From positions 1-64,000 of the forward strand of contig CASHSZ010000033.1 in assembly GCA_949358305.1 (NCBI GenBank): a DNA stretch of 64,000 bases, in the 5' to 3' direction. Source of the DNA: Strigamia acuminata (Eukaryota; Arthropoda; Chilopoda; Geophilomorpha; Linotaeniidae). Numbering within the stretch: the stretch's first letter is position 1; the number at the start of each line of letters is the position of its first letter. Positions 1 to 64,000 of the stretch are shown here, piece by piece. A model generated the notes under the pieces. It was not told the DNA's origin and searched no databases. It saw only the letters and a list, made by a program, of their open reading frames with translations. The position numbers and the translations under genes were made by a program.

Positions 1-3000
1 TCTGAACATTCAGAGACATTGGACTTGTGGTGTTTGTGCTAAGTCAACTGTGATGAGATCAAAAGTCTATTCTCCCAAATCATTGCTTGGATGTTGCTAA
101 AACTTACATTGAAGGCTTCTACTAAGGTTTAAATACTATTTCTGAACGTTCAGAGACATTGGTCTTGTGGTGTTTGTGCTAAGTCAACTGTGATGAGATC
201 AAAGTCTATTCTCCCAAATCATTAGTTGGATGTTTCTAAAACTTACATTGGAGCCTTCTACTAAAGTTTAAACACTATTTCTGAACATTCAGAGACATTG
301 GTCTTGTGGTGTTTGTGCTAAGTCAACTGTGATGAGATCAAAAGTCTATTCTCCCAAATCATTGGTTGGATGTTTCTAAAACTTACATTGGAGCCTTCTA
401 CTAAGGTTTAAACACTATTTCTGAACATTCAGAGACATTGGTCTTGTGGTGTTTGTGCTAAGTCAACTGTGATGAGATCAAAAGTCTATTCAACCAAATC
501 ATCGGTTGGATGTTTCTAAAACTTACATTGGAGCCTTCTACTAAGGTTTAAACACTATTTCTGAACATTCAGAGACATTGGTCTTGTGGTGTTTGTGCTA
601 AGTCAACTGTGATGAGATCAAAAGTCTATTCAACCAAATCATCGGTTGGATGTTTCTAAAACTTACATTGGAGCCTTCTACTAAGGTTTAAACACTATTT
701 CTGAACATTCAGAGACATTGGTCTTGTGGTGTTTGTGCTAAGTCAACTGTGATGAGATCAAAAGTCTATTCTCCCAAATCATTGGTTGGATGTTTCTAAA
801 ACTTACATTGGAGCCTTCTACTAAGGTTTAAACACTATTTCTGAACATTCAGAGACATTGGTCTTGTGGTGTTTGTGCTAAGTCAACTGTGATGAGATCA
901 AAAGTCTATTCAACCAAATCATCGCTTGGATGTTGCTAAAACTTACATTGAAGGCTTCTACTAAGGTTTAAACACTATTTCTGAACATTCAGAGACATTG
1001 GTCTTGTGGTGTTTGTGCTAAGTCAACTGTGATGAGATCAAAAGTCTATTCTCCCAAATCATCGGTTGGATGTTTCTAAAACTTACATTAGAGCCTTCTA
1101 CTAAGGTTTAAACACTATTTCTGAACATTCAGAGACATTGGTCTTTTGGTGTTTGTGCTAAGTCAACTGTGATGAGATCAAAAGTCTATTCTTCCAAATC
1201 ATCGGTTGGATGTTTCTAAAACTTACATTGGAGCCTTCTACTAAGGTTTAAACACTATTTCTGAACATTTAGAGACATTGGTCTTGTGGTGTTTGTGCTA
1301 AGTCAACTGTGATGAGATCAAAAGTCTATTCTCCCAAATCATTGCTTGGATGTTGCTAAAACTTACATTGAAGGCTTCTACTAAGGTTTAAACACTATTT
1401 CTGAACATTCAGAGACATTGGTCTTGTGGTGTTTGTGCTAAGTCAACTGTGATGAGATCAAAGTCTATTCTCCCAAATCATTGGTTGGATGTTTCTAAAA
1501 CTTACATTGGAGCCTTCTACTAAGGTTTAAACACTATTTCTGAACATTCAGAGACATTGGTCTTGTGGTGTTTGTGCTAAGTCAACTGTGATGAGATCAA
1601 AAGTCGATTCTCCCAAATCATCGGTTGGATGTTTCTAAAACTTACATTGGAGCCTTCTACTAAGGTTTAAACACTATTTCTGAACATTCAGAGACATTGG
1701 TCTTGTGGTGTTTGTGCTAAGTCAACTGTGATGAGATCAAAAGTCTATTCTCCCAAATCATTGGTTGGATGTTTCTAAAACTTACATTGGAGCCTTCTAC
1801 TAAGGTTTAAACACTATTTCTGAACATTCAGAGACATTAATCTTGTGGTGTTTGTGCTAAGTCAACTGCGATGTGAAATAAGCTCAAAATTTTTTTTTCA
1901 AATTTTATTGCTTGGGTGTTGCTAAAACTTATATTGAAGGCTTCTACTAAGGTTTAAACACTATTTCTGAACATTCAGAGACATTGGTCTTGTGGTGTTT
2001 GTGCTAAGTCAACTGTGATGAGATCAAAAGTCGATTCTCCCAAATCATCGGTTGGATGTTTCTAAAACTTACATTGGAGCCTTCTACTAAGGTTTAAACA
2101 CTATTTCTGAACATTCAGAGACATTGGTCTTGTGGTGTTTGTGCTAAGTCAACTGTGATGAGATCAAAAGTCGATTCTCCCAAATCATCGGTTGGATGTT
2201 TCTAAAACTTATATTGAAGGCTTCTACTAAGGTTTAAACACTATTTCTGAACATTCAGAGACATTGGTCTTGTGGTGTTTGTGCTAAGTCAACTGTGATG
2301 AGATCAAAAGTCGATTCTCCCAAATCATCGGTTGGATGTTTCTAAAACTTACATTGGAGCCTTCTACTAAGGTTTAAACACTATTTCTGAACATTCAGAG
2401 ACATTGGTCTTGTGGTGTTTGTGCTAAGTCAACTGTGATGAGATCAAAAGTCTATTCTCCCAAATCATTGGTTGGATGTTTCTAAAACTTACATTGGAGC
2501 CTTCTACTAAGGTTTAAACACTATTTCTGAACATTCAGAGACATTAATCTTGTGGTGTTTGTGCTAAGTCAACTGCGATGTGAAATAAGCTCAAAATTTT
2601 TTTTTCAAATTTTATTGCTTGGGTGTTGCTAAAACTTATATTGAAGGCTTCTACTAAGGTTTAAACACTATTTCTGAACATTCAGAGACATTGGACTTGT
2701 GGTGTTTGTGCTAAGTCAACTGTGATGAGATCAAAAGTCTATTCTCCCAAATCATTGCTTGGATGTTGCTAAAACTTACATTGAAGGCTTCTACTAAGGT
2801 TTAAATACTATTTCTGAACGTTCAGAGACATTGGTCTTGTGGTGTTTGTGCTAAGTCAACTGTGATGAGATCAAAAGTCTATTCAACCAAATCATCGGTT
2901 GGATGTTTCTAAAACTTACATTGGAGCCTTCTACTAAGGTTTAAACACTATTTCTGAACATTCAGAGACATTGGTCTTGTGGTGTTTGTGCTAAGTCAAC

Positions 3001-3349
3001 TGTGATGAGATCAAAAGTCTATTCTCCCAAATCATCGGTTAGATGTTTCTAAAACTTATATTGGAGCCTTCTACTAAGGTTTAAACACTATTTCTGAACA
3101 TTCAGAGACATTGGTCTTGTGGTGTTTGTGCTAAGTCAACTGTGATGAGATCAAAAGTCTATTCTCCCAAATCATTGCTTGGATGTTGCTAAAACTTACA
3201 TTGAAGGCTTCTACTAAGGTTTAAACACTATTTCTGAACATTCAGAGACATTGGTCTTGTGGTGTTTGTGCTAAGTCAACTGTGATGAGATCAAAGTCTA
3301 TTCTCCCAAATCATTGGTTGGATGTTTCTAAAACTTACATTGGAGCCTT

Positions 3350-6300
3350 CTACTAAGGTTTAAACACTATTTCTGAACATTCAGAGACATTGGTCTTGTG
3401 GTGTTTGTGCTAAGTCAACTGTGATGAGATCAAAGTCTATTCTCCCAAATCATTGGTTGGATGTTTCTAAAACTTACATTGGAGCCTTCTACTAAGGTTT
3501 AAACACTATTTCTGAACATTCAGAGACATTGGTTTTGTGGTGTTTGTGCTAAGTCAACTGTGATGAGATCAAAAGTCGATTCTCCCAAATCATCGGTTGG
3601 ATGTTTCTAAAACTTACATTGGAGCCTTCTACTAAGGTTTAAACACTATTTCTGAACATTCAGAGACATTGGTCTTGTGGTGTTTGTGCTAAGTCAACTG
3701 TGATGAGATCAAAAGTCTATTCTCCCAAATCATTGGTTGGATGTTTCTAAAACTTACATTGGAGCCTTCTACTAAGGTTTAAACACTATTTCTGAACATT
3801 CAGAGACATTAATCTTGTGGTGTTTGTGCTAAGTCAACTGCGATGTGAAATAAGCTCAAAATTTTTTTTTCAAATTTTATTGCTTGGGTGTTGCTAAAAC
3901 TTATATTGAAGGCTTCTACTAAGGTTTAAACACTATTTCTGAACATTCAGAGACATTGGTCTTGTGGTGTTTGTGCTAAGTCAACTGCGATGTAAAATGA
4001 GCTCAAAATTTTTTTTTCAAAATTTAATGCTTGGGTGTTGCTAAAACTTATATTGAAGGCTTCTACTAAGGTTTAAACACTATTTCTGAACATTCAGAGA
4101 CATTGGACTTGTGGTGTTTGTGCTAAGTCAACTGTGATGAGATCAAAAGTCTATTCTCCCAAATCATTGCTTGGATGTTGCTAAAACTTACATTGAAGGC
4201 TTCTACTAAGGTTTAAATACTATTTCTGAACGTTTAGAGACATTGGTCTTGTGGTGTTTGTGCTAAGTCAACTGTGATGAGATCAAAAGTCGATTCTCCC
4301 AAATCATCGGTTGGATGTTTCTAAAACTTACATTGGAGCCTTCTACTAAGGTTTAAACACTATTTCTGAACATTCAGAGACATTGGTCTTTTGGTGTTTG
4401 TGCTAAGTCAACTGTGATGAGATCAAAAGTCTATTCTCCCAAATCATTAGTTGGATGTTTCTAAAACTTACATTGGAGCCTTCTACTAAGGTTTAAACAC
4501 TATTTCTGAACATTCAGAGACATTAATCTTGTGGTGTTTGTGCTAAGTCAACTGCGATGTGAAATAAGCTCAAAATTTTTTTTTCAAATTTTATTGCTTG
4601 GGTGTTGCTAAAACTTATATTGAAGGCTTCTACTAAGGTTCAAACACTATTTCTGAACATTCAGAGACATTGGTCTTGTGGTGTTTGTGCTAAGTCAACT
4701 GTGATGAGATCAAAAGTCTATTCTCCCAAATCATTGCTTGGATGTTGCTAAAACTTACATTGAAGGCTTCTACTAAGGTTTAAATACTATTTCTGAACGT
4801 TCAGAGACATTGGTCTTGTGGTGTTTGTGCTAAGTCAACTGTGATGAGATCAAAAGTCTATTCTCCCAAATCATCGGTTGGATGTTTCTAAAACTTACAT
4901 TGGAGCCTTCTACTAAGGTTTAAACACTATTTCTGAACATTCAGAGACATTGGACTTGTGGTGTTTGTGCTAAGTCAACTGTGATGAGATCAAAAGTCTA
5001 TTCTCCCAAATCATTGCTTGGATGTTGCTAAAACTTACATTGAAGGCTTCTACTAAGGTTTAAATACTATTTCTGAACGTTCAGAGACATTGGTCTTGTG
5101 GTGTTTGTGCTAAGTCAACTGTGATGAGATCAAAGTCTATTCTTCCAAATCATTGGTTGGATGTTTCTAAAACTTACATTGGAGCCTTCTACTAAAGTTT
5201 AAACACTATTTCTGAACATTCAGAGACATTGGTCTTGTGGTGTTTGTGCTAAGTCAACTGTGATGAGATCAAAAGTCTATTCTCCCAAATCATTGCTTGG
5301 ATGTTGCTAAAACTTACATTGAAGGCTTCTACTAAGGTTTAAACACTATTTCTGAACATTCAGAGACATTGGTCTTGTGGTGTTTGTGCTAAGTCAACTG
5401 TGATGAGATCAAAGTCTATTCTCCCAAATCATTGGTTGGATGTTTCTAAAACTTACATTGGAGCCTTCTACTAAGGTTTAAACACTATTTCTGAACATTC
5501 AGAGACATTGGTTTTGTGGTGTTTGTGCTAAGTCAACTGTGATGAGATCAAAAGTCGATTCTCCCAAATCATCGGTTGGATGTTTCTAAAACTTACATTG
5601 GAGCCTTCTACTAAGGTTTAAACACTATTTCTGAACATTCAGAGACATTGGTCTTGTGGTGTTTGTGCTAAGTCAACTGTGATGAGATCAAAAGTCTATT
5701 CTCCCAAATCATTGGTTGGATGTTTCTAAAACTTACATTGGAGCCTTCTACTAAGGTTTAAACACTATTTCTGAACATTCAGAGACATTAATCTTGTGGT
5801 GTTTGTGCTAAGTCAACTGCGATGTGAAATAAGCTCAAAATTTTTTTTTCAAATTTTATTGCTTGGGTGTTGCTAAAACTTATATTGAAGGCTTCTACTA
5901 AGGTTTAAACACTATTTCTGAACATTCAGAGACATTGGTCTTGTGGTGTTTGTGCTAAGTCAACTGCGATGTAAAATGAGCTCAAAATTTTTTTTTCAAA
6001 ATTTAATGCTTGGGTGTTGCTAAAACTTATATTGAAGGCTTCTACTAAGGTTTAAACACTATTTCTGAACATTCAGAGACATTGGACTTGTGGTGTTTGT
6101 GCTAAGTCAACTGTGATGAGATCAAAAGTCTATTCTCCCAAATCATTGCTTGGATGTTGCTAAAACTTACATTGAAGGCTTCTACTAAGGTTTAAATACT
6201 ATTTCTGAACGTTCAGAGACATTGGTCTTGTGGTGTTTGTGCTAAGTCAACTGTGATGAGATCAAAAGTCGATTCTCCCAAATCATCGGTTGGATGTTTC

Positions 6301-7272
6301 TAAAACTTACATTGGAGCCTTCTACTAAGGTTTAAACACTATTTCTGAACATTCAGAGACATTGGTCTTTTGGTGTTTGTGCTAAGTCAACTGTGATGAG
6401 ATCAAAAGTCTATTCTCCCAAATCATTAGTTGGATGTTTCTAAAACTTACATTGGAGCCTTCTACTAAGGTTTAAACACTATTTCTGAACATTCAGAGAC
6501 ATTAATCTTGTGGTGTTTGTGCTAAGTCAACTGCGATGTGAAATAAGCTCAAAATTTTTTTTTCAAATTTTATTGCTTGGGTGTTGCTAAAACTTATATT
6601 GAAGGCTTCTACTAAGGTTCAAACACTATTTCTGAACATTCAGAGACATTGGTCTTGTGGTGTTTGTGCTAAGTCAACTGTGATGAGATCAAAAGTCTAT
6701 TCTCCCAAATCATTGCTTGGATGTTGCTAAAACTTACATTGAAGGCTTCTACTAAGGTTTAAATACTATTTCTGAACGTTCAGAGACATTGGTCTTGTGG
6801 TGTTTGTGCTAAGTCAACTGTGATGAGATCAAAAGTCTATTCTCCCAAATCATCGGTTGGATGTTTCTAAAACTTACATTGGAGCCTTCTACTAAGGTTT
6901 AAACACTATTTCTGAACATTCAGAGACATTGGACTTGTGGTGTTTGTGCTAAGTCAACTGTGATGAGATCAAAAGTCTATTCTCCCAAATCATTGCTTGG
7001 ATGTTGCTAAAACTTACATTGAAGGCTTCTACTAAGGTTTAAATACTATTTCTGAACGTTCAGAGACATTGGTCTTGTGGTGTTTGTGCTAAGTCAACTG
7101 TGATGAGATCAAAGTCTATTCTCCCAAATCATTGGTTGGATGTTTCTAAAACTTACATTGGAGCCTTCTACTAAAGTTTAAACACTATTTCTGAACATTC
7201 AGAGACATTGGTCTTGTGGTGTTTGTGCTAAGTCAACTGTGATGAGATCAAAAGTCTATTCTCCCAAATCAT
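3350..7272 (+). repeat. 1979-bp tandem higher-order duplication
   Basis: Sequence from about 3350 to 5293 is repeated with a constant offset of 1979 bp up to about 7272. Diagnostic variants keep the spacing: GGTTTTGTGG at 3531 and 5510, and the rare TGTAAAATGA at 3991 and 5970. Only scattered single differences were seen, such as CGTTTAG versus CGTTCAG near 4230 and 6209. The unit is 14 monomers, three of 147 bp. Confidence 0.88.
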
Positions 7273-8269
7273 TGGTTGGATGTTTCTAAAACTTACATTG
7301 GAGCCTTCTACTAAGGTTTAAACACTATTTCTGAACATTCAGAGACATTGGTCTTGTGGTGTTTGTGCTAAGTCAACTGTGATGAGATCAAAAGTCTATT
7401 CAACCAAATCATCGGTTGGATGTTTCTAAAACTTACATTGGAGCCTTCTACTAAGGTTTAAACACTATTTCTGAACATTCAGAGACATTGGTCTTGTGGT
7501 GTTTGTGCTAAGTCAACTGTGATGAGATCAAAAGTCTATTCAACCAAATCATCGGTTGGATGTTTCTAAAACTTACATTGGAGCCTTCTACTAAGGTTTA
7601 AACACTATTTCTGAACATTCAGAGACATTGGTCTTGTGGTGTTTGTGCTAAGTCAACTGTGATGAGATCAAAAGTCTATTCTCCCAAATCATCGGTTGGA
7701 TGTTTCTAAAACTTACATTGGAGCCTTCTACTAAGGTTTAAACACTATTTCTGAACATTCAGAGACATTGGTCTTGTGGTGTTTGTGCTAAGTCAACTGT
7801 GATGAGATCAAAAGTCTATTCTCCCAAATCATTGGTTGGATGTTTCTAAAACTTACATTGGAGCCTTCTACTAAGGTTTAAACACTATTTCTGAACATTC
7901 AGAGACATTGGTCTTGTGGTGTTTGTGCTAAGTCAACTGTGATGAGATCAAAAGTCTATTCTCCCAAATCATTGCTTGGATGTTGCTAAAACTTACATTG
8001 AAGGCTTCTACTAAGGTTTAAACACTATTTCTGAACATTCAGAGACATTGGTCTTGTGGTGTTTGTGCTAAGTCAACTGTGATGAGATCAAAGTCTATTC
8101 TCCCAAATCATTGGTTGGATGTTTCTAAAACTTACATTGGAGCCTTCTACTAAGGTTTAAACACTATTTCTGAACATTCAGAGACATTGGTCTTGTGGTG
8201 TTTGTGCTAAGTCAACTGTGATGAGATCAAAAGTCTATTCTCCCAAATCATTGGTTGGATGTTTCTAAA

Positions 8270-9787
8270 ACTTACATTGGAGCCTTCTACTAAGGTTTAA
8301 ACACTATTTCTGAACATTCAGAGACATTGGTCTTGTGGTGTTTGTGCTAAGTCAACTGTGATGAGATCAAAAGTCTATTCTCCCAAATCATTGGTTGGAT
8401 GTTTCTAAAACTTACATTGGAGCCTTCTACTAAGGTTTAAACACTATTTCTGAACATTCAGAGACATTGGTCTTGTGGTGTTTGTGCTAAGTCAACTGTG
8501 ATGAGATCAAAAGTCTATTCAACCAAATCATCGGTTGGATGTTTCTAAAACTTACATTGGAGCCTTCTACTAAGGTTTAAACACTATTTCTGAACATTCA
8601 GAGACATTGGTCTTGTGGTGTTTGTGCTAAGTCAACTGTGATGAGATCAAAAGTCTATTCTCCCAAATCATCGGTTGGATGTTTCTAAAACTTACATTGG
8701 AGCTTTCTACTAAGGTTTAAACACTATTTCTGAACATTCAGAGACATTGGACTTGTGGTGTTTGTGCTAAGTCAACTGTGATGAGATCAAAAGTCTATTC
8801 TCCCAAATCATTGCTTGGATGTTGCTAAAACTTACATTGAAGGCTTCTACTAAGGTTTAAATACTATTTCTGAACGTTCAGAGACATTGGTCTTGTGGTG
8901 TTTGTGCTAAGTCAACTCTGATGAGATCAAAAGTCTATTCAACCAAATCATCGGTTGGATGTTTCTAAAACTTACATTGGAGCCTTCTACTAAGGTTTAA
9001 ACACTATTTCTGAACATTCAGAGACATTGGTCTTGTGGTGTTTGTGCTAAGTCAACTGTGATGAGATCAAAAGTCTATTCTCCCAAATCATTGGTTGGAT
9101 GTTTCTAAAACTTACATTGGAGCCTTCTACTAAGGTTTAAACACTATTTCTGAACATTCAGAGACATTGGTCTTGTGGTGTTTGTGCTAAGTCAACTGTG
9201 ATGAGATCAAAAGTCTATTCAACCAAATCATCGGTTGGATGTTTCTAAAACTTACATTGGAGCCTTCTACTAAGGTTTAAACACTATTTCTGAACATTCA
9301 GAGACATTGGTCTTGTGGTGTTTGTGCTAAGTCAACTGTGATGAGATCAAAAGTCTATTCTCCCAAATCATCGGTTGGATGTTTCTAAAACTTACATTGG
9401 AGCTTTCTACTAAGGTTTAAACACTATTTCTGAACATTCAGAGACATTGGACTTGTGGTGTTTGTGCTAAGTCAACTGTGATGAGATCAAAAGTCTATTC
9501 TCCCAAATCATTGCTTGGATGTTGCTAAAACTTACATTGAAGGCTTCTACTAAGGTTTAAATACTATTTCTGAACGTTCAGAGACATTGGTCTTGTGGTG
9601 TTTGTGCTAAGTCAACTCTGATGAGATCAAAAGTCTATTCAACCAAATCATCGGTTGGATGTTTCTAAAACTTACATTGGAGCCTTCTACTAAGGTTTAA
9701 ACACTATTTCTGAACATTCAGAGACATTGGTCTTGTGGTGTTTGTGCTAAGTCAACTGTGATGAGATCAAAAGTCTATTCTCCCAAA
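8270..9787 (+). repeat. 700-bp tandem higher-order duplication
   Basis: A five-monomer block is present twice with offset 700. The private variants AGCTTTCTAC (8701 and 9401) and CAACTCTGATGAG (CTCTG at 8916 and 9616) keep that spacing. Homology at this offset stops where the first copy has ATTGG and the second ATCGG, near 9787. Confidence 0.85.
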
Positions 9788-10419
9788 ACATCGGTTGGAT
9801 GTTTCTAAAACTTACATTGGAGCCTTCTACTAAGGTTTAAACACTATTTCTGAACATTCAGAGACATTGGTCTTTTGGTGTTTGTGCTAAGTCAACTGTG
9901 ATGAGATCAAAAGTCTATTCTCCCAAATCATCGGTTGGATGTTTCTAAAACTTACATTGGAGCCTTCTACTAAGGTTTAAACACTATTTCTGAACATTCA
10001 GAGACATTGGTCTTTTGGTGTTTGTGCTAAGTCAACTGTGATGAGATCAAAAGTCTATTCTCCCAAATCATCGGTTGGATGTTTCTAAAACTTACATTGG
10101 AGCCTTCTACTAAGGTTTAAACACTATTTCTGAACATTCAGAGACATTGGTCTTGTGGTGTTTGTGCTAAGTCAACTGTGATGAGATCAAAAGTCTATTC
10201 TCCCAAATCATTGCTTGGATGTTGCTAAAACTTACATTGAAGGCTTCTACTAAGGTTTAAACACTATTTCTGAACATTCAGAGACATTGGTCTTGTGGTG
10301 TTTGTGCTAAGTCAACTGTGATGAGATCAAAGTCTATTCTCCCAAATCATTGGTTGGATGTTTCTAAAACTTACATTGGAGCCTTCTACTAAGGTTTAAA
10401 CACTATTTCTGAACATTCA

Positions 10420-13400
10420 GAGACATTGGTCTTGTGGTGTTTGTGCTAAGTCAACTGTGATGAGATCAAAAGTCTATTCTCCCAAATCATCGGTTGGATG
10501 TTTCTAAAACTTACATTGGAGCCTTCTACTAAGGTTTAAACACTATTTCTGAACATTCAGAGACATTGGTCTTTTGGTGTTTGTGCTAAGTCAACTGTGA
10601 TGAGATCAAAAGTCTATTCTCCCAAATCATCGGTTGGATGTTTCTAAAACTTACATTGGAGCCTTCTACTAAGGTTTAAACACTATTTCTGAACATTCAG
10701 AGACATTGGTCTTTTGGTGTTTGTGCTAAGTCAACTGTGATGAGATCAAAAGTCTATTCTCCCAAATCATCGGTTGGATGTTTCTAAAACTTACATTGGA
10801 GCCTTCTACTAAGGTTTAAACACTATTTCTGAACATTCAGAGACATTGGTCTTGTGGTGTTTGTGCTAAGTCAACTGTGATGAGATCAAAAGTCTATTCT
10901 CCCAAATCATTGGTTGGATGTTTCTAAAACTTACATTGGAGCCTTCTACTAAGGTTTAAACACTATTTCTGAACATTCAGAGACATTGGTCTTTTGGTGT
11001 TTGTGCTAAGTCAACTGTGATGAGATCAAAAGTCTATTCTCCCAAATCATCAGTTGGATGTTGCTAAAACTTACATTGAAGGCTTCTACTAAGGTTTAAA
11101 CACTATTTCTGAACATTCAGAGACATTGGTCTTGTGGTGTTTGTGCTAAGTCAACTGTGATGAGATCAAAGTCTATTCTCCCAAATCATTGGTTGGATGT
11201 TTCTAAAACTTACATTGGAGCCTTCTACTAAGGTTTAAACACTATTTCTGAACATTCAGAGACATTGGTCTTGTGGTGTTTGTGCTAAGTCAACTGTGAT
11301 TAGATCAAAAGTCTATTCTCCCAAATCATTGGTTGGATGTTTCTAAAACTTACATTGGAGCCTTCTACTAAGGTTTAAACACTATTTCTGAACATTCAGA
11401 GACATTGGTCTTGTGGTGTTTGTGCTAAGTCAACTGTGATGAGATCAAAAGTCTATTCAACCAAATCATCGGTTGGATGTTTCTAAAACTTACATTGGAG
11501 CCTTCTACTAAGGTTTAAACACTATTTCTGAACATTCAGAGACATTGGTCTTGTGGTGTTTGTGCTAAGTCAACTGTGATGAGATCAAAAGTCTATTCTC
11601 CCAAATCATCGGTTGGATGTTTCTAAAACTTACATTGGAGCCTTCTACTAAGGTTTAAACACTATTTCTGAACATTCAGAGACATTGGACTTGTGGTGTT
11701 TGTGCTAAGTCAACTGTGATGAGATCAAAAGTCTATTCTCCCAAATCATTGCTTGGATGTTGCTAAAACTTACATTGAAGGCTTCTACTAAGGTTTAAAT
11801 ACTATTTCTGAACGTTCAGAGACATTGGTCTTGTGGTGTTTGTGCTAAGTCAACTGTGATGAGATCAAAAGTCTATTCAACCAAATCATCGCTTGGATGT
11901 TGCTAAAACTTACATTGAAGGCTTCTACTAAGGTTTAAACACTATTTCTGAACATTCAGAGACATTGGTCTTGTGGTGTTTGTGCTAAGTCAACTGTGAT
12001 GAGATCAAAAGTCGATTCTCCCAAATCATCGGTTGGATGTTTCTAAAACTTACATTGGAGCCTTCTACTAAGGTTTAAACACTATTTCTGAACATTCAGA
12101 GACATTGGTCTTGTGGTGTTTGTGCTAAGTCAACTGTGATGAGATCAAAAGTCGATTCTCCCAAATCATCGGTTGGATGTTTCTAAAACTTACATTGGAG
12201 CCTTCTACTAAGGTTTAAACACTATTTCTGAACATTCAGAGACATTGGTCTTGTGGTGTTTGTGCTAAGTCAACTGTGATGAGATCAAAAGTCTATTCTC
12301 CCAAATCATTGGTTGGATGTTTCTAAAACTTACATTGGAGCCTTCTACTAAGGTTTAAACACTATTTCTGAACATTCAGAGACATTAATCTTGTGGTGTT
12401 TGTGCTAAGTCAACTGCGATGTGAAATAAGCTCAAAATTTTTTTTTCAAATTTTATTGCTTGGGTGTTGCTAAAACTTATATTGAAGGCTTCTACTAAGG
12501 TTTAAACACTATTTCTGAACATTCAGAGACATTGGTCTTGTGGTGTTTGTGCTAAGTCAACTGCGATGTGAAATGAGCTCAAAATTTTTTTTTCAAAATT
12601 TAATGCTTGGGTGTTGCTAAAACTTATATTGAAGGCTTCTACTAAGGTTTAAACACTATTTCTGAACATTCAGAGACATTGGACTTGTGGTGTTTGTGCT
12701 AAGTCAACTGTGATGAGATCAAAAGTCTATTCTCCCAAATCATTGCTTGGATGTTGCTAAAACTTACATTGAAGGCTTCTACTAAGGTTTAAATACTATT
12801 TCTGAACGTTCAGAGACATTGGTCTTGTGGTGTTTGTGCTAAGTCAACTGTGATGAGATCAAAAGTCTATTCTCCCAAATCATCGGTTGGATGTTTCTAA
12901 AACTTACATTGGAGCCTTCTACTAAGGTTTAAACACTATTTCTGAACATTCAGAGACATTGGTCTTTTGGTGTTTGTGCTAAGTCAACTGTGATGAGATC
13001 AAAAGTCTATTCTCCCAAATCATCGGTTGGATGTTTCTAAAACTTACATTGGAGCCTTCTACTAAGGTTTAAACACTATTTCTGAACATTCAGAGACATT
13101 GGTCTTTTGGTGTTTGTGCTAAGTCAACTGTGATGAGATCAAAAGTCTATTCTCCCAAATCATCGGTTGGATGTTTCTAAAACTTACATTGGAGCCTTCT
13201 ACTAAGGTTTAAACACTATTTCTGAACATTCAGAGACATTGGTCTTGTGGTGTTTGTGCTAAGTCAACTGTGATGAGATCAAAAGTCTATTCTCCCAAAT
13301 CATTGGTTGGATGTTTCTAAAACTTACATTGGAGCCTTCTACTAAGGTTTAAACACTATTTCTGAACATTCAGAGACATTGGTCTTTTGGTGTTTGTGCT

Positions 13401-15264
13401 AAGTCAACTGTGATGAGATCAAAAGTCTATTCTCCCAAATCATCGGTTGGATGTTGCTAAAACTTACATTGAAGGCTTCTACTAAGGTTTAAACACTATT
13501 TCTGAACATTCAGAGACATTGGTCTTGTGGTGTTTGTGCTAAGTCAACTGTGATGAGATCAAAGTCTATTCTCCCAAATCATTGGTTGGATGTTTCTAAA
13601 ACTTACATTGGAGCCTTCTACTAAGGTTTAAACACTATTTCTGAACATTCAGAGACATTGGTCTTGTGGTGTTTGTGCTAAGTCAACTGTGATTAGATCA
13701 AAAGTCTATTCTCCCAAATCATTGGTTGGATGTTTCTAAAACTTACATTGGAGCCTTCTACTAAGGTTTAAACACTATTTCTGAACATTCAGAGACATTG
13801 GTCTTGTGGTGTTTGTGCTAAGTCAACTGTGATGAGATCAAAAGTCTATTCAACCAAATCATCGGTTGGATGTTTCTAAAACTTACATTGGAGCCTTCTA
13901 CTAAGGTTTAAACACTATTTCTGAACATTCAGAGACATTGGTCTTGTGGTGTTTGTGCTAAGTCAACTGTGATGAGATCAAAAGTCTATTCTCCCAAATC
14001 ATCGGTTGGATGTTTCTAAAACTTACATTGGAGCCTTCTACTAAGGTTTAAACACTATTTCTGAACATTCAGAGACATTGGACTTGTGGTGTTTGTGCTA
14101 AGTCAACTGTGATGAGATCAAAAGTCTATTCTCCCAAATCATTGCTTGGATGTTGCTAAAACTTACATTGAAGGCTTCTACTAAGGTTTAAATACTATTT
14201 CTGAACGTTCAGAGACATTGGTCTTGTGGTGTTTGTGCTAAGTCAACTGTGATGAGATCAAAAGTCTATTCAACCAAATCATCGCTTGGATGTTGCTAAA
14301 ACTTACATTGAAGGCTTCTACTAAGGTTTAAACACTATTTCTGAACATTCAGAGACATTGGTCTTGTGGTGTTTGTGCTAAGTCAACTGTGATGAGATCA
14401 AAAGTCGATTCTCCCAAATCATCGGTTGGATGTTTCTAAAACTTACATTGGAGCCTTCTACTAAGGTTTAAACACTATTTCTGAACATTCAGAGACATTG
14501 GTCTTGTGGTGTTTGTGCTAAGTCAACTGTGATGAGATCAAAAGTCGATTCTCCCAAATCATCGGTTGGATGTTTCTAAAACTTACATTGGAGCCTTCTA
14601 CTAAGGTTTAAACACTATTTCTGAACATTCAGAGACATTGGTCTTGTGGTGTTTGTGCTAAGTCAACTGTGATGAGATCAAAAGTCTATTCTCCCAAATC
14701 ATTGGTTGGATGTTTCTAAAACTTACATTGGAGCCTTCTACTAAGGTTTAAACACTATTTCTGAACATTCAGAGACATTAATCTTGTGGTGTTTGTGCTA
14801 AGTCAACTGCGATGTGAAATAAGCTCAAAATTTTTTTTTCAAATTTTATTGCTTGGGTGTTGCTAAAACTTATATTGAAGGCTTCTACTAAGGTTTAAAC
14901 ACTATTTCTGAACATTCAGAGACATTGGTCTTGTGGTGTTTGTGCTAAGTCAACTGCGATGTGAAATGAGCTCAAAATTTTTTTTTCAAAATTTAATGCT
15001 TGGGTGTTGCTAAAACTTATATTGAAGGCTTCTACTAAGGTTTAAACACTATTTCTGAACATTCAGAGACATTGGACTTGTGGTGTTTGTGCTAAGTCAA
15101 CTGTGATGAGATCAAAAGTCTATTCTCCCAAATCATTGCTTGGATGTTGCTAAAACTTACATTGAAGGCTTCTACTAAGGTTTAAATACTATTTCTGAAC
15201 GTTCAGAGACATTGGTCTTGTGGTGTTTGTGCTAAGTCAACTGTGATGAGATCAAAAGTCTATT
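10420..15264 (+). repeat. 2393-bp tandem higher-order duplication
   Basis: Copy one is about 10420-12812 and copy two about 12813-15205, with matching on to about 15264. The private GATTAG variant (11298 and 13691) and the AT-rich monomer pairs (12368/12515 and 14761/14908) keep the 2393-bp offset. Seventeen monomers make one unit, two of them 147 bp. Confidence 0.87.
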
Positions 15265-18206
15265 CAACCAAATCATCGGTTGGATGTTTCTAAAACTTAC
15301 ATTGGAGCCTTCTATTAAGGTTTAAACACTATTTCTGAACATTCAGAGACATTGGTCTTGTGGTGTTTGTGCTAAGTCAACTGTGATGAGATCAAAAGTC
15401 TATTCTCCCAAATCATCGGTTGGATGTTTCTAAAACTTACATTGGAGCCTTCTACTAAGGTTTAAACACTATTTCTGAACATTCAGAGACATTGGACTTG
15501 TGGTGTTTGTGCTAAGTCAACTGTGATGAGATCAAAAGTCTATTCTCCCAAATCATTGCTTGGATGTTGCTAAAACTTACATTGAAGGCTTCTACTAAGG
15601 TTTAAATACTATTTCTGAACGTTCAGAGACATTGGTCTTGTGGTGTTTGTGCTAAGTCAACTGTGATGAGATCAAAAGTCTATTCAACCAAATCATCGCT
15701 TGGATGTTGCTAAAACTTACATTGAAGGCTTCTACTAAGGTTTAAACACTATTTCTGAACATTCAGAGACATTGGTCTTGTCGTGTTTGTGCTAAGTCAA
15801 CTGTGATGAGATCAAAGTCTATTCTCCCAAATCATTGGTTGGATGTTTCTAAAACTTACATTGGAGCCTTCTACTAAGGTTTAAACACTATTTCTGAACA
15901 TTCAGAGACATTGGTCTTTTGGTGTTTGTGCTAAGTCAACTGTGATGAGATCAAAAGTCTATTCTCCCAAATCATCGGTTGGATGTTTCTAAAACTTACA
16001 TTGGAGCCTTCTACTAAGGTTTAAACACTATTTCTGAACATTCAGAGACATTGGTCTTTTGGTGTTTGTGCTAAGTCAACTGTGATGAGATCAAAAGTCT
16101 ATTCTCCCAAATCATCGGTTGGATGTTTCTAAAACTTACATTGGAGCCTTCTACTAAGGTTTAAACACTATTTCTGAACATTCAGAGACATTGGACTTGT
16201 GGTGTTTGTGTTAAGTCAACTGTGATGAGATCAAAAGTCTATTCTTCCAAATCATTGCTTGGATGTTGCTAAAACTTACATTGAAGGCTTCTACTAAGGT
16301 TTAAATACTATTTCTGAACGTTCAGAGACATTGGTCTTGTGGTGTTTGTGCTAAGTCAACTGTGATGAGATCAAAAGTCTATTCAACCAAATCATCGCTT
16401 GGATGTTGCTAAAACTTACATTGAAGGCTTCTACTAAGGTTTAAACACTATTTCTGAACATTCAGAGACATTGGTCTTGTGGTGTTTGTGCTAAGTCAAC
16501 TGTGATGAGATCAAAAGTCTATTCAACCAAATCATCGGTTGGATGTTTCTAAAACTTACATTGGAGCCTTCTATTAAGGTTTAAACACTATTTCTGAACA
16601 TTCAGAGACATTGGTCTTGTGGTGTTTGTGCTAAGTCAACTGCGATGTGAAATGAGCTCAAAATTTTTTTTTCAAAATTTAATGCTTGGGTGTTGCTAAA
16701 ACTTATATTGAAGGCTTCTACTAAGGTTTAAACACTATTTCTGAACATTCAGAGACATTGGACTTGTGGTGTTTGTGCTAAGTCAACTGTGATGAGATCA
16801 AAAGTCTATTCTCCCAAATCATTGCTTGGATGTTGCTAAAACTTACATTGAAGGCTTCTACTAAGGTTTAAATACTATTTCTGAACGTTCAGAGACATTG
16901 GTCTTGTGGTGTTTGTGCTAAGTCAACTGTGATGAGATCAAAAGTCTATTCAACCAAATCATCGGTTGGATGTTTCTAAAACTTACATTGGAGCCTTCTA
17001 TTAAGGTTTAAACACTATTTCTGAACATTCAGAGACATTGGTCTTGTGGTGTTTGTGCTAAGTCAACTGTGATGAGATCAAAAGTCTATTCTCCCAAATC
17101 ATCGGTTGGATGTTTCTAAAACTTACATTGGAGCCTTCTACTAAGGTTTAAACACTATTTCTGAACATTCAGAGACATTGGACTTGTGGTGTTTGTGCTA
17201 AGTCAACTGTGATGAGATCAAAAGTCTATTCTCCCAAATCATTGCTTGGATGTTGCTAAAACTTACATTGAAGGCTTCTACTAAGGTTTAAATACTATTT
17301 CTGAACGTTCAGAGACATTGGTCTTGTGGTGTTTGTGCTAAGTCAACTGTGATGAGATCAAAAGTCTATTCAACCAAATCATCGCTTGGATGTTGCTAAA
17401 ACTTACATTGAAGGCTTCTACTAAGGTTTAAACACTATTTCTGAACATTCAGAGACATTGGTCTTGTCGTGTTTGTGCTAAGTCAACTGTGATGAGATCA
17501 AAGTCTATTCTCCCAAATCATTGGTTGGATGTTTCTAAAACTTACATTGGAGCCTTCTACTAAGGTTTAAACACTATTTCTGAACATTCAGAGACATTGG
17601 TCTTTTGGTGTTTGTGCTAAGTCAACTGTGATGAGATCAAAAGTCTATTCTCCCAAATCATCGGTTGGATGTTTCTAAAACTTACATTGGAGCCTTCTAC
17701 TAAGGTTTAAACACTATTTCTGAACATTCAGAGACATTGGTCTTTTGGTGTTTGTGCTAAGTCAACTGTGATGAGATCAAAAGTCTATTCTCCCAAATCA
17801 TCGGTTGGATGTTTCTAAAACTTACATTGGAGCCTTCTACTAAGGTTTAAACACTATTTCTGAACATTCAGAGACATTGGACTTGTGGTGTTTGTGTTAA
17901 GTCAACTGTGATGAGATCAAAAGTCTATTCTTCCAAATCATTGCTTGGATGTTGCTAAAACTTACATTGAAGGCTTCTACTAAGGTTTAAATACTATTTC
18001 TGAACGTTCAGAGACATTGGTCTTGTGGTGTTTGTGCTAAGTCAACTGTGATGAGATCAAAAGTCTATTCAACCAAATCATCGCTTGGATGTTGCTAAAA
18101 CTTACATTGAAGGCTTCTACTAAGGTTTAAACACTATTTCTGAACATTCAGAGACATTGGTCTTGTGGTGTTTGTGCTAAGTCAACTGTGATGAGATCAA
18201 AAGTCT
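14908..18206 (+). repeat. 1686-bp tandem higher-order duplication
   Basis: Each copy begins with a type 2 AT-rich monomer (14908 and 16594). TCTATTAAGG (15311 and 16997), TCGTGTTTGT (15781 and 17467) and GTGTTAAGTC (16208 and 17894) all keep the 1686-bp offset. It overlaps the tail of the 2393-bp duplication. The match ends near 18206, where CAACC is replaced by CTCCC. Confidence 0.87.
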
Positions 18207-19294
18207 ATTCTCCCAAATCATCGGTTGGATGTTTCTAAAACTTACATTGGAGCCTTCTACTAAGGTTTAAACACTATTTCTGAACATTCAGAGACATTGG
18301 TCTTTTGGTGTTTGTGCTAAGTCAACTGTGATGAGATCAAAAGTCTATTCTCCCAAATCATCGGTTGGATGTTTCTAAAACTTACATTGGAGCCTTCTAC
18401 TAAGGTTTAAACACTATTTCTGAACATTCAGAGACATTGGTCTTGTGGTGTTTGTGCTAAGTCAACTGTGATGAGATCAAAAGTCTATTCTCCCAAATCA
18501 TTGGTTGGATGTTTCTAAAACTTACATTGGAGCCTTCTACTAAGGTTTAAACACTATTTCTGAACATTCAGAGACATTGGTCTTGTGGTGTTTGTGCTAA
18601 GTCAACTGTGATGAGATCAAAAGTCTATTCTCCCAAATCATTGCTTGGATGTTGCTAAAACTTACATTGAAGGCTTCTACTAAGGTTTAAACACTATTTC
18701 TGAACATTCAGAGACATTGGTCTTGTGGTGTTTGTGCTAAGTCAACTGTGATGAGATCAAAAGTCTATTCTCCCAAATCATCGGTTGGATGTTTCTAAAA
18801 CTTACATTGGAGCCTTCTACTAAGGTTTAAACACTATTTCTGAACATTCAGAGACATTGGTCTTTTGGTGTTTGTGCTAAGTCAACTGTGATGAGATCAA
18901 AAGTCTATTCTCCCAAATCATCAGTTGGATGTTTCTAAAACTTACATTGAAGGCTTCTACTAAGGTTTAAACACTATTTCTGAACATTCAGAGACATTGG
19001 TCTTGTGGTGTTTGTGCTAAGTCAACTGTGATGAGATCAAAAGTCTATTCTCCCAAATCATCCGTTGGATGTTTCTAAAACTTACATTGGAGCCTTCTAC
19101 TAAGGTTTAAACACTATTTCTGAACATTCAGAGACATTGGTCTTGTGGTGTTTGTGCTAAGTCAACTGTGATGAGATCAAAAGTCTATTCTCCCAAATCA
19201 TCGGTTGGATGTTTCTAAAACTTACATTGGAGCCTTCTACTAAGGTTTAAACACTATTTCTGAACATTCAGAGACATTGGACTTGTGGTGTTTG

Positions 19295-19702
19295 TGTTGC
19301 GAGCAAGAACGCAACAAAAAGATCTGGAGATTTCACGTTGTTTATCTTCTGAAAGAGAGAAAAGGCTTTTTAATTTTGTTGTCAAGTTTGAATAGATTTG
19401 CAACTCTTATCTGACATGTCCAGTTGGTTTGCTGCCTTGTTGTCACGATCCTGGAAGTTCAAGGGGGTTGTCACTTCGCTTGCCACACCTGGAATGTTTG
19501 GAAGTTGTGTTTTTAGTCTTTTGGCATTGTTTTATGTGTCTTTTTCACTTGTTTGTGTTATTTCTAGTATTTATAAGTTTTCTCCTGTTTCCAGTTCACT
19601 TGTGAGAGAGATAGGCGTGCATCGGCAAGATGGCCGCCATAGCATAAGTGAGCTGGGAAACAGGAGAACTTGAAATAAGCACAATTGCAGTTTTAGTGCT
19701 TG
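19295..19702 (+). repeat. Outer element 5' LTR, left piece
   Basis: First 408 bp of the outer 5' LTR, matching 33534-33941 with no difference seen by eye. It begins TGTTGCG and has a matching CGCAACA eight bases later, so the LTR tip can fold as a short inverted repeat. An AAGATGGCCGCCAT block at 19627-19640 resembles a YY1/Pho site. The piece ends at the CTTG target site used by the inner element. The 91-codon open frame inside it is probably fortuitous. Confidence 0.93.
19699..19702 (+). repeat. Target site duplication CTTG, left copy
   Basis: The uninterrupted outer LTR reads AGTGCTTGTTTCAC at 33934-33947. At the inner insertion CTTG precedes the TGTTGCTAGC start and is repeated at 26293-26296 after the AGAAACA end, giving a 4-bp duplication. 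This fits BEL/Pao integration, which usually duplicates 4-6 bp. Confidence 0.95.
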
Positions 19703-21060
19703 TGTTGCTAGCAACATAAAGGAAAGCTGCTAAACGTCTTAAAAATTAGTCATCTGGAATTATTAAAAAGGGTTTTTAATATTTATCTTAGATTGGGAAT
19801 TTAATTAGACACTTATCTGAATATAAGTCTTCTTTGAGTTAGTTTGAGTGAATTTCTCAGTACTGGTTGATCTGACCGGATAAATCTGGGAAGAAAAGAG
19901 TTTTTACATTAGTTATTTATCCACTTAGAATTTATTTTCTATCTTGTTTACCTGTGTTATGCATGTTTTGATGTTTCCAAGTGTTTTCCTGTTTCCAGTC
20001 CACTATTGTCAATGTAGTGACAAGGTGTAATGATGCTCTCAGACAGCAAAAGGGTACTAGAATGAGAAATGTATGTTATTATCAGTTTTAAGCTGTTTCA
20101 ATCAATTTCTGTTTGTTTTCTGTATATTACTAACCAATTAAGCGTTATGTTAACTTAGATTGTGTGTAGCCTGTCTGGTGAGCTAATTTCAAGCCTTTTT
20201 ATCTTCCTGCAAGTGATCTCTGTTTACATTGTCGGCCATTACTGTGGGAGTGGTCTACTTGTATCTGTAAAGAGAGGAGAAAATGTTTAATCCCAAAGAG
20301 TTTTTGTGGGTTCTGATTAATAATTAATCACTTAATTATTATGCAATGTAAAAGTGTTAAGTTTAAGATTTATCTGTGTTGATTTATAACTTAACTTCTG
20401 CACTTACTGTAAAGTTGCCAGCTCATTGGTCTAAAATGTCTTTACTTATTCTTTTCTCTATTTTATGAGTTGTTCAGTGTGTTTTAGAGTGAATAATTTA
20501 GTTCTCAATGAGCATTGTGTTTAGAGACTGTTGTTAATGTATACTTTTGCATTTAATGTCAAATACTTGCTGTTAGGCTTATGTGTTTTCAACTATTAAC
20601 TTCTACGGTAGTTTTGTTGTGCCAGCAGTACTTATTTCTCTTTACAAGCACTTAGAGACCTCTGTAACTTTAAGTGCAAGTGTCCTTATACAATGTGGAG
20701 ATAGTTACACTTGTTGTTTCTTATTATTGTTAAAGTGTGACTTCTTTGTAAAATCCTCGTGATTCAATTGTAGTAGTCTTGTTAAGAATTTAGAGAATAA
20801 AATGGTTGCTTTTTATTTCTCTCCAAGTCTCATTTCTCTATACAACCAGAAAGCAATGTGCAGTGAGTAGAAAAATCCTCCTTCCTCCTCCTTGAACTCA
20901 CCAGTGGCAGATCATCATGTGAAGCAGCAAGTTCAAGTCCAGTGTTTGCATTTCTTCAAGTCTTTGGCCAACTTCTGTGTATCAATTTTAGCCAAGCAGC
21001 AGTCAAGTATTGCCGCCCCTCCTTCTGGCCTGGTTGTCGCCTGCGACCTTGCCAGAAACA
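19703..21060 (+). repeat. Inner element 5' LTR
   Basis: 1358-bp LTR with a constant offset of 5232 bp to the 3' copy and no mismatch found by eye. The first 14 bases, TGTTGCTAGCAACA, are a perfect palindrome. It ends CCAGAAACA. A canonical AATAAA lies at 20796-20801, about 260 bp before the LTR end, which places the R/U5 part after it. A GGCCATT near 20234 is a possible YY1/Pho core. No convincing TATA box was seen. No coding region is supported inside. Confidence 0.97.
20796..20801 (+). promoter_or_regulatory. Polyadenylation signal in inner 5' LTR
   Basis: AATAAA in the context GAGAATAAAATGG. The identical copy in the 3' LTR at 26028-26033 is the one expected to end the element transcript. 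Confidence 0.6.
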
Positions 21061-21881
21061 ATTTGGTACCGTGAACCAAGGATTTCTTCCAGTTATCTCA
21101 GTGGACCTTCATGTGTGCTGCAAAATTCATCAGTGGGTTTTGTTCTCAAGCTGTGCAAAGCTTTTATGTGTAAAGTGCCATTGAAGCTGTGCCACTACAG
21201 TGAAGTGTATGCTCTCGTCCGCCTTTCACAGGCAAAAAAGTGGGTTTTTCAAGTTGGATTCTCAAATTGTCAAGATGGTCAAGATGTTTTTCAACTTGGA
21301 TCAAGCAAGGCTTCGAGAGTACGAGCGATCCTGCACGACAATCAATTCCAAACACAACGCAATGTACATCCTACAAGAAGATTTGAAGAAATAATTATTA
21401 AGAATTATTATTTAAATAGAATAATATCCGAATTTGCTGCTGTAATTATTTCAAAAAGAGTTTTTGATTAGAAACTGGTGTAGTTGGGGGGAGAAGAAGT
21501 TTAAGTCTTAACAGTTTGAATAAATTCTCGATTCCAGTTTGTGGAATTTAGAGAATATCCAGTGAATTAGTGAATAATACTAAGCTTTAGTGTTGGTATC
21601 CCAATTTAAAACGAGTATCTAGTCAGAAACTCAATTGTGAAAATAAGAGAATTGTCAATTACCTTTAATTATTGAATTTTGGGGGTTAATTTGCCAATCC
21701 TGTTAACATCCCGTGTGTTTCAATCCTGTTAACAGCTTGTGGATATCCATCCCGTTTTTGTGTGTTCAGTAAATCCTAGAGTGTAAAAGAATTAGACAAT
21801 TTCTTGTTAACCAATTTAGTCAGTTAAGTTGAGTTTGAATCCTGAACTGATCTTTGAATTCTTCATTTCTCGGTGAGGATT
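21061..21881 (+). other. Inner element leader region
   Basis: 821 bp between the 5' LTR and the Gag start. It opens with the candidate primer-binding site. A segment near 21353 (AACACAACGCAATGT) also occurs in the outer leader near 27678, showing that the two leaders are related. A 14-base direct repeat CAATCCTGTTAACA occurs at 21695 and 21721. Short open frames here overlap in several phases and have no recognisable product. Packaging signals would be expected here, but none can be assigned by eye. Confidence 0.75.
21064..21077 (+). promoter_or_regulatory. Candidate primer-binding site, inner element
   Basis: TGGTACCGTGAACC begins three bases after the LTR end. A TGG start complements the CCA end of a tRNA, and the first 11 bases are identical to the corresponding site of the outer element. 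I could not assign the tRNA. Confidence 0.6.
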
Positions 21882-24800
21882 ATGGCTACATTATCCGCTG
21901 CTGATCTCGAGGAAAAGGAGGTCATTTGGAAAGCAAAGGCTCAAGGAGCCGAGGATCTGCTGGGATCTTCAGTCAACATTCTAGACGGAGGAGAGCTGGA
22001 AGCCATGCAAATAACGGTTGACCAGCAATTGAGTGATCTCGCAGACGAATTGAAAGCTCTTAAAGACGAGTCAAAAAGAGAGGACTATTTAGCGGGGCTT
22101 CAACGAATTGAAGACATTAGAACCAGAGTAAATTTATTGAAGCAAAGAGCAAAAGTGTCTGGAAAAATGGCAGGGCAATTTGGTTCCCATCCGGGACAGA
22201 ATTCCAGTTTAAACCAGACGTCCGCTTCATCTAGGAGAAACACGAGATTGCCGAAAACCGACATTGCCAAATTTAGTGGCGATGCAACTGAATATAGAGG
22301 TTTTGCGAATTTATTCGAATCAGCAGTTGATCAGAACACGGAGCTTTCGAACGTGGAAAAGCTTATATATCTGAGGTCATGCTGCACTGGGGCTGCAGAA
22401 TCCGCAATCAAGTCGTACCCAATAACTGATGACGCCTACCCATTAGCGAAAAACACATTGGAGAGTCTATTCGGTTCTGAAAACACGCAGAGAAATGCTA
22501 TTTCAAAGATGATTAGGGAGTCGAAACCCGTTTTCGATCTCTACCCAATCGAGCCACTCAAAGCTCTATTCACGTCATTGGCATCTGCTGTCCGGACCAT
22601 GGCGCAACTGTCTGTGTCAGTTGACACTACTGGAACGTACCTTATTCCAGAACTACTTAGAAAATTTCCACCGGAGATCTCCCAACGTTTTTACCGAAAG
22701 CATCAAGGAAAAGTTGATGATGTTAACGTTTTTCTGGACTTCGTAGCAACCGAGATACAACTGGCTGAATTGTCGGAAGAAAGCGTTCTCCTTAAGCGCG
22801 CTCATCTGAAGAAGTCAGAAAAATTTGAGAAAACTTCAAAGGAAACAAGAGAAAGACCAACTGGAACCATGTCCTCATTCGTGACTTCCGAGAATGGAAA
22901 ATTGAGTATGAATTCCAAGTCAAATCCAAACCGCAAACCCGCCTGCGCTTATTGTGATGGTGATCACGCACACGCAAATTGTGATGCGGATCTCGATGTA
23001 CCGGCGAGGATCGAAATAGTGAAGAAGAAACGACTTTGTTTCAACTGCTTGAGATATAACCACACAGCCAAAGAATGTACCGTGAAGTTTTGTTGTCGCT
23101 TGTGTGGTGGAAGACATCACACATCGATCTGCAACAAAAACAACAAAGAAAAAGCGATTACACCAAAAGAAGAAAACGTGTCTACTAATGTATCGCTTAC
23201 CGAGTCGGTGGAGATTCAACTGATGGTCTTCACTGCTCTTTTTGTGAAGAAAAATGGAGACATGTACCCCGTCCGCGGATTACTAGATCCAGGAAGCCAT
23301 CGCTCCTACGTCACGAAGAGACTAGTAAATAAATTCCGGATGCAAAAGATCGAGACACTACACACGATGACACAGTGTCTGCTCAACAAAAAGCCAGTTC
23401 CGACGACACATGATGTCTTTAGATTCGAACTACAATCAAGACACGGAACGGAAAAGACATCAATCCTTGCATTAGAAACCGACACGCTCCCGAAAGTCAA
23501 AGGGATAATTGGAGCAGAAGCCATAAAGCAGGTCCAATCACTCGGACTTGAGATGGCTGAGATACATCCGTCAGAATCGGAAGACATTGACGTCTTATTA
23601 GGAAGCAACGCATGGTGGAAGATTTGTCAAGGTGGAAGCCGAAAAATCAACGACGAGTTGGGATTAATGGAGACAATTTTTGGGTGGATTCTAAACGGTC
23701 GACTGAAACCAAACAACCCGCTTGAAGAAAACATGGCAGCGTGCAACATTTCTTGCATGGCGGTCGAGTCCAAAGAAGAAGTGATCTCAAATCAACCTGA
23801 AAATGACGAAAACAAAATAGTCCAATTAATTCCGAAATCACTGCCCAACATGAATGGCGAACCCGGTGTGAATAAACAGACAGACGTCACACCTTCTTGT
23901 TTTGCCGCGAGCCTCTCCAGTGGTCTGGAGAAAGAGGAACTGGACACCACCCTCCAAAAAACGAAAAAGTCGTTCAAGGATGGAGGATTGGTCAACAGAA
24001 CTCCAAGCTCGGACATGAAGCCGGAATTACGAGGGCGAAATCAGTTAGAGTCAGGGAGAAAGAACGTCGAATTACTTACAAACCAAGTGCCCAGTTTACC
24101 CAAATTGTGTGCAATCGTGAGATGGAGTGGAAACGTGATTCTGAATTTCTGGAAAAAGAAAATTGATTTGTCAACCAATCAAAAGGGAATTCATCTCATC
24201 ATTGGTCCAATGTATGCGGGGAAAACGACCAAGTTATTGAAGCTTTTAGAAAAGGAAGAGAAGACGTCGTCCCTGCTAATTAAACACTCCAATGACGATC
24301 GTTACAGTAAAACCGAAGTCGTGACCCACGACGGTCATCGACGAGAAGCAATCGCGACCAGTAGCCTAATCAATGCTGTGGAAAAAACGAAATTAGTGAA
24401 GGCAATCGGAATTGACGAAGGACAGTTTTTTCCCGACATTTTTACTTTTTCAAATGAAATGGCTGAGCAAAAGAAAAAGGTAATAGTCGCCGCATTAGAC
24501 GTCGACTTCAAGAGGAAGCCATTTGATCAGATATCCAAGTTAGTTCCACTAGCCGAGTCTGTTGTGAAACTACAAGCAAAATGTTATTTTTGCGGAGATA
24601 AAGCTGAATTTTCAAGACGAATTTCGCACGAAACCAGAGTCAAGATGATAGGAGGGATCGACAAATACAAACCAACCTGTCGAGTATGTTTCTCAAAGCC
24701 CATGAAGTCCCTAGAGACGAAAAGGAAAATCATCAACGGAATTATTCGACTTAGTTGTATGATTGTCAACCGAAGAATACCTCCGTGGATACCAAATTTG

Positions 24801-24899
24801 ATCCGTCAAAGAATCATGCCACCCAGAGTGGAATACGAAAAGGTGAAAGAGGTCTCCCAAATATTATCCTCAAAGACCAGAAGTAATCAAACTAAATGA
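21882..24899 (+). CDS. Gag-aspartic protease-thymidine kinase polyprotein
   Basis: A 1005-aa ORF from ATG 21882, which has A at -3 and G at +4; the outer gag also opens ATGGCTACA. The frame is open three codons further upstream from a GTG, which I do not use. Residues about 122-290 are a BEL/Pao Gag (DUF1759-like). Three zinc knuckles follow: C355/C358/H362/C367, C386/C389/H394/C399 and C405/C408/H412/C417. The DUF1758-type aspartic protease has LLDPGS (D469) and DVLLGSNAWW (570-579), then TIFGW near 598. Homology to the outer polyprotein stops near residue 635, just before the segment leading into RT. A low-complexity polar linker (about 635-765) joins a complete thymidine kinase (about 769-941) and a basic 64-residue tail of unknown role. 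RT, RNase H and integrase are absent. Released by the protease or left fused, the kinase would make dTMP from thymidine, in cytosol or particle. The reading frame is intact. Confidence 0.96.
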   Translation: MATLSAADLEEKEVIWKAKAQGAEDLLGSSVNILDGGELEAMQITVDQQLSDLADELKALKDESKREDYLAGLQRIEDIRTRVNLLKQRAKVSGKMAGQFGSHPGQNSSLNQTSASSRRNTRLPKTDIAKFSGDATEYRGFANLFESAVDQNTELSNVEKLIYLRSCCTGAAESAIKSYPITDDAYPLAKNTLESLFGSENTQRNAISKMIRESKPVFDLYPIEPLKALFTSLASAVRTMAQLSVSVDTTGTYLIPELLRKFPPEISQRFYRKHQGKVDDVNVFLDFVATEIQLAELSEESVLLKRAHLKKSEKFEKTSKETRERPTGTMSSFVTSENGKLSMNSKSNPNRKPACAYCDGDHAHANCDADLDVPARIEIVKKKRLCFNCLRYNHTAKECTVKFCCRLCGGRHHTSICNKNNKEKAITPKEENVSTNVSLTESVEIQLMVFTALFVKKNGDMYPVRGLLDPGSHRSYVTKRLVNKFRMQKIETLHTMTQCLLNKKPVPTTHDVFRFELQSRHGTEKTSILALETDTLPKVKGIIGAEAIKQVQSLGLEMAEIHPSESEDIDVLLGSNAWWKICQGGSRKINDELGLMETIFGWILNGRLKPNNPLEENMAACNISCMAVESKEEVISNQPENDENKIVQLIPKSLPNMNGEPGVNKQTDVTPSCFAASLSSGLEKEELDTTLQKTKKSFKDGGLVNRTPSSDMKPELRGRNQLESGRKNVELLTNQVPSLPKLCAIVRWSGNVILNFWKKKIDLSTNQKGIHLIIGPMYAGKTTKLLKLLEKEEKTSSLLIKHSNDDRYSKTEVVTHDGHRREAIATSSLINAVEKTKLVKAIGIDEGQFFPDIFTFSNEMAEQKKKVIVAALDVDFKRKPFDQISKLVPLAESVVKLQAKCYFCGDKAEFSRRISHETRVKMIGGIDKYKPTCRVCFSKPMKSLETKRKIINGIIRLSCMIVNRRIPPWIPNLIRQRIMPPRVEYEKVKEVSQILSSKTRSNQTK
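24186..24704 (+). other. Captured TK1-type thymidine kinase domain
   Basis: Part of the 21882-24899 ORF (polyprotein residues 769-941). Seen directly: the P-loop GPMYAGKT (775-782), DDRY and THDG in the region that follows, the DEGQFFPD motif with catalytic Glu at 846, ALDVDFKRKPF with aromatics F876 and F881, LVPLAESVVKL, GGIDKY with Tyr929, and a four-cysteine zinc site C901/C904/C933/C936. Spacings equal those of human TK1: 55 residues from the catalytic Glu to the first zinc Cys, 32 between the Cys pairs, and 30 from Glu to the first pocket Phe. This is a type II thymidine kinase (thymidine + ATP to dTMP + ADP). No KEN degron, which in vertebrate TK1 drives mitotic destruction, lies in the tail. 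The domain has no introns, so capture through RNA or from an intronless gene is likely. Animal or viral origin is undecided. Confidence 0.95.
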
Positions 24900-24934
24900 T
24901 GGGTTGTTCGCACTTTCTTTTCGCCGGCAATCTA
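24900..24934 (+). other. Inner 3' untranslated spacer and plus-strand primer region
   Basis: Only 35 bp separate the stop codon from the 3' LTR. There is no classical purine tract. The end, TTCTTTTCGCCGGCAATCTA, resembles the same place in the outer element (CTTCTTTTTTCGGCTGGCAGCGA), so a shared atypical plus-strand priming signal is likely. Confidence 0.5.
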
Positions 24935-26292
24935 TGTTGCTAGCAACATAAAGGAAAGCTGCTAAACGTCTTAAAAATTAGTCATCTGGAATTATTAAAA
25001 AGGGTTTTTAATATTTATCTTAGATTGGGAATTTAATTAGACACTTATCTGAATATAAGTCTTCTTTGAGTTAGTTTGAGTGAATTTCTCAGTACTGGTT
25101 GATCTGACCGGATAAATCTGGGAAGAAAAGAGTTTTTACATTAGTTATTTATCCACTTAGAATTTATTTTCTATCTTGTTTACCTGTGTTATGCATGTTT
25201 TGATGTTTCCAAGTGTTTTCCTGTTTCCAGTCCACTATTGTCAATGTAGTGACAAGGTGTAATGATGCTCTCAGACAGCAAAAGGGTACTAGAATGAGAA
25301 ATGTATGTTATTATCAGTTTTAAGCTGTTTCAATCAATTTCTGTTTGTTTTCTGTATATTACTAACCAATTAAGCGTTATGTTAACTTAGATTGTGTGTA
25401 GCCTGTCTGGTGAGCTAATTTCAAGCCTTTTTATCTTCCTGCAAGTGATCTCTGTTTACATTGTCGGCCATTACTGTGGGAGTGGTCTACTTGTATCTGT
25501 AAAGAGAGGAGAAAATGTTTAATCCCAAAGAGTTTTTGTGGGTTCTGATTAATAATTAATCACTTAATTATTATGCAATGTAAAAGTGTTAAGTTTAAGA
25601 TTTATCTGTGTTGATTTATAACTTAACTTCTGCACTTACTGTAAAGTTGCCAGCTCATTGGTCTAAAATGTCTTTACTTATTCTTTTCTCTATTTTATGA
25701 GTTGTTCAGTGTGTTTTAGAGTGAATAATTTAGTTCTCAATGAGCATTGTGTTTAGAGACTGTTGTTAATGTATACTTTTGCATTTAATGTCAAATACTT
25801 GCTGTTAGGCTTATGTGTTTTCAACTATTAACTTCTACGGTAGTTTTGTTGTGCCAGCAGTACTTATTTCTCTTTACAAGCACTTAGAGACCTCTGTAAC
25901 TTTAAGTGCAAGTGTCCTTATACAATGTGGAGATAGTTACACTTGTTGTTTCTTATTATTGTTAAAGTGTGACTTCTTTGTAAAATCCTCGTGATTCAAT
26001 TGTAGTAGTCTTGTTAAGAATTTAGAGAATAAAATGGTTGCTTTTTATTTCTCTCCAAGTCTCATTTCTCTATACAACCAGAAAGCAATGTGCAGTGAGT
26101 AGAAAAATCCTCCTTCCTCCTCCTTGAACTCACCAGTGGCAGATCATCATGTGAAGCAGCAAGTTCAAGTCCAGTGTTTGCATTTCTTCAAGTCTTTGGC
26201 CAACTTCTGTGTATCAATTTTAGCCAAGCAGCAGTCAAGTATTGCCGCCCCTCCTTCTGGCCTGGTTGTCGCCTGCGACCTTGCCAGAAACA
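24935..26292 (+). repeat. Inner element 3' LTR
   Basis: 1358 bp, apparently identical to 19703-21060. It ends CCAGAAACA and is followed by the CTTG target duplication. The AATAAA at 26028-26033 is the expected 3' processing signal. It lies directly upstream of the remaining outer LTR piece and points toward the outer gag-pol, so any promoter in it could drive that gene. Confidence 0.97.
26028..26033 (+). promoter_or_regulatory. Polyadenylation signal in inner 3' LTR
   Basis: AATAAA, the functional-position copy for the inner element transcript. It sits 265 bp before the LTR end. Confidence 0.65.
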
Positions 26293-26296
26293 CTTG
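26293..26296 (+). repeat. Target site duplication CTTG, right copy
   Basis: Second copy of the CTTG target. The outer LTR continues directly with TTTCACTGG, as at 33942. Confidence 0.95.
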
Positions 26297-27418
26297 TTTC
26301 ACTGGTAATTTAATTTATACTAACTTGTATTGGTGTTTAAGGTATTCCACAGGTGTCTTGGGTCGCTGGATGGACGTTGGACATCGTTTGTGAGCGTTTG
26401 CGAGCGTCGGGCGTGAGCGCACGCCTTGCGACGCCTCTCGTGGTCGTATGGGTCCTGCAAATGAGTTGAATCGGTCGGGTTTCAATGTCCAAGCACTGGG
26501 AAAGTTGTACTGACCGTTCTAGGACGCAGATCCATCGTTGAGAAGGCCTGTGAGTCGCCCGCGACCTTGTCTGGCTCCATTCACGTCATTTTAGCAGTTG
26601 CATGGTCGCCATCTTAGATTTGGTGCTGCACTGGTGCCCTGTCATTGTTTCTTTTGGGGTTTTAATGGAACCTGGACATAGGGAATATTTACTAGTTATT
26701 GTTTGTATATTTACCAATATTAGTTGATGTTAATCTAAGCTTTTACTTTTGTTATTGCATGGTTGTTAAGGGGTTAAAACTGTGACACGTTGCGCCCTCT
26801 TTTGGTGGTGATTGGGTTTGGGCTCAGCATTGTGTTTTGAGTGTAACTAATGTTAGTTTTAGCCTTTGAATTATTTGTTAAGTTTAAGTGAAGTGCTGTT
26901 TGCACAGGTCATACTGTTATCAAGGTGTTAGGTTAAGTTTTGTCTTTATTTATGTTAAGTTTGACATCTGTTGTAGATATACGGAAACCTTGTCGGCACT
27001 ATTGTTATTATTCAAATCTGTATTGTTTGGTCACTGACATTTATTGTAATCAGGTGACCAGTTGTTAAGAGTAGGTTGCTAAAGAAGCAACAGTTGTTAT
27101 CAGTTGTTAAGTATTAAAACCAGTTGTTATTTTTCCTCCTTCTTTGGATAATTTATTCCTGGGTTTCTTTTACTTCAACATTCATGATGACTTGTGAGTA
27201 GAGAGCTTTGCCTGCTCTCCTCCTCCCTGGGAGCACGGAATTTCTACCCAGCAGCTAAAGAGGTTTTGCCAATCACTTCATCTAAATGCAGTCAGGCCTA
27301 GTTTCATGCAGTCAGGCCTAACCCTTCTTCAAGTTAGGCTTATGCTCAGAGAGAGGATTTCAACTTGTCTCTTCAACCACTATACAGTCTCGGGCGGTTT
27401 CCAGAGTTTGGTGACCAA
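26297..27418 (+). repeat. Outer element 5' LTR, right piece
   Basis: 1122 bp matching 33942-35063 at a constant offset of 7645 bp, with no difference seen. ATTAAA at 27113-27118 is a candidate weak polyadenylation signal. A short direct repeat ATGCAGTCAGGCCTA lies near 27290-27321, and GCCATCTT at 26608-26615 is a possible YY1/Pho core. Homology to the 3' copy stops after GGTGACCAA, so the true LTR end is uncertain. Confidence 0.92.
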
Positions 27419-27473
27419 TTCGCCAGTTTTTTCCTGTGAGATCCAAGGTTGTTTGCTACAGGGAGCTGTTTTT

Positions 27474-27488
27474 TGGTACCGTGATTCC
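27474..27488 (+). promoter_or_regulatory. Candidate primer-binding site, outer element
   Basis: TGGTACCGTGATTCC shares its first 11 bases with the site next to the inner 5' LTR. It lies 55 bp beyond the point where the outer LTR copies stop matching, which suggests that the 5' LTR originally ended close to 27470 and that its tail differs from the 3' copy. Confidence 0.5.
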
Positions 27489-27492
27489 AGGA

Positions 27493-27523
27493 TTTCATGC
27501 GCGTGTGTACAGCGCGCATGAAA
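27493..27523 (+). promoter_or_regulatory. 11-bp perfect hairpin just after the primer site
   Basis: Stem TTTCATGCGCG (27493-27503), nine-base loop, stem CGCGCATGAAA (27513-27523). It starts five bases after the candidate primer site, where retroelements often place dimerisation or packaging structures. No counterpart is evident in the inner leader. The function is inferred from position only. Confidence 0.55.
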
Positions 27524-28203
27524 AAGAGGTCATTCGGACGTTCAGCAAGTGATTCAAGTGGTTTGGTGCGTGCCAGTTGGTTTGTTTGTACGGCTGGTTC
27601 CGTGAGCGACCGGCATCAAGTGCGCACGCCAGAGAGTCACGTGAGAGCGGACATTGACGTCCTGAGTCTGCCAAGTCAAACACAACGCAATGTGCAAGTT
27701 GAACAGCTACAGCCTGAAAGAAGAAGAACAGTTTTAGTTTATAAAGTGTATTTTGGTGGGCTGTTTTTTGGGTTTTTTGATGTGTCCCTTCTGGGGGGAG
27801 GGGAAGTGTGCATTTTCGTGTTTAAGTTAAAGTTTAAGTTTTTCTCCACTATAACTGCTTAGGCAGGGGAGAATTAGATAGCCTAGTAGTTAAAAGGGTC
27901 TGCTTGACAGCTTAGAGTTTTTGGGTGTTGCATCACTCAAATCCTTAGGAGTTTAGAGAGTTTAGCAGTTAACAGGAATTAGTCTACTATAGGAATTAGA
28001 GACTGGGTGTTGCGCCACTCAGATCTTTAGTAGCATAGAGTTTACAGTGAGTCTGTCTGTATATCATTCAGATCAATAGCGGTTTAGTTGAGCAGTTAGT
28101 GTATTTGGTCATTGTTTGTCCAAATATCACCTGTGTTTAGAGTTGTGTGTCTTTGGTTTTTGACTGACTGATTGTCTTCACTTTCTGACATTCCAGGTTT
28201 GAC

Positions 28204-31200
28204 ATGGCTACAGGAGGTGGATCAAGGTCAGGTTCAGGGAGAACAACGCCAACAACGGTTGAGCAACAACCGCCGGAAGAAATGGACGTGTTGTCTGGGA
28301 GGTTCACGACTTTGGGGATCTCTTTGGACGCGCTTTTGAGAAGGTCCTTGACACTAAAAGATACCGGCGAGCTGGAAGCTGTAGAAATGGCTGCAGATGA
28401 ACAGATGATGAGAATGATAAACGACCTGAACACGATGCAGCCCAACCTGACAAGAGATCAGTACTTGGCAAATCTAAGGGAAATCGAAGAGTTAGAGACA
28501 CCGATTTCGGTTCTTAAGCACAGAACCCGAATGTCAAAGAAGTTCGTGACGCATTGGTCAGCAAATCCAGCAAATGCTTCAGCGTTGACGACCAGTACGT
28601 CTCAGAGTTCGATTTTGAACCAGACCTTGTCGCAATCGACAAGAAGGCATAATAATGCAAAGCTTCCTAAGTTGGAAATGCGGAAATTCAATGGAGATGT
28701 GACGACATTTCGTCCCTTCCTAAGCAGCTTTGATTCTGCTGTTCACAGCAACCCTGATTTATCAGAAATTGAGAAGTTGCAATACTTGCAGTCGCTGTGC
28801 ACGGGAGAAGCTGCCATGCTGATCTCTGCATTCCCTTTAGTGGACGGTAATTACAATTTGGCAAGAGAAGAGTTGGAACGTTCCTACGGGGACGATGAAG
28901 CCCAGAGAGTGGCATTGGTCAAGTCCATAAGGGATATGAGACAGGTTACGGAATTGCATCCGGTCAAAGCTGTCCGTACACAGTTGACCAAGGTGTCCAC
29001 TGCTATCCGCTTGCTGGAGCAGTTGAGCGTTCCAGTACAGACTGCTGGTCTGCTTCTGGCACCCGACGTGCTGAGGAAATTTCCACCTGCCATGGTGATG
29101 AGGTTTTACCAGCAGCAAGGGGCTAAGACCTCAAATTTAGTGACAATCTTGAATTTTTTTGCGGCTGAAGTTCAGCTCTTGGAGCAGATGGAAGATGTCA
29201 TGGGGGCAGGAGGTCTTGCAACTAAAAAAGACAAGTCTGGAAGTTCCGACAAGGATAAGGATCAACGCAAGGGCACGATGTCCACCTGCGCCACGTCCAA
29301 AAAAGCCAAAGAGTCTTTTAGCCCAAAGCTGATCGTGGGAAGCGCAATTTGCATTTTTTGCAAAGAAGGTCATGCTAACACTTTCTGTAGGAAGGAAATG
29401 AGCGTGGCAGAGAAGACCACGATCATTCAACAGAACCGACTTTGCTTCAATTGCCTGCAAGAAGGACACAGGGCAATGCGGTGCCAGGTTAAAACCAGCT
29501 GCAGGACTTGCGGCGGACGACATCATTCGTCCATCTGCAGGAAATTGAACACAGGAAGTGGAGGTGGGATAGAGAAGCCCAAGGACGTGAGCGCGAACGT
29601 TTCCTTGGCGATCTCCTCAACACTTCAGTTGATGATATTCACAGCGGAGTTAAAAACAAAGTCTGGAGGTTCGCACACGATACGTGGCATGTTAGATCCG
29701 GGCAGCCATCGGTCCTACATTTTAAAGAGTGTAGCCGACCGGATACGGTTGAAGAGTTGCGGGTCAATCGAAGCCACAGCCCAACGCCTCAATGAAGAGG
29801 ATAATGCTGGATCGACGTCTTACGACGTTTACAAGCTACTCCTTCAGTCTAGACACGGAGCCAGAGAGCTCAAGGTGACGGCTTTAAGTGCAAGAAGCCT
29901 ACCGCATGTGTATGGGATAGCCAGCCCTGATACCATTCAGAAAGTTAAAGATTTGGGGTTCGAATTGGCTGAGGACTTACCTTCGACTGCAGGCAATGTT
30001 GATATCTTGCTTGGAGTTGATGTTTGGTGGGAAATCTGCCTTGACGGACGAAAGCGATTGGATAACCGCTTGGGTTTGGTCAATACCATTTTTGGGTGGG
30101 TGTTGTCAGGAGCCGCTGGGTCGACAGATGTCTTCTCCGAGAGCTCGCGTGACGTTTCTTGCTGCAACACCTGTGAGATTAAGACTGACCGTGACTTGGA
30201 AAAGCTTTGGAGTTTGGAGGCTGTTGGAATTACCGCTGGCGAACGCGATTCAGATTTTGTTCGAGATCGCTTTGAGAAGTCGCACAAGCGAATGGATGAT
30301 GGTTGCTACCAAGTTTGTTTGCCCTTTAACGATAAGATCGGGGCTTTGGAGTCGAACTGGGAGTTGGCTCTGAATCAACTATCACATACGCTTAGGCGAA
30401 TTGATAGTAACAGCGACCACAAGGAACGTTATAACAAAGCCATGTGGGACTACGTCAAGGAAGAGCACGCGGAAGTAGTACCTCTTGCAGAGAGATACAA
30501 GAAAACTGGAGTTTATGTTATTCCGCACCATCCAGTGATCAAGGAGGACCGGGAAACGACCAAGTTCCGTGTCGTTTTCAACGCGTCGTCGGCGAAGAAG
30601 GGGCTACCTTCGCTGAACGACTGTCTGTATCCTGGCCCTTCTTTAAATCCGGATATTGTCCCAGTTATGATCCGTTTTCGCCTTTTTTGTGTAGTGGCGA
30701 TAGCAGACATCAAGCAGGCTTTCCTGCAAGTGCTGATTAATCCTGACCACTGCGATTTTTTGCGGTTCCTTTGGGTCTCAGAAGAATATTTCCAAGAAGG
30801 ATATTCTTGGCAGAATTTGTGGGATCACCTGGTCGTTTTAAGAATGATAGTCGTCCCTTTCGGGGTGAATTCTTCGCCATTCTTGTTGTGCGCTGTCATC
30901 CGCGCGCAAGGGCGATTGTATTTGGTGCTTTTCCCCAAAGAGGCAGACGCCCTCGATAAGGGCATCTACATGGACGACTTGACGTCCGGGGCCGATGGAA
31001 CCCAAGAGACAGTTACGCACTGTGTCAATCTACGCAGGATCCTTGACGAGGGAAAGATGCCTCTCGTCAAGTGGGCATCATCAAAGGCAGATGTCTTTGA
31101 CGCACTCAAAGACAAGGATTTCCACATGCGTGCAGACAAGTTTGAAGATCTAGGAGTTGTCAAGATGCTGGGCATCCTTTGGAGCGTCCAAGATGATACG

Positions 31201-33480
31201 CTAATGTTCAGGATCCCAACCGGTGTTGAGATTCCCCAGTCAAGGAGGGGCATTCTGTCATTATTGGCATCAGTCTTCGACCCCTTGGGGTTGATAGCTC
31301 CAGTCATTTTGCGGATGAAGCTACTTTTACAGAGTATGTGGGGTCGCGACATCAAATGGGATGACATAATCTCAGAAGAAAACCGAGAGATAGTGGTCAA
31401 ATGGTACGCCGATCTTCAGCGCCTCACCGAAGCCCGGGTGAAGCGTTGGATGGGGACGTACTCGGGCCAAGAAATGGACATTGACGTCTTTTGCGACGCA
31501 AGTCCACAGGCGTACGGGTGCGCAATCTACGTTCGAGCTGCGTCAGGCGCGACCCAACTGCTCTTGAGCAAAAGCCGAATTGCCCCCACCACCAAATTGA
31601 CTTTGCCACGCCTAGAATTGACCGCAACTGTTGTTGGAGTCCGGATGGTGGAGTACATCCTAGAGGATTTCCTACCAGGTTATCCAGTTGGGAAGATAAG
31701 GTATTACTCGGACTCAATGGTTGCGCTCGGGTGGTTGAAGTCTGATAAGAACAGGTGGAAGCCATATGTCTCCAACAGAGTGGCAGAAGTTCTTGAAAAG
31801 TCAAGTCCGAGTCAGTGGGCATACATCCCGACGGACAGGAATCCAGCGGACGTATTGACACGCCCATGCGAGGCAAAGAACCTTTTGGCCAACCGTCTCT
31901 GGTGGGACGGGCCCGGTCAGTTGGAAGACCTCGCAGACGAACCTGAGGACGTTGACCTCCCAATGGAAGAGGCAAAAAAGGAAAAGGTAGCTTTGGTTGC
32001 GTCAGATGGAGAAGCGCATATGTGCGAGGTTTTCAAGCGATTTAGTAGTTTTAATCGCCTCGTGCGAGTTTTCGCGCTCATGCGGCGCTGGCTTCCTTTT
32101 TTCGCCCGCGGGAGGGACCTCGAGGTTCTCGAGATAGAAGTTGCCGAAGAAAGAGTCATCCGCTTGGCCCAGGTCTTGAGTTTTCCAGACGAAAGACAAG
32201 CCGCAATGTTGAAAGAGAAAGTGGCAAAGGGCTCTATCCTGAAAAATTTCGACGTTTTTCTGGATGAGAGAGATTTACTAAGACTAAGGAGCCGTCTAGG
32301 GAAGTCAGCGCTTCCCTTCGACGAGGCATTTCCCATCATTTTACACCCGGATAGTTGGGTAACAAGACTAATCATCAAGAAGGTCCACTTACAGCTCCTG
32401 CATGGTGAGCTGAGTGAGACGTTTTACCGGTTGAGAGACAAGTATTGGATTGTAAGAGGACGCCGAACGGTCAAGGCTGTGATCCGGAGTTGCTTGGCCT
32501 GCAAACGAGAGCGGTTGGAACGCAATAACCCAGCCACTGGTGACCCTCCTATGGAGCGCGTCACGCCGGCAGCCCCGTTCCAGCATACAGGAATTGACCA
32601 CCTCGGCCCTCTCACAGTCAAGCATAAGGAGAAAGGAAGAAAAGTCTATATTCTGTTGTTTACCTGCCTAGTAACACGAGCGATCCATTTGGAAGTCTCT
32701 GAGAACCTTTCGGTGGAAAAGTTCCTTCTGGCCTTCCGTCGTTTCGGCGCCAGATTTGGGTACCCGGCGAAAGTGTTCTCCGACAACTCCAAAACTTTCG
32801 AGCTAGGAAGCCAGGAGATACAGTCGTGGGGTAAATTGCTGACCAAGGATGGGATCCGGACGTTCCTTTCGGAGAAGAGAGTGGTTTGGTCGTTCATCCC
32901 ACCATTGTCACCTTGGGCTGGAGGAGCCTGGGAGAGACTTGTGCGTTCGGTAAAAGATAAACTACGTAAGATGCTGCTGCGTAGGACTGTAGACTTGGAG
33001 ACGCTTCAGACGCTAGCCGTCGAGATAAGCTCCGTGCTTAACTCAAGGCCCCTGTCTTACGTGCATGAGGAGGTTGACGGCGGGAGAATTCTCAGCCCTG
33101 AGAACTTTCTCACTGGAGGAATGCCCAAGTGGGTTATCAACCGTCCACTGCACGCGATACAGAAGAAAGACCTACGGAGATTGGATAGAAAAAGACGACT
33201 TTTCGTTTGGGAGTTCTGGCGGATTTGGCGCGAGAGTTACCTGAAACAGCTAAGAAATTTTCATGAAGTCAAGGGTGACTCCCGTTTCAAGAATCCGGAA
33301 GTCGACCAGATAGTATTGCTGGAAAAAGTCGGCTGCAATCCGTACTTCTGGCCGCTGGCACGGGTCATCGAAGTCCTACCAGGCGAAGATGGTTTTGTGC
33401 GCGTCGTGAGAGTGGTTACAGCCAATGGAAAGGAATATCGACGCTCGGTCAAACACGTAAGGGCTTTGGAGCTGGACTAG
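28204..33480 (+). CDS. gag-pol: BEL/Pao Gag-Pol polyprotein, intact
   Basis: 1758 aa, one frame, ATG with G at -3 and +4. Gag (DUF1759-like) spans about 153-300. Zinc knuckles are C383/C386/H390/C395, C414/C417/H422/C427 and C433/C436/H440/C445. The aspartic protease has MLDPGS (D498) and DILLGVDVWW (600-609). Reverse transcriptase: KFRVVFNAS (787-795), catalytic D835 in ADIKQAF, PFGVNSSPF (885-893), YMDD (922-925). RNase H: D1098, E1138, D1170, D1216. Integrase: zinc-binding H1395/H1400/C1430/C1433, catalytic D1465, D1527, E1577. A DUF5641-like C-terminal domain (about 1660-1756) ends the protein. All catalytic residues expected for copying and integrating element RNA are present and no stop or frameshift interrupts it. 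The stretch between FLW (855) and PFG (885) looks longer than I expect for the family. The 5' LTR is broken by the inner element, so its own promoter is probably disturbed. It could supply enzymes in trans to the inner element. Confidence 0.97.
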   Translation: MATGGGSRSGSGRTTPTTVEQQPPEEMDVLSGRFTTLGISLDALLRRSLTLKDTGELEAVEMAADEQMMRMINDLNTMQPNLTRDQYLANLREIEELETPISVLKHRTRMSKKFVTHWSANPANASALTTSTSQSSILNQTLSQSTRRHNNAKLPKLEMRKFNGDVTTFRPFLSSFDSAVHSNPDLSEIEKLQYLQSLCTGEAAMLISAFPLVDGNYNLAREELERSYGDDEAQRVALVKSIRDMRQVTELHPVKAVRTQLTKVSTAIRLLEQLSVPVQTAGLLLAPDVLRKFPPAMVMRFYQQQGAKTSNLVTILNFFAAEVQLLEQMEDVMGAGGLATKKDKSGSSDKDKDQRKGTMSTCATSKKAKESFSPKLIVGSAICIFCKEGHANTFCRKEMSVAEKTTIIQQNRLCFNCLQEGHRAMRCQVKTSCRTCGGRHHSSICRKLNTGSGGGIEKPKDVSANVSLAISSTLQLMIFTAELKTKSGGSHTIRGMLDPGSHRSYILKSVADRIRLKSCGSIEATAQRLNEEDNAGSTSYDVYKLLLQSRHGARELKVTALSARSLPHVYGIASPDTIQKVKDLGFELAEDLPSTAGNVDILLGVDVWWEICLDGRKRLDNRLGLVNTIFGWVLSGAAGSTDVFSESSRDVSCCNTCEIKTDRDLEKLWSLEAVGITAGERDSDFVRDRFEKSHKRMDDGCYQVCLPFNDKIGALESNWELALNQLSHTLRRIDSNSDHKERYNKAMWDYVKEEHAEVVPLAERYKKTGVYVIPHHPVIKEDRETTKFRVVFNASSAKKGLPSLNDCLYPGPSLNPDIVPVMIRFRLFCVVAIADIKQAFLQVLINPDHCDFLRFLWVSEEYFQEGYSWQNLWDHLVVLRMIVVPFGVNSSPFLLCAVIRAQGRLYLVLFPKEADALDKGIYMDDLTSGADGTQETVTHCVNLRRILDEGKMPLVKWASSKADVFDALKDKDFHMRADKFEDLGVVKMLGILWSVQDDTLMFRIPTGVEIPQSRRGILSLLASVFDPLGLIAPVILRMKLLLQSMWGRDIKWDDIISEENREIVVKWYADLQRLTEARVKRWMGTYSGQEMDIDVFCDASPQAYGCAIYVRAASGATQLLLSKSRIAPTTKLTLPRLELTATVVGVRMVEYILEDFLPGYPVGKIRYYSDSMVALGWLKSDKNRWKPYVSNRVAEVLEKSSPSQWAYIPTDRNPADVLTRPCEAKNLLANRLWWDGPGQLEDLADEPEDVDLPMEEAKKEKVALVASDGEAHMCEVFKRFSSFNRLVRVFALMRRWLPFFARGRDLEVLEIEVAEERVIRLAQVLSFPDERQAAMLKEKVAKGSILKNFDVFLDERDLLRLRSRLGKSALPFDEAFPIILHPDSWVTRLIIKKVHLQLLHGELSETFYRLRDKYWIVRGRRTVKAVIRSCLACKRERLERNNPATGDPPMERVTPAAPFQHTGIDHLGPLTVKHKEKGRKVYILLFTCLVTRAIHLEVSENLSVEKFLLAFRRFGARFGYPAKVFSDNSKTFELGSQEIQSWGKLLTKDGIRTFLSEKRVVWSFIPPLSPWAGGAWERLVRSVKDKLRKMLLRRTVDLETLQTLAVEISSVLNSRPLSYVHEEVDGGRILSPENFLTGGMPKWVINRPLHAIQKKDLRRLDRKRRLFVWEFWRIWRESYLKQLRNFHEVKGDSRFKNPEVDQIVLLEKVGCNPYFWPLARVIEVLPGEDGFVRVVRVVTANGKEYRRSVKHVRALELD

Positions 33481-33533
33481 CGTGGTCGAGTCGCTTAGGC
33501 CGGCTGTCCGCTTCTTTTTTCGGCTGGCAGCGA
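33481..33533 (+). other. Outer 3' untranslated spacer and plus-strand primer region
   Basis: 53 bp between the stop codon and the 3' LTR. The pyrimidine-rich CTTCTTTTTTCGGCTGGCAGCGA just before the LTR parallels the inner element. A conventional purine tract is missing; the GGCTGGCAGCGA end may serve. Confidence 0.45.
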
Positions 33534-35063
33534 TGTTGCGAGCAAGAACGCAACAAAAAGATCTGGAGATTTCACGTTGTTTATCTTCTGAAAGAGAGAA
33601 AAGGCTTTTTAATTTTGTTGTCAAGTTTGAATAGATTTGCAACTCTTATCTGACATGTCCAGTTGGTTTGCTGCCTTGTTGTCACGATCCTGGAAGTTCA
33701 AGGGGGTTGTCACTTCGCTTGCCACACCTGGAATGTTTGGAAGTTGTGTTTTTAGTCTTTTGGCATTGTTTTATGTGTCTTTTTCACTTGTTTGTGTTAT
33801 TTCTAGTATTTATAAGTTTTCTCCTGTTTCCAGTTCACTTGTGAGAGAGATAGGCGTGCATCGGCAAGATGGCCGCCATAGCATAAGTGAGCTGGGAAAC
33901 AGGAGAACTTGAAATAAGCACAATTGCAGTTTTAGTGCTTGTTTCACTGGTAATTTAATTTATACTAACTTGTATTGGTGTTTAAGGTATTCCACAGGTG
34001 TCTTGGGTCGCTGGATGGACGTTGGACATCGTTTGTGAGCGTTTGCGAGCGTCGGGCGTGAGCGCACGCCTTGCGACGCCTCTCGTGGTCGTATGGGTCC
34101 TGCAAATGAGTTGAATCGGTCGGGTTTCAATGTCCAAGCACTGGGAAAGTTGTACTGACCGTTCTAGGACGCAGATCCATCGTTGAGAAGGCCTGTGAGT
34201 CGCCCGCGACCTTGTCTGGCTCCATTCACGTCATTTTAGCAGTTGCATGGTCGCCATCTTAGATTTGGTGCTGCACTGGTGCCCTGTCATTGTTTCTTTT
34301 GGGGTTTTAATGGAACCTGGACATAGGGAATATTTACTAGTTATTGTTTGTATATTTACCAATATTAGTTGATGTTAATCTAAGCTTTTACTTTTGTTAT
34401 TGCATGGTTGTTAAGGGGTTAAAACTGTGACACGTTGCGCCCTCTTTTGGTGGTGATTGGGTTTGGGCTCAGCATTGTGTTTTGAGTGTAACTAATGTTA
34501 GTTTTAGCCTTTGAATTATTTGTTAAGTTTAAGTGAAGTGCTGTTTGCACAGGTCATACTGTTATCAAGGTGTTAGGTTAAGTTTTGTCTTTATTTATGT
34601 TAAGTTTGACATCTGTTGTAGATATACGGAAACCTTGTCGGCACTATTGTTATTATTCAAATCTGTATTGTTTGGTCACTGACATTTATTGTAATCAGGT
34701 GACCAGTTGTTAAGAGTAGGTTGCTAAAGAAGCAACAGTTGTTATCAGTTGTTAAGTATTAAAACCAGTTGTTATTTTTCCTCCTTCTTTGGATAATTTA
34801 TTCCTGGGTTTCTTTTACTTCAACATTCATGATGACTTGTGAGTAGAGAGCTTTGCCTGCTCTCCTCCTCCCTGGGAGCACGGAATTTCTACCCAGCAGC
34901 TAAAGAGGTTTTGCCAATCACTTCATCTAAATGCAGTCAGGCCTAGTTTCATGCAGTCAGGCCTAACCCTTCTTCAAGTTAGGCTTATGCTCAGAGAGAG
35001 GATTTCAACTTGTCTCTTCAACCACTATACAGTCTCGGGCGGTTTCCAGAGTTTGGTGACCAA
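33534..35063 (+). repeat. Outer element 3' LTR (part matching the 5' copy)
   Basis: 1530 bp equal to the two 5' LTR pieces joined (408 + 1122 bp) without any indel, which shows that the inner element inserted cleanly. It begins TGTTGCG. ATTAAA at 34758-34763 is a candidate weak polyadenylation signal. The match ends after GGTGACCAA, and the sequence then differs from the 5' copy. Confidence 0.94.
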
Positions 35064-35552
35064 ACACTTTGTCTTAATTTATTACGGTTTTGTGCCTTTT
35101 GTAATGATTTTATACTCGAAACTGTGTATTTTCTTGTATACGCTTTATCATTTTGTCACTAGAGGGACAATTCGCCTCTTGCGAGCGATTGTTGCCACTC
35201 GTTGCTAAGAGCCGCTGCTCTAATTGTTGTAGGTTGCGCAGCAACTACTCTGACTTGTTATGTAGTTTTCTAGGGTTAAGATATGTAATTTTCTCCTCTC
35301 TTTTTCTGTGTATTTTGATAGATGTTAACTTTACAATAAATTCGGTTTGTTTATGTGTTATTTAACACATTAGTGGTGAGTTCTTCCAGACACTTGTTAG
35401 GCCACTTTGCAGGGATTTCAAGCAGGATTTCTCCTGCAATGCATCATCTTTTTTGGAGCTCATCACAAGTTTTAGTAAGTAGGTTTATTTGTTATAACCA
35501 TTTCCGATTGTCTTCTAGAGTGCCACACGGCCACAAAGCACTGCTAGAAACA
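35064..35552 (+). other. Unpaired 489-bp LTR-like tail after the outer 3' LTR
   Basis: Not satellite and not found elsewhere in the window. It contains AATAAA at 35335-35340 and ends GCTAGAAACA, very like the inner LTR end CCAGAAACA, immediately before satellite sequence. It therefore looks like the R/U5 end of a BEL/Pao LTR. Either the outer LTR is really about 2019 bp and its 5' copy lost or exchanged this part, or recombination joined two different LTRs here. No gene is supported. Confidence 0.6.
35335..35340 (+). promoter_or_regulatory. Polyadenylation signal in LTR-like tail
   Basis: AATAAA in the context TTACAATAAATTCGG, about 210 bp before the AGAAACA terminus, a position similar to that in the inner LTR. 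Confidence 0.5.
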
Positions 35553-35689
35553 CTTTTGATCTAATCACAGTTGACTTAGCACAAACACCACAAGACCAAT
35601 GTCTCTGAATGTTCAGAAATAGTGTTTAAACCTTAGTAGAAGGCTCCAATGTAAGTTTTAGAAACATCCAACCAATGATTTGGGAGAAT
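35553..35689 (-). repeat. Inverted single satellite monomer
   Basis: About 137 bp of satellite in the opposite orientation to both arrays. On the minus strand it carries the GATTAGATC variant, otherwise seen only at 11298, 13691, 45828, 46516 and 63530. It abuts the LTR-like AGAAACA end on one side and forward satellite on the other. Confidence 0.95.
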
Positions 35690-38600
35690 CTTGTGGTGTT
35701 TGTGCTAAGTCAACTGCGATGTGAAATAAGCTCAAAATTTTTTTTTCAAATTTTATTGCTTGGGTGTTGCTAAAACTTATATTGAAGGCTTCTACTAAGG
35801 TTTAAACACTATTTCTGAACATTCAGAGACATTGGTCTTGTGGTGTTTGTGCTAAGTCAACTGCGATGTGAAATAAGCTCAAAATTTTTTTTTCAAAATT
35901 TAATGCTTGGGTGTTGCTAAAACTTATATTGAAGGCTTCTACTAAGGTTTAAACACTATTTCTGAACATTCAGAGACATTGGACTTGTGGTGTTTGTGCT
36001 AAGTCAACTGTGATGAGATCAAAAGTCTATTCTCCCAAATCATTGCTTGGGTGTTGCTAAAACTTACATTGAAGGCTTCTACTAAGGTTTAAATACTATT
36101 TCTGAACGTTCAGAGACATTGGTCTTGTGGTGTTTGTGCTAAGTCAACTGTGATGAGATCAAAAGTCTATTCAACCAAATCATCGGTTGGATGTTTCTAA
36201 AACTTACATTGGAGCCTTCTATTAAGGTTTAAACACTATTTCTGAACATTCAGAGACATTGGTCTTGTGGTGTTTGTGCTAAGTCAACTGTGATGAGATC
36301 AAAAGTCTATTCTCCCAAATCATCGGTTGGATGTTTCTAAAACTTACATTGGAGCCTTCTACTAAGGTTTAAACACTATTTCTGAACATTCAGAGACATT
36401 GGACTTGTGGTGTTTGTGCTAAGTCAACTGTGATGAGATCAAAAGTCTATTCTCCCAAATCATTGCTTGGATGTTGCTAAAACTTACATTGAAGGCTTCT
36501 ACTAAGGTTTAAATACTATTTCTGAACGTTCAGAGACATTGGTCTTGTGGTGTTTGTGCTAAGTCAACTGTGATGAGATCAAAAGTCTATTCAACCAAAT
36601 CATCGCTTGGATGTTGCTAAAACTTACATTGAAGGCTTCTACTAAGGTTTAAACACTATTTCTGAACATTCAGAGACATTGGTCTTGTCGTGTTTGTGCT
36701 AAGTCAACTGTGATGAGATCAAAAGTCTATTCTCCCAAATCATCCGTTGGATGTTTCTAAAACTTACATTGGAGCCTTCTACTAAGGTTTAAACACTATT
36801 TCTGAACATTCAGAGACATTGGTCTTGTGGTGTTTGTGCTAAGTCAACTGTGATGAGATCAAAAGTCTATTCTCCCAAATCATCGGTTGGATGTTTCTAA
36901 AACTTACATTGAAGGCTTCTACTAAGGTTTAAACACTATTTCTGAACATTCAGAGACATTGGTCTTGTGGTGTTTGTGCTAAGTCAACTGTGATGAGATC
37001 AAAAGTCTATTCTCCCAAATCATCGGTTGGATGTTTCTAAAACTTACATTGGAGCCTTCTACTAAGGTTTAAACACTATTTCTGAACATTCAGAGACATT
37101 GGTCTTTTGGTGTTTGTGCTAAGTCAACTGTGATGAGATCAAAAGTCTATTCTCCCAAATCATCGGTTGGATGTTTCTAAAACTTACATTGGAGCCTTCT
37201 ACTAAGGTTTAAACACTATTTCTGAACATTCAGAGACATTGGTCTTGTGGTGTTTGTGCTAAGTCAACTGTGATGAGATCAAAAGTCTATTCTCCCAAAT
37301 CATTGGTTGGATGTTTCTAAAACTTACATTGGAGCCTTCTACTAAGGTTTAAACACTATTTCTGAACATTCAGAGACATTGGTCTTGTGGTGTTTGTGCT
37401 AAGTCAACTGTGATGAGATCAAAAGTCTATTCTCCCAAATCATTGCTTGGATGTTGCTAAAACTTACATTGAAGGCTTCTACTAAGGTTTAAACACTATT
37501 TCTGAACATTCAGAGACATTGGTCTTGTGGTGTTTGTGCTAAGTCAACTGTGATGAGATCAAAGTCTATTCTCCCAAATCATTGGTTGGATGTTTCTAAA
37601 ACTTACATTGGAGCCTTCTACTAAGGTTTAAACACTATTTCTGAACATTCAGAGACATTGGTCTTGTGGTGTTTGTGCTAAGTCAACTGTGATGAGATCA
37701 AAAGTCTATTCAACCAAATCATCGGTTGGATGTTTCTAAAACTTACATTGGAGCCTTCTACTAAGGTTTAAACACTATTTCTGAACATTCAGAGACATTG
37801 GTCTTGTGGTGTTTGTGCTAAGTCAACTGTGATGAGATCAAAAGTCTATTCTCCCAAATCATCGGTTGGATGTTTCTAAAACTTACATTGGAGCCTTCTA
37901 CTAAGGTTTAAACACTATTTCTGAACATTCAGAGACATTGGACTTGTGGTGTTTGTGCTAAGTCAACTGTGATGAGATCAAAAGTCTATTCTCCCAAATC
38001 ATTGCTTGGATGTTGCTAAAACTTACATTGAAGGCTTCTACTAAGGTTTAAATACTATTTCTGAACGTTCAGAGACATTGGTCTTGTGGTGTTTGTGCTA
38101 AGTCAACTGTGATGAGATCAAAAGTCTATTCAACCAAATCATCGCTTGGATGTTGCTAAAACTTACATTGAAGGCTTCTACTAAGGTTTAAACACTATTT
38201 CTGAACATTCAGAGACATTGGTCTTGTAGTGTTTGTGCTAAGTCAACTGTGATGAGATCAAAAGTCGATTCTCCCAAATCATCGGTTGGATGTTTCTAAA
38301 ACTTACATTGGAGCCTTCTACTAAGGTTTAAACACTATTTCTGAACATTCAGAGACATTGGTCTTGTGGTGTTTGTGCTAAGTCAACTGTGATGAGATCA
38401 AAAGTCGATTCTCCCAAATCATCGGTTGGATGTTTCTAAAACTTACATTGGAGCCTTCTACTAAGGTTTAAACACTATTTCTGAACATTCAGAGACATTA
38501 ATCTTGTGGTGTTTGTGCTAAGTCAACTGCGATGTGAAATAAGCTCAAAATTTTTTTTTCAAATTTTATTGCTTGGGTGTTGCTAAAACTTATATTGAAG

Positions 38601-39339
38601 GCTTCTACTAAGGTTTAAACACTATTTCTGAACATTCAGAGACATTGGTCTTGTGGTGTTTGTGCTAAGTCAACTGCGATGTGAAATGAGCTCAAAATTT
38701 TTTTTTCAAAATTTAATGCTTGGGTGTTGCTAAAACTTATATTGAAGGCTTCTACTAAGGTTTAAACACTATTTCTGAACATTCAGAGACATTGGACTTG
38801 TGGTGTTTGTGCTAAGTCAACTGTGATGAGATCAAAAGTCTATTCTCCCAAATCATTGCTTGGATGTTGCTAAAACTTACATTGAAGGCTTCTACTAAGG
38901 TTTAAATACTATTTCTGAACGTTCAGAGACATTGGTCTTGTGGTGTTTGTGCTAAGTCAACTCTGATGAGATCAAAAGTCTATTCAACCAAATCATCGGT
39001 TGGATGTTTCTAAAACTTACATTGGAGCCTTCTACTAAGGTTTAAACACTATTTCTGAACATTCAGAGACATTGGTCTTGTGGTGTTTGTGCTAAGTCAA
39101 CTGTGATGAGATCAAAAGTCTATTCTCCCAAATCATCGGTTGGATGTTTCTAAAACTTACATTGGAGCCTTCTACTAAGGTTTAAACACTATTTCTGAAC
39201 ATTCAGAGACATTGGACTTGTGGTGTTTGTGCTAAGTCAACTGTGATGAGATCAAAAGTCTATTCTTCCAAATCATTGCTTGGATGTTGCTAAAACTTAC
39301 ATTGAAGGCTTCTACTAAGGTTTAAACACTATTTCTGAA

Positions 39340-41838
39340 CATTCAGAGACATTGGTCTTTTGGTGTTTGTGCTAAGTCAACTGTGATGAGATCAAAAGTC
39401 TATTCTCCCAAATCATCGGTTGGATGTTTCTAAAACTTACATTGGAGCCTTCTACTAAGGTTTAAACACTATTTCTGAACATTCAGAGACATTGGTCTTT
39501 TGGTGTTTGTGCTAAGTCAACTGTGATGAGATCAAAAGTCTATTCTCCCAAATCATCGGTTGGATGTTTCTAAAACTTACATTGGAGCCTTCTACTAAGG
39601 TTTACACACTATTTCTGAACATTCAGAGACATTGGTCTTGTGGTGTTTGTGCTAAGTCAACTGTGATGAGATCAAAAGTCTATTCTCCCAAATCATTGGT
39701 TGGATGTTTCTAAAACTTACATTGGAGCCTTCTACTAAGGTTTAAACACTATTTCTGAACATTCAGAGACATTGGTCTTGTGGTGTTTGTGCTAAGTCAA
39801 CTGTGATGAGATCAAAAGTCTATTCTCCCAAATCATTGCTTGGATGTTGCTAAAACTTACATTGAAGGCTTCTACTAAGGTTTAAACACTATTTCTGAAC
39901 ATTCAGAGACATTGGTCTTGTGGTGTTTGTGCTAAGTCAACTGTGATGAGATCAAAGTCTATTCTCCCAAATCATTGGTTGGATGTTTCTAAAACTTACA
40001 TTGGAGCCTTCTACTAAGGTTTAAACACTATTTCTGAACATTCAGAGACATTACTCTTGTGGTGTTTGTGCTAAGTCAACTGTGATGAGATCAAAAGTCT
40101 ATTCTCCCAAATCATTGCTTGGATGTTGCTAAAACTTACATTGAAGGCTTCTACTAAGGTTTAAATACTATTTCTGAACGTTCAGAGACATTGGTCTTGT
40201 GGTGTTTGTGCTAAGTCAACTCTGATGAGATCAAAAGTCTATTCAACCAAATCATCGGTTGGATGTTTCTAAAACTTACATTGGAGCCTTCTACTAAGGT
40301 TTAAACACTATTTCTGAACATTCAGAGACATTGGTCTTGTGGTGTTTGTGCTAAGTCAACTGTGATGAGATCAAAAGTCTATTCTCCCAAATCATCGGTT
40401 GGATGTTTCTAAAACTTACATTGGAGCCTTCTACTAAGGTTTAAACACTATTTCTGAACATTCAGAGACATTGGTCTTTTGGTGTTTGTGCTAAGTCAAC
40501 TGTGATGAGATCAAAAGTCTATTCTCCCAAATCATCGGTTGGATGTTTCTAAAACTTACATTGGAGCCTTCTACTAAGGTTTAAACACTATTTCTGAACA
40601 TTCAGAGACATTGGTCTTTTGGTGTTTGTGCTAAGTCAACTGTGATGAGATCAAAAGTCTATTCTCCCAAATCATCGGTTGGATGTTTCTAAAACTTACA
40701 TTGGAGCCTTCTACTAAGGTTTACACACTATTTCTGAACATTCAGAGACATTGGTCTTGTGGTGTTTGTGCTAAGTCAACTGTGATGAGATCAAAAGTCT
40801 ATTCTCCCAAATCATTGGTTGGATGTTTCTAAAACTTACATTGGAGCCTTCTACTAAGGTTTAAACACTATTTCTGAACATTCAGAGACATTGGTCTTGT
40901 GGTGTTTGTGCTAAGTCAACTGTGATGAGATCAAAAGTCTATTCTCCCAAATCATTGCTTGGATGTTGCTAAAACTTACATTGAAGGCTTCTACTAAGGT
41001 TTAAACACTATTTCTGAACATTCAGAGACATTGGTCTTGTGGTGTTTGTGCTAAGTCAACTGTGATGAGATCAAAGTCTATTCTCCCAAATCATTGGTTG
41101 GATGTTTCTAAAACTTACATTGGAGCCTTCTACTAAGGTTTAAACACTATTTCTGAACATTCAGAGACATTACTCTTGTGGTGTTTGTGCTAAGTCAACT
41201 GTGATGAGATCAAAAGTCTATTCTCCCAAATCATTGCTTGGATGTTGCTAAAACTTACATTGAAGGCTTCTACTAAGGTTTAAATACTATTTCTGAACGT
41301 TCAGAGACATTGGTCTTGTGGTGTTTGTGCTAAGTCAACTCTGATGAGATCAAAAGTCTATTCAACCAAATCATCGGTTGGATGTTTCTAAAACTTACAT
41401 TGGAGCCTTCTACTAAGGTTTAAACACTATTTCTGAACATTCAGAGACATTGGTCTTGTGGTGTTTGTGCTAAGTCAACTGTGATGAGATCAAAAGTCTA
41501 TTCTCCCAAATCATCGGTTGGATGTTTCTAAAACTTACATTGGAGCCTTCTACTAAGGTTTAAACACTATTTCTGAACATTCAGAGACATTGGTCTTTTG
41601 GTGTTTGTGCTAAGTCAACTGTGATGAGATCAAAAGTCTATTCTCCCAAATCATCGGTTGGATGTTTCTAAAACTTACATTGGAGCCTTCTACTAAGGTT
41701 TAAACACTATTTCTGAACATTCAGAGACATTGGTCTTTTGGTGTTTGTGCTAAGTCAACTGTGATGAGATCAAAAGTCTATTCTCCCAAATCATCGGTTG
41801 GATGTTTCTAAAACTTACATTGGAGCCTTCTACTAAGG
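39340..41838 (+). repeat. 1119-bp higher-order repeat, about 2.2 copies
   Basis: Offset 1119 bp: TTTACACACT at 39601 and 40720, TTACTCTTGT at 40051 and 41170, CTCTGATGAG at 40220 and 41339. The third, partial copy loses the ACACACT variant and diverges near 41838. Confidence 0.86.
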
Positions 41839-44800
41839 TTTAAACACTATTTCTGAACATTCAGAGACATTGGTCTTGTGGTGTTTGTTCTAAGTCAACT
41901 GTGATGAGATCAAAAGTCTATTCTCCCAAATCATTGCTTGGATGTTGCTAAAACTTACATTGAAGGCTTCTACTAAGGTTTAAACACTATTTCTGAACAT
42001 TCAGAGACATTGGTCTTGTGGTGTTTGTGCTAAGTCAACTGTGATGAGATCAAAGTCTATTCTCCCAAATCATTGGTTGGATGTTTCTAAAACTTACATT
42101 GGAGCCTTCTACTAAGGTTTAAACACTATTTCTGAACATTCAGAGACATTGGTCTTGTGGTGTTTGTGCTAAGTCAACTGTGATGAGATCAAAAGTCTAT
42201 TCTCCCAAATCATCGGTTGGATGTTTCTAAAACTTACATTGGAGCCTTCTACTAAGGTTTAAACACTATTTCTGAACATTCAGAGACATTGGTCTTTTGG
42301 TGTTTGTGCTAAGTCAACTGTGATGAGATCAAAAGTCTATTCTCCCAAATCATCGGTTGGATGTTTCTAAAACTTACATTGGAGCCTTCTACTAAGGTTT
42401 AAACACTATTTCTGAACATTCAGAGACATTGGTCTTTTGGTGTTTGTGCTAAGTCAACTGTGATGAGATCAAAAGTCTATTCTCCCAAATCATCGGTTGG
42501 ATGTTTCTAAAACTTACATTGGAGCCTTCTACTAAGGTTTAAACACTATTTCTGAACATTCAGAGACATTGGTCTTGTGGTGTTTGTGCTAAGTCAACTG
42601 TAATGAGATCAAAAGTCTATTCTCCCAAATCATTGGTTGGATGTTTCTAAAACTTACATTGGAGCCTTCTACTAAGGTTTAAACACTATTTCTGAACATT
42701 CAGAGACATTGGTCTTGTGGTGTTTGTGCTAAGTCAACTGTGATGAGATCAAAGTCTATTCTCCCAAATCATTGGTTGGATGTTTCTAAAACTTACATTG
42801 GAGCCTTCTACTAAGGTTTAAACACTATTTCTGAACATTCAGAGACATTGGTCTTGTGGTGTTTGTGCTAAGTCAACTGTGATGAGATCAAAAGTCTATT
42901 CTCCCAAATCATCGGTTGGATGTTTCTAAAACTTACATTGGAGCCTTCTACTAAGGTTTAAACACTATTTCTGAACATTCAGAGACATTGGTCTTTTGGT
43001 GTTTGTGCTAAGTCAACTGTGATGAGATCAAAAGTCTATTCTCCCAAATCATCGGTTGGATGTTTCTAAAACTTACATTGGAGCCTTCTACTAAGGTTTA
43101 AACACTATTTCTGAACATTCAGAGACATTGGTCTTTTGGTGTTTGTGCTAAGTCAACTGTGATGAGATCAAAGTCTATTCTCCCAAATCATTGGTTGGAT
43201 GTTTCTAAAACTTACATTGGAGCCTTCTACTAAGGTTTAAACACTATTTCTGAACATTCAGAGACATTACTCTTGTGGTGTTTGTGCTAAGTCAACTGTG
43301 ATGAGATCAAAAGTCTATTCTCCCAAATCATTGCTTGGATGTTGCTAAAACTTACATTGAAGGCTTCTACTAAGGTTTAAATACTATTTCTGAACGTTCA
43401 GAGACATTGGTCTTGTGGTGTTTGTGCTAAGTCAACTCTGATGAGATCAAAAGTCTATTCAACCAAATCATCGGTTGGATGTTTCTAAAACTTACATTGG
43501 AGCCTTCTACTAAGGTTTAAACACTATTTCTGAACATTCAGAGACATTGGTCTTGTGGTGTTTGTGCTAAGTCAACTGTGATGAGATCAAAAGTCTATTC
43601 TCCCAAATCATCGGTTGGATGTTTCTAAAACTTACATTGGAGCCTTCTACTAAGGTTTAAACACTATTTCTGAACATTCAGAGACATTGGTCTTTTGGTG
43701 TTTGTGCTAAGTCAACTGTGATGAGATCAAAAGTCTATTCTCCCAAATCATCGGTTGGATGTTTCTAAAACTTACATTGGAGCCTTCTACTAAGGTTTAA
43801 ACACTATTTCTGAACATTCAGAGACATTGGTCTTTTGGTGTTTGTGCTAAGTCAACTGTGATGAGATCAAAAGTCTATTCTCCCAAATCATCGGTTGGAT
43901 GTTTCTAAAACTTACATTGGAGCCTTCTACTAAGGTTTAAACACTATTTCTGAACATTCAGAGACATTGGTCTTGTGGTGTTTGTTCTAAGTCAACTGTG
44001 ATGAGATCAAAAGTCTATTCTCCCAAATCATTGCTTGGATGTTGCTAAAACTTACATTGAAGGCTTCTACTAAGGTTTAAACACTATTTCTGAACATTCA
44101 GAGACATTGGTCTTGTGGTGTTTGTGCTAAGTCAACTGTGATGAGATCAAAGTCTATTCTCCCAAATCATTGGTTGGATGTTTCTAAAACTTACATTGGA
44201 GCCTTCTACTAAGGTTTAAACACTATTTCTGAACATTCAGAGACATTGGTCTTGTGGTGTTTGTGCTAAGTCAACTGTGATGAGATCAAAAGTCTATTCT
44301 CCCAAATCATCGGTTGGATGTTTCTAAAACTTACATTGGAGCCTTCTACTAAGGTTTAAACACTATTTCTGAACATTCAGAGACATTGGTCTTTTGGTGT
44401 TTGTGCTAAGTCAACTGTGATGAGATCAAAAGTCTATTCTCCCAAATCATCGGTTGGATGTTTCTAAAACTTACATTGGAGCCTTCTACTAAGGTTTAAA
44501 CACTATTTCTGAACATTCAGAGACATTGGTCTTTTGGTGTTTGTGCTAAGTCAACTGTGATGAGATCAAAAGTCTATTCTCCCAAATCATCGGTTGGATG
44601 TTTCTAAAACTTACATTGGAGCCTTCTACTAAGGTTTAAACACTATTTCTGAACATTCAGAGACATTGGTCTTGTGGTGTTTGTGCTAAGTCAACTGTAA
44701 TGAGATCAAAAGTCTATTCTCCCAAATCATTGGTTGGATGTTTCTAAAACTTACATTGGAGCCTTCTACTAAGGTTTAAACACTATTTCTGAACATTCAG

Positions 44801-45260
44801 AGACATTGGTCTTGTGGTGTTTGTGCTAAGTCAACTGTGATGAGATCAAAGTCTATTCTCCCAAATCATTGGTTGGATGTTTCTAAAACTTACATTGGAG
44901 CCTTCTACTAAGGTTTAAACACTATTTCTGAACATTCAGAGACATTGGTCTTGTGGTGTTTGTGCTAAGTCAACTGTGATGAGATCAAAAGTCTATTCTC
45001 CCAAATCATCGGTTGGATGTTTCTAAAACTTACATTGGAGCCTTCTACTAAGGTTTAAACACTATTTCTGAACATTCAGAGACATTGGTCTTTTGGTGTT
45101 TGTGCTAAGTCAACTGTGATGAGATCAAAAGTCTATTCTCCCAAATCATCGGTTGGATGTTTCTAAAACTTACATTGGAGCCTTCTACTAAGGTTTAAAC
45201 ACTATTTCTGAACATTCAGAGACATTGGTCTTTTGGTGTTTGTGCTAAGTCAACTGTGAT
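41045..45260 (+). repeat. 2097-bp tandem higher-order duplication
   Basis: Fifteen-monomer unit in two copies (about 41045-43141 and 43142-45260). TTACTCTTGT (41170 and 43267), TTTGTTCTAA (41884 and 43981) and TAATGAGATC (42601 and 44698) all keep the offset. Confidence 0.87.
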
Positions 45261-45399
45261 GAGATCAAAAGTCTATTCTCCCAAATCATCGGTTGGATGT
45301 TTCTAAAACTTACATTGGAGCCTTCTACTAAGGTTTAAACACTATTTCTGAACATTCAGAGACATTGGTCTTGTGGTGTTTGTGCTAAGTCAACTGTAA

Positions 45400-46627
45400 T
45401 GAGATCAAAAGTCTATTCTCCCAAATCATTGGTTGGATGTTTCTAAAACTTACATTGGAGCCTTCTACTAAGGTTTAAACACTATTTCTGAACATTCAGA
45501 GACATTGGTCTTTTGGTGTTTGTGCTAAGTCAACTGTGATGAGATCAAAAGTCTATTCTCCCAAATCATCGGTTGGATGTTGCTAAAACTTACATTGAAG
45601 GCTTCTACTAAGGTTTAAACACTATTTCTGAACATTCAGAGACATTGGTCTTGTGGTGTTTGTGCTAAGTCAACTGTGATGAGATCAAAGTCTATTCTCC
45701 CAAATCATTGGTTGGATGTTTCTAAAACTTACATTGGAGCCTTCTACTAAGGTTTAAACACTATTTCTGAACATTCAGAGACATTGGTCTTGTGGTGTTT
45801 GTGCTAAGTCAACTGTGATTAGATCAAAAGTCTATTCTCCCAAATCATTGGTTGGATGTTTCTAAAACTTACATTGGAGCCTTCTACTAAGGTTTAAACA
45901 CTATTTCTGAACATTCAGAGACATTGGTCTTTTGGTGTTTGTGCTAAGTCAACTGTGATGAGATCAAAAGTCTATTCTCCCAAATCATCGGTTGGATGTT
46001 TCTAAAACTTACATTGGAGCCTTCTACTAAGGTTTAAACACTATTTCTGAACATTCAGAGACATTGGTCTTGTGGTGTTTGTGCTAAGTCAACTGTGATG
46101 AGATCAAAAGTCTATTCTCCCAAATCATTGGTTGGATGTTTCTAAAACTTACATTGGAGCCTTCTACTAAGGTTTAAACACTATTTCTGAACATTCAGAG
46201 ACATTGGTCTTTTGGTGTTTGTGCTAAGTCAACTGTGATGAGATCAAAAGTCTATTCTCCCAAATCATCGGTTGGATGTTGCTAAAACTTACATTGAAGG
46301 CTTCTACTAAGGTTTAAACACTATTTCTGAACATTCAGAGACATTGGTCTTGTGGTGTTTGTGCTAAGTCAACTGTGATGAGATCAAAGTCTATTCTCCC
46401 AAATCATTGGTTGGATGTTTCTAAAACTTACATTGGAGCCTTCTACTAAGGTTTAAACACTATTTCTGAACATTCAGAGACATTGGTCTTGTGGTGTTTG
46501 TGCTAAGTCAACTGTGATTAGATCAAAAGTCTATTCTCCCAAATCATTGGTTGGATGTTTCTAAAACTTACATTGGAGCCTTCTACTAAGGTTTAAACAC
46601 TATTTCTGAACATTCAGAGACATTGGT
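45400..46627 (+). repeat. 699-bp tandem higher-order duplication
   Basis: Five-monomer unit. The CTTTTGG...ATCGGTTGGATGTTGC monomer and the following GATTAG monomer recur with offset 699. The same offset separates TAATGAGATC at 44698 and 45397 just upstream. Confidence 0.8.
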
Positions 46628-49600
46628 CTTGTGGTGTTTGTGCTAAGTCAACTGTGATGAGATCAAAAGTCTATTCAACCAAATCATCGGTTGGATGTTT
46701 CTAAAACTTACATTGGAGCCTTCTACTAAGGTTTAAACACTATTTCTGAACATTCAGAGACATTGGTCTTGTGGTGTTTGTGCTAAGTCAACTGTGATGA
46801 GATCAAAAGTCTATTCTCCCAAATCATCGGTTGGATGTTTCTAAAACTTACATTGGAGCCTTCTACTAAGGTTTAAACACTATTTCTGAACATTCAGAGA
46901 CATTGGACTTGTGGTGTTTGTGCTAAGTCAACTGTGATGAGATCAAAAGTCTATTCTCCCAAATCATTGCTTGGATGTTGCTAAAACTTACATTGAAGGC
47001 TTCTACTAAGGTTTAAATACTATTTCTGAACGTTCAGAGACATTGGTCTTGTGGTGTTTGTGCTAAGTCAACTGTGATGAGATCAAAAGTCTATTCAACC
47101 AAATCATCGCTTGGATGTTGCTAAAACTTACATTGAAGGCTTCTACTAAGGTTTAAACACTATTTCTGAACATTCAGAGACATTGGTCTTGTGGTGTTTG
47201 TGCTAAGTCAACTGTGATGAGATCAAAAGTCGATTCTCCCAAATCATCGGTTGGATGTTTCTAAAACTTACATTGGAGCCTTCTACTAAGGTTTAAACAC
47301 TATTTCTGAACATTCAGAGACATTGGTCTTGTGGTGTTTGTGCTAAGTCAACTGTGATGAGATCAAAAGTCGATTCTCCCAAATCATCGGTTGGATGTTT
47401 CTAAAACTTACATTGGAGCCTTCTACTAAGGTTTAAACACTATTTCTGAACATTCAGAGACATTGGTCTTGTGGTGTTTGTGCTAAGTCAACTGTGATGA
47501 GATCAAAAGTCTATTCTCCCAAATCATTGGTTGGATGTTTCTAAAACTTACATTGGAGCCTTCTACTAAGGTTTAAACACTATTTCTGAACATTCAGAGA
47601 CATTAATCTTGTGGTGTTTGTGCTAAGTCAACTGCGATGTGAAATAAGCTCAAAATTTTTTTTTCAAATTTTATTGCTTGGGTGTTGCTAAAACTTATAT
47701 TGAAGGCTTCTACTAAGGTTTAAACACTATTTCTAAACATTCAGAGACATTGGTCTTGTGGTGTTTGTGCTAAGTCAACTGCGATGTGAAATGAGCTCAA
47801 AATTTTTTTTTCAAAATTTAATGCTTGGGTGTTGCTAAAACTTATATTGAAGGCTTCTACTAAGGTTTAAACACTATTTCTGAACATTCAGAGACATTGG
47901 ACTTGTGGTGTTTGTGCTAAGTCAACTGTGATGAGATCAAAAGTCTATTCTCCCAAATCATTGCTTGGATGTTGCTAAAACTTACATTGAAGGCTTCTAC
48001 TAAGGTTTAAATACTATTTCTGAACGTTCAGAGACATTGGTCTTGTGGTGTTTGTGCTAAGTCAACTGTGATGAGATCAAAAGTCTATTCAACCAAATCA
48101 TCGGTTGGATGTTTCTAAAACTTACATTGGAGCCTTCTATTAAGGTTTAAACACTATTTCTGAACATTCAGAGACATTGGTCTTGTGGTGTTTGTGCTAA
48201 GTCAACTGTGATGAGATCAAAAGTCTATTCTCCCAAATCATCGGTTGGATGTTTCTAAAACTTACATTGGAGCCTTCTACTAAGGTTTAAACACTATTTC
48301 TGAACATTCAGAGACATTGGACTTGTGGTGTTTGTGCTAAGTCAACTGTGATGAGATCAAAAGTCTATTCTCCCAAATCATTGCTTGGATGTTGCTAAAA
48401 CTTACATTGAAGGCTTCTACTAAGGTTTAAATACTATTTCTGAACGTTCAGAGACATTGGTCTTGTGGTGTTTGTGCTAAGTCAACTGTGATGAGATCAA
48501 AAGTCTATTCAACCAAATCATCGCTTGGATGTTGCTAAAACTTACATTGAAGGCTTCTACTAAGGTTTAAACACTATTTCTGAACATTCAGAGACATTGG
48601 TCTTGTCGTGTTTGTGCTAAGTCAACTGTGATGAGATCAAAAGTCTATTCTCCCAAATCATCCGTTGGATGTTTCTAAAACTTACATTGGAGCCTTCTAC
48701 TAAGGTTTAAACACTATTTCTGAACATTCAGAGACATTGGTCTTGTGGTGTTTGTGCTAAGTCAACTGTGATGAGATCAAAAGTCTATTCTCCCAAATCA
48801 TCGGTTGGATGTTTCTAAAACTTACATTGGAGCCTTCTACTAAGGTTTAAACACTATTTCTGAACATTCAGAGACATTGGTCTTTTGGTGTTTGTGCTAA
48901 GTCAACTGTGATGAGATCAAAAGTCTATTCAACCAAATCATCGCTTGGATGTTGCTAAAACTTACATTGAAGGCTTCTACTAAGGTTTAAACACTATTTC
49001 TGAACATTCAGAGACATTGGTCTTGTGGTGTTTGTGCTAAGTCAACTGTGATGAGATCAAAAGTCTATTCTCCCAAATCATTGCTTGGATGTTGCTAAAA
49101 CTTACATTGAAGGCTTCTACTAAGGTTTAAATACTATTTCTGAACGTTCAGAGACATTGGTCTTGTGGTGTTTGTGCTAAGTCAACTGTGATGAGATCAA
49201 AAGTCTATTCAACCAAATCATCGCTTGGATGTTGCTAAAACTTACATTGAAGGCTTCTACTAAGGTTTAAACACTATTTCTGAACATTCAGAGACATTGG
49301 TCTTGTGGTGTTTGTGCTAAGTCAACTGTGATGAGATCAAAAGTCTATTCTCCCAAATCATCGGTTGGATGTTTCTAAAACTTACATTGGAGCCTTCTAC
49401 TAAGGTTTAAACACTATTTCTGAACATTCAGAGACATTGGTCTTTTGGTGTTTGTGCTAAGTCAACTGTGATGAGATCAAAAGTCTATTCTCCCAAATCA
49501 TCGGTTGGATGTTTCTAAAACTTACATTGGAGCCTTCTACTAAGGTTTAAACACTATTTCTGAACATTCAGAGACATTGGTCTTGTGGTGTTTGTGCTAA

Positions 49601-52600
49601 GTCAACTGTGATGAGATCAAAAGTCTATTCTCCCAAATCATCGGTTGGATGTTTCTAAAACTTACATTGGAGCCTTCTACTAAGGTTTAAACACTATTTC
49701 TGAACATTCAGAGACATTGGTCTTTTGGTGTTTGTGCTAAGTCAACTGTGATGAGATCAAAAGTCTATTCTCCCAAATCATCCGTTGGATGTTTCTAAAA
49801 CTTACATTGGAGCCTTCTACTAAGGTTTAAACACTATTTCTGAACATTCAGAGACATTGGTCTTGTGGTGTTTGTGCTAAGTCAACTGTGATGAGATCAA
49901 AAGTCTATTCTCCCAAATCATCGGTTGGATGTTTCTAAAACTTACATTGGAGCCTTCTACTAAGGTTTAAACACTATTTCTGAACATTCAGAGACATTGG
50001 ACTTGTGGTGTTTGTGTTAAGTCAACTGTGATGAGATCAAAAGTCTATTCTCCCAAATCATCGGTTGGATGTTTCTAAAACTTACATTGGAGCCTTCTAC
50101 TAAGGTTTAAACACTATTTCTGAACATTCAGAGACATTGGTCTTGTGGTGTTTGTGCTAAGTCAACTGTGATGAGATCAAAAGTCTATTCTCCCAAATCA
50201 TTGGTTGGATGTTTCTAAAACTTACATTGGAGCCTTCTACTAAGGTTTAAACACTATTTCTGAACATTCAGAGACATTGGTCTTGTGGTGTTTGTGCTAA
50301 GTCAACTGTGATGAGATCAAAGTCTATTCTCCCAAATCATTGGTTGGATGTTTCTAAAACTTACATTGGAGCCTTCTACTAAGGTTTAAACACTATTTCT
50401 GAACATTCAGAGACATTGGTCTTGTGGTGTTTGTGCTAAGTCAACTGTGATGAGATCAAAAGTCTATTCAACCAAATCATCGGTTGGATGTTTCTAAAAC
50501 TTACATTGGAGCCTTCTACTAAGGTTTAAACACTATTTCTGAACATTCAGAGACATTGGTCTTGTGGTGTTTGTGCTAAGTCAACTGTGATGAGATCAAA
50601 AGTCTATTCTCCCAAATCATCGGTTGGATGTTTCTAAAACTTACATTGGAGCCTTCTACTAAGGTTTAAACACTATTTCTGAACATTCAGAGACATTGGA
50701 CTTGTGGTGTTTGTGCTAAGTCAACTGTGATGAGATCAAAAGTCTATTCTCCCAAATCATTGCTTGGATGTTGCTAAAACTTACATTGAAGGCTTCTACT
50801 AAGGTTTAAATACTATTTCTGAACGTTCAGAGACATTGGTCTTGTGGTGTTTGTGCTAAGTCAACTGTGATGAGATCAAAAGTCTATTCAACCAAATCAT
50901 CGCTTGGATGTTGCTAAAACTTACATTGAAGGCTTCTACTAAGGTTTAAACACTATTTCTGAACATTCAGAGACATTGGTCTTGTAGTGTTTGTGCTAAG
51001 TCAACTGTGATGAGATCAAAAGTCGATTCTCCCAAATCATCGGTTGGATGTTTCTAAAACTTACATTGGAGCCTTCTACTAAGGTTTAAACACTATTTCT
51101 GAACATTCAGAGACATTGGTCTTGTGGTGTTTGTGCTAAGTCAACTGTGATGAGATCAAAAGTCGATTCTCCCAAATCATCGGTTGGATGTTTCTAAAAC
51201 TTACATTGGAGCCTTCTACTAAGGTTTAAACACTATTTCTGAACATTCAGAGACATTAATCTTGTGGTGTTTGTGCTAAGTCAACTGCGATGTGAAATAA
51301 GCTCAAAATTTTTTTTTCAAATTTTATTGCTTGGGTGTTGCTAAAACTTATATTGAAGGCTTCTACTAAGGTTTAAACACTATTTCTGAACATTCAGAGA
51401 CATTGGTCTTGTGGTGTTTGTGCTAAGTCAACTGCGATGTGAAATGAGCTCAAAATTTTTTTTTCAAAATTTAATGCTTGGGTGTTGCTAAAACTTATAT
51501 TGAAGGCTTCTACTAAGGTTTAAACACTATTTCTGAACGTTCAGAGACATTGGTCTTGTGGTGTTTGTGCTAAGTCAACTCTGATGAGATCAAAAGTCTA
51601 TTCAACCAAATCATCGGTTGGATGTTTCTAAAACTTACATTGAAGGCTTCTACTAAGGTTTAAATACTATTTCTGAACGTTCAGAGACATTGGTCTTGTG
51701 GTGTTTGTGCTAAGTCAACTCTGATGAGATCAAAAGTCTATTCAACCAAATCATCGGTTGGATGTTTCTAAAACTTACATTGGAGCCTTCTACTAAGGTT
51801 TAAACACTATTTCTGAACATTCAGAGACATTGGTCTTGTGGTGTTTGTGCTAAGTCAACTGTGATGAGATCAAAAGTCTATTCTCCCAAATCATCGGTTG
51901 GATGTTTCTAAAACTTACATTGGAGCCTTCTACTAAGGTTTAAACACTATTTCTGAACATTCAGAGACATTGGACTTGTGGTGTTTGTGCTAAGTCAACT
52001 GTGATGAGATCAAAAGTCTATTCTTCCAAATCATTGCTTGGATGTTGCTAAAACTTACATTGAAGGCTTCTACTAAGGTTTAAACACTATTTCTGAACAT
52101 TCAGAGACATTGGTCTTTTGGTGTTTGTGCTAAGTCAACTGTGATGAGATCAAAAGTCTATTCTCCCAAATCATCGGTTGGATGTTTCTAAAACTTACAT
52201 TGGAGCCTTCTACTAAGGTTTAAACACTATTTCTGAACATTCAGAGACATTGGTCTTTTGGTGTTTGTGCTAAGTCAACTGTGATGAGATCAAAAGTCTA
52301 TTCTCCCAAATCATCGGTTGGATGTTTCTAAAACTTACATTGGAGCCTTCTACTAAGGTTTAAACACTATTTCTGAACATTCAGAGACATTGGACTTGTG
52401 GTGTTTGTGCTAAGTCAACTGTGATGAGATCAAAAGTCTATTCTTCCAAATCATTGCTTGGATGTTGCTAAAACTTACATTGAAGGCTTCTACTAAGGTT
52501 TAAACACTATTTCTGAACATTCAGAGACATTGGTCTTTTGGTGTTTGTGCTAAGTCAACTGTGATGAGATCAAAAGTCTATTCTCCCAAATCATCGGTTG

Positions 52601-53359
52601 GATGTTTCTAAAACTTACATTGGAGCCTTCTACTAAGGTTTAAACACTATTTCTGAACATTCAGAGACATTGGACTTGTGGTGTTTGTGCTAAGTCAACT
52701 GTGATGAGATCAAAAGTCTATTCTCCCAAATCATTGCTTGGATGTTGCTAAAACTTACATTGAAGGCTTCTACTAAGGTTTAAATACTATTTCTGAACGT
52801 TCAGAGACATTGGTCTTGTGGTGTTTGTGCTAAGTCAACTGTGATGAGATCAAAAGTCTATTCAACCAAATCATCGCTTGGATGTTGCTAAAACTTACAT
52901 TGAAGGCTTCTACTAAGGTTTAAACACTATTTCTGAACATTCAGAGACATTGGTCTTGTGGTGTTTGTGCTAAGTCAACTGTGATGAGATCAAAAGTCGA
53001 TTCTCCCAAATCATCGGTTGGATGTTTCTAAAACTTACATTGGAGCCTTCTACTAAGGTTTAAACACTATTTCTGAACATTCAGAGACATTGGTCTTGTG
53101 GTGTTTGTGCTAAGTCAACTGTGATGAGATCAAAAGTCTATTCTCCCAAATCATTGGTTGGATGTTTCTAAAACTTACATTGGAGCCTTCTACTAAGGTT
53201 TAAACACTATTTCTGAACATTCAGAGACATTAATCTTGTGGTGTTTGTGCTAAGTCAACTGCGATGTGAAATAAGCTCAAAATTTTTTTTTCAAATTTTA
53301 TTGCTTGGGTGTTGCTAAAACTTATATTGAAGGCTTCTACTAAGGTTTAAACACTATTT

Positions 53360-56300
53360 CTGAACATTCAGAGACATTGGTCTTGTGGTGTTTGTGCTAA
53401 GTCAACTGCGATGTGAAATGAGCTCAAAATTTTTTTTTCAAAATTTAATGCTTGGGTGTTGCTAAAACTTATATTGAAGGCTTCTACTAAGGTTTAAACA
53501 CTATTTCTGAACATTCAGAGACATTGGACTTGTGGTGTTTGTGCTAAGTCAACTGTGATGAGATCAAAAGTCTATTCTCCCAAATCATTGCTTGGATGTT
53601 GCTAAAACTTACATTGAAGGCTTCTACTAAGGTTTAAATACTATTTCTGAACGTTCAGAGACATTGGTCTTGTGGTGTTTGTGCTAAGTCAACTGTGATG
53701 AGATCAAAAGTCTATTCAACCAAATCATCGGTTGGATGTTTCTAAAACTTACATTGGAGCCTTCTATTAAGGTTTAAACACTATTTCTGAACATTCAGAG
53801 ACATTGGTCTTGTGGTGTTTGTGCTAAGTCAACTGTGATGAGATCAAAAGTCTATTCTCCCAAATCATCGGTTGGATGTTTCTAAAACTTACATTGGAGC
53901 CTTCTACTAAGGTTTAAACACTATTTCTGAACATTCAGAGACATTGGTCTTGTGGTGTTTGTGCTAAGTCAACTGTGATGAGATCAAAAGTCTATTCTCC
54001 CAAATCATTGGTTGGATGTTTCTAAAACTTACATTGGAGCCTTCTACTAAGGTTTAAACACTATTTCTGAACATTCAGAGACATTAATCTTGTGGTGTTT
54101 GTGCTAAGTCAACTGCGATGTGAAATAAGCTCAAAATTTTTTTTTCAAATTTTATTGCTTGGGTGTTGCTAAAACTTATATTGAAGGCTTCTACTAAGGT
54201 TTAAACACTATTTCTGAACATTCAGAGACATTGGTCTTGTGGTGTTTGTGCTAAGTCAACTGCGATGTGAAATGAGCTCAAAATTTTTTTTTCAAAATTT
54301 AATGCTTGGGTGTTGCTAAAACTTATATTGAAGGCTTCTACTAAGGTTTAAACACTATTTCTGAACATTCAGAGACATTGGACTTGTGGTGTTTGTGCTA
54401 AGTCAACTGTGATGAGATCAAAAGTCTATTCTCCCAAATCATTGCTTGGATGTTGCTAAAACTTACATTGAAGGCTTCTACTAAGGTTTAAATACTATTT
54501 CTGAACGTTCAGAGACATTGGTCTTGTGGTGTTTGTGCTAAGTCAACTGTGATGAGATCAAAAGTCTATTCAACCAAATCATCGGTTGGATGTTTCTAAA
54601 ACTTACATTGGAGCCTTCTATTAAGGTTTAAACACTATTTCTGAACATTCAGAGACATTGGTCTTGTGGTGTTTGTGCTAAGTCAACTGTGATGAGATCA
54701 AAAGTCTATTCTCCCAAATCATCGGTTGGATGTTTCTAAAACTTACATTGGAGCCTTCTACTAAGGTTTAAACACTATTTCTGAACATTCAGAGACATTG
54801 GACTTGTGGTGTTTGTGCTAAGTCAACTGTGATGAGATCAAAAGTCTATTCTCCCAAATCATTGCTTGGATGTTGCTAAAACTTACATTGAAGGCTTCTA
54901 CTAAGGTTTAAATACTATTTCTGAACGTTCAGAGACATTGGTCTTGTGGTGTTTGTGCTAAGTCAACTGTGATGAGATCAAAAGTCTATTCAACCAAATC
55001 ATCGCTTGGATGTTGCTAAAACTTACATTGAAGGCTTCTACTAAGGTTTAAACACTATTTCTGAACATTCAGAGACATTGGTCTTGTCGTGTTTGTGCTA
55101 AGTCAACTGTGATGAGATCAAAAGTCTATTCTCCCAAATCATCCGTTGGATGTTTCTAAAACTTACATTGGAGCCTTCTACTAAGGTTTAAACACTATTT
55201 CTGAACATTCAGAGACATTGGTCTTGTGGTGTTTGTGCTAAGTCAACTGTGATGAGATCAAAAGTCTATTCTCCCAAATCATCGGTTGGATGTTTCTAAA
55301 ACTTACATTGGAGCCTTCTACTAAGGTTTAAACACTATTTCTGAACATTCAGAGACATTGGACTTGTGGTGTTTGTGTTAAGTCAACTGTGATGAGATCA
55401 AAAGTCTATTCTTCCAAATCATTGCTTGGATGTTGCTAAAACTTACATTGAAGGCTTCTACTAAGGTTTAAATACTATTTCTGAACGTTCAGAGACATTG
55501 GTCTTGTGGTGTTTGTGCTAAGTCAACTGTGATGAGATCAAAAGTCTATTCAACCAAATCATCGCTTGGATGTTGCTAAAACTTACATTGAAGGCTTCTA
55601 CTAAGGTTTAAACACTATTTCTGAACATTCAGAGACATTGGTCTTGTGGTGTTTGTGCTAAGTCAACTGTGATGAGATCAAAAGTCTATTCTCCCAAATC
55701 ATCGGTTGGATGTTTCTAAAACTTACATTGGAGCCTTCTACTAAGGTTTAAACACTATTTCTGAACATTCAGAGACATTGGTCTTTTGGTGTTTGTGCTA
55801 AGTCAACTGTGATGAGATCAAAAGTCTATTCTCCCAAATCATCGGTTGGATGTTTCTAAAACTTACATTGGAGCCTTCTACTAAGGTTTAAACACTATTT
55901 CTGAACATTCAGAGACATTGGTCTTGTGGTGTTTGTGCTAAGTCAACTGTGATGAGATCAAAAGTCTATTCTCCCAAATCATTGGTTGGATGTTTCTAAA
56001 ACTTACATTGGAGCCTTCTACTAAGGTTTAAACACTATTTCTGAACATTCAGAGACATTGGTCTTGTGGTGTTTGTGCTAAGTCAACTGTGATGAGATCA
56101 AAAGTCTATTCTCCCAAATCATTGCTTGGATGTTGCTAAAACTTACATTGAAGGCTTCTACTAAGGTTTAAACACTATTTCTGAACATTCAGAGACATTG
56201 GTCTTGTGGTGTTTGTGCTAAGTCAACTGTGATGAGATCAAAAGTCTATTCTCCCAAATCATCGGTTGGATGTTTCTAAAACTTACATTGGAGCCTTCTA

Positions 56301-59300
56301 CTAAGGTTTAAACACTATTTCTGAACATTCAGAGACATTGGTCTTTTGGTGTTTGTGCTAAGTCAACTGTGATGAGATCAAAAGTCTATTCTCCCAAATC
56401 ATCGGTTGGATGTTTCTAAAACTTACATTGAAGGCTTCTACTAAGGTTTAAACACTATTTCTGAACATTCAGAGACATTGGTCTTGTGGTGTTTGTGCTA
56501 AGTCAACTGTGATGAGATCAAAAGTCTATTCTCCCAAATCATCCGTTGGATGTTTCTAAAACTTACATTGGAGCCTTCTACTAAGGTTTAAACACTATTT
56601 CTGAACATTCAGAGACATTGGTCTTGTGGTGTTTGTGCTAAGTCAACTGTGATGAGATCAAAAGTCTATTCTCCCAAATCATCGGTTGGATGTTTCTAAA
56701 ACTTACATTGGAGCCTTCTACTAAGGTTTAAACACTATTTCTGAACATTCAGAGACATTGGACTTGTGGTGTTTGTGTTAAGTCAACTGTGATGAGATCA
56801 AAAGTCTATTCTTCCAAATCATTGCTTGGATGTTGCTAAAACTTACATTGAAGGCTTCTACTAAGGTTTAAATACTATTTCTGAACGTTCAGAGACATTG
56901 GTCTTGTGGTGTTTGTGCTAAGTCAACTGTGATGAGATCAAAAGTCTATTCAACCAAATCATCGCTTGGATGTTGCTAAAACTTACATTGAAGGCTTCTA
57001 CTAAGGTTTAAACACTATTTCTGAACATTCAGAGACATTGGTCTTGTGGTGTTTGTGCTAAGTCAACTGTGATGAGATCAAAAGTCTATTCTCCCAAATC
57101 ATCGGTTGGATGTTTCTAAAACTTACATTGGAGCCTTCTACTAAGGTTTAAACACTATTTCTGAACATTCAGAGACATTGGTCTTTTGGTGTTTGTGCTA
57201 AGTCAACTGTGATGAGATCAAAAGTCTATTCTCCCAAATCATCGGTTGGATGTTTCTAAAACTTACATTGGAGCCTTCTACTAAGGTTTAAACACTATTT
57301 CTGAACATTCAGAGACATTGGTCTTGTGGTGTTTGTGCTAAGTCAACTGTGATGAGATCAAAAGTCTATTCTCCCAAATCATTGGTTGGATGTTTCTAAA
57401 ACTTACATTGGAGCCTTCTACTAAGGTTTAAACACTATTTCTGAACATTCAGAGACATTGGTCTTGTGGTGTTTGTGCTAAGTCAACTGTGATGAGATCA
57501 AAAGTCTATTCTCCCAAATCATTGCTTGGATGTTGCTAAAACTTACATTGAAGGCTTCTACTAAGGTTTAAACACTATTTCTGAACATTCAGAGACATTG
57601 GTCTTGTGGTGTTTGTGCTAAGTCAACTGTGATGAGATCAAAAGTCTATTCTCCCAAATCATCGGTTGGATGTTTCTAAAACTTACATTGGAGCCTTCTA
57701 CTAAGGTTTAAACACTATTTCTGAACATTCAGAGACATTGGTCTTTTGGTGTTTGTGCTAAGTCAACTGTGATGAGATCAAAAGTCTATTCTCCCAAATC
57801 ATCGGTTGGATGTTTCTAAAACTTACATTGGAGCCTTCTACTAAGGTTTAAACACTATTTCTGAACATTCAGAGACATTGGTCTTTTGGTGTTTGTGCTA
57901 AGTCAACTGTGATGAGATCAAAAGTCTATTCTCCCAAATCATCGGTTGGATGTTTCTAAAACTTACATTGGAGCCTTCTACTAAGGTTTAAACACTATTT
58001 CTGAACATTCAGAGACATTGGTCTTGTGGTGTTTCTGCTAAGTCAACTGTGATGAGATCAAAAGTCTATTCTCCCAAATCATTGGTTGGATGTTTCTAAA
58101 ACTTACATTGGAGCCTTCTACTAAGGTTTAAACACTATTTCTGAACATTCAGAGACATTGGTCTTTTGGTGTTTGTGCTAAGTCAACTGTGATGAGATCA
58201 AAAGTCTATTCTCCCAAATCATCGGTTGGATGTTGCTAAAACTTACATTGAAGGCTTCTACTAAGGTTTAAACACTATTTCTGAACATTCAGAGACATTG
58301 GTCTTGTGGTGTTTGTGCTAAGTCAACTGTGATGAGATCAAAGTCTATTCTCCCAAATCATTGGTTGGATGTTTCTAAAACTTACATTGGAGCCTTCTAC
58401 TAAGGTTTAAACACTATTTCTGAACATTCAGAGACATTGGTCTTGTGGTGTTTGTGCTAAGTCAACTGCGATGTGAAATGAGCTCAAAATTTTTTTTTCA
58501 AAATTTAATGCTTGGGTGTTGCTAAAACTTATATTGAAGGCTTCTACTAAGGTTTAAACACTATTTCTGAACATTCAGAGACATTGGACTTGTGGTGTTT
58601 GTGCTAAGTCAACTGTGATGAGATCAAAAGTCTATTCTCCCAAATCATTGCTTGGATGTTGCTAAAACTTACATTGAAGGCTTCTACTAAGGTTTAAATA
58701 CTATTTCTGAACGTTCAGAGACATTGGTCTTGTGGTGTTTGTGCTAAGTCAACTGTGATGAGATCAAAAGTCTATTCAACCAAATCATCGGTTGGATGTT
58801 TCTAAAACTTACATTGGAGCCTTCTATTAAGGTTTAAACACTATTTCTGAACATTCAGAGACATTGGTCTTGTGGTGTTTGTGCTAAGTCAACTGTGATG
58901 AGATCAAAAGTCTATTCTCCCAAATCATCGGTTGGATGTTTCTAAAACTTACATTGGAGCCTTCTACTAAGGTTTAAACACTATTTCTGAACATTCAGAG
59001 ACATTGGTCTTGTGGTGTTTGTGCTAAGTCAACTGTGATGAGATCAAAAGTCTATTCTCCCAAATCATTGGTTGGATGTTTCTAAAACTTACATTGGAGC
59101 CTTCTACTAAGGTTTAAACACTATTTCTGAACATTCAGAGACATTAATCTTGTGGTGTTTGTGCTAAGTCAACTGCGATGTGAAATAAGCTCAAAATTTT
59201 TTTTTCAAATTTTATTGCTTGGGTGTTGCTAAAACTTATATTGAAGGCTTCTACTAAGGTTTAAACACTATTTCTGAACATTCAGAGACATTGGTCTTGT

Positions 59301-62300
59301 GGTGTTTGTGCTAAGTCAACTGCGATGTGAAATGAGCTCAAAATTTTTTTTTCAAAATTTAATGCTTGGGTGTTGCTAAAACTTATATTGAAGGCTTCTA
59401 CTAAGGTTTAAACACTATTTCTGAACATTCAGAGACATTGGACTTGTGGTGTTTGTGCTAAGTCAACTGTGATGAGATCAAAAGTCTATTCTCCCAAATC
59501 ATTGCTTGGATGTTGCTAAAACTTACATTGAAGGCTTCTACTAAGGTTTAAATACTATTTCTGAACGTTCAGAGACATTGGTCTTGTGGTGTTTGTGCTA
59601 AGTCAACTGTGATGAGATCAAAAGTCTATTCAACCAAATCATCGGTTGGATGTTTCTAAAACTTACATTGGAGCCTTCTATTAAGGTTTAAACACTATTT
59701 CTGAACATTCAGAGACATTGGTCTTGTGGTGTTTGTGCTAAGTCAACTGTGATGAGATCAAAAGTCTATTCTCCCAAATCATCGGTTGGATGTTTCTAAA
59801 ACTTACATTGGAGCCTTCTACTAAGGTTTAAACACTATTTCTGAACATTCAGAGACATTGGACTTGTGGTGTTTGTGCTAAGTCAACTGTGATGAGATCA
59901 AAAGTCTATTCTCCCAAATCATTGCTTGGATGTTGCTAAAACTTACATTGAAGGCTTCTACTAAGGTTTAAATACTATTTCTGAACGTTCAGAGACATTG
60001 GTCTTGTGGTGTTTGTGCTAAGTCAACTGTGATGAGATCAAAAGTCTATTCAACCAAATCATCGCTTGGATGTTGCTAAAACTTACATTGAAGGCTTCTA
60101 CTAAGGTTTAAACACTATTTCTGAACATTCAGAGACATTGGTCTTGTCGTGTTTGTGCTAAGTCAACTGTGATGAGATCAAAAGTCTATTCTCCCAAATC
60201 ATCCGTTGGATGTTTCTAAAACTTACATTGGAGCCTTCTACTAAGGTTTAAACACTATTTCTGAACATTCAGAGACATTGGTCTTGTGGTGTTTGTGCTA
60301 AGTCAACTGTGATGAGATCAAAAGTCTATTCTCCCAAATCATCGGTTGGATGTTTCTAAAACTTACATTGGAGCCTTCTACTAAGGTTTAAACACTATTT
60401 CTGAACATTCAGAGACATTGGACTTGTGGTGTTTGTGTTAAGTCAACTGTGATGAGATCAAAAGTCTATTCTTCCAAATCATTGCTTGGATGTTGCTAAA
60501 ACTTACATTGAAGGCTTCTACTAAGGTTTAAATACTATTTCTGAACGTTCAGAGACATTGGTCTTGTGGTGTTTGTGCTAAGTCAACTGTGATGAGATCA
60601 AAAGTCTATTCAACCAAATCATCGCTTGGATGTTGCTAAAACTTACATTGAAGGCTTCTACTAAGGTTTAAACACTATTTCTGAACATTCAGAGACATTG
60701 GTCTTGTGGTGTTTGTGCTAAGTCAACTGTGATGAGATCAAAAGTCTATTCTCCCAAATCATCGGTTGGATGTTTCTAAAACTTACATTGGAGCCTTCTA
60801 CTAAGGTTTAAACACTATTTCTGAACATTCAGAGACATTGGTCTTTTGGTGTTTGTGCTAAGTCAACTGTGATGAGATCAAAAGTCTATTCTCCCAAATC
60901 ATCGGTTGGATGTTTCTAAAACTTACATTGGAGCCTTCTACTAAGGTTTAAACACTATTTCTGAACATTCAGAGACATTGGTCTTGTGGTGTTTGTGCTA
61001 AGTCAACTGTGATGAGATCAAAAGTCTATTCTCCCAAATCATTGGTTGGATGTTTCTAAAACTTACATTGGAGCCTTCTACTAAGGTTTAAACACTATTT
61101 CTGAACATTCAGAGACATTGGTCTTGTGGTGTTTGTGCTAAGTCAACTGTGATGAGATCAAAAGTCTATTCTCCCAAATCATTGCTTGGATGTTGCTAAA
61201 ACTTACATTGAAGGCTTCTACTAAGGTTTAAACACTATTTCTGAACATTCAGAGACATTGGTCTTGTGGTGTTTGTGCTAAGTCAACTGTGATGAGATCA
61301 AAAGTCTATTCTCCCAAATCATCGGTTGGATGTTTCTAAAACTTACATTGGAGCCTTCTACTAAGGTTTAAACACTATTTCTGAACATTCAGAGACATTG
61401 GTCTTTTGGTGTTTGTGCTAAGTCAACTGTGATGAGATCAAAAGTCTATTCTCCCAAATCATCGGTTGGATGTTTCTAAAACTTACATTGAAGGCTTCTA
61501 CTAAGGTTTAAACACTATTTCTGAACATTCAGAGACATTGGTCTTGTGGTGTTTGTGCTAAGTCAACTGTGATGAGATCAAAAGTCTATTCTCCCAAATC
61601 ATCCGTTGGATGTTTCTAAAACTTACATTGGAGCCTTCTACTAAGGTTTAAACACTATTTCTGAACATTCAGAGACATTGGTCTTGTGGTGTTTGTGCTA
61701 AGTCAACTGTGATGAGATCAAAAGTCTATTCTCCCAAATCATCGGTTGGATGTTTCTAAAACTTACATTGGAGCCTTCTACTAAGGTTTAAACACTATTT
61801 CTGAACATTCAGAGACATTGGACTTGTGGTGTTTGTGTTAAGTCAACTGTGATGAGATCAAAAGTCTATTCTTCCAAATCATTGCTTGGATGTTGCTAAA
61901 ACTTACATTGAAGGCTTCTACTAAGGTTTAAATACTATTTCTGAACGTTCAGAGACATTGGTCTTGTGGTGTTTGTGCTAAGTCAACTGTGATGAGATCA
62001 AAAGTCTATTCAACCAAATCATCGCTTGGATGTTGCTAAAACTTACATTGAAGGCTTCTACTAAGGTTTAAACACTATTTCTGAACATTCAGAGACATTG
62101 GTCTTGTGGTGTTTGTGCTAAGTCAACTGTGATGAGATCAAAAGTCTATTCTCCCAAATCATCGGTTGGATGTTTCTAAAACTTACATTGGAGCCTTCTA
62201 CTAAGGTTTAAACACTATTTCTGAACATTCAGAGACATTGGTCTTTTGGTGTTTGTGCTAAGTCAACTGTGATGAGATCAAAAGTCTATTCTCCCAAATC

Positions 62301-63525
62301 ATCGGTTGGATGTTTCTAAAACTTACATTGGAGCCTTCTACTAAGGTTTAAACACTATTTCTGAACATTCAGAGACATTGGTCTTGTGGTGTTTGTGCTA
62401 AGTCAACTGTGATGAGATCAAAAGTCTATTCTCCCAAATCATTGGTTGGATGTTTCTAAAACTTACATTGGAGCCTTCTACTAAGGTTTAAACACTATTT
62501 CTGAACATTCAGAGACATTGGTCTTGTGGTGTTTGTGCTAAGTCAACTGTGATGAGATCAAAAGTCTATTCTCCCAAATCATTGCTTGGATGTTGCTAAA
62601 ACTTACATTGAAGGCTTCTACTAAGGTTTAAACACTATTTCTGAACATTCAGAGACATTGGTCTTGTGGTGTTTGTGCTAAGTCAACTGTGATGAGATCA
62701 AAAGTCTATTCTCCCAAATCATCGGTTGGATGTTTCTAAAACTTACATTGGAGCCTTCTACTAAGGTTTAAACACTATTTCTGAACATTCAGAGACATTG
62801 GTCTTTTGGTGTTTGTGCTAAGTCAACTGTGATGAGATCAAAAGTCTATTCTCCCAAATCATCGGTTGGATGTTTCTAAAACTTACATTGGAGCCTTCTA
62901 CTAAGGTTTAAACACTATTTCTGAACATTCAGAGACATTGGTCTTTTGGTGTTTGTGCTAAGTCAACTGTGATGAGATCAAAAGTCTATTCTCCCAAATC
63001 ATCGGTTGGATGTTTCTAAAACTTACATTGGAGCCTTCTACTAAGGTTTAAACACTATTTCTGAACATTCAGAGACATTGGTCTTGTGGTGTTTCTGCTA
63101 AGTCAACTGTGATGAGATCAAAAGTCTATTCTCCCAAATCATTGGTTGGATGTTTCTAAAACTTACATTGGAGCCTTCTACTAAGGTTTAAACACTATTT
63201 CTGAACATTCAGAGACATTGGTCTTTTGGTGTTTGTGCTAAGTCAACTGTGATGAGATCAAAAGTCTATTCTCCCAAATCATCGGTTGGATGTTGCTAAA
63301 ACTTACATTGAAGGCTTCTACTAAGGTTTAAACACTATTTCTGAACATTCAGAGACATTGGTCTTGTGGTGTTTGTGCTAAGTCAACTGTGATGAGATCA
63401 AAGTCTATTCTCCCAAATCATTGGTTGGATGTTTCTAAAACTTACATTGGAGCCTTCTACTAAGGTTTAAACACTATTTCTGAACATTCAGAGACATTGG
63501 TCTTGTGGTGTTTGTGCTAAGTCAA
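53360..63525 (+). repeat. 5060-bp tandem segmental duplication
   Basis: Two adjacent copies, 53360-58419 and 58420-63479, with matching on to about 63525. Each starts with a type 2 AT-rich monomer. Private variants keep the 5060-bp offset: GTGTTA (55375 and 60435; 56775 and 61835) and the unique GTTTCTGCTAA (58031 and 63091). No difference was found where I compared them. It is the largest and most homogeneous duplication here. Confidence 0.9.
55090..57830 (+). repeat. 1400-bp repeat nested in the 5060-bp unit
   Basis: Ten monomers repeated at offset 1400: ATCCGTTGG at 55141 and 56541, GTGTTA at 55375 and 56775. The match fails near 56431/57831, where GAAGGC meets GGAGCC. The same pair recurs in the second 5060-bp copy. 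Confidence 0.85.
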
Positions 63526-64000
63526 CTGTGATTAGATCAAAAGTCTATTCTCCCAAATCATTGGTTGGATGTTTCTAAAACTTACATTGGAGCCTTCTAC
63601 TAAGGTTTAAACACTATTTCTGAACATTCAGAGACATTGGTCTTGTGGTGTTTGTGCTAAGTCAACTGTGATGAGATCAAAAGTCTATTCAACCAAATCA
63701 TCGGTTGGATGTTTCTAAAACTTACATTGGAGCCTTCTACTAAGGTTTAAACACTATTTCTGAACATTCAGAGACATTGGTCTTGTGGTGTTTGTGCTAA
63801 GTCAACTGTGATGAGATCAAAAGTCTATTCTCCCAAATCATCGGTTGGATGTTTCTAAAACTTACATTGGAGCCTTCTACTAAGGTTTAAACACTATTTC
63901 TGAACATTCAGAGACATTGGACTTGTGGTGTTTGTGCTAAGTCAACTGTGATGAGATCAAAAGTCTATTCTCCCAAATCATTGCTTGGATGTTGCTAAAA

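What the first reader, a model, noticed from the sequence alone, without database searches (positions are those of the whole stretch)
21882..24899. Thymidine kinase fused into a BEL/Pao Gag-protease polyprotein
One open frame carries a BEL/Pao Gag with three zinc knuckles, a DPGS aspartic protease and then a complete TK1-type thymidine kinase with every active-site and zinc motif at canonical spacing. Nucleotide-metabolism genes (dUTPase) are known passengers of some retroviruses, but I recall no thymidine kinase inside a BEL/Pao element. It could raise dTTP for reverse transcription in resting cells, or be packaged in the particle through the Gag fusion.
Basis: partly seen in the sequence, partly recalled or inferred. 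Interest (0 to 1): 0.96.

Follow-up and report, generated by a model that had tools for sequence, protein, structure and literature searches.

The report
Retrotransposon carrying a thymidine kinase
A jumping-gene family in what looks like an invertebrate genome carries a complete thymidine kinase, an enzyme that helps make a DNA building block, in the place of its own DNA-copying enzymes, and so probably borrows the copying machinery of related elements.

Summary
Frame 21882-24899 encodes BEL/Pao-type Gag, three zinc knuckles, a DPGS protease, a linker, a complete TK1-type thymidine kinase (TK) and a short tail. It is not an assembly join: at 84 places on 17 contigs of this genome a Gag match and a TK match lie in one open frame of 995-1013 aa. 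It is therefore non-autonomous. It sits in the LTR of a full BEL/Pao element with an open 1763-aa frame. Two Gag-PR-TK families, 53% identical, keep every TK motif checked. TK is about as conserved between them as Gag (54% vs 56%), the linker is not (25%), so TK is under selection. A third family keeps Gag-PR and the tail but only a TK relic, so TK is dispensable at times. Best reading: TK is made as part of Gag, packaged, and supplies dTMP for reverse transcription by an enzyme borrowed in trans. Activity, packaging and benefit are inferred. No such element turned up in my protein or paper searches. New variant of a known kind.

The parts
19703..21060 (+). 5' LTR of element A (1358 bp, TGTTGC...AAACA)
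   Evidence: identical to 24935-26292 over 1358 bp; boundaries read
24935..26292 (+). 3' LTR of element A
   Evidence: the same LTR returns at 99-100% in all 40 scored of 122 candidate places genome-wide
19699..19702 (.). 4-bp target-site duplication CTTG, left copy
   Evidence: also part of the LTR of element B
26293..26296 (.). 4-bp target-site duplication CTTG, right copy
21062..21081 (+). primer-binding-site-like motif TTTGGTACCGTGAACCAAGG just after the 5' LTR (function inferred, no tRNA matched)
   Evidence: 111 genome places with up to 2 mismatches, 0 for the reversed control; similar place after the LTR in family 2
21882..24899 (+). Gag-protease-TK frame, 1005 aa (stop-to-stop frame from 21858)
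22272..22697 (+). Gag core, Pfam DUF1759 (residues 131-272)
22944..23132 (+). three C2HC zinc knuckles (residues 355-417)
23172..23741 (+). aspartic protease region, LLDPGSH at residue 467
   Evidence: 38% identity to element B over Gag-PR, ending near residue 620; motif; no protease Pfam model matched in A
23742..24176 (+). linker, poorly conserved (25% identity between families)
24189..24692 (+). type II (TK1-like) thymidine kinase domain, residues 770-937
24717..24899 (+). C-terminal tail after TK (RIPPWIPNLIRQR); its first part recurs in family 2 and in the TK-relic family
24911..24934 (+). pyrimidine-rich stretch just before the 3' LTR (where a polypurine tract would be expected), similar in family 2 and in element B; role unknown
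19295..19702 (+). element B, first part of its 5' LTR, interrupted by element A
   Evidence: identical to the B 3' LTR
26297..27418 (+). element B, second part of its 5' LTR
28189..33480 (+). element B: open Gag-Pol frame, 1763 aa, candidate helper type
   Evidence: Pfam over cut-off: DUF1759, Peptidase_A17 (Pao), Integrase_H2C2, DUF5641; under cut-off: RVT_1, DUF1758; no RNase H or integrase-core model listed. 84 matches to its RT region from 83 of 1049 candidates scored, 54 of them in frames of 1763-1770 aa
33534..35063 (+). element B 3' LTR as far as it matches the 5' LTR

Best explanation
Element A is a recently active, non-autonomous BEL/Pao retrotransposon whose single frame makes Gag, protease and an active type II thymidine kinase in place of reverse transcriptase and integrase (anatomy shown by sequence; recency follows from identical LTRs; enzyme activity inferred). 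Its RNA would be packaged in particles that hold its own Gag-PR-TK plus Gag-Pol from full BEL/Pao elements such as B, which would supply reverse transcription and integration in trans (inferred). TK, brought into the particle by the Gag fusion or set free by the protease, would phosphorylate thymidine to dTMP and so raise dTTP where or when it limits reverse transcription (inferred). Confidence: anatomy and multi-copy status about 0.95, helper dependence about 0.85, catalytic activity about 0.75, the dTTP-for-reverse-transcription role about 0.5.
For: LTR pair, TSD and complete frame. No RT or integrase by Pfam in frames of 120 aa or more inside A, and no tblastn match to B's RT or IN inside L022 and L025 or between the TK frame and 3' LTR of L020 and L021. 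84 places with Gag and TK in one frame of 995-1013 aa, on 17 contigs. Both families keep the P-loop, DEGQFF, zinc cysteines and thymidine loop. TK between families is 54% identical with synonymous sites saturated, Gag 56%, linker 25%. Within family 1 the TK shows excess synonymous change in three pairwise comparisons of the same three copies (not independent): 13 synonymous vs 11 non-synonymous, p 4e-4; 23 vs 17, p 3e-7; 24 vs 17, p 9e-8. Candidate helpers exist: 54 of 84 B-type RT matches lie in frames of 1763-1770 aa (two with a stop in the match), largely on the same contig stretches. A, family 2 and B share LTR tips, a pyrimidine-rich stretch before the 3' LTR and a TTTGGTACCGTGA motif. 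TK fold modelled with good confidence.
Against: No activity, transcript or particle data. A related family (L041; listed at two places, 47% Gag identity) has an open frame that keeps only a P-loop-region relic of TK, and C14 (L040) has a hydrophobic tail instead, so TK is not always needed. Between A and L022 the linker and tail show dN/dS of 0.6 or more, and the TKs of A and L025 differ by about four bases, mostly non-synonymous (dN/dS 0.83). In B the motif TTTGGTACCGTGA lies about 55 bases past the LTR end as I drew it, not beside it, and blastn finds no DNA match between A and B, so B itself is not shown to be the helper.
Confidence: 0.55

Rival explanations
1. TK is active but works in the cell at large, not in the particle: the Gag frame is only an expression vehicle, the protease frees TK, and the raised dTTP helps any retroelement in the cell, including B.
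For: TK follows a long, poorly conserved linker, which could be cleaved; dUTPases sit at different places in different retroelements (passages of PMC6431247 and PMC4299795).
Against: A benefit shared by all elements would not favour the carriers; TK has stayed in frame with Gag in two families.
Confidence: 0.22
2. The TK fold is kept for a non-catalytic job, for instance helping Gag to multimerise (TK1 forms tetramers: recalled, not tested here) or binding nucleotide or nucleic acid.
For: A related family keeps the tail and a P-loop-region relic but no DEGQFF and no second zinc-cysteine set.
Against: Catalytic, zinc and thymidine-loop motifs are kept in both families; a scaffold role would not need them all.
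Confidence: 0.13
3. TK is a captured passenger with no benefit, carried along because Gag and the cis signals are enough for mobilisation in trans.
For: Relatives without a working TK exist, one of them at two listed places.
Against: TK about as conserved as Gag across saturated synonymous divergence, linker not; excess synonymous change in TK within family 1.
Confidence: 0.08
4. Assembly join or chance insertion of a cellular TK into one element copy.
For: None found.
Against: 84 places with Gag and TK in one long frame on 17 contigs; LTRs and a TSD around the whole here and at another place (L022, TSD GTTG).
Confidence: 0.01

Closest known systems
BEL/Pao LTR retrotransposons (Belpaoviridae)
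   Same: DUF1759 Gag, three zinc knuckles, DPGS protease, TG...CA LTRs, 4-bp TSD; 38% identity to the Gag-PR of full element B
   Different: no RT or integrase found; TK in their place
LTR retroelements with a dUTPase (planarian Burro, ERV3 lineages, non-primate lentiviral ERVs)
   Same: a captured nucleotide-metabolism enzyme inside a retroelement polyprotein (passages of PMC6431247 and PMC4299795)
   Different: those encode RT; the enzyme is dUTPase, not thymidine kinase
Gag-only non-autonomous LTR elements (TR-GAG, BARE-2 type; plants)
   Same: encode Gag, lack pol, need a helper (TR-GAG: search listing only, definition recalled; BARE-2 recalled)
   Different: to my recollection they carry no metabolic enzyme and are not BEL/Pao
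Cellular TK1 and poxvirus type II thymidine kinases
   Same: 38-45% identity to human TK1 and poxvirus TK chains in the fold search, all motifs, same predicted fold
   Different: part of a Gag polyprotein; falls outside the clade of animal, protist and poxvirus TKs in the tree, on a long branch

Membership tests
BEL/Pao LTR retrotransposon | BEL/Pao-type Gag (DUF1759) with zinc knuckles | tested here: met
   Pfam E 2.1e-17; three knuckles
BEL/Pao LTR retrotransposon | aspartic protease related to BEL/Pao protease | tested here: met
   alignment with B runs through the protease; LLDPGSH. No protease Pfam model matched A itself up to E 10
BEL/Pao LTR retrotransposon | LTR pair, TG...CA ends, short target duplication | tested here: met
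   second case L022
BEL/Pao LTR retrotransposon | RT-RNase H-integrase of the BEL/Pao clade (autonomous member) | tested here: not met
   none found inside the element; hence a non-autonomous derivative, not an autonomous member
Type II (TK1-like) thymidine kinase | P-loop, DEGQFF, four zinc cysteines, thymidine-binding loop | tested here: met
Type II (TK1-like) thymidine kinase | TK1 fold | tested here: met
   predicted model only; best matches are type II TKs
Type II (TK1-like) thymidine kinase | phosphorylates thymidine | not testable with these tools
   needs an enzyme assay
Non-autonomous, helper-dependent LTR element | lacks pol, has cis signals like those of an autonomous element in the same genome | tested here: inconclusive
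   pol not found; LTR tips, pyrimidine-rich stretch before the 3' LTR and TTTGGTACCGTGA motif resemble those of B, but blastn shows no match to B and the motif lies further from the LTR in B
Non-autonomous, helper-dependent LTR element | mobilised in trans | not testable with these tools
   inferred from identical LTRs without pol

The most novel reading that the evidence does not exclude
A division of labour between retroelements: the Gag-PR-TK element brings a dTTP-making enzyme into shared particles while the full BEL/Pao element brings polymerase and integrase, so that the non-autonomous element is a metabolic partner rather than a plain parasite.
Probability: 0.2. Interest if true: 0.93.

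Novelty: new variant of a known kind. Interest (0 to 1): 0.8.

Why it matters
Retroelements are known to carry dUTPase, which keeps uracil out of DNA. A thymidine kinase would be the complementary strategy, making the missing nucleotide, and here it stands in the place of pol. If TK is packaged and active, it makes testable whether dTTP supply limits retrotransposition in animals, and shows that a pol-less element can persist by carrying a metabolic enzyme.

Tried and rejected
C-terminal tail as a remnant of the pre-integrase part of pol: BLASTP gave E 0.76 and profile comparison E 0.88 at another place; rejected. The stretch before the 3' LTR as a polypurine tract: it is pyrimidine-rich on this strand; not claimed. 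C127 LTR pair with wider spacing as an autonomous partner with the same LTR: it is an A copy with about 1 kb inserted within TK. TK-containing frames of 1118 and 1999 aa as TK-pol fusions: those stretches are open in all six frames, so read as repeats, and the TK belongs to another repeat group. Gag-TK fusions elsewhere: P0001 residues 760-1005 gave 2843 candidates, none at E <= 0.001; the viral-contig scan gave 94 pattern matches, none confirmed (only two Gag peptides served as patterns, so weak). Host cellular TK gene: four odd DEGQFF places read: two look like broken TK relics (L043, L044), two show no other TK similarity of note (L042, L045); the printed list of places was cut short of the 175 and the TK searches scored 150 of 205 and 150 of 202 candidates, so a spliced host TK gene is neither shown nor excluded. 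Donor of TK: tree unresolved, F1+F2 clade 93/47, long branches. Host: one search translated the wrong strand of the mitochondrial locus; one search gave COX1. Papers: searches listed no TK in an LTR retrotransposon as far as titles and abstract beginnings show; searches returned 0 papers; of 184, 233 and 10 papers only 15, 10 and 6 were listed; passages were read in PMC7593179, PMC6431247 and PMC4299795 only.
Full report
What is there. The frame at 21882-24899 is open (stop-to-stop 21858-24899) and encodes 1005 aa: BEL/Pao Gag (DUF1759, residues 131-272), three zinc knuckles, a DPGS protease, a linker, a complete TK1-type thymidine kinase (Pfam TK, residues 770-937, E 2.4e-54) and a 60-residue tail. 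The TK aligns with human TK1 over residues 768-939. Its predicted model (pLDDT 89.2, pTM 0.86) matches a type II TK with bound dTTP best, with human TK1 chains close behind.

The element. LTRs of 1358 bp lie at 19703-21060 and 24935-26292, with no mismatch between them and a 4-bp duplication CTTG outside. Between the LTRs no other frame of 120 aa or more has a Pfam match. Element A is inserted in the 5' LTR of element B, a full BEL/Pao element with one open frame of 1763 aa. B matches DUF1759, Peptidase_A17, Integrase_H2C2 and DUF5641 over their cut-offs; RVT_1 and DUF1758 fall below theirs; no RNase H model was listed. A and B share Gag-PR at 38% identity over 615 residues, and the match stops after the protease: TK stands where pol begins in B. 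The window around both is a 140-bp satellite, masked at 1-19296 and 35552-64000.

Copies. The genome G000 (237.5 Mb, 157 contigs) gave 150 scored TK matches of 205 candidates. By my tally 34 lie in frames of 1013 aa, 13 of 1009, 32 of 995 and 5 of 1002: 84 of 150; the rest are shorter frames and other repeat groups. A separate Gag search scored 98 of 1224 candidates. All 84 TK matches in those frames pair with a Gag match in a frame of the same length, on the same strand and less than 3 kb upstream, on 17 contigs. Of 54 Gag matches at 85% identity or more 47 are in 1013- or 1009-aa frames; of 41 at 56-57% 37 are in 995- or 1002-aa frames. I read five of the 84 frames (window, L020, L021, L022, L025); all five are Gag-PR-TK.

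Families. The 1013/1009 frames are family 1. The 995/1002 frames are family 2, 53% identical in protein, with 3' LTRs of 965 and 715 bp in L020 and L021 and 5' LTRs that end just before the same TTTGGTACCGTGA motif. In both, the 3' LTR follows the TK frame closely and no RT or IN match lies between; a B-like integrase fragment does lie just outside the 3' LTR of L020 (5664-6359). L022 (1009 aa) has LTRs identical over 1355 bp as masked and a TSD GTTG, inside satellite. A TK-motif pattern (DEGQFF) has 175 genome places against 1 for the reversed control. The 11 family-1 and -2 rows on contig C1 all lie in its last 2.75 of 67 Mb (uniform chance 6e-16, with the boundary taken from the data); two degraded TK relics lie elsewhere on C1 (L043, L044). 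Many B-type RT matches lie in the same stretches. Whether that is targeting or survival is open.

Selection. Between the families TK is 54% identical, Gag 56%, protease 63%, linker 25%, with synonymous sites saturated for Gag, protease and TK. Within family 1 the TKs of A and L022 differ by 13 synonymous and 11 non-synonymous changes (p 4e-4), A and L026 by 23 and 17 (p 3e-7), L022 and L026 by 24 and 17 (p 9e-8) (the three pairs share copies). Against: A and L025 differ in TK by about four bases, mostly non-synonymous; between A and L022 the linker and tail show dN/dS of 0.6 and more. L026 is a mosaic: its Gag is far from A (dS above 1.4) but its TK is near (dS 0.15-0.23), so TK has probably moved between Gag lineages by recombination (inference).

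TK loss. Two further Gag-PR families were listed. L041 (892 aa; two places, 47% Gag identity, one read) keeps Gag-PR and the tail, with only a P-loop-region relic of TK and no DEGQFF. Against the stretch after its protease an element-TK profile, tail included, scores E 2.5e-10 and a general TK profile 0.0024; both beat all of 1000 shuffles. L040 (897 aa, one place, 50%) has a hydrophobic tail instead and no TK profile match. TK was therefore probably present before L041 split off and decayed there; no Gag tree was made to test this. TK is useful but not indispensable.

Origin of TK. In a tree of 64 TKs, drawn with a midpoint root, families 1 and 2 group weakly together (93/47). They and the other high-copy TK groups of this genome (89/85) fall outside the clade of animal, protist and poxvirus TKs (98/98), on long branches. 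The donor is unresolved. The mitochondrial contig's COX1 reads through with the invertebrate code; it looks arthropod, perhaps chelicerate, to me, which is recalled and untested.

How it works. Shown: LTRs, TSD, identical LTRs, many copies, no pol found, kept TK motifs, selection on TK, open full BEL/Pao frames (54 of 84 RT matches in frames of 1763-1770 aa, two of them with a stop in the match). Inferred: RT and integrase come in trans from B-like elements. A, family 2 and B share LTR tips, a pyrimidine-rich stretch before the 3' LTR and a TTTGGTACCGTGA motif, though blastn finds no match between A and B and in B the motif lies further from the LTR. Inferred: TK is active, enters the particle as part of Gag-PR-TK, and supplies dTMP for reverse transcription. 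The rivals are a cell-wide effect, a structural role and a passenger.

Known relatives. dUTPase between PR and RT in the planarian Burro element, and at that position in fungal and rotifer LTR elements, is the nearest precedent (passage of PMC6431247); ERV3 lineages with dUTPase and host-gene capture in crocodilian ERVs are others (passages of PMC4299795). Gag-only non-autonomous elements are known in plants (search listing). No thymidine kinase in an LTR retrotransposon showed in the listings, and none of 2843 candidate proteins reached E 0.001 (lengths searched about 553-1758 aa). The libraries are partial, and annotation pipelines often leave out transposon frames (recalled).

Noticed in passing
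L016, L017, L028 (TK at L016:4742-5308 minus): A second high-copy TK of 190 aa, single open frame: 40 of 150 rows, in repeated units of 8.5 kb or more that are 99.7% identical (L016 vs L028), dispersed along chromosomes; the two neighbouring frames of L016 that were scanned gave no convincing Pfam family. Possibly a large transposon or endogenous DNA virus.
   Followed up: partly
L009-L011, L013-L015, L019, L027: A third TK group (169-269 aa frames, 1118 and 1999 aa where repeats read through), 13 rows, inside another large repeated unit with many internal repeats.
   Followed up: partly
L012, L018: A fourth TK group of 221-239 aa, 5 rows, among the best matches of a spider TK query (51-52%); may be close to the host's own TK.
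   Followed up: partly
L040:76-2769 minus: Gag-PR frame of the same clade with a hydrophobic, membrane-like C-terminal part in place of TK: another cargo at the same position.
   Followed up: partly
L026:1963-4787: Mosaic copy: Gag far from family 1, TK near it, suggesting that TK moves between Gag lineages by recombination.
   Followed up: partly
1-19296 and 35552-64000: 140-bp satellite array in which these elements nest; TK elements and full BEL/Pao elements crowd into the same contig stretches.
   Followed up: partly
35064-35551: Between the end of the B 3' LTR and the satellite lies unexplained non-satellite DNA, and no target duplication for B was seen.
   Followed up: no
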